Positions 1-46,427 of a stretch of 46,427 nucleotides of DNA are shown in pieces. A model generated the notes under the pieces. It worked only from the letters and a program-made list of their open reading frames with translations. It was not told the DNA's origin and made no database searches. The stretch lies in the NCBI GenBank assembly GCA_017403885.1, contig JAFRDM010000020.1:1-46427 (forward strand), given 5' to 3'. Position 1 is the first letter of the stretch, and every line of letters begins with the position of its first letter. The translations under genes and the position numbers were made by a program. Source of the stretch: Oscillospiraceae bacterium (lineage in GTDB: Bacteria > Bacillota > Clostridia > Oscillospirales > Oscillospiraceae).

Positions 1-559
1 CGGTGTCGATGACGCCGGGGGCGACGCAGTTGACGCGGATGCCGCTGGGTGCGAGCTCCGCGGCGAGAGAGCGCGTCAGACCGATGATCGCATGCTTGGT
101 GGCGGAATAGGCGGTTTCACAGCTTGCGCCGTGGCTGCCCCAGATGGAGCTGACATTGACGATGCAGCCCGCGTGCTCGTGCAGCATGTGTCCAAGCACC
201 GCCTGGATGCAGTTGAAGCATCCGCCGAGATTGACGGCGAAAATGCGCTGCCAGAACTCCGGCGTGATGTCCTGAAACTGACGCTGTTCGGCAATACCGG
301 CGTTGTTGACCAGCAGCGTCACATAGCCGAGTTCCCGCTCGACGCGGCGTACCATCGCTTCCACCGCCGCGGCGTCGGAAACGTCGGACTGCTGCGCGAT
401 GACCGCGCGGCCCTCGCCGCGCAGCCGGGCGGCCAGCGCCTCGGCCTTGTCCTCGCGCTCGATATAGTTGATGCATACGGCGTAGCCCGCGTCGGACAGC
501 TCCCGCGCGGCTGCGGCGCCGATGCCGCGGGACGAGCCCGTGATCAGGGCGACCTTCAT
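1..559 (-). CDS. SDR-family NAD(P)-dependent oxidoreductase, FabG-like (3' end outside window)
   Basis: The first 186 codons of a short-chain dehydrogenase are visible; the C-terminus lies beyond base 1. The protein starts MKVALITGSSRGIG, the TGxxxGxG cofactor loop of a Rossmann fold. The NNAG segment, the catalytic Ser (NVSS) and the YSATK catalytic Tyr/Lys pair follow in the right order, so the visible part looks active. The family reduces ketones or 3-oxoacyl thioesters with NAD(P)H, but the substrate cannot be read from sequence. The ATG overlaps the TGA of the upstream acyltransferase gene (ATGA), with a GGGAGG ribosome site inside that gene, so the two are translationally coupled. This suggests a lipid role (inference). 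Confidence 0.9.
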   Translation of the reverse strand, partial: MKVALITGSSRGIGAAAARELSDAGYAVCINYIEREDKAEALAARLRGEGRAVIAQQSDVSDAAAVEAMVRRVERELGYVTLLVNNAGIAEQRQFQDITPEFWQRIFAVNLGGCFNCIQAVLGHMLHEHAGCIVNVSSIWGSHGASCETAYSATKHAIIGLTRSLAAELAPSGIRVNCVAPGVIDT

Positions 560-1377
560 GCCTCTCCCTCCCTTTGTTTGAGCGCGGCGGCGATCTCCTC
601 GCGCGCGCGGTCGGAAAGCGCGGCCGTCGTCTCGGCGCGCACCTCTTCGGCCGGGATGACCTCAAGGATGTCGATATACACGTCCGTGCGGCGGCGCAGG
701 ATGTTCTTCTTCACCAGATCCGTGCCGCTGACGGCGGCCACGGCGATCGGCACGTTCGCCCGCTGGGCGATCTTGAACGAGCCGTGGTGGAAGGGCAGCA
801 GCTCGCGCGTTTTGCTGCGGGTGCCCTCGGGATAGATGCAGATGCTGCACAGATCCCGTTTGAGATAGTCCGCCGCGCAGAGGATCGTTTTGAGCGCTTC
901 GCGGTCGTTCTCCCGATTGACGGGCAGAAAGCAGGCGCCCGCGGCGATGGAACCGAGAACGGGCAGCTTCATGTTGGAAGGCTTGGAGATATATGCAAGG
1001 TTATAGTCTCGCATCGCGTGGAACAGGGCCAGAGGGTCGAAGAGCGAGCGGTGGTTTGCCACGAACAGGAAGCGGCCGTCCTTCGGCAGCTTGTCCAGAC
1101 CGCTGACGTGCGTGCGCACGTTGCAGTAGAAGCAGCACATCTCGCCTCCGCAGGCGATATAGCCGCGGCAGAGCGGGTTTTGCTTTTTCCTCGGCCAGCT
1201 CGTGTCGATGAACAGACTCACCACGGCAGCAGAAAGCACGTACAGCAGGGAGAAGCCGAGAAAGGCCAGCACGAAGGCCGCCGCGCACTTCCACAGCTCC
1301 GCGGCGCCGAGGCGTGCGAAAAAGCCGTACGCGGCGGCGGCAAGTAAAGAGAGGATCGCGATGATGCTCATCAGCAT
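556..1377 (-). CDS. plsC: 1-acyl-sn-glycerol-3-phosphate acyltransferase (PlsC/LPLAT family)
   Basis: This 273-residue membrane-bound acyltransferase is predicted to add the second acyl chain to lysophosphatidic acid in phospholipid synthesis. Two hydrophobic segments fill about the first 65 residues. The family motifs follow: NHRSLFD, giving the HX4D catalytic pair, and YPEGTRS, the EGTR glycerophosphate-binding motif. I chose the ATG at 1377 because AAAGGAG lies about 8 bases before it; the open frame continues upstream only as antisense of glpK. A promoter reads into the gene (1414-1442). The gene is coupled to the SDR gene and divergent from glpK, so genes that make and use glycerol phosphate sit back to back. 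Confidence 0.88.
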   Translation of the reverse strand: MLMSIIAILSLLAAAAYGFFARLGAAELWKCAAAFVLAFLGFSLLYVLSAAVVSLFIDTSWPRKKQNPLCRGYIACGGEMCCFYCNVRTHVSGLDKLPKDGRFLFVANHRSLFDPLALFHAMRDYNLAYISKPSNMKLPVLGSIAAGACFLPVNRENDREALKTILCAADYLKRDLCSICIYPEGTRSKTRELLPFHHGSFKIAQRANVPIAVAAVSGTDLVKKNILRRRTDVYIDILEVIPAEEVRAETTAALSDRAREEIAAALKQREGEA

Positions 1378-1413
1378 GGCGAAGACTCCTTTTGTGAACG
1401 TGATAACAGTATT

Positions 1414-1442
1414 ACTATATACCTCCCTTCGGCCCTTTTCAA
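1414..1442 (-). promoter_or_regulatory. Sigma-A-type promoter of plsC-SDR
   Basis: On the minus strand a TTGAAA -35 (1437-1442) is followed by a 17-base spacer and a TATAGT -10 (1414-1419). It lies about 40 bases before the plsC start. Confidence 0.65.
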
Positions 1443-1520
1443 AGGCTTTTTCGTTTTCTTTACAAATTCTTTGAATTATCCCGGCGGGCGCGTCCGGGCG
1501 CGTCAAGTTTCCGTTGCAAG

Positions 1521-1550
1521 TTGACCGATTTCGTACTAAAATGCTTATAT
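1521..1550 (+). promoter_or_regulatory. Probable glpK promoter
   Basis: TTGACC (1521-1526), an 18-base spacer and TTATAT (1545-1550) lie about 40 bases before the glpK ATG in an AT-rich patch. The -10 is imperfect. Confidence 0.45.
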
Positions 1551-1590
1551 GGAAATTATATGCGCAAAAAACAGGTAAAGGAGCGACAGC

Positions 1591-3093
<1,503 letters not shown>

Positions 3094-3119
3094 AATTCCG
3101 GAATAAGGCAGAGGACGAT

Positions 3120-3935
3120 ATGGACTATACCAAGCTGAAAAACTGCGAGCTGTTCCTGTTTGACATGGACGGCACGCTTTACCTCGGCGACGAGGTCTAC
3201 GAGGGCGCCCGCGAGCTGATGTTTGATTTCCCGCGCATGGGGAAACGATATATCTATCTCACGAACAATTCCTCCCGCGCAGGCGAGGATTATATCCACC
3301 GCCTGCGCCGTCTGGGCTTTCCCTGCGAAAGGGAAAACGTATTCACTTCCGGCATGGCCACCGGCCTTTATCTCAACCAGCACCATCCCGGCGCAAGCGT
3401 CTATCTTGCCGGGACGCGGGCCTTCCACCGCGAGCTTCTCAGCTATGATATCCGCCTCGTCAACGACGAGCTGGGCCACACCGAAAGCGAGCTTGTCGAT
3501 GTGGTCGTGCAGGGCTTTGACACCGAGCTCGTCTATGAAAAGCTCGAGCGGGCCTGTCATTTTCTGCGCCGCGGCGCCGTATTCATCGCCGCCAACCCCG
3601 ACTGGGTCTGCCCGATGCCCGCCGACGAGGTGCTGCCCGACTGCGGCAGCATCTGCGCGCTGCTGACGGCCTCCTCCGGCCGCGAGCCCACCTTTATCGG
3701 CAAGCCCAACCGCAACATGGTCGACGTGATCAGCGCGATGACGGGCGTCCCGAATGAAAAGATCTGCTGCGTGGGCGACCGGCTCTATACCGATATCGCC
3801 GTGGCGCAGAACGCCGGCGCGGTCAGCGTGCTGGTGCTCTCGGGCGAGACCACGCCCGAGATGGCCGCCGCTGCCGAGCGGCAGCCGGACTATACGCTTC
3901 CGAGCGTCAAGGAGCTGCACGAGCTCATCCGATGA
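3120..3935 (+). CDS. HAD-IIA family phosphatase (NagD/PGP-like)
   Basis: This 271-residue cytoplasmic HAD hydrolase has motif I (FDMDGTLYLGD), motif II (TNNSS), the lysine of motif III in IGKPN, and motif IV (VGDRLYTDI). The large cap between motifs II and III marks subclass IIA, which includes NagD, p-nitrophenyl phosphatases and phosphoglycolate or glycerol-3-phosphate phosphatases. The start is the ATG at 3120, 26 bases after the glpK stop, so the two are probably cotranscribed. Context makes glycerol 3-phosphate a reasonable candidate substrate, but HAD specificity cannot be read from these motifs. Confidence 0.85.
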   Translation: MDYTKLKNCELFLFDMDGTLYLGDEVYEGARELMFDFPRMGKRYIYLTNNSSRAGEDYIHRLRRLGFPCERENVFTSGMATGLYLNQHHPGASVYLAGTRAFHRELLSYDIRLVNDELGHTESELVDVVVQGFDTELVYEKLERACHFLRRGAVFIAANPDWVCPMPADEVLPDCGSICALLTASSGREPTFIGKPNRNMVDVISAMTGVPNEKICCVGDRLYTDIAVAQNAGAVSVLVLSGETTPEMAAAAERQPDYTLPSVKELHELIR

Positions 3936-3940
3936 TCCCC

Positions 3941-3967
3941 CTTCGCCCCGGGACGCCCGGGGCGAAG
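3941..3967 (+). terminator. Perfect 12-bp GC hairpin after the HAD gene
   Basis: CTTCGCCCCGGG (3941-3952) pairs perfectly with 3956-3967 around an ACG loop, directly after the phosphatase stop. There is no following T-run, so it may slow polymerase or protect the upstream mRNA end rather than terminate fully. Confidence 0.45.
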
Positions 3968-3988
3968 CGCTGTTGAAGAAGGTCTTCC

Positions 3989-5812
3989 ATGAAACTGTCC
4001 ACTCTGTTCCCCATTCTGACCGCCCTGCTCATCGCGGCGTTCTATCTCTTTCTCCCCGAGCTCGACCGCCGCGCCGGGCCGGGAGGAAAAGCTTCCGGCA
4101 GGCAGGCGGTACGGCCCGAGCCGACCCGCAGACAGCGATACGGCGAGCGCGCCGCCCTTGTGCTCGTCACGCTGCTTTACGCCTTCGCGGCCTTTTCCCA
4201 TCTCGGAGACACAAAGGCGCCGCAGAGTTCGATCGTCTTTTCCGAGGGCGATCAGCTTACGCTTGAGCTGGACGGCACGCATGAGATCTCCCGCGCGATG
4301 ATCCGGTCCGTCATCGGCACGGGCGGCTTCACGATTTCCCTTTCCGATGACGGCGAGAGCTGGATCGACGCGGCCGCGTTCGACCAGAACTACGTCGCCC
4401 TGCTCAAATGGAACGCGGTGGAGATCACCGGCCGCGCGCGCTTCCTGCGTCTGACGGCCTACGGCGTTCCGGAGCTGGGCGAGCTGACGCTCTATGACGA
4501 AAACGGTACCGTTCTGCCGTGGAAAACGCAGAACGCGCTGACCGACGAGCAGTTTCTCACGCCCGAGAAGCCGGGCTTTCTCAACTCCAGCTATTTTGAC
4601 GAGATTTACCACGCCCGCACGGCGCTGGAGCATCTGCGCGGGATGTGGCCCTATGAGATCTCCCATCCCCCGCTCGGCAAGCTGATCATCTCTCTGGGCA
4701 TTTCTCTCTTCGGCGTGACGCCCTTCGGCTGGCGCTTCTCCGGTACTCTCTTCGGCGTGCTGATGCTGCCGCTCGTCTATGTTTTCGCGCGGCGGCTGTT
4801 CGGACGGGGCAGCGTCCCCGTCTGCTGCACGCTGCTGCTCGCTGCGGATTTCATGCACTTCAATCAGACGCGCATCGCGACCATCGACACTTACGGCGTG
4901 TTCTTCACGCTGGCGATGTATTACTTCCTCTATTGCTGGCTCTTTCCCGATCCGCGGGACGAGACCGGCAATCCGCCCACGGAGGGTCGGCGGCGCGATC
5001 TTGCGCTCGCGGGGATCTGCTTCGGGCTCGGCGCAGCCTGCAAATGGACCTGCCTCTACGCCGGCGCGGGGCTGGGCCTGATCTGGGCGCTGCACTGGAT
5101 CGGCCGCTTCGTACGGGAAAAGAGCGCGGCCCTGGAGCCTTTTCTGCGCAGCGTCGGCTTCTGCCTTGTCTTCTTCGTGCTCGTACCCGTGCTGATCTAC
5201 TACGTCTCCTACTATCCCTACGGGCTCGGCAAGGGTCTCGACTCCGGGATCGGTGTGTTTTTCAAGGCGGATTACGCGAAAACGGTGCTGGAGAACCAGA
5301 GCTACATGTTCCATTACCATAGCGGCGTGAACGCTACGCACCCCTATTCCTCGCGCTGGTATCAGTGGCTGCTGGATATCCGTCCGATCCTCTACTATCT
5401 CGACTACAACGCTTCGGCGCGTTCGAGCTTCGGCGCCTTCGTCAATCCCGTGCTGTGCTGGGCGGGGCTTGTCGGGCTGTTCGTCCTGGGCTGGTGCGCG
5501 CTCACGCGGCGCGACCGCAAGGCGCTGTTCCTGCTGCTGGGCTATTTTGCGCAGCTCGTGCCCTGGATGTTCATCTCACGCATCACCTTTGCGTATCACT
5601 ATTTCCCCTGCTCAGTCTTTCTCGTTTTGGTCCTGGGCTATGTTTTCGCGCTGATGCGCGACGAACTCAAAAGCTGGCGCGTCCCGGTCTGGGGACTCAC
5701 GGCGCTGCAGTGCGCGGTATTTGCGCTGTTCTATCCCGCGCTATGGGGCGCGGAGCTGAAAACGGAGACCGCCGCCCTGCTCTATCGCTGGCTACCGACC
5801 TGGCCCTTCTGA
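3989..5812 (+). CDS. PMT-like (GT39-type) polyprenyl-phosphate-dependent membrane glycosyltransferase
   Basis: This 607-residue polytopic protein resembles protein O-mannosyltransferases and other lipid-linked-sugar glycosyltransferases. After two N-terminal membrane helices (about 5-22 and 50-66) comes a roughly 100-residue soluble segment that reads like a discoidin/F5-8C beta-sandwich. The PMT signature follows near residue 203: DEIYHARTALE, then a HPPLGK loop, the usual acidic catalytic motif in the first extracytoplasmic loop. About nine further hydrophobic helices follow. Cells would use such an enzyme to glycosylate surface proteins or glycans outside the membrane from a lipid-phosphate sugar. 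The acceptor is unknown. It lies 53 bases after the HAD gene, with a hairpin between. Confidence 0.82.
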   Translation: MKLSTLFPILTALLIAAFYLFLPELDRRAGPGGKASGRQAVRPEPTRRQRYGERAALVLVTLLYAFAAFSHLGDTKAPQSSIVFSEGDQLTLELDGTHEISRAMIRSVIGTGGFTISLSDDGESWIDAAAFDQNYVALLKWNAVEITGRARFLRLTAYGVPELGELTLYDENGTVLPWKTQNALTDEQFLTPEKPGFLNSSYFDEIYHARTALEHLRGMWPYEISHPPLGKLIISLGISLFGVTPFGWRFSGTLFGVLMLPLVYVFARRLFGRGSVPVCCTLLLAADFMHFNQTRIATIDTYGVFFTLAMYYFLYCWLFPDPRDETGNPPTEGRRRDLALAGICFGLGAACKWTCLYAGAGLGLIWALHWIGRFVREKSAALEPFLRSVGFCLVFFVLVPVLIYYVSYYPYGLGKGLDSGIGVFFKADYAKTVLENQSYMFHYHSGVNATHPYSSRWYQWLLDIRPILYYLDYNASARSSFGAFVNPVLCWAGLVGLFVLGWCALTRRDRKALFLLLGYFAQLVPWMFISRITFAYHYFPCSVFLVLVLGYVFALMRDELKSWRVPVWGLTALQCAVFALFYPALWGAELKTETAALLYRWLPTWPF

Positions 5813-5834
5813 CGGCCCGAAGCATACTTTGTTC

Positions 5835-5863
5835 TTGCTTTTCCGTCAAAAAAGGGATACGAT
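5835..5863 (+). promoter_or_regulatory. Promoter of zinc-ribbon gene
   Basis: TTGCTT (5835-5840), a 17-base spacer and TACGAT (5858-5863) lie about 33 bases before the ATG at 5897. Confidence 0.5.
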
Positions 5864-5896
5864 ATATCTACCGATATTCCATGGGAGGTCTTTGAC

Positions 5897-6130
5897 ATGA
5901 AATGTCCCCGCTGCGGAAGCGAAATGACGCTGGACAGCCACCGCAAGTACAGCGCCTATATGTGTTACGAATGCGGCTACATCGAAGGCCGCAGCAACGA
6001 CGTCAAGCCCGGGATGAAGAACTATGAGCGCATCAAGTCCCTCAACTACAACGAACTGACCGCTTTTATCTCCACCGGCCTCGGCGTGGACCCGGACAAG
6101 GTCCACGAATGGCTCGGCAAGACGTCATGA
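5897..6130 (+). CDS. Small zinc-ribbon protein, function unknown
   Basis: This 77-residue protein has two CxxC knuckles (C3/C6 and C23/C26) that form a rubredoxin-like zinc ribbon over the first 30 residues. The rest is a helical, mixed-charge tail without hydrophobic segments, so it should be cytoplasmic. A GGGAGG ribosome site precedes the ATG, and the gene has its own promoter and a strong terminator, so it is probably monocistronic. Such single-ribbon proteins are common in Clostridia and mostly uncharacterised. I cannot assign a function. Confidence 0.8.
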   Translation: MKCPRCGSEMTLDSHRKYSAYMCYECGYIEGRSNDVKPGMKNYERIKSLNYNELTAFISTGLGVDPDKVHEWLGKTS

Positions 6131-6133
6131 CAG

Positions 6134-6178
6134 AAAAAACGCCGGAACGGTTTATTGACCGTTCCGGCGTTTTTTTAT
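6134..6178. terminator. Bidirectional rho-independent terminator
   Basis: A 13-bp perfect stem (6139-6151 with 6158-6170) with a six-base loop is flanked by an A-run on the left and a T-run on the right. It can end both the zinc-ribbon transcript and the convergent glycerol-1-phosphate dehydrogenase transcript. Confidence 0.9.
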
Positions 6179-6187
6179 TTTTTTCTC

Positions 6188-7426
6188 TCAGCTGACGATC
6201 AGCCGCGTCATCCTTGCCAGCGTCAGGCGGTTGCGGATGGCCGAGGAAATATCCAGAAACTCGTCCTTCACGGCCGGGTCGATCTCCAGTTCCTCCAGCG
6301 AGTGCTTCGCGCCGATATTCGCATACAGCGCGATCAGCTCCTCGGCGGGCGGGATCGCGGCGATGATCTCGCGGATCTCCTGCCAGTGGGCCTTGATGTT
6401 CTCGGGCGGGAAGGTCTTGAGCACGTCGTTCTCGTTCTCCTTCAGGATGCCGTCCGTGAGCGGGCCGAACACGGCGCGCACCCAGTCCTCGTCGATCGGC
6501 TCGAAGGGCTTGACTTCTATCGTCTCGCGCGCGGCCAGCTTGTGATACGCCTCGGCGCACAGGATCGTGCCGACGCCGACGCACTCGCCGTGCAGGCCGT
6601 GTGCCTTTTCAAAGCCGCGCGGCTTCATCTCGACAAGGTGGGCGACCAGATGCTCCGCGCCGGAGGCGGCGCGGCTGTTGGACAGGATCTGCATCGTCAG
6701 ACCCGAGAGCATCTGCGTATAGGCCATGGCCTCGTAATCCGGCTCCTTACCCTCGGCGAGCTCGTGCGCGCAGCGCACCATGATGTCCAGCGCCTCCTGC
6801 GCCATGCCGCAGACCTTTTCACAGAAGTATTCGCCCGAGACAAGGTGCGCGATCTTCCAGTCGGCGATCGAAACGTACTTGGCCATGATGTCCTGCACGC
6901 CGGCGATGGTGAGAAAGCGCGGCGCACCGGCGACGATGTCCATGTCGCAGATCACCGCGTCGGCAGCCTGCATGGGGATGGACTTTTTCTGCCCGTCGAT
7001 GATGATCGAGCAGATATCCGCCGTGAAGCCGTCGGAGGATACGATCGTCGGGATCGCGACGAAGGGGATGCCAAGCTTCCAGGCGCTGTAGCGCCCGAAG
7101 TCCATCAGCGTGCCGCCGCCCACGACGACCACGTAATCGGGCTTCCGGACAAAGCGGGTCATGCAGTCCTCGATCAGGCCCTTTTCGCTGTGCAGGCCCT
7201 TGGCCTCGAGCACGATCTCCTGATCCGCGGCAACATGGGTCATCGTCGGCAGATTATAGGTGTTCGTATCGTAGATGACCGTGCGGAAGCCTGTAAGGCC
7301 GCAGTCCGCCATGTACTTGTCAAAGCTTTTCAGCGCGCCGTATTCGCACACGACCAGCTTGGTGCGCAGCTCGTGGTCGCGTCCGCAGGCGCAGGGGCCG
7401 AGATACTTTTTGCAGTCAAGGATCAT
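6188..7426 (-). CDS. sn-glycerol-1-phosphate dehydrogenase-like protein (AraM/EgsA family)
   Basis: This 412-residue member of the iron-alcohol-dehydrogenase/dehydroquinate-synthase fold is predicted to reduce dihydroxyacetone phosphate to sn-glycerol 1-phosphate with NAD(P)H. It has the nucleotide loop (VVVVGGGTLMD), PTIVSSDGFTA (aligned with the PTxxSxDG segment of this family), and metal-ligand regions GVQDIMAKYVSIADWKIA, EHLVAHLVEM and HGLHGECVG. The ATG at 7426 has an ideal GGAGGAAAGACAAT leader; an upstream ATG in the same frame lacks a ribosome site. Bacterial AraM makes archaeal-handed glycerol phosphate for prenylglyceryl ethers. Here it faces glpK and plsC, but no prenylglyceryl synthase gene is in view. 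The substrate assignment is by family. Confidence 0.82.
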   Translation of the reverse strand: MILDCKKYLGPCACGRDHELRTKLVVCEYGALKSFDKYMADCGLTGFRTVIYDTNTYNLPTMTHVAADQEIVLEAKGLHSEKGLIEDCMTRFVRKPDYVVVVGGGTLMDFGRYSAWKLGIPFVAIPTIVSSDGFTADICSIIIDGQKKSIPMQAADAVICDMDIVAGAPRFLTIAGVQDIMAKYVSIADWKIAHLVSGEYFCEKVCGMAQEALDIMVRCAHELAEGKEPDYEAMAYTQMLSGLTMQILSNSRAASGAEHLVAHLVEMKPRGFEKAHGLHGECVGVGTILCAEAYHKLAARETIEVKPFEPIDEDWVRAVFGPLTDGILKENENDVLKTFPPENIKAHWQEIREIIAAIPPAEELIALYANIGAKHSLEELEIDPAVKDEFLDISSAIRNRLTLARMTRLIVS

Positions 7427-7473
7427 ATTGTCTTTCCTCCGTATAGTGTTTATCGCTTGTTTCCCTACATGCA

Positions 7474-7502
7474 AGCATACCCGTTCACGCCGGAATAGTC
7501 AA
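7474..7502 (-). promoter_or_regulatory. Promoter of the G1P dehydrogenase gene
   Basis: On the minus strand TTGACT (7497-7502), a 17-base spacer and TATGCT (7474-7479) lie about 45 bases before the start codon. Confidence 0.6.
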
Positions 7503-7513
7503 GCAAAAAGCAC

Positions 7514-7543
7514 TTGGCAGCCCGGCCGGAGATGTGGTATGCT
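7514..7543 (+). promoter_or_regulatory. Promoter of the 5-formyl-THF cyclo-ligase gene
   Basis: TTGGCA (7514-7519), an 18-base spacer and TATGCT (7538-7543) with an extended -10 TGG lie about 28 bases before the ATG. It is back to back with the G1P dehydrogenase promoter. Confidence 0.6.
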
Positions 7544-7571
7544 CTCCTCAGAAAGGACAGGCGGAGGAAGT

Positions 7572-8144
7572 ATGGCGCTCGCTGAAAAGAAAAAAGAATC
7601 CCGGCGTCTCGCGCTCTCCCGACGGGACGCGCTCGGCACGGAGACGCGCGCCGAAGCGAGCGCGGCGATCAGCCGCCTGCTCGCGGGCCTTGACGAGCTT
7701 CGTACAGCGAAGACCGTGCTCGGCTACGTCCCGGTCGGCAGCGAATGCGACCTCGGCGCGCTGTATGAGGCGCTCCGGGAACGCGGCGTGACGCTCGCTT
7801 TCCCCGTAACGGGAGAAAGAGGCGCGATGGAGGCCTTCGTCCCCTGCGGCGCGCTCATCCCCGGCCGCTTTGCGATCCCCGAGCCAGATCCCGCTCGCTC
7901 GCGGTGTCTCGCGCCCGAGGAGCTGGACGCCGTGCTCGTCCCCTGTGCGGCCTTTGACGCGGAGGGAAATCGTCTCGGACGCGGCGGCGGGTTTTACGAT
8001 CGTTTTCTTTTGCGCTGCCCGCGGGCCGCCGCGATCCTAACAGCCTTCGAGGCGCAGCGTCTGCCGCAGATCCCGCGTGAAGCGCACGACCTCTCCTTCT
8101 CCCTCCTCGTCACCGAGACAGGCGTTTTTCGGCCGAAAAAATAA
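7572..8144 (+). CDS. 5-formyltetrahydrofolate cyclo-ligase
   Basis: This 190-residue cytoplasmic enzyme is predicted to convert 5-formyl-THF to 5,10-methenyl-THF with ATP, returning the storage folate to one-carbon metabolism. The lysine- and arginine-rich N-terminus (KKESRRLALSRRDAL) and the C-terminal ATP-binding stretch NRLGRGGGFYDRFL are the standard signatures, and LDAVLVPCAAFD precedes the latter as expected. Length fits the family. The ATG at 7572 has GGAGGA six bases upstream. It is alone on this strand between two convergent transcripts. Confidence 0.93.
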   Translation: MALAEKKKESRRLALSRRDALGTETRAEASAAISRLLAGLDELRTAKTVLGYVPVGSECDLGALYEALRERGVTLAFPVTGERGAMEAFVPCGALIPGRFAIPEPDPARSRCLAPEELDAVLVPCAAFDAEGNRLGRGGGFYDRFLLRCPRAAAILTAFEAQRLPQIPREAHDLSFSLLVTETGVFRPKK

Positions 8145-8170
8145 AAGAACGCCGCTCTCAAGGGCGGCGT
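8137..8170. terminator. Terminator between convergent genes
   Basis: An 8-bp stem (8149-8156 with 8163-8170, one GU pair) has a run that reads CTTTTATTTT on the minus strand, so it should terminate the leftward coat genes. On the plus strand the T-run is weak. Confidence 0.7.
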
Positions 8171-8179
8171 CCCTTTCTG

Positions 8180-8428
8180 TTATGCGATACCGGCGTAGCG
8201 CTGCTTGACCGTGTCCAGCTTCTGCTGCGTGGCCTGTTCGCTGGGATACCAGCCGCGCTCGGCCATGTTCTTGTAGATATCGCTCTGCATGCACAGCGCG
8301 CTCTCCAGCGCGGTGTTGAAGGTCCCGTGTACGTTCGGAGTGGCCGACTCGACCGTGCCGTGCATATACAGGTCGACAACGCCCTTGGTCGTCATCAGGA
8401 TGCCTTCCATAATCTCCTTGTCGTTCAT
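8180..8428 (-). CDS. CotF-family spore coat protein
   Basis: This 82-residue protein matches the CotF/coat-F domain: an N-terminal helix (MNDKEIMEGILMTTKGVVDLYMHGTVES), then a second helix with FNTALESALCMQSDIYKNMAERGWYP. GWYP is the conserved turn seen in the coat-F family. Such proteins are deposited on the endospore coat. The ATG at 8428 has a GGAGAG site and lies 12 bases after a 57-residue gene with a related look, so the two probably form a sporulation operon. I saw no convincing sigma-E or sigma-K promoter. Confidence 0.82.
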   Translation of the reverse strand: MNDKEIMEGILMTTKGVVDLYMHGTVESATPNVHGTFNTALESALCMQSDIYKNMAERGWYPSEQATQQKLDTVKQRYAGIA

Positions 8429-8440
8429 CGTTCGCTCTCC

Positions 8441-8614
8441 TTACACAAGATTGTAGAAGCTGGCAAACAGCTTCTGATGCTCCGCGACCATGCGCTGCGC
8501 GGCGCCTCGCAGGGCGGGATCGGTCAGCTGGCTGGCGGCCGCGCGGCACTGGGTCATCAGATACTGCGTATGGCCGAGCGCGTCTTCGATATAAAGCAGT
8601 TCTTTCGGGCTCAT
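8441..8614 (-). CDS. Small helical protein, probable CotF-operon partner
   Basis: This 57-residue protein (MSPKELLYIEDALGHTQYLMTQCRAAASQ at the start) is all-helical, without a membrane segment. It resembles the short coat-associated proteins found before coat-F genes in Clostridia. The ATG at 8614 has GAGGTGAAAAAC upstream; a longer reading from about 8707 has no ribosome site and runs through an inverted repeat, so I reject it. The EDALGHTQ stretch is reminiscent of coat-F helices, but the family match is by eye. Likely a spore coat or inner-coat component. Confidence 0.7.
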   Translation of the reverse strand: MSPKELLYIEDALGHTQYLMTQCRAAASQLTDPALRGAAQRMVAEHQKLFASFYNLV

Positions 8615-8747
8615 GTTTTTCACCTCGTAACAGACTAAAACGGCCGCGGCGAAAAAGCGCGCCGCCGTTTCACGATTAGTATCTGCGAAAGCAAGCGCAA
8701 TAAACATGAAAAAATATCAAATTTGACTCGCCTGTCCGGCTTTTCCG

Positions 8748-8756
8748 TGTTATACT
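8748..8756 (+). promoter_or_regulatory. Extended -10 promoter element
   Basis: TGTTATACT, an extended -10, lies 28 bases before the ATG of the small membrane protein gene. No good -35 is present at 17 bases. Confidence 0.4.
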
Positions 8757-8784
8757 TAAGCGAGCATACAAGGAGCGTGATTAC

Positions 8785-9063
8785 ATGAATACAACCTTAT
8801 CCGTGATCGTCGGGCTCATTTGGGGCGGCCTGTTCGGGCTGATCGGGGCGCTCATTACCAAAAAGATGGCCGCGGGCGACCAGAAGGCCATCTCCTCGCT
8901 GAGTCTGATCCGCACGCTGATCGACGCCGCTGCGCTGGCCGCGGTGTATTTCACACGCAATTTGCTGCCGCTGCAGTTTGGAGCGACCCTGATATCCACG
9001 GCCGTTTCGCTGACGCTGATCGGCACCGTCGCGGCTTTCCGCACCGCAGCCAAAATGAAATGA
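8785..9063 (+). CDS. Small three-helix membrane protein, function unknown
   Basis: This 92-residue protein has three hydrophobic helices (about residues 4-24, 41-57 and 66-86) joined by short loops, the first with a basic KKMAAGDQK segment. There is no signal peptidase site. In size and helix spacing it recalls ATP-synthase I-type small membrane proteins, but no motif confirms this. AAGGAG precedes the ATG and a very strong terminator follows, so it is monocistronic. Function not assigned. Confidence 0.75.
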   Translation: MNTTLSVIVGLIWGGLFGLIGALITKKMAAGDQKAISSLSLIRTLIDAAALAAVYFTRNLLPLQFGATLISTAVSLTLIGTVAAFRTAAKMK

Positions 9064-9079
9064 CCGCCCGTTCGAAAGC

Positions 9080-9130
9080 AAAGAGAGCGCGTCCGAATGC
9101 GAAAGCAATTCGGACGCGCTCTCTTTCTTT
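9080..9130. terminator. Strong bidirectional terminator
   Basis: A 19-bp stem (9080-9098 with 9108-9126), extended by GC/GC around a GAAA tetraloop with one bulged A, is followed by TTTCTTTGTT. It separates the small membrane protein gene from the convergent 149-residue gene. Confidence 0.9.
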
Positions 9131-9135
9131 GTTGT

Positions 9136-9585
9136 TTAATCCCCGCCGGTCGCGGCTTTTTCGTCGGCGGAAACGATGTCGTCAAAGGCGCCGATCTCCA
9201 CTTCGATGTCCTTCTCCGCGCCCTCCGGCGCGACGGCGTCACGCAGCGCGCCGATCTCGTCCTCGAGAGAGCGGATCTTCTCCGCCGTCTCGGAGGCCTG
9301 CGCGAAGAGCGGCGCGAAAAAGCCGCCGGCGCTGTCCCTTGCCTGTTCGAAGTAGAGCCTGCCGATCTCGGTGTAGACCTTTCGCAGTTCCTCGCCCTCC
9401 CGATTGAGCTCCAGCGTAAGCTTTGCGATCCTCGCATAGGTCTTCGTGCGCTCGGTCCCGCGGGCGTAAGCGTCGCGCACCGCGCCGTTTTTGTCCACGG
9501 TCTCGACCACCTGCGCGCCGACTTCCTTCGCCTTTTTCATCAGACCGCCGAGCGTTTCGGCCAGCTTTTCCATCGTATCACTCAT
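9136..9585 (-). CDS. Hypothetical helical (coiled-coil-like) protein
   Basis: This 149-residue protein is almost entirely helix-forming and charged, with heptad-like stretches from about 20 to 125 (KLTLELNREGEELRKVYTEIGRLYFEQ and later SETAEKIRSLEDEIGALRDAV). It has an acidic C-terminus and no cysteine or membrane segment. Its start overlaps the end of lgt by 8 bases, and a terminator follows, so it is the last gene of the ymfF-ymfH-lgt operon. I recognise no domain; a small scaffold or regulatory partner is possible. Confidence 0.78.
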   Translation of the reverse strand: MSDTMEKLAETLGGLMKKAKEVGAQVVETVDKNGAVRDAYARGTERTKTYARIAKLTLELNREGEELRKVYTEIGRLYFEQARDSAGGFFAPLFAQASETAEKIRSLEDEIGALRDAVAPEGAEKDIEVEIGAFDDIVSADEKAATGGD

Positions 9586-10501
9586 GCTTGTTTTCCTCCG
9601 TTTTCTCTTCTTGTTTTTCGATCACTGCCGCCGCGGCCGCCGCGGCGCGGTTGACATACAGATCTTCCGGCGGATGTTTTTTGCGCGCGTTGATCGCCAG
9701 GAGCAAGAGCGCGGTCAGCGCCAGAGCGACGGAAAGCAGCTGGGAGACGCGCAGCGAGGTCCCGCCGATGTATAAGCTGTCGGTGCGCAAGCCCTCGATC
9801 CAGGCACGTCCCATCCCGTACCAGAGAAAATAGCCCAACGCCGCCTGGCCGTCGTAGCGGCGGCCGCCCCGACGCTCCCAGATCACCAGCGCGATGAAGC
9901 CGACGAGGTTCCACAGGCTTTCATACAGGAACGTCGGGTGTACGCAGACGCTGCTGCCGTCCGGCGCAGTGAGCTGCATGCGGCAGAAGATATCCGTCTC
10001 GGCGCCGAAGGCCTCGCGGTTCATGAAGTTGCCCCAGCGGCCGAGGATCTGCCCGATCAGCAACCCGAAGATCAGCAGATCGAACATCGCCTGCCAGGGG
10101 ATCTTTTTATGGCGGCAGACAAGCAGCATGACGATCACGCCGGCGATCACGCCGCCGTAGATCGCAAGCCCGCCGTTCCAGATCTCGACGATCTCGCCCG
10201 GATTGGCAAGATAGTAGTCCAGCTTGAAGGCGATGAAATACAGTCTTGCGCCGACAATCGACAGCGGGATCAGCCACAGGACGAGGTCGTAGACGTCATC
10301 CTCGCGGATACCGAAGCGCTTGGCGTTTTTAGCGCAGTAAGTAATGCCCAGCAGAAAGCCAAGCGCGATGAACACGCCGTAGAAATAGACATTTCTGCCG
10401 AAAAGCGCGAAGGACGCGGGCGGGTCGATCGTCCAGTCCCCGAAGAGGCCCGGAAAGCTGATCGCCGACGTACGCTGGATGGTCTCGATCACGGTTTCCA
10501 T
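9578..10501 (-). CDS. lgt: Prolipoprotein diacylglyceryl transferase
   Basis: This 307-residue polytopic membrane enzyme moves diacylglycerol from phosphatidylglycerol to the lipobox cysteine of prolipoproteins. The Lgt signature GRWGNFMNREAFG is at about residue 152, with the YGVFIALGF and YGGVIAG helices before it and HPTFLYES later, all in family order. The METVIETIQ start at 10501 has AAGGAGCTGAGAGA upstream. The C-terminus carries an extra 40-residue alanine- and glutamate-rich tail. At least three lipoproteins in the window (MalE-like, GH53, GH13) would need this enzyme. Confidence 0.95.
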   Translation of the reverse strand: METVIETIQRTSAISFPGLFGDWTIDPPASFALFGRNVYFYGVFIALGFLLGITYCAKNAKRFGIREDDVYDLVLWLIPLSIVGARLYFIAFKLDYYLANPGEIVEIWNGGLAIYGGVIAGVIVMLLVCRHKKIPWQAMFDLLIFGLLIGQILGRWGNFMNREAFGAETDIFCRMQLTAPDGSSVCVHPTFLYESLWNLVGFIALVIWERRGGRRYDGQAALGYFLWYGMGRAWIEGLRTDSLYIGGTSLRVSQLLSVALALTALLLLAINARKKHPPEDLYVNRAAAAAAAVIEKQEEKTEENKHE

Positions 10502-10505
10502 TCTC

Positions 10506-11780
10506 TCAGCTCCTTCCCGGCCTGACAACCGACAGGGCCGTGCGATCGCGGCGCAGAACGCGTGTGAGAAAGCCGCGGCATTCCTCCTCCGTGACGGAGG
10601 CAAGCACGGCGGGCGCGTCGAAGATGCTGAAGCCCAGATGACCGGCCTCGAGGCTTGCAAGGCACATGCTGTCAAAATCCTCGAAGCCGCGCAGCCGCGC
10701 GCCGAGCGAGGCGCGTCTGGCCCGTTCGAAGCGTCCGGGTCCGAAGCCCTCGGCGCCGATGCGCTCGACCTCGGCAAGCAGCTCGTCGTACACGCGCTGC
10801 GGGTCGCGGCTCTCGCCGCCGGCCGTCAGCAGCGCGGTGTTTGCCGGAAAGTCGCAGCCCGCGGCAAAGCTGCGGTTGATGAGTCCTTCGCGGTACAGCC
10901 GCGCGTAGAAGGGCGAAGACACGCCGCACAGCAGTCTCAGCGCAAGCCTTGCGACGATCCGCTCGCGCAGCACATCGCCCTGCGTCGGACGGAAGGCCGC
11001 TCCCAGCAGGAACAGAGGAGCGGAGACGCTCATCGCCCGCTCGGTGTAAAGTCTCTCAGGCGCGCCGTCCTCCTCTGCGATCAGCGGCTGCGGCGTTTCG
11101 CCTCCCCACCCGCCGAGCGTTTCTTCGGCGATCGCGCAGATCGCAGCGGCGTCCACATCGCCCGCGACGCACAGACACATGTTGCCCGGCACGTAAAAGG
11201 CGCGGTGGCAGGCGTAGAGCGTATCGGCGCTGATTTCGGAGATGCTCTCCACCGTGCCGGCGATATCGTCGCGCACGGGGTGGCTGCGGTAGAGCAGCCG
11301 CATCAGCTCGTTGTATACCGCCATGTCCGGCTCGTCGTCGTACATGCGGATCTCCTGGGCGATGATCCCCTGCTCCTTCGCCACGGTCTCGGGCGTGAAA
11401 TAGGGGGTGGTGACAAAGCGCAGCAGCGTGCGCAGATTTTTCTCAAAGTTTTCGGTGCACCGGAAATAGTACACCGTCTCGTCATAGGAAGTAAAGGCGT
11501 TCGGGTCCGCGCCGTCGGCGGTCATGCTCTGCAGGGCGTTGTCTCCCTCGGGCATGTCGAACATCTTGTGTTCGAGATAGTGTGCCACGCCCGCGGGCGT
11601 ATCGTGCCGCTCGCCCGAAAGGAGAAAGCTGCGCATGGCCGAGCCGTAATAGGTTCCAAAGCAGGCGAAAAACGAGGAAAAGCCCTTCTTCGGGATCACA
11701 CAAATGCGCAGCCCGTTTTCAAGCGTCGCGCTCTGAAGCGTTTCGCCGACAGACTCATACCGTTTCGACCGGATCTCCAT
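10506..11780 (-). CDS. M16-family zinc metallopeptidase, YmfH-like, catalytic partner
   Basis: This 424-residue protein has the inverted zinc motif HYLEH (HxxEH, about residue 67) and the downstream glutamate region EQGIIAQEIRMYDDEP typical of pitrilysin-family M16 peptidases. The ATG at 11780 has GAGGAGGAAAACG before it; an in-frame TTG five codons upstream lies inside the ribosome site. The gene overlaps its upstream neighbour, a larger M16 homologue without the zinc motif, by 26 bases. Bacillus YmfF/YmfH is the same kind of pair and has been linked to EF-P modification. The two probably form a heterodimer (inference). Confidence 0.88.
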   Translation of the reverse strand: MEIRSKRYESVGETLQSATLENGLRICVIPKKGFSSFFACFGTYYGSAMRSFLLSGERHDTPAGVAHYLEHKMFDMPEGDNALQSMTADGADPNAFTSYDETVYYFRCTENFEKNLRTLLRFVTTPYFTPETVAKEQGIIAQEIRMYDDEPDMAVYNELMRLLYRSHPVRDDIAGTVESISEISADTLYACHRAFYVPGNMCLCVAGDVDAAAICAIAEETLGGWGGETPQPLIAEEDGAPERLYTERAMSVSAPLFLLGAAFRPTQGDVLRERIVARLALRLLCGVSSPFYARLYREGLINRSFAAGCDFPANTALLTAGGESRDPQRVYDELLAEVERIGAEGFGPGRFERARRASLGARLRGFEDFDSMCLASLEAGHLGFSIFDAPAVLASVTEEECRGFLTRVLRRDRTALSVVRPGRS

Positions 11781-13137
11781 CGTTTTCCTCCTCAAAGGCG
11801 CGGAGTTCTTCCTCGCTCAGGGTGATCTCCGCGTCCTCCTCTTCCTCCCCCTCTTCGCCGCTTCCGTCGCCGATGAGGGTATAGATCATATCGCATTCGC
11901 AGCCGCGGGCGATCGCCGCCAGCTGCTCGGCCGTAACGTCTTCGACCAGTTCGCCGAGCTCCTCCGGCGTATAGTCCGCGCCGGAGACGACCGTTGAGAG
12001 CGTGAAGCCCTCCAGCTCGCCGGGGCTGTCGAGCGCGGCGCGGAGCGCGCTGCGCACGTCCGCCCTGGCGGCATGCAGTTCCTCGGGCGTGATCTCGCCG
12101 CGCGCGATCGCAGCCAGCTGGGCGAGGATCTCCTCCTTCGCCTCCTCGACGCGCTCCGTCTCCGTGCCGGCATAGGCCAGCATCACGCCCTTGTGCCGGT
12201 CGCACAGCGCGCTGGCAAAATAGCACAGCGACAGTTTTTCCCGGACGTTCACAAAGAGCTTCGAGGCGGTCGAGCCGCCGAAAAGGCTGACGAACACGCG
12301 CAGCGCCGCCGGGTCGGGATCTTCCATCGCCTCGCCCAGCCGCCAGCCGATCACCAGCTTGGCCTGCGCGACGTTCATCTGCTCGCTGTAACGGCGCGGC
12401 GCGGCCTCGAGCGCGTTGAAGCGCACGTCTGTGCCGATGTCGTAGTTGATCTCGCCTCGCGGCAGAGTCGAGAGCGCGTCGCGCAGCAGGCCCTCCACGC
12501 GCCGACGCTCCGCGCGGCCGCAGTAGAAGATCTCGATGGGACTCTCCTGCAGCAGGGCACGGTACTGCTTCGTCAGCTTCTGATAGCGGATCGACTCCGC
12601 GCTCTCCTCGTCGCCGAGACGGTCGACGGCGTAATCCTCGCCGCAGCACATCTCCTCGATGCAGCGCGAGATCGACCAACCGATCTTGTCGTTGAGCCGG
12701 GCGCGGATATTCTCAAGCAGCTTGTCGCGCTCGCTGTCCACATACTGCGGAAGCAGCAGCCCGCCGCGCGTGTTCGGCGCGCACAGCAGCTGGCCAAGCA
12801 GCTCGCAGGCGCCGCGCAGCGTATCGGCCCCGGCGGGCAGAAAAGCCTCTTCCGGGACGCTGGCGAAAAAGCCGACGCTCTGGATCTCGCCGATGCGGCG
12901 CACGACCGGCTCGACCGCGGTGCCGTAGAGCTCGTCCAGACGGCGGGAGATCGCCTCCATGTCGGCATAGCGGGCCGTGCCGCGGCGCAGCACAAAGGGC
13001 AGCAGCGCGTTCATCGACGCAGTTTCGCGCCTGAGCTGCGTCAGCAGATTGACGCTCAGGCATGCGGTTTTGAATTTTTCGGTCCGGATATGGGTCAGCC
13101 ACACGCCGCTCATGATCTCCGATCTCGCGTATTCCAT
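11755..13137 (-). CDS. M16-family peptidase homologue lacking the zinc motif, YmfF-like
   Basis: This 460-residue protein has the M16 fold order but no HxxEH: the region that should hold it reads LLPFVLRRGTARYADMEAISRRLDELYGT. The C-terminal half keeps the R/Y element (KLFVNVREKLSLCYFASA) that helps the active partner bind substrate. It is therefore likely the non-catalytic half of a heterodimer with the next gene, which it overlaps by 26 bases. An unusual acidic tail of about 40 residues, with runs of Glu and Asp, ends the protein. A GGGAGG site lies 8 bases before the ATG at 13137. Confidence 0.86.
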   Translation of the reverse strand: MEYARSEIMSGVWLTHIRTEKFKTACLSVNLLTQLRRETASMNALLPFVLRRGTARYADMEAISRRLDELYGTAVEPVVRRIGEIQSVGFFASVPEEAFLPAGADTLRGACELLGQLLCAPNTRGGLLLPQYVDSERDKLLENIRARLNDKIGWSISRCIEEMCCGEDYAVDRLGDEESAESIRYQKLTKQYRALLQESPIEIFYCGRAERRRVEGLLRDALSTLPRGEINYDIGTDVRFNALEAAPRRYSEQMNVAQAKLVIGWRLGEAMEDPDPAALRVFVSLFGGSTASKLFVNVREKLSLCYFASALCDRHKGVMLAYAGTETERVEEAKEEILAQLAAIARGEITPEELHAARADVRSALRAALDSPGELEGFTLSTVVSGADYTPEELGELVEDVTAEQLAAIARGCECDMIYTLIGDGSGEEGEEEEDAEITLSEEELRAFEEENDGDPVETV

Positions 13138-13179
13138 CTCTCCGCCCTCCCGGAAAGCAGATTTCGCTGTAATAGAATT

Positions 13180-13188
13180 ATTATATCA
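13180..13188 (-). promoter_or_regulatory. Possible extended -10 promoter for the M16-lgt operon
   Basis: On the minus strand TGATATAAT lies about 43 bases before the M16 gene; its TGA is the stop codon of the glucan synthase-like gene. No consensus -35 is seen at 17 bases. Confidence 0.4.
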
Positions 13189-16100
13189 TTCTCTCTTCCG
13201 CTTGGGTAGTCCTTTTGTGATCACTTTCTCGCCCTTTACCGCGAGCTCTTCGATCCTGAAGAGCGTGCAGGCGGGCGGATCGGCCGAAATGACGCCTCCG
13301 CGCTGCCGCAGACCGAGCAGATCCTCCGTCACGGTGCGGAAAAACCAGCCCGCCGAACCGGTGTACCAGGTCCAGCCCGCTTCGCCCTCATGTCCGGGCG
13401 CGGCACAGACGTCGGCGGGCAGGACATAGGGCTCGGCGCCGTAGGAGGAGATCTCGCGGCCCTCCGGCAGCAGCATCGACAGGATCTCCCAACCCGCGTC
13501 CGCCCGCCCCGCGCGGAAGCAGGCCCGCGCGAGCCAGATCGCGGCATGGGTGTACTGTCCGCCATTCTCGCGGCAGCCCTCGCCGTAGCTCGTGATATAG
13601 CCGAATCGCTCCTCATCCGCGCCAAAGGGCGGGGCGAGCAGCTTCACGATTCCTTTTTCCCCGTCCACCAGGCGGCAGAGCGCATGCTCCAGCGCCTCGG
13701 CGGCGTGCTTCGCGCCGCAGAAAACGGCCCAGCTCTGCACGATCGAGTCGATACGGCGTCCGTGCGCGCCCATGTCGCCGTGGGCGGGATAAGCGCGCTC
13801 ATACCATCTGCCGTTGTAGCAGCTCTCGGCCGCTTCGAGCATACGTTCTGCCAGCGCGCGGCAGCGCCGCGCCTCGTCCTCTCGCCCGCAGCGGGAGAGG
13901 AGCTTAGTCATCGAACGCGCGGTAAAGCACAGGAAAAAGGCCAGCCATACGCTCTCGCCGCCGCAGTCGGACAGCGCGTCGTTCCAGTCGCCGGCCCCCA
14001 TCAGCGGCAGGCCGTGCGGCCCGAAGCCCCGCGAAGCGCAGCACTTCAGCGCGCGCAGAGCGTGGTCGAGCACGCTGTTCGTATGCTCCGACGCCCTCGG
14101 CGTCTCGTACCGGTCGCGCTCATTTTCTCCGAGCGGCTGCGAGACGAGCCAGGGCGTCCGCTCCCCGCAGAGCGAGAGGTCGCCAGTGGCCTCCGCATAT
14201 TCCCCCAGCGCCCAGCACAGCCACAGCAGATCGTCGCTGCAGCGCGTCCTGACGCCGCGGTCGCCCTCCGGGTGGGCGTGCCACCAGTGCATCACGTCGC
14301 CCTCGACGTACTGATGACGGCAGCAGTCTAGGATGCGGGCGCGGCAGCTCTCGCTCTCGACGAGCAGCAGATTGACCGCATCCTGCAGCTGGTCGCGGAA
14401 GCCTATCGCCCCGCCGCTCTGATACAGGCTCGTGCGCGCTTCGATGCGCGCATAGATCTGCGTGAGACACCAGCCGTTCATATAGTGCTCCAGCCCCTTG
14501 TCGCTGCAGCGCAGAGAGAAGAGCCTGCGGCGCTTTTCCTTCTCCGCGAGCGCGGCGGCCAGCGCCGCTTCCGCGTTTTCCCTCCCGCACAGAGATCGGA
14601 TCGTCTCCTCGGCGCATACGCCGCAGACCAGGCGCTCGCTCTTGCCCGCCGTAAAGCACAGCAGCATACCCGCCTCAGCCCAGTCGCAGCGGCAATGCGC
14701 AGGAGCGCTCACTCCGGCGAGGAAGCGCATGCCCCGGATAAAGCTCTCCGGGTTTTCCGCACGAAACAGCCCGTCGGAGAAGCCGCAGCGCACGGCCGCG
14801 CCGTCCGACGCCCCGATTACGGTCTCCAGCCGCCAGCAGATCGTCATGCCCTCCGCGCCGTCGATCGAAAACACGCGCGCGCCGCTGGCCGGGTCGAGAA
14901 AGCCGGTAAGCACGACCTTCTGTCCGCCGATCGTCTTTTCCCAACGCGCACAGGCCGACGACCAGCGGATCCGGCAGACGACATTGTCCTCCGCGGCAAA
15001 GAGCGAAACGCGTCCGCGCGGCGTTTCAGCCCAGAGCTGCTCGCTTCCCGCCGCGCTCTCGGGCGTGAGCGGCGGGGGATTGACGCGGCCTTCGCGGGCA
15101 TTCTGCAGCCACATCCAGCCGCTGCCGCACTCGCTGACGAGCCAGCCGCGATCCCGCGCCGTGAAGATCATCTGCCAGGGCTTCGGCGGCAGCGCGCCGG
15201 GCAGGGAAAAGCCGAAGCCGCCCTCGCCGTCAAAGGCGAAGGGGATCTCATTCGCGCCGCTCCGCCGCCCTGTCTCGAGGGCGGGCATTGCTTCGCGTTC
15301 GGCGCGCGCTCTCCCGACGGCAAAGGCCGCGCGGGAGGCGAGCGCCGACTCCCCTTCCGTTGGGACGATCTGGACGCCGCCCGGGACGCCGAGCAGCGCC
15401 TCGAGTCCCAGACGGGCGAGGCTGCGTTCGATACGCTCGCGGGCGCGGCCGGGATACTCTCCCGTTTCGCCGCTCACAAAGATCAGCTCCGCGGCGACGT
15501 TCAGGCTGCGCAGCAGGCAGAACTGCCGCAGCAGCTCTTCTTCCTCCCGCGCGCCGGCGGGACAAAGCAGGATCGGCAGATCGCCGGAGACGTCGTAGCG
15601 CCACAGCTCGCTCTTTGCCGCCGCCTCCCGCGCATGAAAGCTGCGGATCGCCGCGGCGAGCGCCATCGCGCCGTCGACGGCGCGTTCCTGCATGCCCAGC
15701 AGCGCGGCGGCCGCGGAGACAAAGCGGCCGCGATCCATGCCGCCGAGCAGGGTTTTTGCGCCGTCGACGGCTTCAGCGGCGTCGTGGGCGACGCAGAGGG
15801 CGAAGCGCAGCGGTCCCTCCCCGCACCGCAGCGGGGCGCGCAGCGTAAGCCGCGGGATCAGCAGCGTGCCGCTCCCGCCTTTTTTGTCCGCGCGCAGCTC
15901 GGCGCGGACGCTGCAGGCGGCGGCAAGATAAACATCCTCGTCGCTGCGGCGTGCAATGCGCCGCACAAGCAGCAGACCGTCGCTCTCCCGGGCGTGAAAA
16001 CCGAGACGGGCGAAGGCCGGATGGTCGAGCGCCTCCCCGAGGGGCGCGAGCAGGGGAAGCGTCTCCAGCACGGCCTCGCAATCGTCCGGCTCGCCGGAAA

Positions 16101-19100
16101 CGGAGAGCTCGTATACGATCCCGCTCGCCTCCCCGCCGACGGAGAGCTCCAACGTACAGCGCATTCCCTCTGCGTCGTATTCATAGCGGCAGCACTCCGC
16201 GCTCATCTCCCAGTGTGAACAGACCGTGGGCATCAGCGGAATGCTCTTTCCGCCGCAGCGCAGCGTCAGACGCGTTCCGCCCAGTCGCTCGTCGCTGACT
16301 GCGAGTTCGCCCAGCGACGCTCCCTTTTCGCCCATCTCATCCAGCGAGAGCGTGAGATCGCCGTTCGACAGCAGGCAGAAGCCTCTTTCGCCCGGGCCGC
16401 CTGACCGCGGTTCTTCACGCCTTACACGGCGCGGAGGAAGCTCCTCCCGGCTGTGAGCGCGGCGCAGCACCGCCCCGCCCTCGTCCATCCGCTCGCAGAG
16501 CAGCGGCCGGAAGGCCGCCATGCGGGCCTCGGAGAAAAAACGCCGCGTTATGCTGCCCGCGCACAGTGCGTTGGCAGCGGCGCACAGGCTCATGGCCGCG
16601 TGGTGCGCCATCGTCGTCAGCACACGCTCGCCCGTTTCCCCGGCACTGCGCGAGGGCGTGAAGTCGATGGCCTCGTAAAAGCCGTAAGGGCCGCGCATCC
16701 CACGCCATTCGAGACGGCGCAGGTTTTTGACCGCCCCGCGCGGATCGATCGGCAGCGCCAGAAAGCTGCTGTAGGGCGAGACCACCGTTTCGGCGTCCAT
16801 CCCGCGCTTGAGCGCCAGCGCTCCCACGCCGTGGGCCTTGTAGCGATAGCGTCCCGCCGCGTCGATCGAGAAAAAGGCGCTCTCCGATATGCCCCAGGGC
16901 ATGCCGGGAGCCGCCCGCCGCTTTTGCGCGTACAGGCAGAAGCGCAGGCTTTCATCCAGCAGGCTGCCCCGGGCAAGAGGCAAAAACAGCGTCGGCATGA
17001 GATATTCGAACATCGTGCCCGTCCAGCTGGCCAGACCGCAGTAGCCGTCCTGCCGCAGCCGTACGCGGGAGAGCGCGCGCCAATGACGGCGCGGCGCCTC
17101 GCCCCGCGCGACGGCGAGATAGCTCGTAAGCATGGCCTCGCTCGCCATCAGATCGTACCATCCGCCCGCGGCGCGTTCGCGCCGCGTGTCGCAGCAGATC
17201 ACGAACAGCGCGCGCGTCTCGTCAAAGAGGAAGGAAAAGTCCATTTCCTCCGCGAGCGCGCGCAGGCGGGCTGCAAGATCCCCCTCTCCCGCCTCCGAGG
17301 CAAAAGCCGCCGCCGTCAGCAGCGCGGCGCAGAGGTTTCCGCTGTCGACGGTAGAGACAAAGGGCGGCGTGAGCGCTTCGAGCGTGCGCGTATCGTACCA
17401 GTTGTAAAAATGACCGCGGAAGCGCGGCATGCGCTCTGCCGTATCGACAAGACATCGGAGAAAAGCCGTCGCTTCCCCTTTGTCGATCACGCCGAGGTCG
17501 CAGGCGGCCGCGGCCGCCGTCATCGCAAGACCGAGGTTGGTGGGCGAAACGCTGTGCGCCGCGCCGCGGAAGGGTCGGCTTTGATAGTTGTCCGGCGGCA
17601 GAAAATGCTCCTCCGCTGTGCAGAGGGCGGAAAAGTATTTCCAGGTGTCCGCCGCCGCGGCGCGGAGATAGGCCGCGTCCTGTCCGGAAAGGGTTTTTTC
17701 TCCCGCGGCGGGCAGGCTCAGCGCCCAGGCCGTGAGCGGAGAGAGCAGCCACATCAGACCCGCCGCCCGTCCGATCACCGCGTCGGAAAAGAGCATGACG
17801 GCAAGTCCAAGCGGCAGCACGGGCAGCATCGCGCGCGCATAATCGCCCGGCGTGCCTCCGCGTGTCTCCGCCTGGGCGGCGGTCTCCCATTCGAGAAGGC
17901 GCCGGCGGGACACGCCCATGCGCCAAAGCGCCGTCGCCGCGGCGCTCAAGCAGGTCCAGGCCTCCCAGGGAAGCAGCCACAGACGCATGAAATCCCGCAC
18001 GATCGCGCCGCCGAAGCCGAAAAGCACCCGCGTCCAGCGGCGCGTCCGCGCGGGCCGTCCGGAGCGGAGGGCCTCTCCGAGCGCCGCGATCAGATCGGCG
18101 AGCAGGCACAGCGCGGCCGCGGCCGCCGCAGCCCCCATCCGGGCAGGGGAGAAAAAGCCTGCCAAAAGGGCGATCAGCGTCGCGACGGGCACGGCGCTGC
18201 GGCGCAGCTTGCCGAAGAAGCGTGCGCGCTCGACCGCAGGCAGCTCCCGGGAAAACAGAAAGCGGATATTCTGCCAGTCGCCGCGTACCCAGCGGTGCAG
18301 ACGGCGGAACCAGGCGGCAGGCGCGGCGGGGAAAGCGTCGAAAAATTCCTCGTCCCCCATCAGGGCGCCGCGCAGATAGGCTCCCTCCGGCGCGTCGTGC
18401 GAGAGGATCCCCTTGCCGTCAAGGCGTTCCGCCGTGCACCGCAGCAGCGCCTGCGGCTCGATCAGTCCCTTGCCGGAAAAGCCGCCGGCGCCGAAGGCAT
18501 CCATCATCAGGTCGCCGCAAAGCGCCCCATAGGGGTCGCTGCCGCCGCCGCCGGAGAATAAGACCGCAAAATCTGTGGACGACGCGCTTGCAAGCGTCAT
18601 GCTCACGCGCGGCTGGATCACAGCGTGGCCGCGCACGACCGTACCGCGCTGCGCGTCCGTCTCGGGGCGGACGAGGGGGTGAAGCGCCGCGCCGATCAGC
18701 TCCTCGACGGAGCCGGGATAGATCTCGGTGTCGCTGTCTACGGTCAGGATATAGCGCGTGCCGGGAAGCGCTTCGGCGTCTCCGCGGACGACGAGCTCGC
18801 TCTCCTCCCCGCCGAGCAGCCGCGCGAGCTCGCACAGCGCGCCGCGCTTGCGCTCGCGGCCGCACCAGCACTCGCCGTCGAAGCTGCGCGCGCGGCTGAG
18901 GAGGCAAAAGCCGCCGCCGTGCCGTACGTTCAGCGCGCGGATCTCGTTCTCCGCCGCGGCGATCGCCGCGGCGTCCGGCTCCGTCTCCTGTTCCTTTTCG
19001 GCAGGCAGATCCGCAAGCAGGCCGAAGGAAAGAGCGCCGCGCGAGTGCGCTCCGCCGCAGGCAAAGAACAGCTCCTCAAGCCGCCGCGCCGCCCGTGCGC

Positions 19101-20244
19101 CGCTCTCCGGCCCCGTGAGCAGCACGGAGATCACGCAGATCGTTTTTCCCTCCGGCGGGATGCCGCTGCGCAGATCCATGCGCGGGAGCCTCCGCGGGCG
19201 GACAAATCGTGAGAGGATCAGATCGGCAAGGCTCGCCGTCGCCTCGGAGATCGGCAGGAAAAGCAGCGCCGCCGTCCAAAAGCCCCGGCGGAAGCCCACG
19301 AGCAGGACCAGCGCCACCGAGAGGGCGAACCTCGCCGAAAAATAAAGGTCGCCGCGGGGCCTGCGTTCCTCATCCCAGAGGTAAAAGCCGATATGCCGCC
19401 CTTCGCCGCGGGAGCGCTCCAGAAGCTCTCTTGCAAGCTCCGGCGCGTCTTTTCCCTCTTTATCGGCCAGATATTCGAGTCTCCGCAGATACTCGCGCTT
19501 CGTCTGCGCGTCCATGCGCGGGAACTCGCCCGTCGCGTCGAGCGCGAGGATCATCCCCGGCATGTTCACGCGCTCCGAAAGCGCGTCAAGGTCCATGAGG
19601 GGCAGCTGCCGCAGCGCCGAAAAGAGCGCGGAAAGGATCGGCGCGCAGCCCTCCTGTCCCCCCGCGTCTCCGTCGGAGCGCTCCATTGCGCGGCAGACCT
19701 CCGCGAGCGCGGAGATCACGGCGCAGCGCGCAAAGGCTCCGAGCGCCTCCAGCTCGCTCTCGCGCAGCGGGCATACGCTTTGAAAGCCGTCGAGAAAGCA
19801 CTGCAGACGCTCCTCTGTCAGCTTGCCGCCGCCCGAACGCAGCAGCGCGCGGCAGAGCGCGAAAACAAGGTTTTCACCTCGCGCGGTCCGCAGCGCGGCA
19901 CAGGCGCGCAGGGCTTCCGCCGCGCTTTGACCTTCGCGTCGGGCCAGATAGAAGTTGTCGAGCATCCATTCCTCTGCTCCGCTGAGTTCCTCTCCGCGTC
20001 CCTCTTTCGCACAGAGCGCCTTATAGGCCCGCCGCAGCAAATTCATTTCCGCGCGCAGACGGCGCCGCTCGCTGCGCGGCTGGCCGACGCCGTCCGCGGC
20101 AAGCAGCCGCGCAGCCGAGGCCGCGTATGCGTTGAGCTTGCCGAGATCGATATTCAGTCCGGAAGAAACGATGTCCATACAGTCCCTCAGAAAAGAAAAA
20201 TTTGGATACTGCTTAGTTTCTCCCGTCCTTGCCGCCTTATTCAT
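13186..20244 (-). CDS. Cyclic beta-1,2-glucan synthase-like protein (GT84-like, glycoamylase-like, GH94-like)
   Basis: A 2352-residue membrane protein with three enzyme-like parts. After a helical N-terminus and membrane helices near 305-345 comes a processive glycosyltransferase region: VDSDTEIYPG near 504, HDAPEG near 617, and HRWVRGDWQ near 654 (the Q/RxxRW type). More helices follow (about 689-720 and 802-842). A glycoamylase-like domain spans about 850-1200, with glutamates in WGISESAFF (near 1121) and YGFYEAIDF (near 1191). The C-terminal half resembles GH94 phosphorylases, with GAGDWNDAL near 2085. Characterised synthases of about 2800 residues extend, cyclise and trim cyclic beta-1,2-glucan; this one is about 450 shorter. 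The ATG at 20244 has GGGAGA upstream. Confidence 0.85.
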   Translation of the reverse strand: MNKAARTGETKQYPNFSFLRDCMDIVSSGLNIDLGKLNAYAASAARLLAADGVGQPRSERRRLRAEMNLLRRAYKALCAKEGRGEELSGAEEWMLDNFYLARREGQSAAEALRACAALRTARGENLVFALCRALLRSGGGKLTEERLQCFLDGFQSVCPLRESELEALGAFARCAVISALAEVCRAMERSDGDAGGQEGCAPILSALFSALRQLPLMDLDALSERVNMPGMILALDATGEFPRMDAQTKREYLRRLEYLADKEGKDAPELARELLERSRGEGRHIGFYLWDEERRPRGDLYFSARFALSVALVLLVGFRRGFWTAALLFLPISEATASLADLILSRFVRPRRLPRMDLRSGIPPEGKTICVISVLLTGPESGARAARRLEELFFACGGAHSRGALSFGLLADLPAEKEQETEPDAAAIAAAENEIRALNVRHGGGFCLLSRARSFDGECWCGRERKRGALCELARLLGGEESELVVRGDAEALPGTRYILTVDSDTEIYPGSVEELIGAALHPLVRPETDAQRGTVVRGHAVIQPRVSMTLASASSTDFAVLFSGGGGSDPYGALCGDLMMDAFGAGGFSGKGLIEPQALLRCTAERLDGKGILSHDAPEGAYLRGALMGDEEFFDAFPAAPAAWFRRLHRWVRGDWQNIRFLFSRELPAVERARFFGKLRRSAVPVATLIALLAGFFSPARMGAAAAAAALCLLADLIAALGEALRSGRPARTRRWTRVLFGFGGAIVRDFMRLWLLPWEAWTCLSAAATALWRMGVSRRRLLEWETAAQAETRGGTPGDYARAMLPVLPLGLAVMLFSDAVIGRAAGLMWLLSPLTAWALSLPAAGEKTLSGQDAAYLRAAAADTWKYFSALCTAEEHFLPPDNYQSRPFRGAAHSVSPTNLGLAMTAAAAACDLGVIDKGEATAFLRCLVDTAERMPRFRGHFYNWYDTRTLEALTPPFVSTVDSGNLCAALLTAAAFASEAGEGDLAARLRALAEEMDFSFLFDETRALFVICCDTRRERAAGGWYDLMASEAMLTSYLAVARGEAPRRHWRALSRVRLRQDGYCGLASWTGTMFEYLMPTLFLPLARGSLLDESLRFCLYAQKRRAAPGMPWGISESAFFSIDAAGRYRYKAHGVGALALKRGMDAETVVSPYSSFLALPIDPRGAVKNLRRLEWRGMRGPYGFYEAIDFTPSRSAGETGERVLTTMAHHAAMSLCAAANALCAGSITRRFFSEARMAAFRPLLCERMDEGGAVLRRAHSREELPPRRVRREEPRSGGPGERGFCLLSNGDLTLSLDEMGEKGASLGELAVSDERLGGTRLTLRCGGKSIPLMPTVCSHWEMSAECCRYEYDAEGMRCTLELSVGGEASGIVYELSVSGEPDDCEAVLETLPLLAPLGEALDHPAFARLGFHARESDGLLLVRRIARRSDEDVYLAAACSVRAELRADKKGGSGTLLIPRLTLRAPLRCGEGPLRFALCVAHDAAEAVDGAKTLLGGMDRGRFVSAAAALLGMQERAVDGAMALAAAIRSFHAREAAAKSELWRYDVSGDLPILLCPAGAREEEELLRQFCLLRSLNVAAELIFVSGETGEYPGRARERIERSLARLGLEALLGVPGGVQIVPTEGESALASRAAFAVGRARAEREAMPALETGRRSGANEIPFAFDGEGGFGFSLPGALPPKPWQMIFTARDRGWLVSECGSGWMWLQNAREGRVNPPPLTPESAAGSEQLWAETPRGRVSLFAAEDNVVCRIRWSSACARWEKTIGGQKVVLTGFLDPASGARVFSIDGAEGMTICWRLETVIGASDGAAVRCGFSDGLFRAENPESFIRGMRFLAGVSAPAHCRCDWAEAGMLLCFTAGKSERLVCGVCAEETIRSLCGRENAEAALAAALAEKEKRRRLFSLRCSDKGLEHYMNGWCLTQIYARIEARTSLYQSGGAIGFRDQLQDAVNLLLVESESCRARILDCCRHQYVEGDVMHWWHAHPEGDRGVRTRCSDDLLWLCWALGEYAEATGDLSLCGERTPWLVSQPLGENERDRYETPRASEHTNSVLDHALRALKCCASRGFGPHGLPLMGAGDWNDALSDCGGESVWLAFFLCFTARSMTKLLSRCGREDEARRCRALAERMLEAAESCYNGRWYERAYPAHGDMGAHGRRIDSIVQSWAVFCGAKHAAEALEHALCRLVDGEKGIVKLLAPPFGADEERFGYITSYGEGCRENGGQYTHAAIWLARACFRAGRADAGWEILSMLLPEGREISSYGAEPYVLPADVCAAPGHEGEAGWTWYTGSAGWFFRTVTEDLLGLRQRGGVISADPPACTLFRIEELAVKGEKVITKGLPKRKRE

Positions 20245-20276
20245 AGCGCCGAGCTCTCCCTGACAAGAAAAAAGCC

Positions 20277-20305
20277 TTGACAGCGGATCGCGGCTCTGCT
20301 ATAAT
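20277..20305 (+). promoter_or_regulatory. Consensus sigma-A promoter of ylxM-ffh operon
   Basis: TTGACA (20277-20282), a 17-base spacer and TATAAT (20300-20305) with an extended TGC form a perfect consensus promoter, giving a leader of about 40 bases before ylxM. Confidence 0.9.
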
Positions 20306-20352
20306 CCATTCGTTGTAAAGTCAAAATGCTTGACAGAAAGGAAGGCTGCGAC

Positions 20353-20712
20353 ATGGCTGAGGACAGAGTGATGCAAAGCCTGTTGCTGGACTTCTATGGC
20401 GAGCTGCTGACGGACAAACAGCGCGAATGCTGCGAGCTCCACTTCAATGAGGACCTTTCGCTCGCCGAGATCGCCGAGCAATGCGGCGTCTCCCGGCAGG
20501 GCGTGTGGGACAATATTCGGCGCGGTGTGGCCGCGCTGGAGGAGATCGAGGCCAAAACCGGGCTGATCCGCCGCTTTTCCGAGACGCAGAACGGTCTTGA
20601 CAGGCTGGACGGGACGGTCCGCGCTCTGCTCGCCCTCCCGCTGGAGCCGGAAGGCAGAGAGCTTGCCGAAAAGCTGCGGCAGGAGATTCGCGCGCTGCGC
20701 ACGAGAGGATAA
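20353..20712 (+). CDS. ylxM: YlxM-family sigma-70-region-4-like DNA-binding protein
   Basis: This 119-residue protein has the YlxM/UPF0122 pattern: LLLDFYGELLTDKQRECCELHFNEDLSLAEIAE, then the helix-turn-helix GVSRQGVWDNIRRGVAALEEIE, similar to sigma factor region 4, and a helical tail. It always sits just before ffh in Firmicutes and is thought to affect signal recognition particle function or expression. AAGGAAGG lies before the ATG at 20353; an in-frame ATG at 20326 lacks a ribosome site. ffh begins 3 bases after its stop. Confidence 0.9.
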   Translation: MAEDRVMQSLLLDFYGELLTDKQRECCELHFNEDLSLAEIAEQCGVSRQGVWDNIRRGVAALEEIEAKTGLIRRFSETQNGLDRLDGTVRALLALPLEPEGRELAEKLRQEIRALRTRG

Positions 20713-20715
20713 ACT

Positions 20716-22095
20716 ATGGCGTTTGAGAGCTTGTCCGAAAAACTGAATGCGGCCTTCAAGCGTCTGCGCGGCAAAGGCAGACTGACGCCGGCCGACGTCA
20801 GAGAGGCGATGCGCGAGGTACGCATGGCCCTTCTGGAGGCGGACGTCAGCTACAAGGTCGTCAAGGACTTTACAAAGTCCGTGACCGAGCGCGCCAGCGG
20901 CGCCGACGTACTGGAGTCCCTCTCCCCGGCGCAGATGGTCATCAAGATCGTCAACGAGGAGCTCTGCTCGCTCATGGGCGGGGCCAACCAGAAGCTCAAC
21001 ATCTCCTCCCGCTCGCCGAGCGTTGTAATGCTCGTCGGCCTGCAGGGCGCGGGCAAGACCACCAACGGCGCCAAGCTCGCCGCCTATATGCGCAAACAGG
21101 GCAAGCGCCCGCTGCTGGCCGCCTGCGACATTTACCGTCCGGCCGCGATAGCGCAGCTGGAGACCGTCGGCAGGCAGCTTGACCTGCCTGTGTTCCAAAT
21201 GGGGCAGACGGACCCTGTCGACATCGCGAAGGCCGCGATCGAGCACGCGAAAAAGCACGGCAACGACCTTGTCTTTCTCGACACTGCCGGTCGCCTTCAC
21301 ATCGACGAGGAACTGATGGATGAGCTGCGCCGCATCCGCGATGCGGTGGAGCCCGCTGAGATCCTGCTGGTCGTCGACGCGATGACGGGCCAGGATGCGG
21401 TCAACGCCGCGAGCGCCTTTGACGAGGCGTTGGGCGTGACGGGCGTGATGCTCACGAAGCTCGACGGTGACGCAAGAGGCGGCGCTGCGCTCTCGATCCG
21501 CGCCGCGACCGGCAAGCCGATCAAGTTTATCGGCGTGGGTGAAAAGCTCGACATGATCGAACCCTTCCACCCCGACCGCATGGCCTCGCGTATCCTCGGC
21601 ATGGGCGACGTGCTGACGCTTATCGAAAAAGCCGAGCAGAGCTTTGACGAGAAAAAGGCGCTCGAGGCGGCCGAAAGGCTGCGCGCCAACCGCTTCACGC
21701 TGACCGACTATCTCGACCAGATGTCGCAGCTCAAAAGCATGGGCGACCTCGAGAGCATCGCCTCGATGATCCCCGGCATGAACGCCGGCGCGCTCAAGGG
21801 CGCGAAGATCGACGACCGACTGATGGCACGGCAGGAGGCGATCATCCTTTCGATGACGCCCGCCGAACGCGAAAACCCCTCGCTCCTCAATTCCAGCCGC
21901 AAAAAGCGCGTGGCCGCCGGCTCCGGCACGCAGGTCGTCGACATCAACCGTCTTCTGAAGCAGTACGAGTCCATGCAGCAGATGATGAAGCAGTTCTCCG
22001 GCAAAAACATGAAGAAGATGCAGAAGAAGCTCGGAAAAATGGGCGGCCTCGGCGGCATGAGCGGCCTCGGCGGCTTCGGAAGCTTCGGTTTTTAA
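20716..22095 (+). CDS. ffh: Signal recognition particle GTPase, Ffh/SRP54
   Basis: This 459-residue protein binds SRP RNA and hydrophobic signal sequences and delivers ribosomes to the membrane receptor FtsY. The N domain is followed by the GTPase: P-loop GLQGAGKTT near 108, the insertion-box CDIYRPAAIAQL, DTAGRLH, and TKLDGDARGGAAL. The C-terminal M domain is methionine-rich (MQQMMKQFSGKNMKKMQKKL) and ends in a glycine-rich tail. No SRP RNA gene is seen nearby. Confidence 0.97.
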   Translation: MAFESLSEKLNAAFKRLRGKGRLTPADVREAMREVRMALLEADVSYKVVKDFTKSVTERASGADVLESLSPAQMVIKIVNEELCSLMGGANQKLNISSRSPSVVMLVGLQGAGKTTNGAKLAAYMRKQGKRPLLAACDIYRPAAIAQLETVGRQLDLPVFQMGQTDPVDIAKAAIEHAKKHGNDLVFLDTAGRLHIDEELMDELRRIRDAVEPAEILLVVDAMTGQDAVNAASAFDEALGVTGVMLTKLDGDARGGAALSIRAATGKPIKFIGVGEKLDMIEPFHPDRMASRILGMGDVLTLIEKAEQSFDEKKALEAAERLRANRFTLTDYLDQMSQLKSMGDLESIASMIPGMNAGALKGAKIDDRLMARQEAIILSMTPAERENPSLLNSSRKKRVAAGSGTQVVDINRLLKQYESMQQMMKQFSGKNMKKMQKKLGKMGGLGGMSGLGGFGSFGF

Positions 22096-22098
22096 TCG

Positions 22099-22127
22099 TT
22101 TACACCGCGCCGTGCGCGCTTTGTAAA
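22099..22127 (+). other. Stem-loop in the ffh-rpsP gap
   Basis: TTTACA (22099-22104) and TGTAAA (22122-22127) flank an inner CGCGC-CGT-GCGCG hairpin. AAAATATT follows, not a T-run. It may be a partial terminator or an mRNA-processing site between ffh and the more highly expressed ribosomal gene. Confidence 0.4.
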
Positions 22128-22174
22128 ATATTAACTTGCAAAAATCACAGAAAAATGTATGGAGGTGAATATAC

Positions 22175-22411
22175 ATGGTCAAAATCAGACTTCGCAGAAT
22201 GGGCGCCAAGAAGGCTCCTTACTACCGTGTCGTCGTTGCCGATTCCCGTTCTCCGCGTGACGGACGCTTCATCGAAGAACTGGGCGTCTATGATCCGATG
22301 GCGGAGGGCAGCAAGCTCAACCTCGACGTCGAGCGCGTAAAGTACTGGATCTCCCAGGGTGCGCAGCCCACCGATACCGTTCGCGGTCTTCTCAAAAAGA
22401 TCGAAGCGTAA
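22175..22411 (+). CDS. rpsP: 30S ribosomal protein bS16
   Basis: This 78-residue protein begins [37 protein letters not shown], the classic bS16 sequence, and has the expected length. A near-perfect GGAGGTG site lies before the ATG. It sits in the usual Firmicutes order after ffh and before the KH-domain gene. Confidence 0.98.
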
Positions 22412-22426
22412 TAGGAGCGATCAATC

Positions 22427-22657
22427 GTGAAAGAACTTCTGACCTATGTTGTGCAGAGCCTGGTCGATCATCCCGACGAGGTCTCTGTGACCGAGCGCAA
22501 AGCCGACGGCGAGACCGTTTTTGAGGTCCGCGTCGCCGACGGCGATATGGGCAAGGTCATTGGCCGTCAGGGGCGGATCGTCAAGCAGATCCGCGTTCTG
22601 ATGCGCGCTGTCGCCCAGAGAAAGGGCAAAAAGGTTTCCGTAGAGATCATGGACTGA
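22427..22657 (+). CDS. khpA: KH-domain RNA-binding protein KhpA
   Basis: This 76-residue protein is one KH domain with the GxxG loop in GKVIGRQGRIVKQIRVLMRA. KhpA (YlqC) pairs with KhpB in Firmicutes to bind many RNAs and affect cell length and division. The start is GTG at 22427 with AGGAG 9 bases upstream; no ATG fits. It follows rpsP by 15 bases and ends at a strong terminator. Confidence 0.93.
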   Translation: MKELLTYVVQSLVDHPDEVSVTERKADGETVFEVRVADGDMGKVIGRQGRIVKQIRVLMRAVAQRKGKKVSVEIMD

Positions 22658-22671
22658 TCTCCCCCGAAAGC

Positions 22672-22711
22672 AAAACCCCCGGTACCGCATACGGTACCGG
22701 GGGTTTTATTG
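22672..22711 (+). terminator. Terminator of the ylxM-ffh-rpsP-khpA operon
   Basis: A 16-bp perfect stem (22672-22687 with 22692-22707) around a CATA loop ends in TTTTATTGTT. Confidence 0.92.
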
Positions 22712-22714
22712 TTC

Positions 22715-22813
22715 TCAGCCCTGTCGTCCGCTTCCCGGAGCCGCGCCGCAGCCGGCAGCCGAAACGCTCAGGGCCGGAGCAGGCAGGATCGCGGTCGTTT
22801 TCTTCCTCAGCAT
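22715..22813 (-). CDS. Possible 32-residue micro-lipoprotein
   Basis: This short reading frame encodes a 32-residue peptide: MLRKKTTAIL, a mildly hydrophobic core, then SVSAAGC, which fits a lipobox, and a short Gly/Ser-rich tail GAAPGSGRQG. AGGAGAG lies 6 bases before the ATG and TACAAT (22834-22839 on the minus strand) about 20 bases before it, though no good -35 is visible. Two prolines in the core weaken the signal peptide. It lies after the terminator of the ABC ATPase gene. It could be a real peptide, or the remnant of a lost lipoprotein gene. Confidence 0.35.
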   Translation of the reverse strand: MLRKKTTAILPAPALSVSAAGCGAAPGSGRQG

Positions 22814-22911
22814 GGCGCTCTCCTGCCGGTCAGATTGTATCCCACGGAAAAGAACAGCTCTTTTCCCAAAAGAAAACCCGAAAAACATGAACGGATCGCT
22901 GCGGAAATGAA

Positions 22912-22940
22912 AACAGCGCCCGGAAACCCGGGCGCCGTTT
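22912..22940 (-). terminator. Terminator of the malEFG-msmK-type operon
   Basis: GCGCCCGG (22916-22923) pairs with 22928-22935 around a four-base loop, followed on the minus strand by GTTTTC. It sits just after the ATPase stop. The remaining gap to 22711 holds only the possible micro-lipoprotein. Confidence 0.7.
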
Positions 22941-22952
22941 CAACAAACGGGA

Positions 22953-24083
22953 TCAGTCCTCGGAAACGAGCAGATTCTTCTGCGTCTCCTTGTCGAAGAA
23001 ATGCATGACCTTGCCCTTAAAGCTGATGAACAGCTCCTTGCCGCGGACGAGCGAGGCGCGCTCCTCGGCGGAGAGATCGACAGTCGGGATGCGGACGATC
23101 AGGCGCGTGCCGTCCTCGGTGAAGACGTGCAGGTGCAGCTCGCTGCCCATCATCTCGTTGACCTCGAGCGTGCAGGGGATGGCGTTCTCGCCGGTCTTGG
23201 AGAGCGCGATATGCTCCGGGCGGACGCCGAGCAGGATCTCGCCGGGCTTTGCGTCGGCCTTGGCGAGCATCTCGCCCTTTTCGCCATCGACGACGATCTT
23301 CGAGCCGAAGGGCGTGACATAGTACTTGCCGCCCTCCTTGACAAGCTCGGTGGACATGATGTTCATCTTCGGCGCGCCGATGAATTCGGCCACGAAGAGG
23401 TTCTTCGGCATCTCAAAGACCTCGGTCGGCGTGCCGACCTGCATGATATAGCCGTCCTTCATGATAACGATGCGATCGCCCAGCGTCATGGCCTCGGTCT
23501 GGTCGTGCGTGACGTAGATGAAGGTCGTGTTGAGCTTCTGGCGCAGGAGGATGATCTCGGCGCGCATCTGGTTGCGCAGCTTGGCGTCGAGGTTGGACAG
23601 AGGCTCATCCATCAGGAAAACCTTGGAGTTGCGGACCATGGCGCGGCCGATGGCCACACGCTGGCGCTGGCCGCCGGACAACGCGCGCGGCTTGCGCAGC
23701 AGGTAATCCGTGATTCCCAGGATCTCGGCCGCGTTGGTGACCTTCTCGTAGATCTCGTCCTCGGGCACCTTCTGCAGGCGCAGAGAGAAGGCGATGTTGT
23801 CATACACGGTCATGTGCGGATACAGGGCGTAGTTCTGGAAGACCATCGCGATGCCGCGGTCTTTGGGCTGGAGGTCGTTGACGACTTCGCCGTCGATCTC
23901 GACGGTGCCGCCGGAGATTTCCTCAAGACCGGCGATCATGCGCAGAGTCGTGGATTTGCCGCAGCCAGAGGGGCCGACGAAGACGACGAATTCCTTGTCC
24001 TTGATGTCCAGGTCGAAATCGTGCACGGCGACGACCTTGTTGTCATAAACTTTCTGGACTTTTGTCAGTTTCACACTTGCCAT
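22953..24083 (-). CDS. Sugar ABC transporter ATPase, MsmK/UgpC/MalK type
   Basis: This 376-residue cytoplasmic ATPase would power the MalF/MalG-like permease encoded upstream. It has Walker A (GPSGCGKST), the Q-loop (VFQNYALYPHMTV), the signature LSGGQRQRVAIGRAM, Walker B (KVFLMDEPLSNLDAKLR) and the H-loop THDQTEAM. The C-terminal TOBE/OB regulatory domain (from about 240, with VRPEH near 305) is the MalK/UgpC kind. In many Firmicutes one such ATPase serves several sugar importers, so this copy may be shared. AAAGGAG precedes the ATG at 24083. It is the last gene of the operon. Confidence 0.92.
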   Translation of the reverse strand: MASVKLTKVQKVYDNKVVAVHDFDLDIKDKEFVVFVGPSGCGKSTTLRMIAGLEEISGGTVEIDGEVVNDLQPKDRGIAMVFQNYALYPHMTVYDNIAFSLRLQKVPEDEIYEKVTNAAEILGITDYLLRKPRALSGGQRQRVAIGRAMVRNSKVFLMDEPLSNLDAKLRNQMRAEIILLRQKLNTTFIYVTHDQTEAMTLGDRIVIMKDGYIMQVGTPTEVFEMPKNLFVAEFIGAPKMNIMSTELVKEGGKYYVTPFGSKIVVDGEKGEMLAKADAKPGEILLGVRPEHIALSKTGENAIPCTLEVNEMMGSELHLHVFTEDGTRLIVRIPTVDLSAEERASLVRGKELFISFKGKVMHFFDKETQKNLLVSED

Positions 24084-24114
24084 ACTGAATTCTCCTTTTC
24101 ACATCTTGGCCTTA

Positions 24115-25011
24115 TCAGCCCTTGACAGCGCCGCCGGTGACGCCCTCGACATAGTATTTCTGCAGGCACATGAACAGGACCGCCACGGGGATCGCGACGA
24201 TCACGCCGCCGGCGCAGAACATGGTGTAGCGCGCGCCGATCTGGTCAAGATTCAACCAGTTGTACATACCGACAGCCACGTTCATGCCGGCCGAGGTGCC
24301 GAAGGAGACGTACCTGGCGAACACAAAGTCGCCCCAGGGGCCCATGAAAGCGGTCAGGACCGTGTAGATGACGATAGGCTTGGCCAGCGGCAGGATGATC
24401 TTGGTCAGCACCTGCGCTCTGGTCGCGCCGTCGACGCGGGCCGCCTCGTCAAGCGATTTCGGGATCGTGTCGAAAAAGCCCTTGGACACATAGTAACCCA
24501 TGCCGGATGAGGCAATATACACCAGGATCAGGCCGGGTACGGCGTTGGCCTGGGTCAGACCGAGGTCCTTCAGGACGCGGTAGAGGATGATCATGGTGAG
24601 CATGCCGGGGAACATACCGAGGATCAGCATCAGACGCATCAGCGTGCTGCGCATCTTGAAGCGGAAACGGGAGAGCGTGTAGCTCATGCACAGAACGATG
24701 ATCGTCTGCAGCACGGCCACGACGAGCGCGATGATGAAGGTGTTGAGGTACCACTTTTTGAAGTCGGACTTCCACAGGTTGATGTAGTTGTCAAGACCCC
24801 ACTGCTGCGGGACGACATAGCCGACCTGCCAGGTGGACTCGCAGCGGAAGGACTGCAGCACGATAAAGACGAAGGGAAGGAGCCAGATCACGCTCATCAC
24901 GATCAGGATGATGTAGATGATCGTGTTCGCGATCGTATTGCTGGCCTTCAGGCCCATGTGGCGCTTGAGGCGCACCTGGCCGTTTTCCATGACAGTATTC
25001 TCGTTATTCAT
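24115..25011 (-). CDS. Maltodextrin-type ABC transporter permease, MalG-like
   Basis: This 298-residue protein has six predicted membrane helices and the EAA loop LDEAARVDGATRAQVLTKIILPLAKPI that docks on the ATPase. PFVFIVLQSFR near the N-terminus is typical of MalG. The ATG at 25011 overlaps the last base of the malF-like stop (TGATG), with GAGGAGG upstream; a GTG one codon earlier is less likely. The ATPase gene follows after 31 bases. Confidence 0.92.
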   Translation of the reverse strand: MNNENTVMENGQVRLKRHMGLKASNTIANTIIYIILIVMSVIWLLPFVFIVLQSFRCESTWQVGYVVPQQWGLDNYINLWKSDFKKWYLNTFIIALVVAVLQTIIVLCMSYTLSRFRFKMRSTLMRLMLILGMFPGMLTMIILYRVLKDLGLTQANAVPGLILVYIASSGMGYYVSKGFFDTIPKSLDEAARVDGATRAQVLTKIILPLAKPIVIYTVLTAFMGPWGDFVFARYVSFGTSAGMNVAVGMYNWLNLDQIGARYTMFCAGGVIVAIPVAVLFMCLQKYYVEGVTGGAVKG

Positions 25012-26555
25012 CACTGGAAATCCTCCTCGTTCTTGATGGAGGGCAGGACGCTGTAGACGACCAGCGAGATGATCGCGGAGATGGCGAACACCAGGATACC
25101 GACGACCGAAGCCATATTGTACTTGGATTCAGCGCCCATGGTGATCTTGAACAGCCACGTGATCAGCAGGTCCGTGTGGCCCACCGAGCCCGCGGCCGTC
25201 GATAGCGCGGCGTTTGTCGGCGCCCCTCCTGTCAGCAGGTAGATAACGTTGAAGTTGTTCATGTTCCCGATGAAGCTCGTCAGCAGATACGGGCCCGTGA
25301 TGAACAGCATGTAGGGCAGCGTGATCTTGGTATACTGCTGCCAGGCGTTCGCGCCGTCGATGCGGGAGGACTCGTAGAGATCGGCGGGGATATTCATCAG
25401 GATACCGGTGGCGATGAGCATCAGATAGGGGATGCCGATCCAGATGTTGACCAGAATGACCGTAATGCGCGCCCAGGTGGGATCCTCCCAGAAGGGAAGC
25501 TCGTTGCCCGGGGTGATCCAGCCGAGGTTGATCAGCGAAAGGTTGATCAGGCCGTTCTTGGCGAACATCTTGCCGACGTACAGCAGGGAGATGAACTGCG
25601 GGATGGCGATCGTCAGCACGAGGATCGTACGCCAGACCTTTTTGAGCTTTATGCCCTTCTTGTTGATCATCATGGCGACGAACATGCCGAGGAAATAGTT
25701 CGTGAAGGTGGCGAAGAAGGCCCAGATGAGCGTCCATGTCAGGATCTCGCCGAAGGCGGCGGAGTAGCTTGTGCCGCCGGAGGACCAGCCGAGCATGGTG
25801 TTGAAGTTGTCAAGGCCCACCCAGGTGAAGAGGTTGTTCAGGCCGTCGTGCGTGCCGTCGTAGTTGGTGAACGCCACCAGGATCATGAAGACGATCGGCA
25901 TGACGGTAAAGACGAGGATGCCGGTAAGCGGCAGAGCCAGCAGGGTCTTATAGAACTGCTCGTCAACGAGCGCGCGAAGGTCGTCCCTGCCGGAGGAGAG
26001 ATGGCGGCCGGAGCGCTCGTAATCCTGTGCGATCTTGTTCTGCTTGATGTTGAGACGCCAGGTGTAGATGAACGCGATGATGAAGAAGATCGTCAGCACG
26101 CCGTAGAGCAGGATGCGGAAGGAGTTATCGCCGTAGACGACGCGCTCGACAGTCTGTCCGAAGACGTTCTCCGTCACCTTGTGCACGCCCTGGTCGCCCA
26201 GGTTGTCCAGCTTACCCAGCCAGAAGAGGCCGCCCTGCGGGAGGACCATATAGACGATGAATACCGCTTCGAAGAGCAGGAACATCAGTCCGCGCAGGAC
26301 TTGGCCGCGCGCCATGGAGCCGAGGCCCATGACGAGATAGGAGCCGCGGGTCTTCCAGTCGCCTTCCTTGAAGGTCTTGCCGAGATCCGCGAATTCCCGG
26401 CCTATGCCGAGACCGAGCTTCTTGAAGAAACGCCCGATACCGAGGAAAAAGCGTCCGATCGCGGCGGGGATCGCCAAAAAGAAGCTCTCCAGTTTATAGA
26501 GGAATTTCTGACCCTTTGACAGCTTCAGATATTCCAGATCGCTGTATCTTTTCAT
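25011..26555 (-). CDS. Maltodextrin-type ABC transporter permease, MalF-like
   Basis: This 514-residue permease is longer than usual single-domain permeases. The first 190 residues hold a basic amphipathic region (GRFFLGIGRFFKKLGLGIGREF), then two or three extra helices and a periplasm-side loop, as in long MalF proteins. The core transporter follows (TGILVFTVMPIVFMILVAFTNY), with the EAA loop LYESSRIDGANAWQQYTKITLPYMLF near 410. It would pair with the MalG-like protein. The ribosome site AAAGGGGCAATGTT is ordinary. A stable hairpin lies between the binding-protein gene and this start. Confidence 0.92.
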   Translation of the reverse strand: MKRYSDLEYLKLSKGQKFLYKLESFFLAIPAAIGRFFLGIGRFFKKLGLGIGREFADLGKTFKEGDWKTRGSYLVMGLGSMARGQVLRGLMFLLFEAVFIVYMVLPQGGLFWLGKLDNLGDQGVHKVTENVFGQTVERVVYGDNSFRILLYGVLTIFFIIAFIYTWRLNIKQNKIAQDYERSGRHLSSGRDDLRALVDEQFYKTLLALPLTGILVFTVMPIVFMILVAFTNYDGTHDGLNNLFTWVGLDNFNTMLGWSSGGTSYSAAFGEILTWTLIWAFFATFTNYFLGMFVAMMINKKGIKLKKVWRTILVLTIAIPQFISLLYVGKMFAKNGLINLSLINLGWITPGNELPFWEDPTWARITVILVNIWIGIPYLMLIATGILMNIPADLYESSRIDGANAWQQYTKITLPYMLFITGPYLLTSFIGNMNNFNVIYLLTGGAPTNAALSTAAGSVGHTDLLITWLFKITMGAESKYNMASVVGILVFAISAIISLVVYSVLPSIKNEEDFQ

Positions 26556-26574
26556 AACATTGCCCCTTTATAAA

Positions 26575-26611
26575 ATTTGGTTGGAGCCGATGGGATCGAC
26601 TCCAACCAAAT
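26575..26611 (-). terminator. Hairpin between malE-like and malF-like genes (partial terminator)
   Basis: A 12-bp perfect stem (26575-26586 with 26600-26611) contains a small inner CGAT/ATCG helix. On the minus strand it is followed by TTTTATAA. As the downstream genes have no evident own promoter, it probably acts as an attenuator or a 3' protector that keeps binding-protein mRNA in excess. Confidence 0.65.
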
Positions 26612-26678
26612 ACATTGCGTCGGTTCAGCCAAAGCCGAGCTGTTATTCAACTATACTTTGGATCAACACTATTTCGGA

Positions 26679-28772
26679 TCAGGCTTCTTTGATGGAAATG
26701 CTCTCGGCTGCGATGTCGAGCACGACGATATAGCTGCCGGCAGCCTCGACCTTGAGGTTGTCGCCGCCGGGGCCGTTGGTGCCGTAGTTGACGTCCCACG
26801 CGCTGTCCTGACGGACCTTCAGCTCGTCGCCCTCGGCGAGGTCAATGGCTTCGGACTCGAACACGCCCTCGGAAACCTCGACCATCGGGAAGTCGGCCTG
26901 TTCGCCCCAGCCGGTCATGGAGCCGACAACGCCCCAGCTGTGCTCGGCGGGCTTGATGGAAATGGCCTCGGCCGCGATATCGAGCACGACGACGTAGGTG
27001 CCGTCCTCTTCGACAACGAGGTTGTCGCCGCCGGCGCCGTTGATGCCGTAGTTGACATCCCAGCCGCCGCCCTGACGGCACTTGAGCTCGTCGCCGGCCT
27101 TCAGCTCGAGGACGCCGGACTCAAACACGCCGTCGGAGATCTCGGTCATGGGGTAATCCTTGTCGCCCCAGTTGGAGTCAAGGAAGCTGCCCACAACGCC
27201 CCAGGCGTTGAGCTCTTCCTCGGTCTTCTCAACCACGGGAGCTTCCGCGGTGGGCTCGCCGACCTTCTCGAGCGTGATGGTGCCGGTCGCACCCTCGTCG
27301 GTGATGGTCAGCGTGACGACGTACAGACCGTCCTCCTCGACCACGACGTTCGGGCCGTTGAGGCTGCCGTCAGCACCGTAGTTCACGTCCCAGGACGCGC
27401 CCTGGCGCACCTTGAACTCGTTGCCGGCAAAGAGGTTGATCTCGGCAGACTTGAAGACGTTGTCGCCGGCGGCTTCCATCGGGAAGTCGGTATCCCAGTT
27501 GGTGCCTTCGACCGTGCCGATCACGCCCCAGGCGGTCTTTTCTTCCTCGGTCATGGTGAAGAGGCTGGAGATCTTGTCATAGTAGTTGTCCAGAGCAGCC
27601 TGCAGGCCGGCCTCGTCGGTGGCGTCCTTGACGTCATCGCCGATGACCTTGCCGATATCCCACCAGGAGCCGTGGATCTGGCCCTGCGGCACAGAGTACG
27701 GAGCCTGTTTGAACAGAGCGGCGAGACCCGGGTTGGCCTGGACGGCGTCGGAGGCCTGGTCGGCGGAGTTCGAGGGACCCCAGGAGAGCTTTTCGAAGCG
27801 CTCCATCTGGGCCTTCTCACCGGTCAGGTACTGAGCAAGGAGATGCAGGGCGGCGCCTCTCTCGGCATCCTGCTGGGGCTTGACGCCGAGCAGCTTGCAG
27901 CCGTTGAAGGAGCCGAGGTGGTAGCTCTGGCCGTCGACCTCGAAGGAGGGCAGATCGGTGACGCCCATGTTGTCGCCCAGAATGCCCTTGACGGTCTCAT
28001 AGTCCCAAATGCCGGTGATGACGACAGCGGCGCCGGAACCGAATTCAGTGCCCTTGGAGGAGCTCAGGTGGATGGGGGAATCGACGAGCTTCTTCATGCC
28101 CTTGACGGAGATGAGGCCCTCGGGGCTGTCGAAGGTATCCTTCACGGAGATGAAGGAGCCGTCGTCGCCGGTGGTCCACTCGGACACGCAGCCGGTGGCG
28201 AAGAACCAGGAGGCGATGTACCACGCGGAGCTCTGCACTTCGAAGGAGAAGTATCTGCCGGCGGCTTCGCAGTCGGCGATCAGGGCTTCGAGGGAATCAA
28301 CGTCCTCTTCGGGGATGACGGACTTGTCATAGTACATGAAGTAGCCGTTGTCCGAAGTGAGCGGGTAGGCGTACAGCTCGCTGCCGGAAGTAGCCGCCTG
28401 GACAACGCCGGGGTCGTTCGCGGCGGACACCGTGGCCGCAGCCTCGGCGCCCAGCTTGTTCAGCGCGCCGGCCTGGACGAGGCGGGCGAACTGGTCCTGT
28501 GCGAAGAAGAAGATGTCACCACCGGCTTCTACGTCGGTGATCATGTTGGTGGCGGCATCCGCTTCACTCACGGGCTCGACCGTGGCGTTGAAATTGATGC
28601 CGTACTCATTGGAGCTGTTGAAGTCGGCGATCTGCTGCTTGGTCAGCTCAACGGCAAGCTCCGGCACCCAGACGGTGATGTCGTAGCCGGTGCCCTTCTT
28701 CGAGCCGCCGCCGCAGGCGGCCAGCGAGAAGACCATTGCGAGCACCAAAAGCAGCGCAAGAATTTTCTTCAT
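26679..28772 (-). CDS. Extracellular sugar-binding lipoprotein with three C-terminal SusE/F-like starch-binding repeats
   Basis: This 697-residue lipoprotein (lipobox LAAC at about residue 22) begins with a MalE-type type-I solute-binding domain over about 30-410 (YDITVWVPELAVELTKQQIADFN, FMYYDKSVI, MERFEKLSWGPSN). Three repeats of about 90 residues follow, at about 415-506, 521-608 and 609-697. Each starts with WGVxGS or WGVIGT, has a W-D-DFPM/YPM stretch, and centres on KxRQ-WDVNYG followed by a V-EEDG-Y-V strand pair. This is the pattern of SusE/SusF-like starch-binding modules, so the domain order is importer receptor plus polysaccharide binder. The ATG at 28772 has AGGAGGAAAGAAA before it. 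Gene-family reading is by eye. Confidence 0.86.
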   Translation of the reverse strand: MKKILALLLVLAMVFSLAACGGGSKKGTGYDITVWVPELAVELTKQQIADFNSSNEYGINFNATVEPVSEADAATNMITDVEAGGDIFFFAQDQFARLVQAGALNKLGAEAAATVSAANDPGVVQAATSGSELYAYPLTSDNGYFMYYDKSVIPEEDVDSLEALIADCEAAGRYFSFEVQSSAWYIASWFFATGCVSEWTTGDDGSFISVKDTFDSPEGLISVKGMKKLVDSPIHLSSSKGTEFGSGAAVVITGIWDYETVKGILGDNMGVTDLPSFEVDGQSYHLGSFNGCKLLGVKPQQDAERGAALHLLAQYLTGEKAQMERFEKLSWGPSNSADQASDAVQANPGLAALFKQAPYSVPQGQIHGSWWDIGKVIGDDVKDATDEAGLQAALDNYYDKISSLFTMTEEEKTAWGVIGTVEGTNWDTDFPMEAAGDNVFKSAEINLFAGNEFKVRQGASWDVNYGADGSLNGPNVVVEEDGLYVVTLTITDEGATGTITLEKVGEPTAEAPVVEKTEEELNAWGVVGSFLDSNWGDKDYPMTEISDGVFESGVLELKAGDELKCRQGGGWDVNYGINGAGGDNLVVEEDGTYVVVLDIAAEAISIKPAEHSWGVVGSMTGWGEQADFPMVEVSEGVFESEAIDLAEGDELKVRQDSAWDVNYGTNGPGGDNLKVEAAGSYIVVLDIAAESISIKEA

Positions 28773-29102
28773 TTTCTTTCCTCCTGTCATTGTTTTGCTT
28801 ATTTATGTTCCTTGGCTTTCGCCAGAGAATCCGAAGGATACGGGCCCGCGATACGCGGGGCGGAGCATGCTGAACGCCGCACTCCGCAATTAATACTTTT
28901 TTAACAAATGTATTATACTATTTTGAATTTTTGTTGTAAACTGCGTGTGCGCTATCTTTTTTTACAAAATCTAATTCTTGCTTTTGTTGAAAATGACAAA
29001 GCGTTCTCCTCAGTATGCGGAAGGAAAAGAGCTGTTCTCCCCTCGGCGGGGGGACATTGCCCAAACCGGGGAGCTGTGTTTTTGTTTCTTGTTCTTTCGC
29101 GC
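28773..29102. other. Intergenic region with malE-like operon promoter
   Basis: This gap of 330 bases holds the promoter at 28912-28940, then a leader of about 130 bases with a small CCCGCG-ATA-CGCGGG hairpin (28845-28859). The part from 29020 to 29102 is the 3' end of the GH53 transcript, where a weak CTCCCC/GGGGAG stem may act as terminator. I see no gene in it. Confidence 0.6.
28912..28940 (-). promoter_or_regulatory. Strong promoter of malE-F-G-msmK-type operon
   Basis: On the minus strand TTTACA (28935-28940), a 17-base AT-rich spacer and a perfect TATAAT (28912-28917) lie about 140 bases before the binding-protein gene. I found no convincing CcpA or LacI-type operator. Confidence 0.85.
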
Positions 29103-31070
29103 TTATCCCTGCCGATTGAGCGCGGCGGCGTCGATCATGCCCCAGGCGCCGTTTCCCGCTCCCTCCGCTCTGACGCGGATCCCGACGGTGAGCGTCTGTC
29201 CCTCCGCCAGCGCGATGTCGCGGATCTCGGCCGTATCCCAGTTATTGAAGCTCGTGATCGAAAGCGGCGCGGAAGCGGCCGTCGCGCCGTCGATCTTCAC
29301 ATAGGCGTATATCTCCGTCCTGCCGCCGTCCCCTCCCTGGATCGAGATCTCGAAGCGATAGGTCCCCGGCGCGAGGTCCGCGAGCGTCTGCTCGGCGTCG
29401 AAGTCGATGCTGCCGCTCTTCGCGCCCCAGAAATGCAGGTTGCAGTCTCCGTCGCGGGAGTTGAGCGCCTTGTTCTCGACGCCGAGCTCATCGGCGCCGC
29501 CGCGGTCGATCAGTTCCCACGGCGCGGCCGTTCCGTCCTCGAAGCTGCCGTTCGGCAGGAAGTTCAGCTCCTCTGTTGTGACGAAGCAGCGCACGCTCTG
29601 TCCATCCGCCGTGCCGGAAACCTCATAGACGCCCGCCTCGCGGAGCATCCGCCCGGCGAGCGCGCCGTCGAGCTCCCATTGCACGGGGACGGCGCGGCGG
29701 CCGTTGTCGCTCATGACCGCCTCCACCGTATCGGGCAGAACGATCTCCGTTCCGAGGCCGCAGCGCACGTGCGCGTCCTCCAGCGCGTCGGGCACGACGG
29801 GGATCTCATTCCCTTTCCGGACGAGGGAGAACAGCTTGAGCGATTCGAGCGGCGTGCCGTCGGGCGCAAAGAAGGCCTGGTTGTCTACCGCGCTGCCGCC
29901 GTAATACTTCCCCGCGTCCCCGGGGTCGTACTCCGCGGCAAAGCTTGAGGCCCAGCCGGAGCCGTCCCGCTCCCATTTTGCGTGGTTTTCCTCCCAGGAA
30001 TCCGTGCCGACGGCGATCCAGGCGCCCTCCCAGTAGACGACGCCGATGCCGCCGATCGAGGCCACGGTGTCGATGACGTCGCGCACGGCGTTGGCCTGGC
30101 CCTGCACGGTGTAGGGATAGTTTTTCACGACTGCGCTCCCGCCGGAGATCGTGTTGCCGGAGAAGTCCGTATCCTCGGGCGTGTAGGCATAGGAGGTCTC
30201 CATGACCATGACCTTTTTCCCGTAGCGCCCGGCGATATCGCCGAGTACGGCAGCGAGATTGTCCAGCGTCCCGTGCCAGTAGGGATAATACGAGGTGGCA
30301 AACACGTCGTAATCAAGACTGTAATAGTCCAGCTTGCTCGCGTAGGAGGCATAGCTTTCGGCGTTTTCGGGGTTGGCGAAGTGGACCGCGACGAGCGCCT
30401 TGGGGCAGACCTCGCGCACGGCTTTTGATCCGGCTGCCATGAGGGATTGGATATTGAACCAGGTCTTTTCGCCGCAGAGCGCGCCGTTGGTCTCGTTGCC
30501 GAGCTGGACCATGCCGATCTCCGCGCCGGCGGCGCGGATCGTCTCAAGGCTTTCACGGGTAAAGCTGTAAACGGCATCGGTCTTCTCCTCGATCGTCATA
30601 CCCGTCCAGTCCTTTGGCGCGAACTGTTTGCCCGGGTCGGCCCAGAAATCGGAGTAGTGAAAATCCACCAGCAGCTTCATGCCGTGTTCCGCAGCGCGGC
30701 GGCCGATCTCCGCCGCCGCGGCGACGTCGCAGTTGCCGCCGCCGTAGCCGCGGCCCTGCGCGTCAAAGGGCCTGTTCCACACGCGCACGCGGATCATATT
30801 GATGCCGCACTGGGCAAGGGTGAGAAAAAGATCCTGCTCTTTGCCGTCGAAGCCGCGGTAGACGACGCCGCTGCGTTCCTCCGCCAGGACGCTGGATACG
30901 TCCATGCCCAGAATAAAGTCCTTCGGGAGATCTGCTTTTTTGACATACAGGCTCTCGGAGTTCATTTCGATCCTCTCCGTTCTCGTGTCCTCCGCCGTGC
31001 CGCCGCAGGCGGAAAGCAGCAAGGCCGCGGCAAGAGCCGCGGCGATGAGCGAACGTTTTTTTCTTTTCAT
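29103..31070 (-). CDS. GH53 endo-beta-1,4-galactanase lipoprotein with C-terminal carbohydrate-binding region
   Basis: This 655-residue surface lipoprotein (lipobox LSAC) is predicted to cut the beta-1,4-galactan side chains of pectic arabinogalactan. The GH53 barrel covers about 50-410: ILGMDVSSVLAEE, FHYSDFWADPGKQ, the acid/base Glu in QLGNETNGAL (near 193) and the nucleophile Glu in VMETSYAYT (near 289). A BIg-like domain (VPVQWELDGALAGRMLREAGVYEVSGTADG) and a CBM61-like beta-sandwich (NFLPNGSFEDGTAAPWE onward) follow. The ATG at 31070 has GAGAGGAG upstream, one base after the stop of the preceding gene, so the three genes are coupled. Confidence 0.92.
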   Translation of the reverse strand: MKRKKRSLIAAALAAALLLSACGGTAEDTRTERIEMNSESLYVKKADLPKDFILGMDVSSVLAEERSGVVYRGFDGKEQDLFLTLAQCGINMIRVRVWNRPFDAQGRGYGGGNCDVAAAAEIGRRAAEHGMKLLVDFHYSDFWADPGKQFAPKDWTGMTIEEKTDAVYSFTRESLETIRAAGAEIGMVQLGNETNGALCGEKTWFNIQSLMAAGSKAVREVCPKALVAVHFANPENAESYASYASKLDYYSLDYDVFATSYYPYWHGTLDNLAAVLGDIAGRYGKKVMVMETSYAYTPEDTDFSGNTISGGSAVVKNYPYTVQGQANAVRDVIDTVASIGGIGVVYWEGAWIAVGTDSWEENHAKWERDGSGWASSFAAEYDPGDAGKYYGGSAVDNQAFFAPDGTPLESLKLFSLVRKGNEIPVVPDALEDAHVRCGLGTEIVLPDTVEAVMSDNGRRAVPVQWELDGALAGRMLREAGVYEVSGTADGQSVRCFVTTEELNFLPNGSFEDGTAAPWELIDRGGADELGVENKALNSRDGDCNLHFWGAKSGSIDFDAEQTLADLAPGTYRFEISIQGGDGGRTEIYAYVKIDGATAASAPLSITSFNNWDTAEIRDIALAEGQTLTVGIRVRAEGAGNGAWGMIDAAALNRQG

Positions 31071-31071
31071 A

Positions 31072-31635
31072 TCACTGCTCTCCTCTCAAGTCCAGAAGCC
31101 GCTGCGCGATCTCGATGGCCGCGTCGTCGCCCGTTCCGTTCAGCGAGAGGATGTGTTTCGAGTCCTTGTTGAAGAACAGCCAGCAATCCTCATCCGGGTA
31201 ATCGATGAAGTCCGCGGCAGCCCCCTCGCCCTTTGCGGCGTCCCAGACCAGGACGCCCCACAGTTCGCCGCCGCGCAGGCAGCCGCCCGCCGCGTCGAAG
31301 GGCGCGCCCTCGATGCAGCGAAGACTGTCGGCATACTCCTCCACCCGGCTCGCCGGCAGGATATACAGATCGGCGCCAAGCAGATCGTCGGTGTCGAACA
31401 TCGCGTAGGAGAAGGGATGGACCTTTACCATGCGGATGCCCTCGGGCTTTTCCTTTTCCAGCTCGGCCGCCAGCACGGTGTCGCGCATGTCGGGCACGTC
31501 CGCATAAAGCGTGATCTTGTGCGCGGGATCCGTGTCGCCGAGGCGGGAGAAAACCAGCCCGCAGAAGAGAACGGCGAAGAAGACCCACAGGACATACAGA
31601 TAGAAGCGGGAGAAGATCCGGCGAAGAACTCTCAT
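31072..31635 (-). CDS. Membrane-anchored protein of unknown function
   Basis: This 187-residue protein has one N-terminal membrane helix (about 10-31, RFYLYVLWVFFAVLFCGLVF). An extracytoplasmic domain of about 150 residues follows, with ITLYADVPDM, a DDLLGADLYILP strand and a PDEDCWLFFNKDSKHI segment near the end. This recalls one lobe of a solute-binding protein, but no family signature is present. It overlaps its upstream partner by 4 bases (ATGA) and lies one base before GH53, so it is likely part of that galactan-use operon. I do not recognise it. Confidence 0.75.
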   Translation of the reverse strand: MRVLRRIFSRFYLYVLWVFFAVLFCGLVFSRLGDTDPAHKITLYADVPDMRDTVLAAELEKEKPEGIRMVKVHPFSYAMFDTDDLLGADLYILPASRVEEYADSLRCIEGAPFDAAGGCLRGGELWGVLVWDAAKGEGAAADFIDYPDEDCWLFFNKDSKHILSLNGTGDDAAIEIAQRLLDLRGEQ

Positions 31636-32123
31636 CTCTCCACCTCCGTGACATAGCCCTCCACGCTGCGCAGCGTCAGCTCTCCCTGCGCGGCGGCCTT
31701 TTCGAGCTCCCCGGCAAAAGCGTCGTTGATCAGCAGGCGCACGACGCCGTCGTCGGTCTGCACACGAACGCCGCGCACATCGATGCTGCGGGGGATGCGG
31801 ACGTGCCGTTTGTCCAGCGTGACGAGGCCGCGCAGCTCCCTGACCTCCTCCTCGGAGGCGAGGATACGCTCTTCATGCTCGCGCATCGTGCGAAAATGGC
31901 GCAGTGCGCAGTCCCACACCGCGATGGCGATCCAGCCGCCGATCAGAACGGCGACGGTGGCGTACAGCTCCATGCGCGAGGCGTTCAGCGTATTCCGCCT
32001 CATCGCGAAGAAAAGGAAGAGCGCGAGCGTCGCCGCGCAGACGAGCGTGAAGACGACGTTCCATTTTTCATTTTTTCTCTTGAGCGCGGCGATATGCTCC
32101 GCGCGGTAAAGGACAGTCTTCAT
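31632..32123 (-). CDS. Two-helix membrane protein of unknown function, first gene of GH53 operon
   Basis: This 163-residue protein has two membrane helices (about 24-42 and 53-73) with an ordinary basic N-terminus, then a helical region (REHEERILASEEEVRELRG) and a small beta-rich C-terminal part (IDVRGVRVQTDDGVVRLLINDAFAGEL). No known domain is evident. The ATG at 32123 has no ribosome site: the promoter -10 ends only 6 bases before it, which suggests a leaderless mRNA. A longer reading to 32192 would run through this promoter, so I reject it. The gene is coupled to the next by ATGA. Confidence 0.75.
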   Translation of the reverse strand: MKTVLYRAEHIAALKRKNEKWNVVFTLVCAATLALFLFFAMRRNTLNASRMELYATVAVLIGGWIAIAVWDCALRHFRTMREHEERILASEEEVRELRGLVTLDKRHVRIPRSIDVRGVRVQTDDGVVRLLINDAFAGELEKAAAQGELTLRSVEGYVTEVER

Positions 32124-32129
32124 GCCACG

Positions 32130-32157
32130 ATTATAACACAGTTTTTTCCGCGTGCAA
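32130..32157 (-). promoter_or_regulatory. Promoter of GH53 operon, probable leaderless start
   Basis: On the minus strand TTGCAC (32152-32157), a 16-base spacer and a perfect TATAAT (32130-32135) with an extended TGT lie such that the expected +1 is the A of the ATG at 32123. Confidence 0.7.
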
Positions 32158-32185
32158 GAAAATGCTTTTTCCCCCGCGCTCTCCC

Positions 32186-32214
32186 TTGACATTTTTCTTT
32201 CGCTTTGGTACTGT
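32186..32214 (+). promoter_or_regulatory. Promoter of GH13 gene
   Basis: A perfect TTGACA (32186-32191), a 17-base spacer and TACTGT (32209-32214) lie about 35 bases before the start codon. It is divergent from the GH53 operon promoter, with only about 30 bases between the two -35 boxes. Confidence 0.7.
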
Positions 32215-32248
32215 TTTTTTATCCGACATGCTTAGGAGGTGCGATGAA

Positions 32249-33874
32249 ATGAAAAAAACGCTTTCTTCTCTGCTGTGCATCCTGATCCTCTGCTCGCTGC
32301 TGCTCACCGGCTGCGGAGCCGGAAGCCCGTCGGGGAGCAAAGAGTACGCGCTGAAGGATCAGGCGCTGAAGTCTGATTTCATCTGCGAGGACAACAACCG
32401 CGTCTTTTACGAGATCTTCGTCGGCTCCTTCTCCGACTCCGACGGCGACGGCGTCGGCGATCTGCGCGGGATCATCAACCGGATGGACTACCTCAACGAC
32501 GGCGATCCCAACTCGGGCCGCAGCCTCGGGGTCGAAGGCATCTGGCTCTCGCCGATCTTCAAGTCCCCCTCCTACCACAAATACGACGCGACGGACTATT
32601 ATACGATCGATCCCGCCTTCGGTACGCTCGACGATCTGCGCGAGCTGTGCGAGCTGTGCCATGAGCGCAACGTCAAGGTGATCATCGACCTGGCGATCAA
32701 CCACACGGGCGAGCTGTGCAGCTGGTTCGGCGCCTTCAAGCTGGCCCACCGCAACGGCGACACCGCGAACGAGTATTACGATTTTTACAGCTGGTGCTCC
32801 GGTCGAAAGAACATCCCCGCGGGGCGCACTTTCTCCAAGATCGACGGGACGGACGACTATTACGAATGCAATTTCTACTCCGGCATGCCGGAGCTGAATT
32901 TCGACAATCCCGCCGTCCGCGACGAGGTCATAAAGATCGCGAAGTTCTATCTCGATCTCGGTCTCGACGGCTTCCGCTTCGACGCGGTCAAGTACGTCTA
33001 TTTCGGCGACAATGCGCAGAGCGCGGAATTCTGGGAGTGGTACGCCGACGAGCTGCGCGCGATGAAGAGCGACATTTACATGGTCGGCGAGGTGTGGGAT
33101 GCCGACGCCGTGATCGAGCAGTATTACGGCGCTCTCAACTGCTTCAACTTTACCGTTTCCCAGGGCGAGGGTCTGATCGCCAAGGCCGCCGCCGGCAGCG
33201 GCGTGGGCAATTACTGCACGTATGTTGAGAACTATCTCGACACGGTGAGCGCCAAGCGTGCCGATGCGACGATCGTGCCGTTTATCTCCAACCACGACAT
33301 GGACCGCGCGGCCGGTTTCCTGCCCGTTTCGAACGGGCGCATGCAAATGGCGGCCAACATCTATCTGCTCGGCCCCGGCTCTCCCTTCCTCTATTACGGC
33401 GAGGAGCTGGGCGCGAAGGGTTCCCGCGGCGGTTCGAATACCGACGCCAACAGACGTCTCGCGATGCCCTGGGGCGACGACGACACGATCTCCGATCCGG
33501 TCGGTGCGGATTATCCGGAGAAGAATCGTCTGAAGCTCACCGCGGCGGAAGAACTCGCCGATCAAGGCAGCCTCTACACCTATTACAAGACGCTGATCAT
33601 GATCCGCCACGCCAATCCCGAGATCGCACGCGGAGAGTACAGCGCGCTGGACGTCTCCGACGGCAAGCTCGGCGGCTTCGTCTCCGTGTGGGAGGGCAAG
33701 GCCGTCTGCGTGCTGCACAACGCTGCGACAGAGGAAAAGAGCGTCGATCTCGCTTCGCTGACAGACCGCGGCTTCTCCGTGATCGCCGCCTCGATCGGGC
33801 AGGGTAAGGCCTCGCTCGACGGCACGGTGCTGACGCTTGGGCCTCAGACGAGCGTCGTTCTGCGCGAGGGCTGA
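32249..33874 (+). CDS. GH13 alpha-amylase-family lipoprotein
   Basis: This 541-residue lipoprotein (lipobox LLTGC) is predicted to cut alpha-1,4-glucan at the cell surface. The GH13 regions are intact: I, VIIDLAINHTG near 148; II, GFRFDAV near 241 with the nucleophile Asp; III, MVGEVWD near 280 with the acid/base Glu; and IV, FISNHDMDRA near 348. The N-terminal VFYEIFVGSFSDSDGDGVGDLRGI segment is typical of secreted amylases. A C-terminal beta-domain ends the protein. The start at 32249 has AGGAGG 9 bases upstream; an overlapping ATGAAATGA triplet lies at 32244. Together with the MalE-like repeats this fits starch use. Confidence 0.93.
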   Translation: MKKTLSSLLCILILCSLLLTGCGAGSPSGSKEYALKDQALKSDFICEDNNRVFYEIFVGSFSDSDGDGVGDLRGIINRMDYLNDGDPNSGRSLGVEGIWLSPIFKSPSYHKYDATDYYTIDPAFGTLDDLRELCELCHERNVKVIIDLAINHTGELCSWFGAFKLAHRNGDTANEYYDFYSWCSGRKNIPAGRTFSKIDGTDDYYECNFYSGMPELNFDNPAVRDEVIKIAKFYLDLGLDGFRFDAVKYVYFGDNAQSAEFWEWYADELRAMKSDIYMVGEVWDADAVIEQYYGALNCFNFTVSQGEGLIAKAAAGSGVGNYCTYVENYLDTVSAKRADATIVPFISNHDMDRAAGFLPVSNGRMQMAANIYLLGPGSPFLYYGEELGAKGSRGGSNTDANRRLAMPWGDDDTISDPVGADYPEKNRLKLTAAEELADQGSLYTYYKTLIMIRHANPEIARGEYSALDVSDGKLGGFVSVWEGKAVCVLHNAATEEKSVDLASLTDRGFSVIAASIGQGKASLDGTVLTLGPQTSVVLREG

Positions 33875-33885
33875 GGAAAGGATAA

Positions 33886-33927
33886 CGAAAAACGCGCCCA
33901 TCCGGGCCGGATGGGCGCGTTTTTTTG
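33886..33927. terminator. Bidirectional terminator after amylase gene
   Basis: A 12-bp stem (33892-33903 with 33909-33920) with a five-base loop is flanked by A-rich and T-rich runs. It can end both the amylase transcript and the convergent phosphate transporter transcript. Confidence 0.9.
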
Positions 33928-33934
33928 ATCGGCT

Positions 33935-35694
33935 TCAGTCGATATTGTATTTCGTACGGAAGCGTTCGTAATTCTCCTCGAAGGATCCTGTTCGGATCAG
34001 CTTGAGACTGTCGACGTATTCGTGCGTGTCGAACAGGTCGTGCTCCAGCTCGATCATCGCCACGGCCACATTCGAGCAGTGATCGCCCACGCGCTCGAAA
34101 TTCGTGAGAAGATCGTTGAACACAAAACCGTTCTGGAGCGTGCAGATCCCCTGCTGGAGACGGTCAACATGGTGGTTGCGCATCAAATCGCAGAGATTGT
34201 CGATGACCTCCTCGAGCGGTTCGACCTGCAGGGCAAGATCCATGTCGTCGTGCTCGAACGCGCGGACCGCCATTTCCACGACTTCGGTCACGGCGGCGCT
34301 GAGCACGCCGAGCTCGTATTCGGAGGCTTTGGAGAACTCGATCTTTTTGTCGAACATCTCCTTCGCGCTCTCGGCAAGATTGCGCGCGTGGTCGGAGATG
34401 CGCTCAAAATCCGTGATCGCGTGGAGGTACTTGTGCAGGTCCTCGTTCTGCTTGGCGGTCATCTCCGTGGGCGTGATCTGCAGCAGATACGAGCCCTGCG
34501 CGTCCTCGTAACGATCGACCTGTTCCTCCTCGCCGCAGACGCGCTCGTAGTCCTCCTCGCTGTACTCGCCGCGCAGGGCAATGGCGTCGAGCAGGCTTTT
34601 TTTCGCGGTCTCGGCCATGTCGACGATGATCTTATGGCTCTGCTCCAGCGCGAGAGCCGGGTAGCGGACAAAGCGTTCCTCGAGCGCGATGACCGCTCCG
34701 GTATCTTTCGCGGGGGCGTCGGGCGCCCGCACCAGGGCGTCGGTGATCTTCTCGATCGTGCCGATGAACGGCGCGAGGGCGAAGACCGTTACAAGACGGA
34801 AGGCCGTGTTCATCGCCGCGACGTCCACGATCCCGACGCTGCCGGTCGCAAATGCAAGCGGATGGACGGCGTTGACCGCGTAAAAGACACAGCCGCAAAA
34901 GAGCGCGCCGAGCACGTCGATCACCAGATGCGCAACGGCCGTGCGCACGCCGTTGATGTTGGCGCCGAGAGCGCCGAGCAGAACGGGCAGCGCGCCGCCG
35001 ACGGCGATGCCGAGCAGCAGCGGGAAGGCCTCGGCAAAGCTGAGCGCTCCGGTGAGCGAGAGCGCCTGAAGGATGCCGACCGCGGCGGCGGAGCTTTGGA
35101 TGATCGCAGTGAAGACCGCGCCGACTATGAAGCCGAGCAGCGGATTCGACAGCGAGATCATCAGGCTCAGAAAGCTCTCGCTGTAGCGCAGCGGCTCGAC
35201 CGCGGCGCTCATCGTGCTCATGCCGAACATCAAATGGCAAAGCCCATCAGGATGTCGCCCACATGGTGCCTTGACGCTTTTTTGGAAAACTTGCGCAGGA
35301 CGATGCCGACCACGGCGATGACGCCGGTGATCGCCGCAGTGGACAGCAGCTCGATCCAGCCCTCGGCCCCGCCGAGGCTGGACAGACAGATGATCCATCC
35401 CGTGACGGAGGTGCCGAGGATGCTGCCGAGGATCACCGATACCGCCTGGGCGAACTGCATGAGCCCGGAGTTGACAAAGCCCACGCACATGACCGAAACG
35501 GCGGAGGACGATTGGATCACGGCCGTCACCATCGTGCCGAGCAGGATGCCGCGCACACGGCTGGAGGTCAGACAGAAGAGCACCGATTCGAGACGGTTGC
35601 CGGCCACGAGGTTGAGGCCGTCGCCCATCAGCGTGATGCCGTATAGAAAGAACGCAAGCCCCGCGAGGAGCGAGATCACATTCAAAAAGCTCAT
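33935..35694 (-). pseudogene. Na/Pi cotransporter family protein, broken by a one-base frameshift
   Basis: Two reading frames together give a protein of about 586 residues with two Na/Pi cotransporter repeats and a C-terminal PhoU-like helical domain (DFERISDHARNLAESAKEMFDKK). The first frame, from the ATG at 35694 with a GGAG site, covers the first repeat (TAVIQSSSAVSVM) and ends at TGA (35230-35232) after GDILMGFAI. The second frame resumes in the same place with LMFGMSTMSAAVEPL and keeps the second QSSSA motif. Adding one T to the ATTTGATG stretch (the A-run at 35232-35234 on the plus strand) restores GFAILMFGM. Such proteins export or import phosphate. It may be a sequence error or a true mutation. 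Confidence 0.85.
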
Positions 35695-35746
35695 ACAGTT
35701 TCTCCGATTCCATCAGTCGTAACGACAGTATACCCAATAAAGCGGC

Positions 35747-35782
35747 AAAAGCAAGCGCGCCGGAGCGGACGCGCTTGCTTTT
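35747..35782 (-). terminator. Terminator of the molybdenum-oxidoreductase operon
   Basis: AAAAGCAAGCGCG (35747-35759) pairs perfectly with 35770-35782 around a ten-base loop, giving a T-rich tail on the minus strand. It overlaps the ligase stop codon by one base. Confidence 0.85.
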
Positions 35783-36972
35783 CAGCTGTTTTCGACCCTG
35801 CGCTTTGCGCGGTAGAGCGGTCCGTCTTCCATGCGGACGGGGCGCGCCGTGACCGCGGCGCCGAGCGGGGGGAGCCGCCCTTCGCCGCAGGTAAGCACCT
35901 CCAGACAGAGCTTTCCGTCTCTCCTCTCCGCGCGGTAGTCGGCCACGAAGGGAAGCCGGAACAGCACCTCATCCAGCGCGGCTATCTCCTCTCCCCCGTC
36001 GCGGCGGCTGACCGTGTCGAGGCGGAGCACCTCGCTGCCGCAGGGGCAGCTCCCCGGCAGGATGCGCGTGTAGTCGCCCGTGCGGTAGCGGATGAGGGGC
36101 ATGGCCTCCATGCCGATCGTCGTGATGACGAGCTCGCCGTACTCCCCCGCCGGAAGCGCTTTTCCGTCCCCGTCCACGATCTCGGCGATCACGTGGTTTT
36201 CCCGCAGATGCATGCCCGCGTGGGCGGGGCAGGTGATCGCGCCGCCGAGCGCCATCTCGCGCGAGCCGTAGTGCGGGAACAGCCGCGAGCCGAGGATGCT
36301 CTCGCAGCTCTCGATCACGGCAGCGGGACAGAGATCGCCGCTGATGAGCGCGCGGCGCAGGCTCCCCCTGCCGCAGACGCGCAGCAGACGCAGCAGCTGC
36401 ACGGGCATACCGACGAAGGAATCCGGCTTTTCGCGATTGAGCACGTCTTTCCATTCGCCGTAGGTCCCGGAAGCGCCCAGCTTCAGCGGCCGCGCTCCGA
36501 GACGCGAAACGGCCTCGGCGATCAGCTCGCCCAAGCCGAAGGGGCCGGTGAAGGGGAAAAGGATCATCGTGACGCTGCCCGGAAAGATCAGCTCGCCCAG
36601 GCCCGCCATGAAGAGCTCGACGGTTCGTTCACAATCGCCCTCGGTATAGAACACGCGCTTGGCCGCGCCCGTCGTGCCGGAGGTCGCATCCGAGAGGACG
36701 CGGCTGATCTCGCTCTGCGAGCGCAGCAGCAGCCCCGGCGCGTTCGTGGCGAGCTGCTCGTCCGTGGTGAAGGGCAGCGAGGGCAGGTCCGCCAGGGAAA
36801 AAAGCCGCTCCGGCAGATCGCGGTAAAACCCGCCGCGCTCCTTTTCCCGCGCCAGAAGACGGTTGAGCTTTTTAAGCTGGATCGCCCCGATCGTTTCCCT
36901 GTCGATACGTTCCAGGCCCTCCTGTCGGGCGATCAGCGCGTCGATGCGCGGCATGTCCTCCGTAAAAGTCAC
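35782..36972 (-). CDS. Phenylacetate-CoA ligase-like AMP-forming enzyme (DVU_1553-type)
   Basis: This 396-residue protein has the adenylate-forming P-loop (SDATSGTTGAAKRVFYT) near residue 105, the PHYGSREMALGG motif near 235, and IRYRTGDYTRI with CPCGSE, as in PaaK-type aryl-CoA ligases. It is slightly shorter than PaaK (about 430). It could activate an aromatic or other acid with ATP; neither acid nor thiol is known. The likely start is GTG at 36972, whose GTGA overlaps the previous stop; an ATG six codons on has GGAGG only two bases away. It ends the long operon. NCBI names such proteins DVU_1553-family CoA ligases. Confidence 0.82.
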   Translation of the reverse strand: MTFTEDMPRIDALIARQEGLERIDRETIGAIQLKKLNRLLAREKERGGFYRDLPERLFSLADLPSLPFTTDEQLATNAPGLLLRSQSEISRVLSDATSGTTGAAKRVFYTEGDCERTVELFMAGLGELIFPGSVTMILFPFTGPFGLGELIAEAVSRLGARPLKLGASGTYGEWKDVLNREKPDSFVGMPVQLLRLLRVCGRGSLRRALISGDLCPAAVIESCESILGSRLFPHYGSREMALGGAITCPAHAGMHLRENHVIAEIVDGDGKALPAGEYGELVITTIGMEAMPLIRYRTGDYTRILPGSCPCGSEVLRLDTVSRRDGGEEIAALDEVLFRLPFVADYRAERRDGKLCLEVLTCGEGRLPPLGAAVTARPVRMEDGPLYRAKRRVENS

Positions 36973-37394
36973 AGCAGCCCCTTCTCCGAGAGGATCTCCA
37001 TGCACTTCTCGTAGGTGGCGGCGATGATCTGCGGGCAGCACTCCACGCGCCGCGCGGGATTCCCGCGCGTGATGTCGCGGCATTCGATCCCGCCGTAATC
37101 GGCGGTCATCTCGTCGGCGAACCATTGGGTGAACTCGCCGAGCGCGCTCTTGTGCTCGGGGTGGTCCATGCCCGTGTCCTCCCCTTTGCCGGTGAAGTAG
37201 GAGATCACGCAGGCGCCGCCGGTCATGCAGCCGCAGCAGCCCTGTGAAAAGCCCACGCCGCCGTTGAGCCCGCCCATGGCCTTGACGAGGCCGGGGTTTT
37301 CCTCGCCCACGGTTTCAAGCATCAGGATCGCCAGGATCTGGCCGCAGAAATAGCCGTAACGGCTCAGCTCCATGATGCGGTCAAAGATATCCAT
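36969..37394 (-). CDS. C-GCAxxG-C-C family cysteine-rich protein (DVU_1555-type)
   Basis: This 141-residue protein has nine cysteines: C17, C53, C54, C56, C62, C105, C119, C120 and C131. The block QGCCGCMTGGAC (51-62) is a variant of the C-GCAxxG-C-C redox or metal-binding motif, with Met in place of Ala. There is no membrane segment. The family occurs beside redox enzymes and may carry a cluster or a thiol-linked intermediate; that is inference. The ATG at 37394 with AGGAG overlaps the methyltransferase end by 14 bases, and its stop overlaps the ligase start. Confidence 0.82.
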   Translation of the reverse strand: MDIFDRIMELSRYGYFCGQILAILMLETVGEENPGLVKAMGGLNGGVGFSQGCCGCMTGGACVISYFTGKGEDTGMDHPEHKSALGEFTQWFADEMTADYGGIECRDITRGNPARRVECCPQIIAATYEKCMEILSEKGLL

Positions 37395-37911
37395 CTTGTT
37401 TCTCCTTCCTTCCGATCAAAAGCCGATAACTGCTTCTTCCTTTCGGGATATCGCAGCAGGGCGCGTCGCCGCGCCACAGCGCTTCGAGGTAATATTCTTT
37501 CCACAGGGCCGTCCAGTCCTCGGAAAAGAGGATTTCAAATCCCGCGCCGCGTACCGGCGGCTCGGGGGGCGTGAAAAACACGTCGGAGAGCAGCAGCTTT
37601 CCGCCGCTTTTCAGCAGCCTGTACGCCTCGCGCAGCGCGCCGGATTGATCGCCCGAGACGAAAAAGGCGCACTGGGAGATCACCGCGTCGAAGCTGCCGT
37701 CCGGGAACGGAGCGCGGAGAAGATCGCCCTGCTCCACCGCCGGAGAGCGCGGCGCGAGGTCAATCCCGCGCGCCGCAAAGCCCAGCGAGCGCAGCAGCTC
37801 CACCGTCTCGCCCGCGCCGGCGCCCATGTCGAGCACGGCCGCGCCGGCGGGCAGAGCGGCAAGCTCAATGAGGCGGCGGGTTTGTTCCTCGCCGCCCGGA
37901 TGGCTTTTCAT
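37381..37911 (-). CDS. SAM-dependent methyltransferase (DVU_1556-type)
   Basis: This 176-residue class I methyltransferase has motif I VLDMGAGAGETVELLRSLG, the acidic ARGIDLAP strand, FDAVISQCAFF (motif IV) and the LKSGGKLLLSDVFF strand. Length fits the short Methyltransf_11 type. A cysteine pair in the C-terminal part (APCCDI) could bind metal or thiols. The substrate is unknown. Start and stop are coupled to neighbours: ATGA with the redox-protein gene before it, and a 14-base overlap with the cysteine-rich gene after it. Confidence 0.85.
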   Translation of the reverse strand: MKSHPGGEEQTRRLIELAALPAGAAVLDMGAGAGETVELLRSLGFAARGIDLAPRSPAVEQGDLLRAPFPDGSFDAVISQCAFFVSGDQSGALREAYRLLKSGGKLLLSDVFFTPPEPPVRGAGFEILFSEDWTALWKEYYLEALWRGDAPCCDIPKGRSSYRLLIGRKEKQDGYL

Positions 37912-38129
37912 TTATCCTCCAGCGCCCGCTCGACCGAGGCGACCTTGCCCAGCGCCAGCTCCTCCGGCACATAGACGAAGCCGCAGACCGGGCAAACGGG
38001 CAGTTCGACCGGAAAGCCGTTATCCAGGTACATGAACTTGGCCTTTCCCTTGACGAGCGGTACGCCGCACTTGACGCACCTGAGCCTGCCCTGCGGGTCT
38101 ATGGTATAGTAATTTTTCTCGACAGCCAT
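37908..38129 (-). CDS. Four-cysteine redox/zinc-ribbon protein (DVU_1557-type)
   Basis: This 73-residue protein has two CxxC knuckles (C18/C21 and C46/C49) in the pattern CVKCG ... CPVCGFVYVPEE, similar to rubredoxin or a zinc ribbon, in an otherwise ordinary small fold. It could hold one iron or zinc. The ATG at 38129 has GGGAGGGCTGAGC upstream and lies 2 bases after the stop of the large dicluster protein gene. NCBI names the related family DVU_1557 family redox protein; the function is not established. Confidence 0.82.
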   Translation of the reverse strand: MAVEKNYYTIDPQGRLRCVKCGVPLVKGKAKFMYLDNGFPVELPVCPVCGFVYVPEELALGKVASVERALEDK

Positions 38130-38131
38130 GC

Positions 38132-40420
38132 TCAGCCCTCCCGTTTTTCCACTCTCATGCGGTGGCTCCACGCGCGGTGAACAAGATATCCGTCCTCCTC
38201 GCGGCTGAACTTCACCCAGAAGGTGGCGTTGCCGACGCGGCGGCGGGCGACCAGCAGGCCGTCCTCGTCCTCGATGGCCTCGCCGCTGGCGCGGAAGTCC
38301 TCGAGTACGGCGATCACGTCCTCGACGAGGATCATGCGATCGTCCATCAGCGCGCGTGCCTCCCCGGTAAAGGCGAGGGAATAGTCCAGTTTCTTTTCCA
38401 TTGCTTCCTCCAGCCAGACCTCCTGCAGAAGTTCGTTTTTAAGGCTCAGGCGGTTTTTGCGCTTTTCGCTGATATCCGGCGGCGCGCCGGCGTCCGTGCC
38501 GTAGCACAGCTCGAGGATGTGCCGGGATTCCCTCCCCTGCCGGGCAAAGCGGTCGCGGCAGGCCATACAGTAGGAGATGTAGGGCGCGTCACTGCGCTCG
38601 AGACATTTTTCCGTCATCTCCCCAGCCACCTCGCGGTTGGCGTAGGCAGTGAGTCCGCCATAGCCGCAGCAGGGAGAGCGGTCGCCGGAACAGAGCGTGT
38701 CCACCAGCTCGCAGCCGAGCTGCGCGGCAAGCGTACGGATGGCTTTCTGCGTTGCCTCGTCCCCGCGCGCGCCGCAGGAGTCGTGCAGCGCGGCGGGCCG
38801 TTCGAGCGCATGCGCTCCCTCCGGAAGACCGAGCTCGAGCAGCACATCCCAGATCCCGCGCACTTCACAGCCGCAAAAGCTCCTCAATTCCTTCGCGCAG
38901 CTCGGGCAGCCGGCGATCACGATCGGGTCGCCCAGACGGGAGAGCTCGCGCTCCAGCAGCTCGCGCGTCTGCTCCTCCATCTCTGTTCTGCCCGCCCAGT
39001 CGGCGATCGCGCCGCAGCAGCCGAGGATCAGCGCCACACCGCCCTCGAGGCGCTCGCTCAGGTCGAGATATGCGGCCTTGACGGTAGCCGGGGCGATGGC
39101 CGCGGCCTGACAGCCTGGAAAGAAAGCATAGCGGCAGTTCTCATATCCCGGCTGGGGCCGCGCGAGGAAAGCCTCGCCGTTGGAAAAAAGCATGTCCAGC
39201 AGCGCGAACTCGTGCGGCGCCAACGGCATTTTGTCCGTGGAAACCATGTTGCGCCGTGCGGCGGCGCAGACCTGCGCCATATCAAAACCGTTGGGGCAGA
39301 CCACGCTGCACTGGCCACAGAGGGCGCAGGCGTTCATGGCCTTGTTGAGAGGGTGATCGCCCATGATGATCTGCGTGTTGTTGTAGATCTCGCGGGAGAG
39401 CAGCCCGGGATGCTTCTTGTAATGCTTGAGGTAGGCGCAGGTCTTCAGGCACTCCTCGCAGTGGCAGGCGATGCAGCGGCCTGCCTCCTCGACGGCCTGT
39501 TCCTTCGTATAGCCCTCCTCGCCGAGAGGGACGCGGCGAAGGGCCTTCGCCGCGGAGAGATCGGTGTAGAGCTTGCTCCCGCAGGCCCCCTCGCTGCCGC
39601 GCATGTTGCGCGGATCGAGCTTCTGTGCCAGACGGTCGACGGTCAGCGCGGCCTTCTTCGCGCCGAAGGCAGTGTCCAGCACGCCCGCGCAGCTCCCGCA
39701 TACGAGGCTCTCCTCCTCGCAGAACATCAGCTCCGGAATGACCGCAGCCTCCGGGAAGAGGGCCTTCGTCATCGCTTCCGAGGCGCAGAGCACGTCGAAG
39801 CGGGCTTTTTTATCCTCATAAAACGCCGCGTCGAGGCGGCAGTTGAATTCAAATTGGATGTCCTTGCCCTTCAGGCGCTTGAGCTCGGGAGCAAAGTCCT
39901 TCTCGCTCAAGAAGGGCGCGCAGGCGCGCAGATAGCTCTCGCAGTCGGTCTGTCCGCAGAAGACGGTGATCGGGTAGGCCTTTTTTTCCAGCTCGCCCGC
40001 GAGAAAGAGCGTAAAGAGATCGGCGCCGAGGACGGCGACGGTCTTTCTTTTTTTGCTGCGGAACACGCCTCCCAGGCGCGACTGCTCGCCGAAGCGGGAG
40101 ACCGCGGCCTCGACGGCGCGGACGGAGACGGTGTCGCCGATCTCGCCGAGACGGCACTTTCCCTCGCAGGGCGCTTCGCAGCCCGAGGAAAGCACCAGCG
40201 GAAAGGGGGCGACCTTCTCATAGAGCTGCAGCGCTTTTTTGAAATCGCCGTCCGCAGCCGCCTTCAAAAAGGCGCGCACGTCCAGCTTCAGGGGGCAGGC
40301 GGCGCTGCAGAAGGGCGGCTGCTCGTAGACGCAGCGCGCCGTCATCTCGTCCATCTCCTCCTTGGAGATCTTGTTGACCTTATAGACATGGGTGGAGCCG
40401 CGCTCCCGGATCTGCGACAT
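38132..40420 (-). CDS. Large Fe-S dicluster/CCG-domain oxidoreductase with degenerate nucleotide site
   Basis: This 762-residue cytoplasmic protein joins several electron-transfer parts. A GltD-like N-terminal cluster domain has PPFCSAACPL and SGCEAPCEGKC (about 36-90). A shortened Rossmann segment follows, but the usual GxGxxG reads VLGADLFTLF (130-139), so FAD/NAD binding is doubtful. A ferredoxin-like dicluster domain comes next (CIACHCEECLKTC near 314, CALCGQCSVVCP near 367). Two CCG domains of the heterodisulfide-reductase kind follow (LGCCGA and PCCGYGG), then an unrecognised 80-residue C-terminal domain. It probably carries electrons to or from the Mo-enzyme encoded before it. I prefer the ATG at 40420, with AAAGGGG upstream; 40438 is an alternative. 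Confidence 0.85.
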   Translation of the reverse strand: MSQIRERGSTHVYKVNKISKEEMDEMTARCVYEQPPFCSAACPLKLDVRAFLKAAADGDFKKALQLYEKVAPFPLVLSSGCEAPCEGKCRLGEIGDTVSVRAVEAAVSRFGEQSRLGGVFRSKKRKTVAVLGADLFTLFLAGELEKKAYPITVFCGQTDCESYLRACAPFLSEKDFAPELKRLKGKDIQFEFNCRLDAAFYEDKKARFDVLCASEAMTKALFPEAAVIPELMFCEEESLVCGSCAGVLDTAFGAKKAALTVDRLAQKLDPRNMRGSEGACGSKLYTDLSAAKALRRVPLGEEGYTKEQAVEEAGRCIACHCEECLKTCAYLKHYKKHPGLLSREIYNNTQIIMGDHPLNKAMNACALCGQCSVVCPNGFDMAQVCAAARRNMVSTDKMPLAPHEFALLDMLFSNGEAFLARPQPGYENCRYAFFPGCQAAAIAPATVKAAYLDLSERLEGGVALILGCCGAIADWAGRTEMEEQTRELLERELSRLGDPIVIAGCPSCAKELRSFCGCEVRGIWDVLLELGLPEGAHALERPAALHDSCGARGDEATQKAIRTLAAQLGCELVDTLCSGDRSPCCGYGGLTAYANREVAGEMTEKCLERSDAPYISYCMACRDRFARQGRESRHILELCYGTDAGAPPDISEKRKNRLSLKNELLQEVWLEEAMEKKLDYSLAFTGEARALMDDRMILVEDVIAVLEDFRASGEAIEDEDGLLVARRRVGNATFWVKFSREEDGYLVHRAWSHRMRVEKREG

Positions 40421-40449
40421 TCCTCCATCCCCTTTCATGGTTTTTATGC

Positions 40450-40479
40450 AATAGAGAGGCCCTTTCGGGCCTCTCTATT
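40450..40479 (-). other. Stable stem-loop between the Mo-enzyme and dicluster genes
   Basis: A 13-bp perfect stem (40450-40462 with 40467-40479) has a GAAA tetraloop on the minus strand. No T-run follows, so it more likely protects or separates the very abundant Mo-enzyme message than terminates. Confidence 0.6.
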
Positions 40480-40507
40480 ATAGCATGGGTATTGCGCTTT
40501 GAAAAGA

Positions 40508-43267
40508 TTACTTCTCCATCGCCTTGAGGGCCGCGAGCACCTTGTCCGGGCGGGCCGGGATGCGGGTGATGCGGGCGCCGGTGGCGTTGTAGATGGCGTT
40601 GAGGACGGCCGGGTGCGGCGCATCCAGCGGGGCCTCGCCGCAGCCGGCGGCGCCGTAGGGGCCGTAGGGACGGTAGGTCTCGTTGAAGTGCAGCTCGATG
40701 TCGTCGGGGATGTCGCAGGGATACGGGATGCCGCACTTGAGCAGGCTGGTCTCCTTCTCGAGATCATCGAAGTCCTCGCTGAGGGCCAGGCCGATGCCCT
40801 GAGCCAGGCCGCCGTAGAAGTTGCCTTCGACGAGCAGGCGGTTCATGATCGTGCCGACGTCGGCCACGCAGGTGAACTTCTCGACCTTGACCTTGCCGGT
40901 CTGGGTGTCGACGCAGACCTCGGGGAGGAAGATCGTGTACATGTAGGTCGCGAAGGGCTCGCCCTGGGCGGTATCCTGGTCGACCGGGTGATCGGCGCAG
41001 TAGGTGGTGACCCAGTTGCCCTCGACCAGCAGCTTCTTGCCGTCGGCGACCATCTCGTCATAGGTGCGGAAGGTACCGTCGTCCTTCTTCATCTCGGCGA
41101 CCAGAGCCTCGGCGGCGAGACGGCAGGCGTTGCCGCTCATGACCTGGGAACGGGAGCCGCCCGCAGGGCCGGAGTTCGGGGTGATCTTGGTGTCGTTCAT
41201 GACCAGGCGGATCTGATCGGGACGGATGCCGGCCTGACGCAGAGTCTCATGAGCGGAGACGAGCGCACCCATGTCGGCGCCCTGGCCGTGATCCTCCCAG
41301 GAGACATAGATCGTCACGGTGCCGTCCTTGTTCAGCTCGGCCTTCGCGGAGGAGGCGTCGACGCCGTCCAGGCCGCAGCCGTAAACGCCGAGGGACACGC
41401 CGATGCCGTACTTGTAGCGGCCGTCGGAGGCGGCGTTCTTCTCTTCGCAGCGCTTCTTGCCGGCATAGTACAGCGGGCGGGCCTTCTCAAAGAGGGCTTC
41501 TTCGCAGTAGACCTCGGGCGGATAGCCGGTCGGAATCGTGGTGTGCTCAGACTCCTTGTAGCAGTTCATCGCGCGCATCTCGAACGGGTCGATGCCCATC
41601 TTGGCGGCGAGGCAGTCGATCGCGATCTCGGAGCCCATGAAGGACTGAGGCGAGCCGTAGGCACGGAACGCGGAGCCCCAGGCATGGTTCGTGAAGACCG
41701 TCTGGCTCTTGTTGCGGATGGAGGCGATGCCGTAGCCGGCGCCGGTGAACTGGCTCAGACGCATGGTGAGCAGATCGCCGAACTCGGAGTACGGGCCGTG
41801 GTCGACGTAGTTGTCGCCCCACAGGGCCAGCAGCTTGCCGTTCTTGTCGGCCGCCAGCTTGATGTGCATGAAGGCCGGGGAGCGCTTGCCGGTGTAGGTG
41901 ATGTTCTGGAACTGGTTGAAGTTCAGGGACACGGGAACGCCGAGGATCTTGACGGCCGCGCCGATGAGCGCCTCGTTCGTCGGGGAGAACTTGTAGCCGA
42001 AGGTGCCGCCCGCGTGGTTCTGGACCAGACGGAGGTTCTCCATCGGAACGCCGATGCCGGCCGCGATCATGGGCATGTGCAGGTGGATGCCGATGGACTT
42101 GGAGTGAACGGTGATCATGCCGTCCTCATCCACGTAGCCGTAGCCGTTGTCCGGCTCGAGGTGCAGGTGCGGCTGACGGGAGCAGTAGCTCTCGATCTCG
42201 ACCTGCTGAGCGTCGGGGATGCTGTCCCAATCGAAGTCGGGTCCCTTGATGCAGTTCGTCTCATAGAAGACGTTCGGGGTGCCCGGGTGGATCTCGATGG
42301 CGTCGGGCGCCATGGCGTCGAGCGCGTTCATGTAGGCGGGCAGCTCTTCGATCTCGACCTTGACGGCGTCGGCGGCGGCACGGGCATGAGCCTCGGTGTC
42401 GGCGGCGACGATGGCGATGGCGTCACCGAACTGGAAGATCTTGTCGGAGCAGAGGACCGGACGCTCGAAGCCGTCGGTCTTGTTGTGCTTGGGCAGCATG
42501 ACCAGACCGTTGATCTGGTTGGTGCCGCCGGCGGCGAGGATGTCCTTGTAGGTGATGACCTTGACAACGCCGGGCATCTTCTCGGCCTCGGAGATGTCGA
42601 TGTTCTTGATGTTGGCGTGAGAGACCTTCGCCTGGGTCAGAGCGAGGCGCAGGCAGCCGGGCATCTTGAGCGCGTCGTCGGCGCCGAAGTCCCAGGTGCC
42701 GGTGACCTTCTGGGCGGCGGAGGGACGGATGTACTTGGTGCCCTTGATGGAGTCGCCGGTGGGCTTGAAGATCAGGTCTTCCTTGCTCATCTCGCCGCGG
42801 AGAACGGCAGCGGCGGCCATGGTGGCGTCGATGAGGGGCTTGTAGCCGGTGCAGCGGCAGAGGTTGCGCTGCTTGTTGAACCAGTCGCGGACTTCCTCGC
42901 GGGTCGGGTTCGGGTTGTTCTCGAGAAGGACCTTTGCACTGATGATGAAGCCGGGCGTGCAGAAGCCGCACTGCGCGCAGCCGAAGGCCATCCACGCGAC
43001 CTGCAGCGGATGCATGTCGCTCAGAGTGCCGACGCCCTCGATCGTGGTGATCTCGGCGTTATCGGGGATCCTGCTCATCTTGAAGATACAGGCCTTGGTG
43101 ACCTTGCCGTTCACGATGACGTTGCACGCGCCGCAGTGGCCCTCGCCGCAGCCGATCTTGCAGCCGGTCAGCAGCAGGTGCTCGCGCAGAACGGTCGCCA
43201 GGGTCTCGTCCTTGTCGAGGACCAGATTCCGGGTAACGCCGTTGATGACAAGCGTTTTCTTGATCAT
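40508..43267 (-). CDS. Molybdopterin-dependent aldehyde oxidoreductase (Mop-type)
   Basis: A 919-residue xanthine-oxidase-family enzyme in one chain, without an FAD domain. The plant-type [2Fe-2S] cysteines are C40, C45, C48 and C60; the second cluster has C100, C103, C137 and C139. These are the same residue numbers known for Desulfovibrio gigas aldehyde oxidoreductase (907 residues). The Mo-binding part starts near 180 (KVTGTWDFGADD), includes the FRAYGSPQS loop, and has the catalytic Glu878 in GCGEAPL. Members oxidise aldehydes or N-heterocycles and use a molybdopterin cytosine dinucleotide cofactor. Substrate unknown. AGGAGG lies before the ATG. Strong codon bias suggests high expression. 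Confidence 0.94.
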   Translation of the reverse strand: MIKKTLVINGVTRNLVLDKDETLATVLREHLLLTGCKIGCGEGHCGACNVIVNGKVTKACIFKMSRIPDNAEITTIEGVGTLSDMHPLQVAWMAFGCAQCGFCTPGFIISAKVLLENNPNPTREEVRDWFNKQRNLCRCTGYKPLIDATMAAAAVLRGEMSKEDLIFKPTGDSIKGTKYIRPSAAQKVTGTWDFGADDALKMPGCLRLALTQAKVSHANIKNIDISEAEKMPGVVKVITYKDILAAGGTNQINGLVMLPKHNKTDGFERPVLCSDKIFQFGDAIAIVAADTEAHARAAADAVKVEIEELPAYMNALDAMAPDAIEIHPGTPNVFYETNCIKGPDFDWDSIPDAQQVEIESYCSRQPHLHLEPDNGYGYVDEDGMITVHSKSIGIHLHMPMIAAGIGVPMENLRLVQNHAGGTFGYKFSPTNEALIGAAVKILGVPVSLNFNQFQNITYTGKRSPAFMHIKLAADKNGKLLALWGDNYVDHGPYSEFGDLLTMRLSQFTGAGYGIASIRNKSQTVFTNHAWGSAFRAYGSPQSFMGSEIAIDCLAAKMGIDPFEMRAMNCYKESEHTTIPTGYPPEVYCEEALFEKARPLYYAGKKRCEEKNAASDGRYKYGIGVSLGVYGCGLDGVDASSAKAELNKDGTVTIYVSWEDHGQGADMGALVSAHETLRQAGIRPDQIRLVMNDTKITPNSGPAGGSRSQVMSGNACRLAAEALVAEMKKDDGTFRTYDEMVADGKKLLVEGNWVTTYCADHPVDQDTAQGEPFATYMYTIFLPEVCVDTQTGKVKVEKFTCVADVGTIMNRLLVEGNFYGGLAQGIGLALSEDFDDLEKETSLLKCGIPYPCDIPDDIELHFNETYRPYGPYGAAGCGEAPLDAPHPAVLNAIYNATGARITRIPARPDKVLAALKAMEK

Positions 43268-43281
43268 GTGTTTTCCTCCTG

Positions 43282-43299
43282 ATATAAAAATTTTTATAT
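43282..43299. promoter_or_regulatory. Perfect 18-bp palindrome before the Mo-enzyme ribosome site
   Basis: ATATAAAAATTTTTATAT is fully self-complementary and ends 3 bases from the AGGAGG of the Mo-enzyme gene. It could be an operator or an A/U stem that affects translation. Confidence 0.5.
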
Positions 43300-43327
43300 G
43301 TGCCCTTTTTGGGGGGATCGCGCTGTG

Positions 43328-43588
43328 TTAACGGCTGTGTCCGCCGCAGGGATCGTGATCCGGTCCCTTGCCCGTGAGATCCTTCATGCGCTCGATGCCG
43401 CGCGCCGAGAGGAACACGAGCTGGGAAATGCTGCCGTCCATATTCTCACCGCGCAGGCGCAGAAAATTGGCGTTCTCGTAATAGTCGATCGGCAGCTCGC
43501 GGCGGTAGACCTCGCCGCTCTGCCTGTCCGTGATCTCGACGATCACGCTGTCCGCGATCAGTTCGAATACTTCCTCTTTCCCGTCCAT
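43328..43588 (-). CDS. Small protein of unknown function, first gene of the Mo-oxidoreductase operon
   Basis: This 86-residue protein has no membrane helix or signal peptide. It reads as a small beta-rich domain (VFELIADSVIVEITDRQSGEVYRRELPIDYYENANFLRLRG cannot be placed in a known family), then a helix, and ends in DHDPCGGHSR, where H78, C81 and H84 could bind a metal. AAGGGAAGG precedes the ATG at 43588. It is 60 bases before the Mo-enzyme gene and directly after the operon promoter. It may help mature or partner the enzyme; that is inference from position. Confidence 0.7.
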   Translation of the reverse strand: MDGKEEVFELIADSVIVEITDRQSGEVYRRELPIDYYENANFLRLRGENMDGSISQLVFLSARGIERMKDLTGKGPDHDPCGGHSR

Positions 43589-43623
43589 GAAACACCTTCC
43601 CTTCTACATTACTTTCCAAGCAT

Positions 43624-43653
43624 ATTGTACCTCCGCCGCCCGTATCCTTTCAA
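43624..43653 (-). promoter_or_regulatory. Promoter of the Mo-oxidoreductase operon
   Basis: On the minus strand TTGAAA (43648-43653), an 18-base spacer and TACAAT (43624-43629) lie about 35 bases before the 86-residue gene. Confidence 0.6.
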
Positions 43654-43661
43654 TTTATAAA

Positions 43662-43696
43662 TAAAAGCAACTCGCAGAAATTGCGAATTGCTTTTT
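43662..43696. terminator. Terminator between the TylF-like gene and the Mo operon
   Basis: AGCAA-TCGCA (43666-43676) pairs with TGCGA-TTGCT (43682-43692) with one mismatch and a GAAAT loop. On the minus strand the tail reads TTTTATTTAT. Confidence 0.7.
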
Positions 43697-43753
43697 GTAA
43701 ATAGTTCACAAGTTTTGAAGTGATTTTTTTACGTTTCCGTCGAAGAAATGGCG

Positions 43754-44710
43754 TTATTTGGCAATGACCAGCGTGCCGTTCACATCCGCAAGCGGCACGG
43801 CGGGGAGCCCGCGGCCGAGCTCGGCCTCGTAGCGCTCCAGCGCACGCGCCACGCCAGGCAGGCGCGGAGAGCCCCAGTCGTGCAGCAGCAGGAAGCCGCC
43901 CGGCGAGAGCCTCGGATGGAAGAAGCGCAGGCCCGCGAGCGTACTCTCCTCGAGGTCCGCGTCGAGCGATACAAGGGCAAAGCGCTCGTCCTCCAGCCCC
44001 GCGGCCGTGGCCGGAAAAAGCCCGGGGCGCAGGATCGCCCGGCCGGGATGCGGCAGAAGGGCAAGCACCCGTTCGGCGCTCGTGTTCCTGTGCGCCTGCG
44101 TGAAGCCCGCGCCTTCCTCCGACGCCTCGGTCTCGTCAAAGCCCGCGAAGGTGTCGAAGAGATAGAGCGTCCGCTCCGGCAGAAGGGCGTTGAGGCAGCG
44201 TGCGAAGGCGCCGCGGTAGACGCCCAGCTCCGCGGCCGCGCCTTCGACGGAGCCGAGACGGCGGCAGATCGCCTCGAGCGTGCGCACGCGCACATAGTCG
44301 TTTTCCAGATCCTTTTCCTCCAGCGCGTTCTCCCCCGCCCACAGCGGGTCGCGCACGGCGCGCTGCGGGGTCCGCAGCGCGGCGAGGAAGTCTGCGTCGA
44401 AGAGACCTTCGACACGGGGATAGCTGCGGTTGCGATCGTACAGGCGCCAGTTGCTGCGCGCGAAGAAGAGCTTTTCCTCCCCGATCCCGAGCTCGGCGCA
44501 GCGCGCGGCGATCTCCTCCGCGCGGCGGCTCGCGACGACGACAAGGTCGATCTCGCGGTCTTTCAGCTCCTCCGGCCGCAGCACCGGGCGGCCGAGGAAG
44601 CTGGCGCAGAACGGTTCGCTGTCGATAAAGGCGGTGACGAGGGAGGGATCGAGCGCGCGGTCCATAAGCTCGCCCGCGCCGCAGCCCGTGCCCCAGACAT
44701 AGAGTTTCAT
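43754..44710 (-). CDS. TylF/MycF-like O-methyltransferase with N-terminal Rossmann-like domain
   Basis: This 318-residue protein has two parts. Residues 1-90 form a small Rossmann-like domain (MKLYVWGTGCGAGELMDRAL, LVVVASRRAEEI), as in proteins that modify sugars or cell-surface groups. Residues 120-318 are a macrocin-O-methyltransferase (TylF) domain with GVYRGAFARCLNALLPERTLYLFDTFAGFDETE and SLDADLEESTLAGLRFFHPRLSPGGFLLLHDWG. The acceptor is unknown. The ATG at 44710 has GGGAGAAAG upstream. It is transcribed away from the nucleotidyltransferase gene from a shared operator region (44742-44806). Confidence 0.82.
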   Translation of the reverse strand: MKLYVWGTGCGAGELMDRALDPSLVTAFIDSEPFCASFLGRPVLRPEELKDREIDLVVVASRRAEEIAARCAELGIGEEKLFFARSNWRLYDRNRSYPRVEGLFDADFLAALRTPQRAVRDPLWAGENALEEKDLENDYVRVRTLEAICRRLGSVEGAAAELGVYRGAFARCLNALLPERTLYLFDTFAGFDETEASEEGAGFTQAHRNTSAERVLALLPHPGRAILRPGLFPATAAGLEDERFALVSLDADLEESTLAGLRFFHPRLSPGGFLLLHDWGSPRLPGVARALERYEAELGRGLPAVPLADVNGTLVIAK

Positions 44711-44741
44711 ATCGCTTTCTCCCGAATCGGTTCTTTTTTTC

Positions 44742-44770
44742 ATACTATGTCAAAAGACTGCAAAAGTAAA
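44742..44770 (-). promoter_or_regulatory. Promoter of TylF-like gene
   Basis: On the minus strand TTTACT (44765-44770), a 17-base spacer and TAGTAT (44742-44747) lie about 30 bases before the start codon. The -35 lies in the left arm of the palindrome. Confidence 0.6.
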
Positions 44771-44787
44771 GATTGTCTTTACTTTTG
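44761..44787. promoter_or_regulatory. 12-bp palindrome, probable operator for both divergent promoters
   Basis: CAAAAGTAAAGA (44761-44772), TTG, and its perfect complement TCTTTACTTTTG (44776-44787) make a two-fold symmetric site. Each arm holds one TTTACT -35, so a dimer bound here would block both promoters. The ModE-like domain encoded directly downstream is the obvious candidate binder (inference). Confidence 0.75.
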
Positions 44788-44806
44788 TGCGGGAAGCGGT
44801 TATACT
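44778..44806 (+). promoter_or_regulatory. Promoter of the MocA-ModE-like gene
   Basis: TTTACT (44778-44783), a 17-base spacer and TATACT (44801-44806) lie about 70 bases before the ATG at 44878. The -35 lies in the right arm of the palindrome. Confidence 0.65.
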
Positions 44807-44877
44807 TCTGTTATTCGATAATCATTTATTTACAACTCGTTTTCCGGTACAATTCGATCGCAGAGGAGAGTGAAGAA

Positions 44878-45801
44878 ATGCAGGTCGGCGCGGTGATCGT
44901 TGCGGCGGGCATGTCGTCGCGGATGGGCGATTTCAAGCCCATGCTCAATATCGGCTCAATCTCTATCGCGCAGCGGATCGTAGCCACCTTCCACCAGGCC
45001 GGCGTGGCGAAGATCGCCGTCATCACGGGCTATAACGCCCCGCTGCTCGAGAGGCATCTGGCCAACAACGGTCTGGTCTTTCTGCGCAACGAGGATTACG
45101 CCAGCACGCAGATGTTCGACTCGGCAAAAATCGGGCTCGGTTATATGCGCGACAAGTGCGACAGCATCCTCTTTACGCCCGTGGACATCCCGCTCTTTAC
45201 GGCGATGACGGTCACGCATCTGATCGAGTCGGGCGCGCCGCTGTGCTGCCCCGTGTGCGAAGGGAAGACCGGACATCCCCTGCTGATCGCCTCGGAGCTG
45301 GTCGACGCGATCCTTGCCGACTCCGGCGAGGGCGGTCTGCAGGGAGCGATCGGCCGCTGCGGCGCCGAAATGCTCCGCATCCCGGTGGACGATCCCGGCG
45401 TGCTGCACGACGCAGACACCCCCGCGGATTACAAGGCTCTGCTGCAGTTCCACAACGAGCAGCTCATCCGACCGGAGCTTTCCGTATCGCTCAGCCGCGA
45501 GAAGCCCTTCTTCGACGAGAAGACCGCGATGCTGCTCGCGCTCGTGGACGAGACGCGCTCGGTGCGCAGCGCCTGCCAGCGCATGCAGATCTCCTATTCG
45601 ACGGGCTGGAACATCATCCGCGCGCTCGAGAGCCAGCTGCACTTCCCGCTGCTCGAGCGCAGCCAGGGCGGCGCAAGCGGAGGCGAGAGCCGTCTGACGG
45701 AAAAGGGGAAGCGGCTGCTGGGCTGCTACGAGCGTTTTTCCGAGGCGCTGCGGCAGCAGGCTTCCGCTCTCTTTGAGCAATACTTCCGCGACGAGCTGTG
45801 A
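44878..45801 (+). CDS. MocA-like nucleotidyltransferase fused to ModE-like DNA-binding domain (DVU_1551-type)
   Basis: This 307-residue protein begins with a molybdopterin nucleotidyltransferase domain (1-195): VIVAAGMSSRMGDFKPML is the MobA/MocA nucleotide loop and FTPVDIPLF the metal-binding site. Such enzymes attach CMP (MocA) or GMP to molybdopterin; the neighbouring Mop-type oxidoreductase needs the cytosine form. Residues about 215-285 are a ModE/LysR-type winged helix (RSVRSACQRMQISYSTGWNIIRALE ... LTEKGKRLL). The two molybdate-binding C-terminal domains of classical ModE are absent. A GAGGAG site precedes the ATG; a longer N-terminus would cover the promoter. The phosphatase start overlaps its stop (TGATG). 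Confidence 0.88.
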   Translation: MQVGAVIVAAGMSSRMGDFKPMLNIGSISIAQRIVATFHQAGVAKIAVITGYNAPLLERHLANNGLVFLRNEDYASTQMFDSAKIGLGYMRDKCDSILFTPVDIPLFTAMTVTHLIESGAPLCCPVCEGKTGHPLLIASELVDAILADSGEGGLQGAIGRCGAEMLRIPVDDPGVLHDADTPADYKALLQFHNEQLIRPELSVSLSREKPFFDEKTAMLLALVDETRSVRSACQRMQISYSTGWNIIRALESQLHFPLLERSQGGASGGESRLTEKGKRLLGCYERFSEALRQQASALFEQYFRDEL

Positions 45802-46427
45802 TGAGGACGCTGTATCTCATCCGCCACGCGATGCCGGACATTCCTCTGGGCGAGCGCTGGTGCGTCGGCGGAAGGAGCGACTTCCCGCTGGGGGCGCTCG
45901 GCCGGCTGCAGGCCGCGCTGCTGCCCTTCGCGCCGGAGCTGCGCGACGTGAAAGAGGTCTACTGCAGCGCGCTCACCCGCGCAAGGCAGACCGCCGGGGC
46001 CCTCTGCGCCGCGCCGACGGTCGTGCCGGGGCTGGAGGAGCAGGATATGGGCGAATGGGACGGCCTGTCCTTCGCCGAGATCAAAGAAAAGTACCCCGCG
46101 CTCTACGCCGCGCGGGAAAAGGATCCCCGTCTGCTGCCCGCCGGAGCGGAGAGCGAAGATGCGGTCCGCGCCCGGATGAAGACCGCGCTGCTGCGCATCC
46201 TCGCGGCGGGCGAGGGCGACGCCGCCGCCGTCAGCCACAAGGGCGCGATCGCCAGCCTGATCGGGACAAGACAGGGATTGGACTACGCCTCGCTCACCCG
46301 GCTGTGCTTTGAGGGAGAGCGGCTCGTCTCCTGCGAGACCCTGCCCCCGCCGCATCCCGCGCCGTCCGACGCCGTCTGCGAGGCGCTGCTCGCCGCCGCT
46401 CCCGGCGACGAGGCTCTGCGCGGGCAC
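45801..46427 (+). CDS. Histidine phosphatase family protein (3' end outside window)
   Basis: The first 209 codons are visible. LYLIRHAMPD gives the catalytic RHA motif and YCSALTRARQTA the second conserved arginine region; EEQDMGEWDG and AAVSHKGAIASLIG complete the phosphoglycerate-mutase-like core, as in alpha-ribazole phosphatases (CobC). The core would end near residue 180, but the frame stays open to the window edge (PAPSDAVCEALLAAAPGDEALRGH), so a second domain may follow. The start is coupled to the nucleotidyltransferase stop, which suggests a joint role, perhaps removing a phosphate in cofactor or signalling chemistry. The substrate is unknown. Confidence 0.82.
   Translation, partial: MRTLYLIRHAMPDIPLGERWCVGGRSDFPLGALGRLQAALLPFAPELRDVKEVYCSALTRARQTAGALCAAPTVVPGLEEQDMGEWDGLSFAEIKEKYPALYAAREKDPRLLPAGAESEDAVRARMKTALLRILAAGEGDAAAVSHKGAIASLIGTRQGLDYASLTRLCFEGERLVSCETLPPPHPAPSDAVCEALLAAAPGDEALRGH

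Follow-up and report, generated by a model that had tools for sequence, protein, structure and literature searches.

A molybdenum-dependent aldehyde oxidoreductase (Mop) operon of an Oscillospiraceae gut bacterium probably belongs to a molybdenum-controlled system, with a neighbouring MocA-ModE fusion protein as its predicted operator-binding regulator. This reading builds on what was observed: the gene content, the co-occurrence of the genes, the fusion, a 24-bp operator-like site, the position of that site and its Mo-related neighbours. All ORFs of the preliminary description are present in the window, the whole 46-kb stretch (46,427 nt) of contig JAFRDM010000020.1.

The operon is read leftward on the minus strand from a probable promoter (TTGAAA-18-TACAAT, 43624..43653) that a promoter scan found where the preliminary description had placed it, and its spacing to the operator is the same in most relatives. 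The first gene encodes an 86-residue protein (U86, 43328..43588), followed by the Mo-dependent aldehyde oxidoreductase MOP (40508..43267), a DVU_1558-like dicluster/CCG iron-sulfur protein (DIC, 38132..40438), a DVU_1557-family redox protein (CXX, 37908..38171, probably starting at about 38129), a short-form DVU_1556-like SAM methyltransferase (MT, 37381..37911), a DVU_1555-family C-GCAxxG-C-C cysteine-rich protein (CGC, 36969..37394) and a DVU_1553-family PaaK-like adenylate-forming ligase (LIG, 35782..36972). The genes overlap or abut; LIG probably starts with GTG at 36972, which gives a 4-nt overlap with the CGC stop. A simple terminator scan of the window did not list the hairpin and T-run at 35782-35747; folding gave -27.8 kcal/mol (z -3.3), with 1 of 200 shuffles as good, which confirms the proposed intrinsic terminator (35747..35782, minus strand). 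At gathering cut-offs, a scan of the window against Rfam gave no RNA match. A TylF-like protein (43754-44743) was considered as a part of the system and rejected, having no family link to it; many loci of the genus have a TylF-like gene 5' of U86 in the same orientation.

Of the seven operon proteins, six find their match among the NCBIfam DVU_1553-1559 families. The D. vulgaris DVU_1551-DVU_1559 set named in the preliminary description was the right one. Five exceed the curated cut-offs within one operon: MOP (NF045668, 1485 bits, cut-off 1100), DIC (NF045663, 765 bits, cut-off 530), CXX (NF045645, 92 bits, cut-off 60; PF24292, DUF7479), CGC (NF045669, 152 bits, cut-off 103; PF09719) and LIG (NF045666, 322 bits, cut-off 300). 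MT, a Methyltransf_11 protein, reaches 127 bits against NF045667, under the cut-off of 155. The D. vulgaris set (NF045645, NF045646, NF045663-NF045669) has the same families in mostly the same order; here, in contrast, the radical-SAM gene trsS lies outside the operon, MocA carries a ModE rather than an HD domain, DIC is without its flavin motif, and the operon begins with U86.

MOP contains two [2Fe-2S] motifs, the Mo-pterin domains and the active-site Glu, and matches the Desulfovibrio Mop/MOD structures over its full length (1sij/1vlb, 1091 bits with 1sij; 1dgj, 1131 bits), its cluster cysteines and active-site GxGE motif aligning with 1dgj; organism and gene setting differ. It is thus assigned to the xanthine-oxidase family, with a predicted aldehyde oxidoreductase activity. 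LIG matches the PaaK structure 4r1l (E 1.8e-28) and keeps the motifs TSGTTG, YGSRE, RYRTGDY and a C-terminal KR in an alignment of 14 loci; by these core motifs it is classed as a PaaK-like adenylate-forming ligase. Motif alignments showed that DIC keeps its Fe-S and CCG motifs and that its flavin GxGxxG motif is without the third Gly throughout the window's branch, which makes 'pyridine nucleotide-disulfide oxidoreductase', the name in NCBIfam, a poor fit; a search for a DIC relative on viral contigs found none. U86 has 15 invariant columns in 24 aligned sequences and a C-terminal D-x-D-x-C-G-x-H; it matched no NCBIfam or Pfam family, and its best E-value in a profile search against PDB sequences was 0.098.

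In a survey of 398 genomes from the phylum, the ligase, TrsS and Mop were found almost exclusively together. TrsS and LIG occurred jointly in 25 genomes, 24 of which also had Mop; Mop itself was found in 28, two truncated copies included. When strict cut-offs were applied, Mop and TrsS were both present in 22 genomes, with 4 and 2 discordant. Mop stood without TrsS and LIG in G266, G142 and G132, and TrsS and LIG stood without Mop in one genome, G413. Within the genus, the presence of TrsS and of DIC agreed in 35 of 37 genomes. The conservation of gene order and co-occurrence goes far beyond what chance would give; neighbourhood counts were taken where a locus extended 8.5 kb or more past Mop (50 of 80 named and 17 of 20 phylum loci), and CxxC gene counts, noisy with a purpose-built HMM, were excluded. 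The genes therefore do co-occur elsewhere, which upholds the functional unity proposed for them at the outset.

The operon does not contain the complete system: TrsS, an XdhC-type factor and ModA are encoded elsewhere in the genome. In many relatives the trsS gene lies between those of CGC and LIG; it is missing from the window, and the genome's own TrsS, on another contig (G000:C24), scores 500.6 bits against NF045646 (cut-off 490). The TrsS of the window's subgroup is a diverged form, which 15 of 30 TrsS-bearing genomes of the genus encode apart from the operon, and a DUF5714 protein gene lies near trsS. TrsS gene neighbourhoods are reportedly treated by Haft and Tolstoy (2025, mSystems). 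The XdhC-type maturation factor (G000:C66) reaches 314.7 bits against NF045664, under the cut-off of 350. Three Mop loci (L076, L077, L079) have no LIG, MT or CGC downstream, and LIG and TrsS are encoded elsewhere in those genomes. A selenocysteine-containing TrsS was rejected as a candidate: of the three copies read for it, those of L102 and L124 have no in-frame TGA, and the TGA in that of G341 is its stop codon.

What the conserved partners do for Mop may be read in two ways. We tentatively consider, at a little under even confidence, that TrsS, LIG, MT and CGC mature Mop or its cofactor by making a modified cofactor or carrier that every such Mop needs. Divergent Mop clades are all accompanied by TrsS and LIG, the HMPTM zinc ribbon (a family name linked to pterin methylation) is present in TrsS, and an XdhC, MoeA or NifS gene was found in 9 of the 15 stretches surrounding relocated trsS genes, although the other six, that of the window's genome among them, had none of the three. 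The TrsS of Telmatospirillum is fused to MocA-HD (1006 aa), yet genes that share an operon may become fused even if their products do not act on each other. Against maturation also stand the Mop genes of G266, G142 and G132, the strong resemblance of TrsS to the tetraether lipid synthase Tes (7tol), and the MOP of D. gigas, a well-studied enzyme with ordinary MCD. Somewhat more doubtful is a catabolic route in which Mop makes or handles a carboxylic acid, LIG activates it as an acyl-adenylate or thioester, and TrsS and MT catalyse further steps. The intact adenylate-forming motifs and PaaK relatives of LIG, the operon that it shares with Mop, and the close match of Mop to the Desulfovibrio MOP structures are consistent with such a route, as is the listing of DVU_1559, alone of the set, under ethanol metabolism in a proteomics paper (PMC10920352). 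However, the module is constant over divergent Mop clades, which argues against one substrate, a simple route offers no role for the radical-SAM protein and the methyltransferase, and an unsystematic look at the neighbours revealed no conserved acyl-CoA enzyme next to the genes.

The most informative part of the locus is the MocA-ModE fusion (44878..45801, plus strand, 307 aa), whose nucleotidyltransferase and ModE-type domains, proposed from the sequence, were confirmed by Pfam: PF12804 (MobA-like nucleotidyltransferase) and PF00126 (ModE-type winged helix) both exceed their cut-offs. The MocA part scores 102 bits against TIGR03310 (under the cut-off of 186), and the fusion 187 bits against the NTP transferase family NF045665 (under 315). 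The ModE part scores 62 bits against TIGR00637 (E 3.6e-17, under the curated cut-off of 98.5), and the fusion matches the PDB ModE chains 2ijl, 1b9m and 1o7l at E 1.9e-7 to 3.1e-6. A Pfam scan found no TOBE/molbindin domain, the remainder being MocA-like; thus, the fusion shares the winged helix with E. coli ModE (1b9m, 1o7l) and has a MocA nucleotidyltransferase in place of its effector domain. In the window's branch, the ModE-type domain replaces the usual HD domain of MocA, and the fusion branch forms one clade in the Mop tree (support 100/100). The nucleotide-binding signature AAGxSSRMGxxK was found in the window's fusion and 51 further ModE-type fusion ORFs. Eight such ORFs had no match, one (L101) through truncation and seven through real loss; these seven relatives retain the DNA-binding half, and an intact-signature MobA-like protein is encoded elsewhere in the same locus in three of them (two as a cut ORF). 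A histidine phosphatase gene (HPH, 45798..46427, plus strand) adjoins the fusion gene and runs off the contig; its product matches PF00300 and scores 91 bits against TIGR03162, under the cut-off.

The candidate operator was first spotted by eye, and a position weight matrix was seeded from fusion-gene upstreams of related genomes, of which 37 were entered, 30 sites were used and 7 scored below 5 bits. L111, L114, L122, L148, L156 and L168 (a DUF5714 gene directly 5' of MocA), L215, L218 and L223 (second fetches of the L150, L161 and L114 genomes) and L167 (HD type) were left out of training. The best match in the window is an untrained site at the Mop promoter (operator 1, 43651..43674, 21.2 bits), a palindrome-like sequence that abuts the -35 hexamer. 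Operator 2 (44816..44839, 19.2 bits), part of the training set, lies just downstream of the -10 hexamer TATACT (44801..44806, plus strand) of the fusion gene. The third-best match scores 10.8 bits, where 20 first-order shuffles peak at 5.4-15.0, and a weaker upstream copy (43684..43707, 8.9 bits) is likewise within the range of shuffles. Matches of at least 14 bits numbered 114 in 74 fusion-branch loci and 0 in 27 other-branch loci, the latter being more AT-rich and the training and test genomes being the same, with sequences that are not independent. Column-permuted control matrices (n=40) gave 0-12 matches, 32 of them 0-2. An exact IUPAC pattern scan of 37 genomes was too strict, finding none in the window's own genome, and the reversed control gave similar counts; an unseeded motif search caught TylF coding sequence and was discarded.

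In a wider set, 120 of 144 operator matches lie beside genes of the system (some genomes counted twice), and the followed-up ones among the remaining 24 are near ModA genes, ModA plus molbindin genes, or a FecCD-type transporter. In relatives the operator also occurs next to moeA, modA, molbindin and a further metal-type transporter, and L218 has three sites, all 5' of a ModA gene. A site of at least 14 bits was present in the fetched ModA locus of only 11 of 25 ModA-bearing genomes of the genus, and the ModA, XdhC and TrsS regions of the window's genome had no site of at least 9 bits. On the Mop side, 29 of 39 sites have their best -10-like hexamer beginning 44-45 nt from the start of the site; on the fusion side, 9 of 30 sites lie just after the -10 and 6 of 30 stop 2 nt short of it. 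These favoured spacings are absent in 10 of 39 and 15 of 30 sites, respectively. By its position against the -35, operator 1 is predicted to be activator-like, and the site often found at or after the -10 of the fusion's own promoter is predicted to be repressor-like.

ModE of E. coli has a 24-bp operator of CG...CG geometry in activator- and repressor-like positions. The geometry and positions here are alike; the half-site is CGAATTG-like, whereas that of E. coli ModE is CGTTATAT-like. It seems unlikely that another regulator binds the 24-bp site and that the ModE domain has a different target or none: the site occurs in loci of the fusion branch and not of the other, it stands beside the fusion gene itself, its CG...CG spacing is that of the E. 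coli box, and fusions with a degenerate MocA half still retain their winged helix.

In the model that we favour, with the fusion as regulator of a Mo-controlled Mop system, the cytoplasmic MCD-type oxidoreductase Mop would pass electrons to the small redox protein and the flavin-less iron-sulfur/CCG protein. LIG, MT and CGC, together with TrsS, DUF5714 and XdhC encoded elsewhere, would form one conserved system with it, and the ligase module would serve the substrate or cofactor of Mop. The fusion, as judged from its MocA part, would make the MCD cofactor and bind the 24-bp sites, activating the Mop operon through the site abutting the -35 and repressing its own gene through the site after the -10. 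Such a circuit is proposed to let the enzyme be made when molybdenum cofactor can be supplied. MocA may even be the sensing half, an idea to which we give close to even weight: the fusion would read cofactor supply through its nucleotidyltransferase domain and not a molybdate-binding one, would set a Mo regulon comprising the Mop operon, moeA, modABC, molbindin and itself, and, with its enzyme half degenerated, would be a pure sensor in Erysipelotrichaceae and one Lachnospiraceae genome.

By a term search, a mutant-fitness study of D. vulgaris (PMC10102598) has no mention of DVU155x in its main text, and no paper giving the DVU_1551-1559 set a function was found in the literature searched. The gene set is known by database names, and its regulatory part, the fusion and the operator, is new. 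U86 and DUF5714 are two members outside the named set to be included, and any functional model must explain the strict partnership of Mop, TrsS and the ligase. The predicted regulator-operator pair would indicate when the system is used, namely according to molybdenum cofactor supply; if this is true, the joining of a cofactor-making enzyme to a ModE domain would be an unusual form of molybdenum sensing.

The Mop operon of the window is composed of seven leftward genes (minus strand), which encode in order an 86-residue protein (U86), the molybdenum aldehyde oxidoreductase (Mop), a dicluster/CCG Fe-S protein (DIC), a CxxC redox protein (CXX), a methyltransferase (MT), a C-GCAxxG-C-C protein (CGC) and a PaaK-like ligase (LIG). 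Its promoter is located at 43653-43624 (-) and its terminator, a strong hairpin, at 35782-35747 (-). To the right, the gene of a fusion between MocA, a cytidylyltransferase-like molybdenum-cofactor enzyme, and ModE (44878-45801), and a histidine-phosphatase gene (HPH), run rightward (+) up to the contig end. Over its full length, Mop matched the structurally characterized aldehyde oxidoreductases of Desulfovibrio (1dgj, 1131 bits; 1sij, 1091 bits). Six operon proteins matched the DVU_1553 to DVU_1559 families of NCBIfam, which are based on the D. vulgaris proteins; five reached the curated cut-off and the methyltransferase fell below it. The relationship to the DVU_155x genes given in the preliminary description was therefore right. 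The gene set itself is already known from NCBIfam. A phosphate-transporter-like gene, recognized by eye, lies 3' of the ligase at 33935-35737 (-); it is read in two frames that overlap (33935-35737 and 35230-35694), with a possible frameshift near 35230.

We analyzed gene order by profile search in the loci reaching 8.5 kb past Mop (50 of 80 loci in the named set and 17 of 20 in the phylum set). In the named loci, DIC was found on the same strand as Mop in 47/50, MT in 49/50, CGC in 48/50, LIG in 47/50 and the radical-SAM protein TrsS in 27/50; DIC is also present in L101, L106 and L120, the three named loci missed by the profiles. The corresponding counts in the phylum loci were 17/17 for DIC, 13/17 each for MT and CGC, and 14/17 each for TrsS and LIG. 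The core order extends to Proteobacteria (L162-L172), where MocA is located between CGC and TrsS. LIG, MT and CGC are all absent downstream of three Mop genes: L076 has DIC only, L077 a DIC-CXX fusion (also found in L078), and L079 has DIC and CXX, with TrsS and a DUF5714 gene on the opposite side; all three genomes also carry the ligase and TrsS. In the branch whose MocA carries a ModE domain, U86 is first in the operon or adjoins it; two loci outside this clade, L067 and L075, have it as well.

CGC and LIG are separated in many relatives, near and far, by the gene of a protein of approximately 450 residues, identified as the radical-SAM (seleno)protein TrsS (L128, 602 bits; L061, 707 bits). 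The overlap of CGC and LIG in the window leaves no room for a TrsS gene between them; the TrsS gene of this genome is on a separate contig (G000:C24:13431-14690, 500.6 bits), with a DUF5714 gene about 1 kb 5' of it. TrsS and DIC agreed in 35 of 37 genus genomes, 29 having both (one of them, G031, with a cut DIC) and six neither, so TrsS remains with the system even after leaving the operon; the discordant genomes are G024, in which Mop is cut by a contig end, and G017. An XdhC, MoeA or NifS gene was found near the relocated TrsS in 9/15 stretches, and none of these genes in the other six, that of the window's genome among them. A second XdhC-like match in this genome (G000:C91) consists of two pieces (L280 and L281), one with an in-frame TGA. 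Several families (L079, L080, L103, L120, L123, L128, L139, L140 and L144) have a DUF5714 protein adjoining TrsS, LIG, MocA or CGC. In Telmatospirillum siberiense, MocA, an HD domain and TrsS form a triple fusion, one protein of 1006 residues (L163:16140-19157).

Co-occurrence was evaluated in 398 genomes drawn evenly across the phylum. Mop was above the cut-off in 26 genomes, with two further copies cut by contig ends, while TrsS and the ligase were each above it in 24 and slightly under it in two. TrsS and the ligase occurred together in 25 genomes, 24 of which have Mop. The association of Mop with TrsS gave a Fisher p of 2.8e-35, and strict cut-offs gave 22 shared genomes, 4 and 2 discordant, and p 5e-30; because the genomes are related, both values overstate independence. 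Mop without TrsS and ligase was found in G266, G142 and G132, and TrsS and ligase without Mop in G413. The Mop-operon gene set is a real unit; these four genomes are the counter-cases.

The ligase retains the adenylate-forming motifs and is closest to phenylacetate-CoA ligases among known structures. TrsS combines a radical-SAM core with a zinc ribbon of the HMPTM type, and is similar to tetraether lipid synthase (7tol). One proteomics paper places DVU_1559 under ethanol metabolism (PMC10920352). The features of the two proteins would fit either a substrate pathway or the making of a cofactor or carrier for Mop, and do not permit a confident choice. We lean slightly towards a cofactor or carrier, given the strict link of the module to Mop across divergent Mop clades and the cofactor genes often found in the neighborhood; that D. 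gigas MOP carries an ordinary cofactor points away from a modified Mop.

MocA carries an HD domain in 15 ORFs (PF01966 confirmed in 3/3 tested) and a ModE-type winged helix in 60, near-copies being included in these counts, and the two were never combined on one MocA. The ModE form is a single clade in the Mop tree (20/20 rows, support 100/100), with members from Oscillospiraceae, Lachnospiraceae (with Blautia), Erysipelotrichaceae, Veillonellaceae, Tissierellia and Clostridiaceae. The third glycine of the DIC flavin motif was lost in 37/37 ModE-form loci, whereas it was lost in 0/15 HD-form loci; it was also lost in 22/33 loci without a typed MocA, one of which (L073) is outside the ModE branch. 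The Fe-S and CCG motifs of DIC were retained in the six ModE-type loci aligned. In this genus, each genome, the window's included, has several ORFs that are roughly 900 residues long and begin in a GltD-like way.

A recurring 24-bp CGA-N18-TCG site, a predicted operator, became apparent on inspection of the regions 5' of the fusion genes. Five of these sites served as the seed for a palindromic matrix, which was then refined on 37 upstream sequences, 30 of which yielded a site. The best match in the whole window (43651-43674, 21.2 bits) lies on the Mop operon promoter, outside the training set, and the second-best (44816-44839, 19.2 bits) is the fusion gene's own site; the third reached 10.8 bits, and the maxima of 20 shuffled windows were 5.4-15.0 bits. 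At 14 bits or more, 114 matches were found in 74 fusion-branch loci (1.25 Mb, 58% G+C) and none in the other branch (27 loci, 0.53 Mb, 52% G+C); 40 column-permuted matrices gave 0 to 12 matches, 32 of them 0 to 2. A TylF-like methyltransferase gene (43754-44743, -), whose N-terminal Rossmann-like part was recognized by eye, faces the fusion gene, so the second operator may affect it too; in many genus loci it sits between the Mop operon and the fusion gene.

At the Mop promoter, the site directly adjoins the -35; in 29/39 cases the best -10-like hexamer begins 44-45 nt from the start of the site, which is thus centered near -45, a usual activator position in bacterial promoters. On the fusion side, it is just after the -10 in 9/30 cases, the window's among them, between -35 and -10 in 6/30, and scattered in the other 15; the first two are repressor positions in bacterial promoters. 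E. coli ModE likewise acts both ways, through a 24-bp CG...CG box.

In a wider set, 120 of 144 operator matches (some genomes counted twice) are beside system genes, including U86/Mop, MocA, TylF facing MocA, MoeA, DUF5714 and HPH. Among the remaining 24, the subset whose neighbors were examined showed operators beside ModA genes in L110, L113, L121, L150 (also in L215, a second fetch of that genome) and L218, with permease and ATPase checked in L113 and L121; beside ModA and a two-TOBE molbindin in L144; beside MocA itself in L120; and beside a FecCD-type transporter in L123 and L128. In the latter two (L123:3144-5463 and L128:3078-5409), a FecCD permease and a periplasmic binding protein face each other across the operator, and are a candidate molybdenum-type importer. 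The L084 match (10633-10656, 15.2 bits) lies between two ORFs, and L122 holds a further match. In the window's genome, the regions fetched for ModA, XdhC and TrsS showed no site of at least 9 bits, and only 11 of 25 ModA-bearing genus genomes have a site of 14 bits or more in the fetched ModA locus. The predicted regulon is therefore variable, the known sites of this genome being the two in the window.

The MocA half has lost its SSRMG...K signature in seven fusions (six from Erysipelotrichaceae, one from Lachnospiraceae), all of which retain the ModE half. Three of these seven loci encode elsewhere a MobA-like protein with the intact signature; it is complete in L127, and in L139 and L153 the locus ends within its ORF. 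In L127, the degenerate fusion (8357-9436) is accompanied by a separate MocA with the intact signature (19603-20229), and regulator and enzyme are likely split into two proteins. A Pfam scan found no TOBE domain in the fusion protein, so that any molybdenum sensing would go via the MocA half or a partner. A literature search, in which TrsS was incompletely covered, found no paper assigning a function to the gene set and no description of a MocA-ModE fusion with its operator. New here is the branch that carries the fusion, its operator, the flavin-motif loss and U86.
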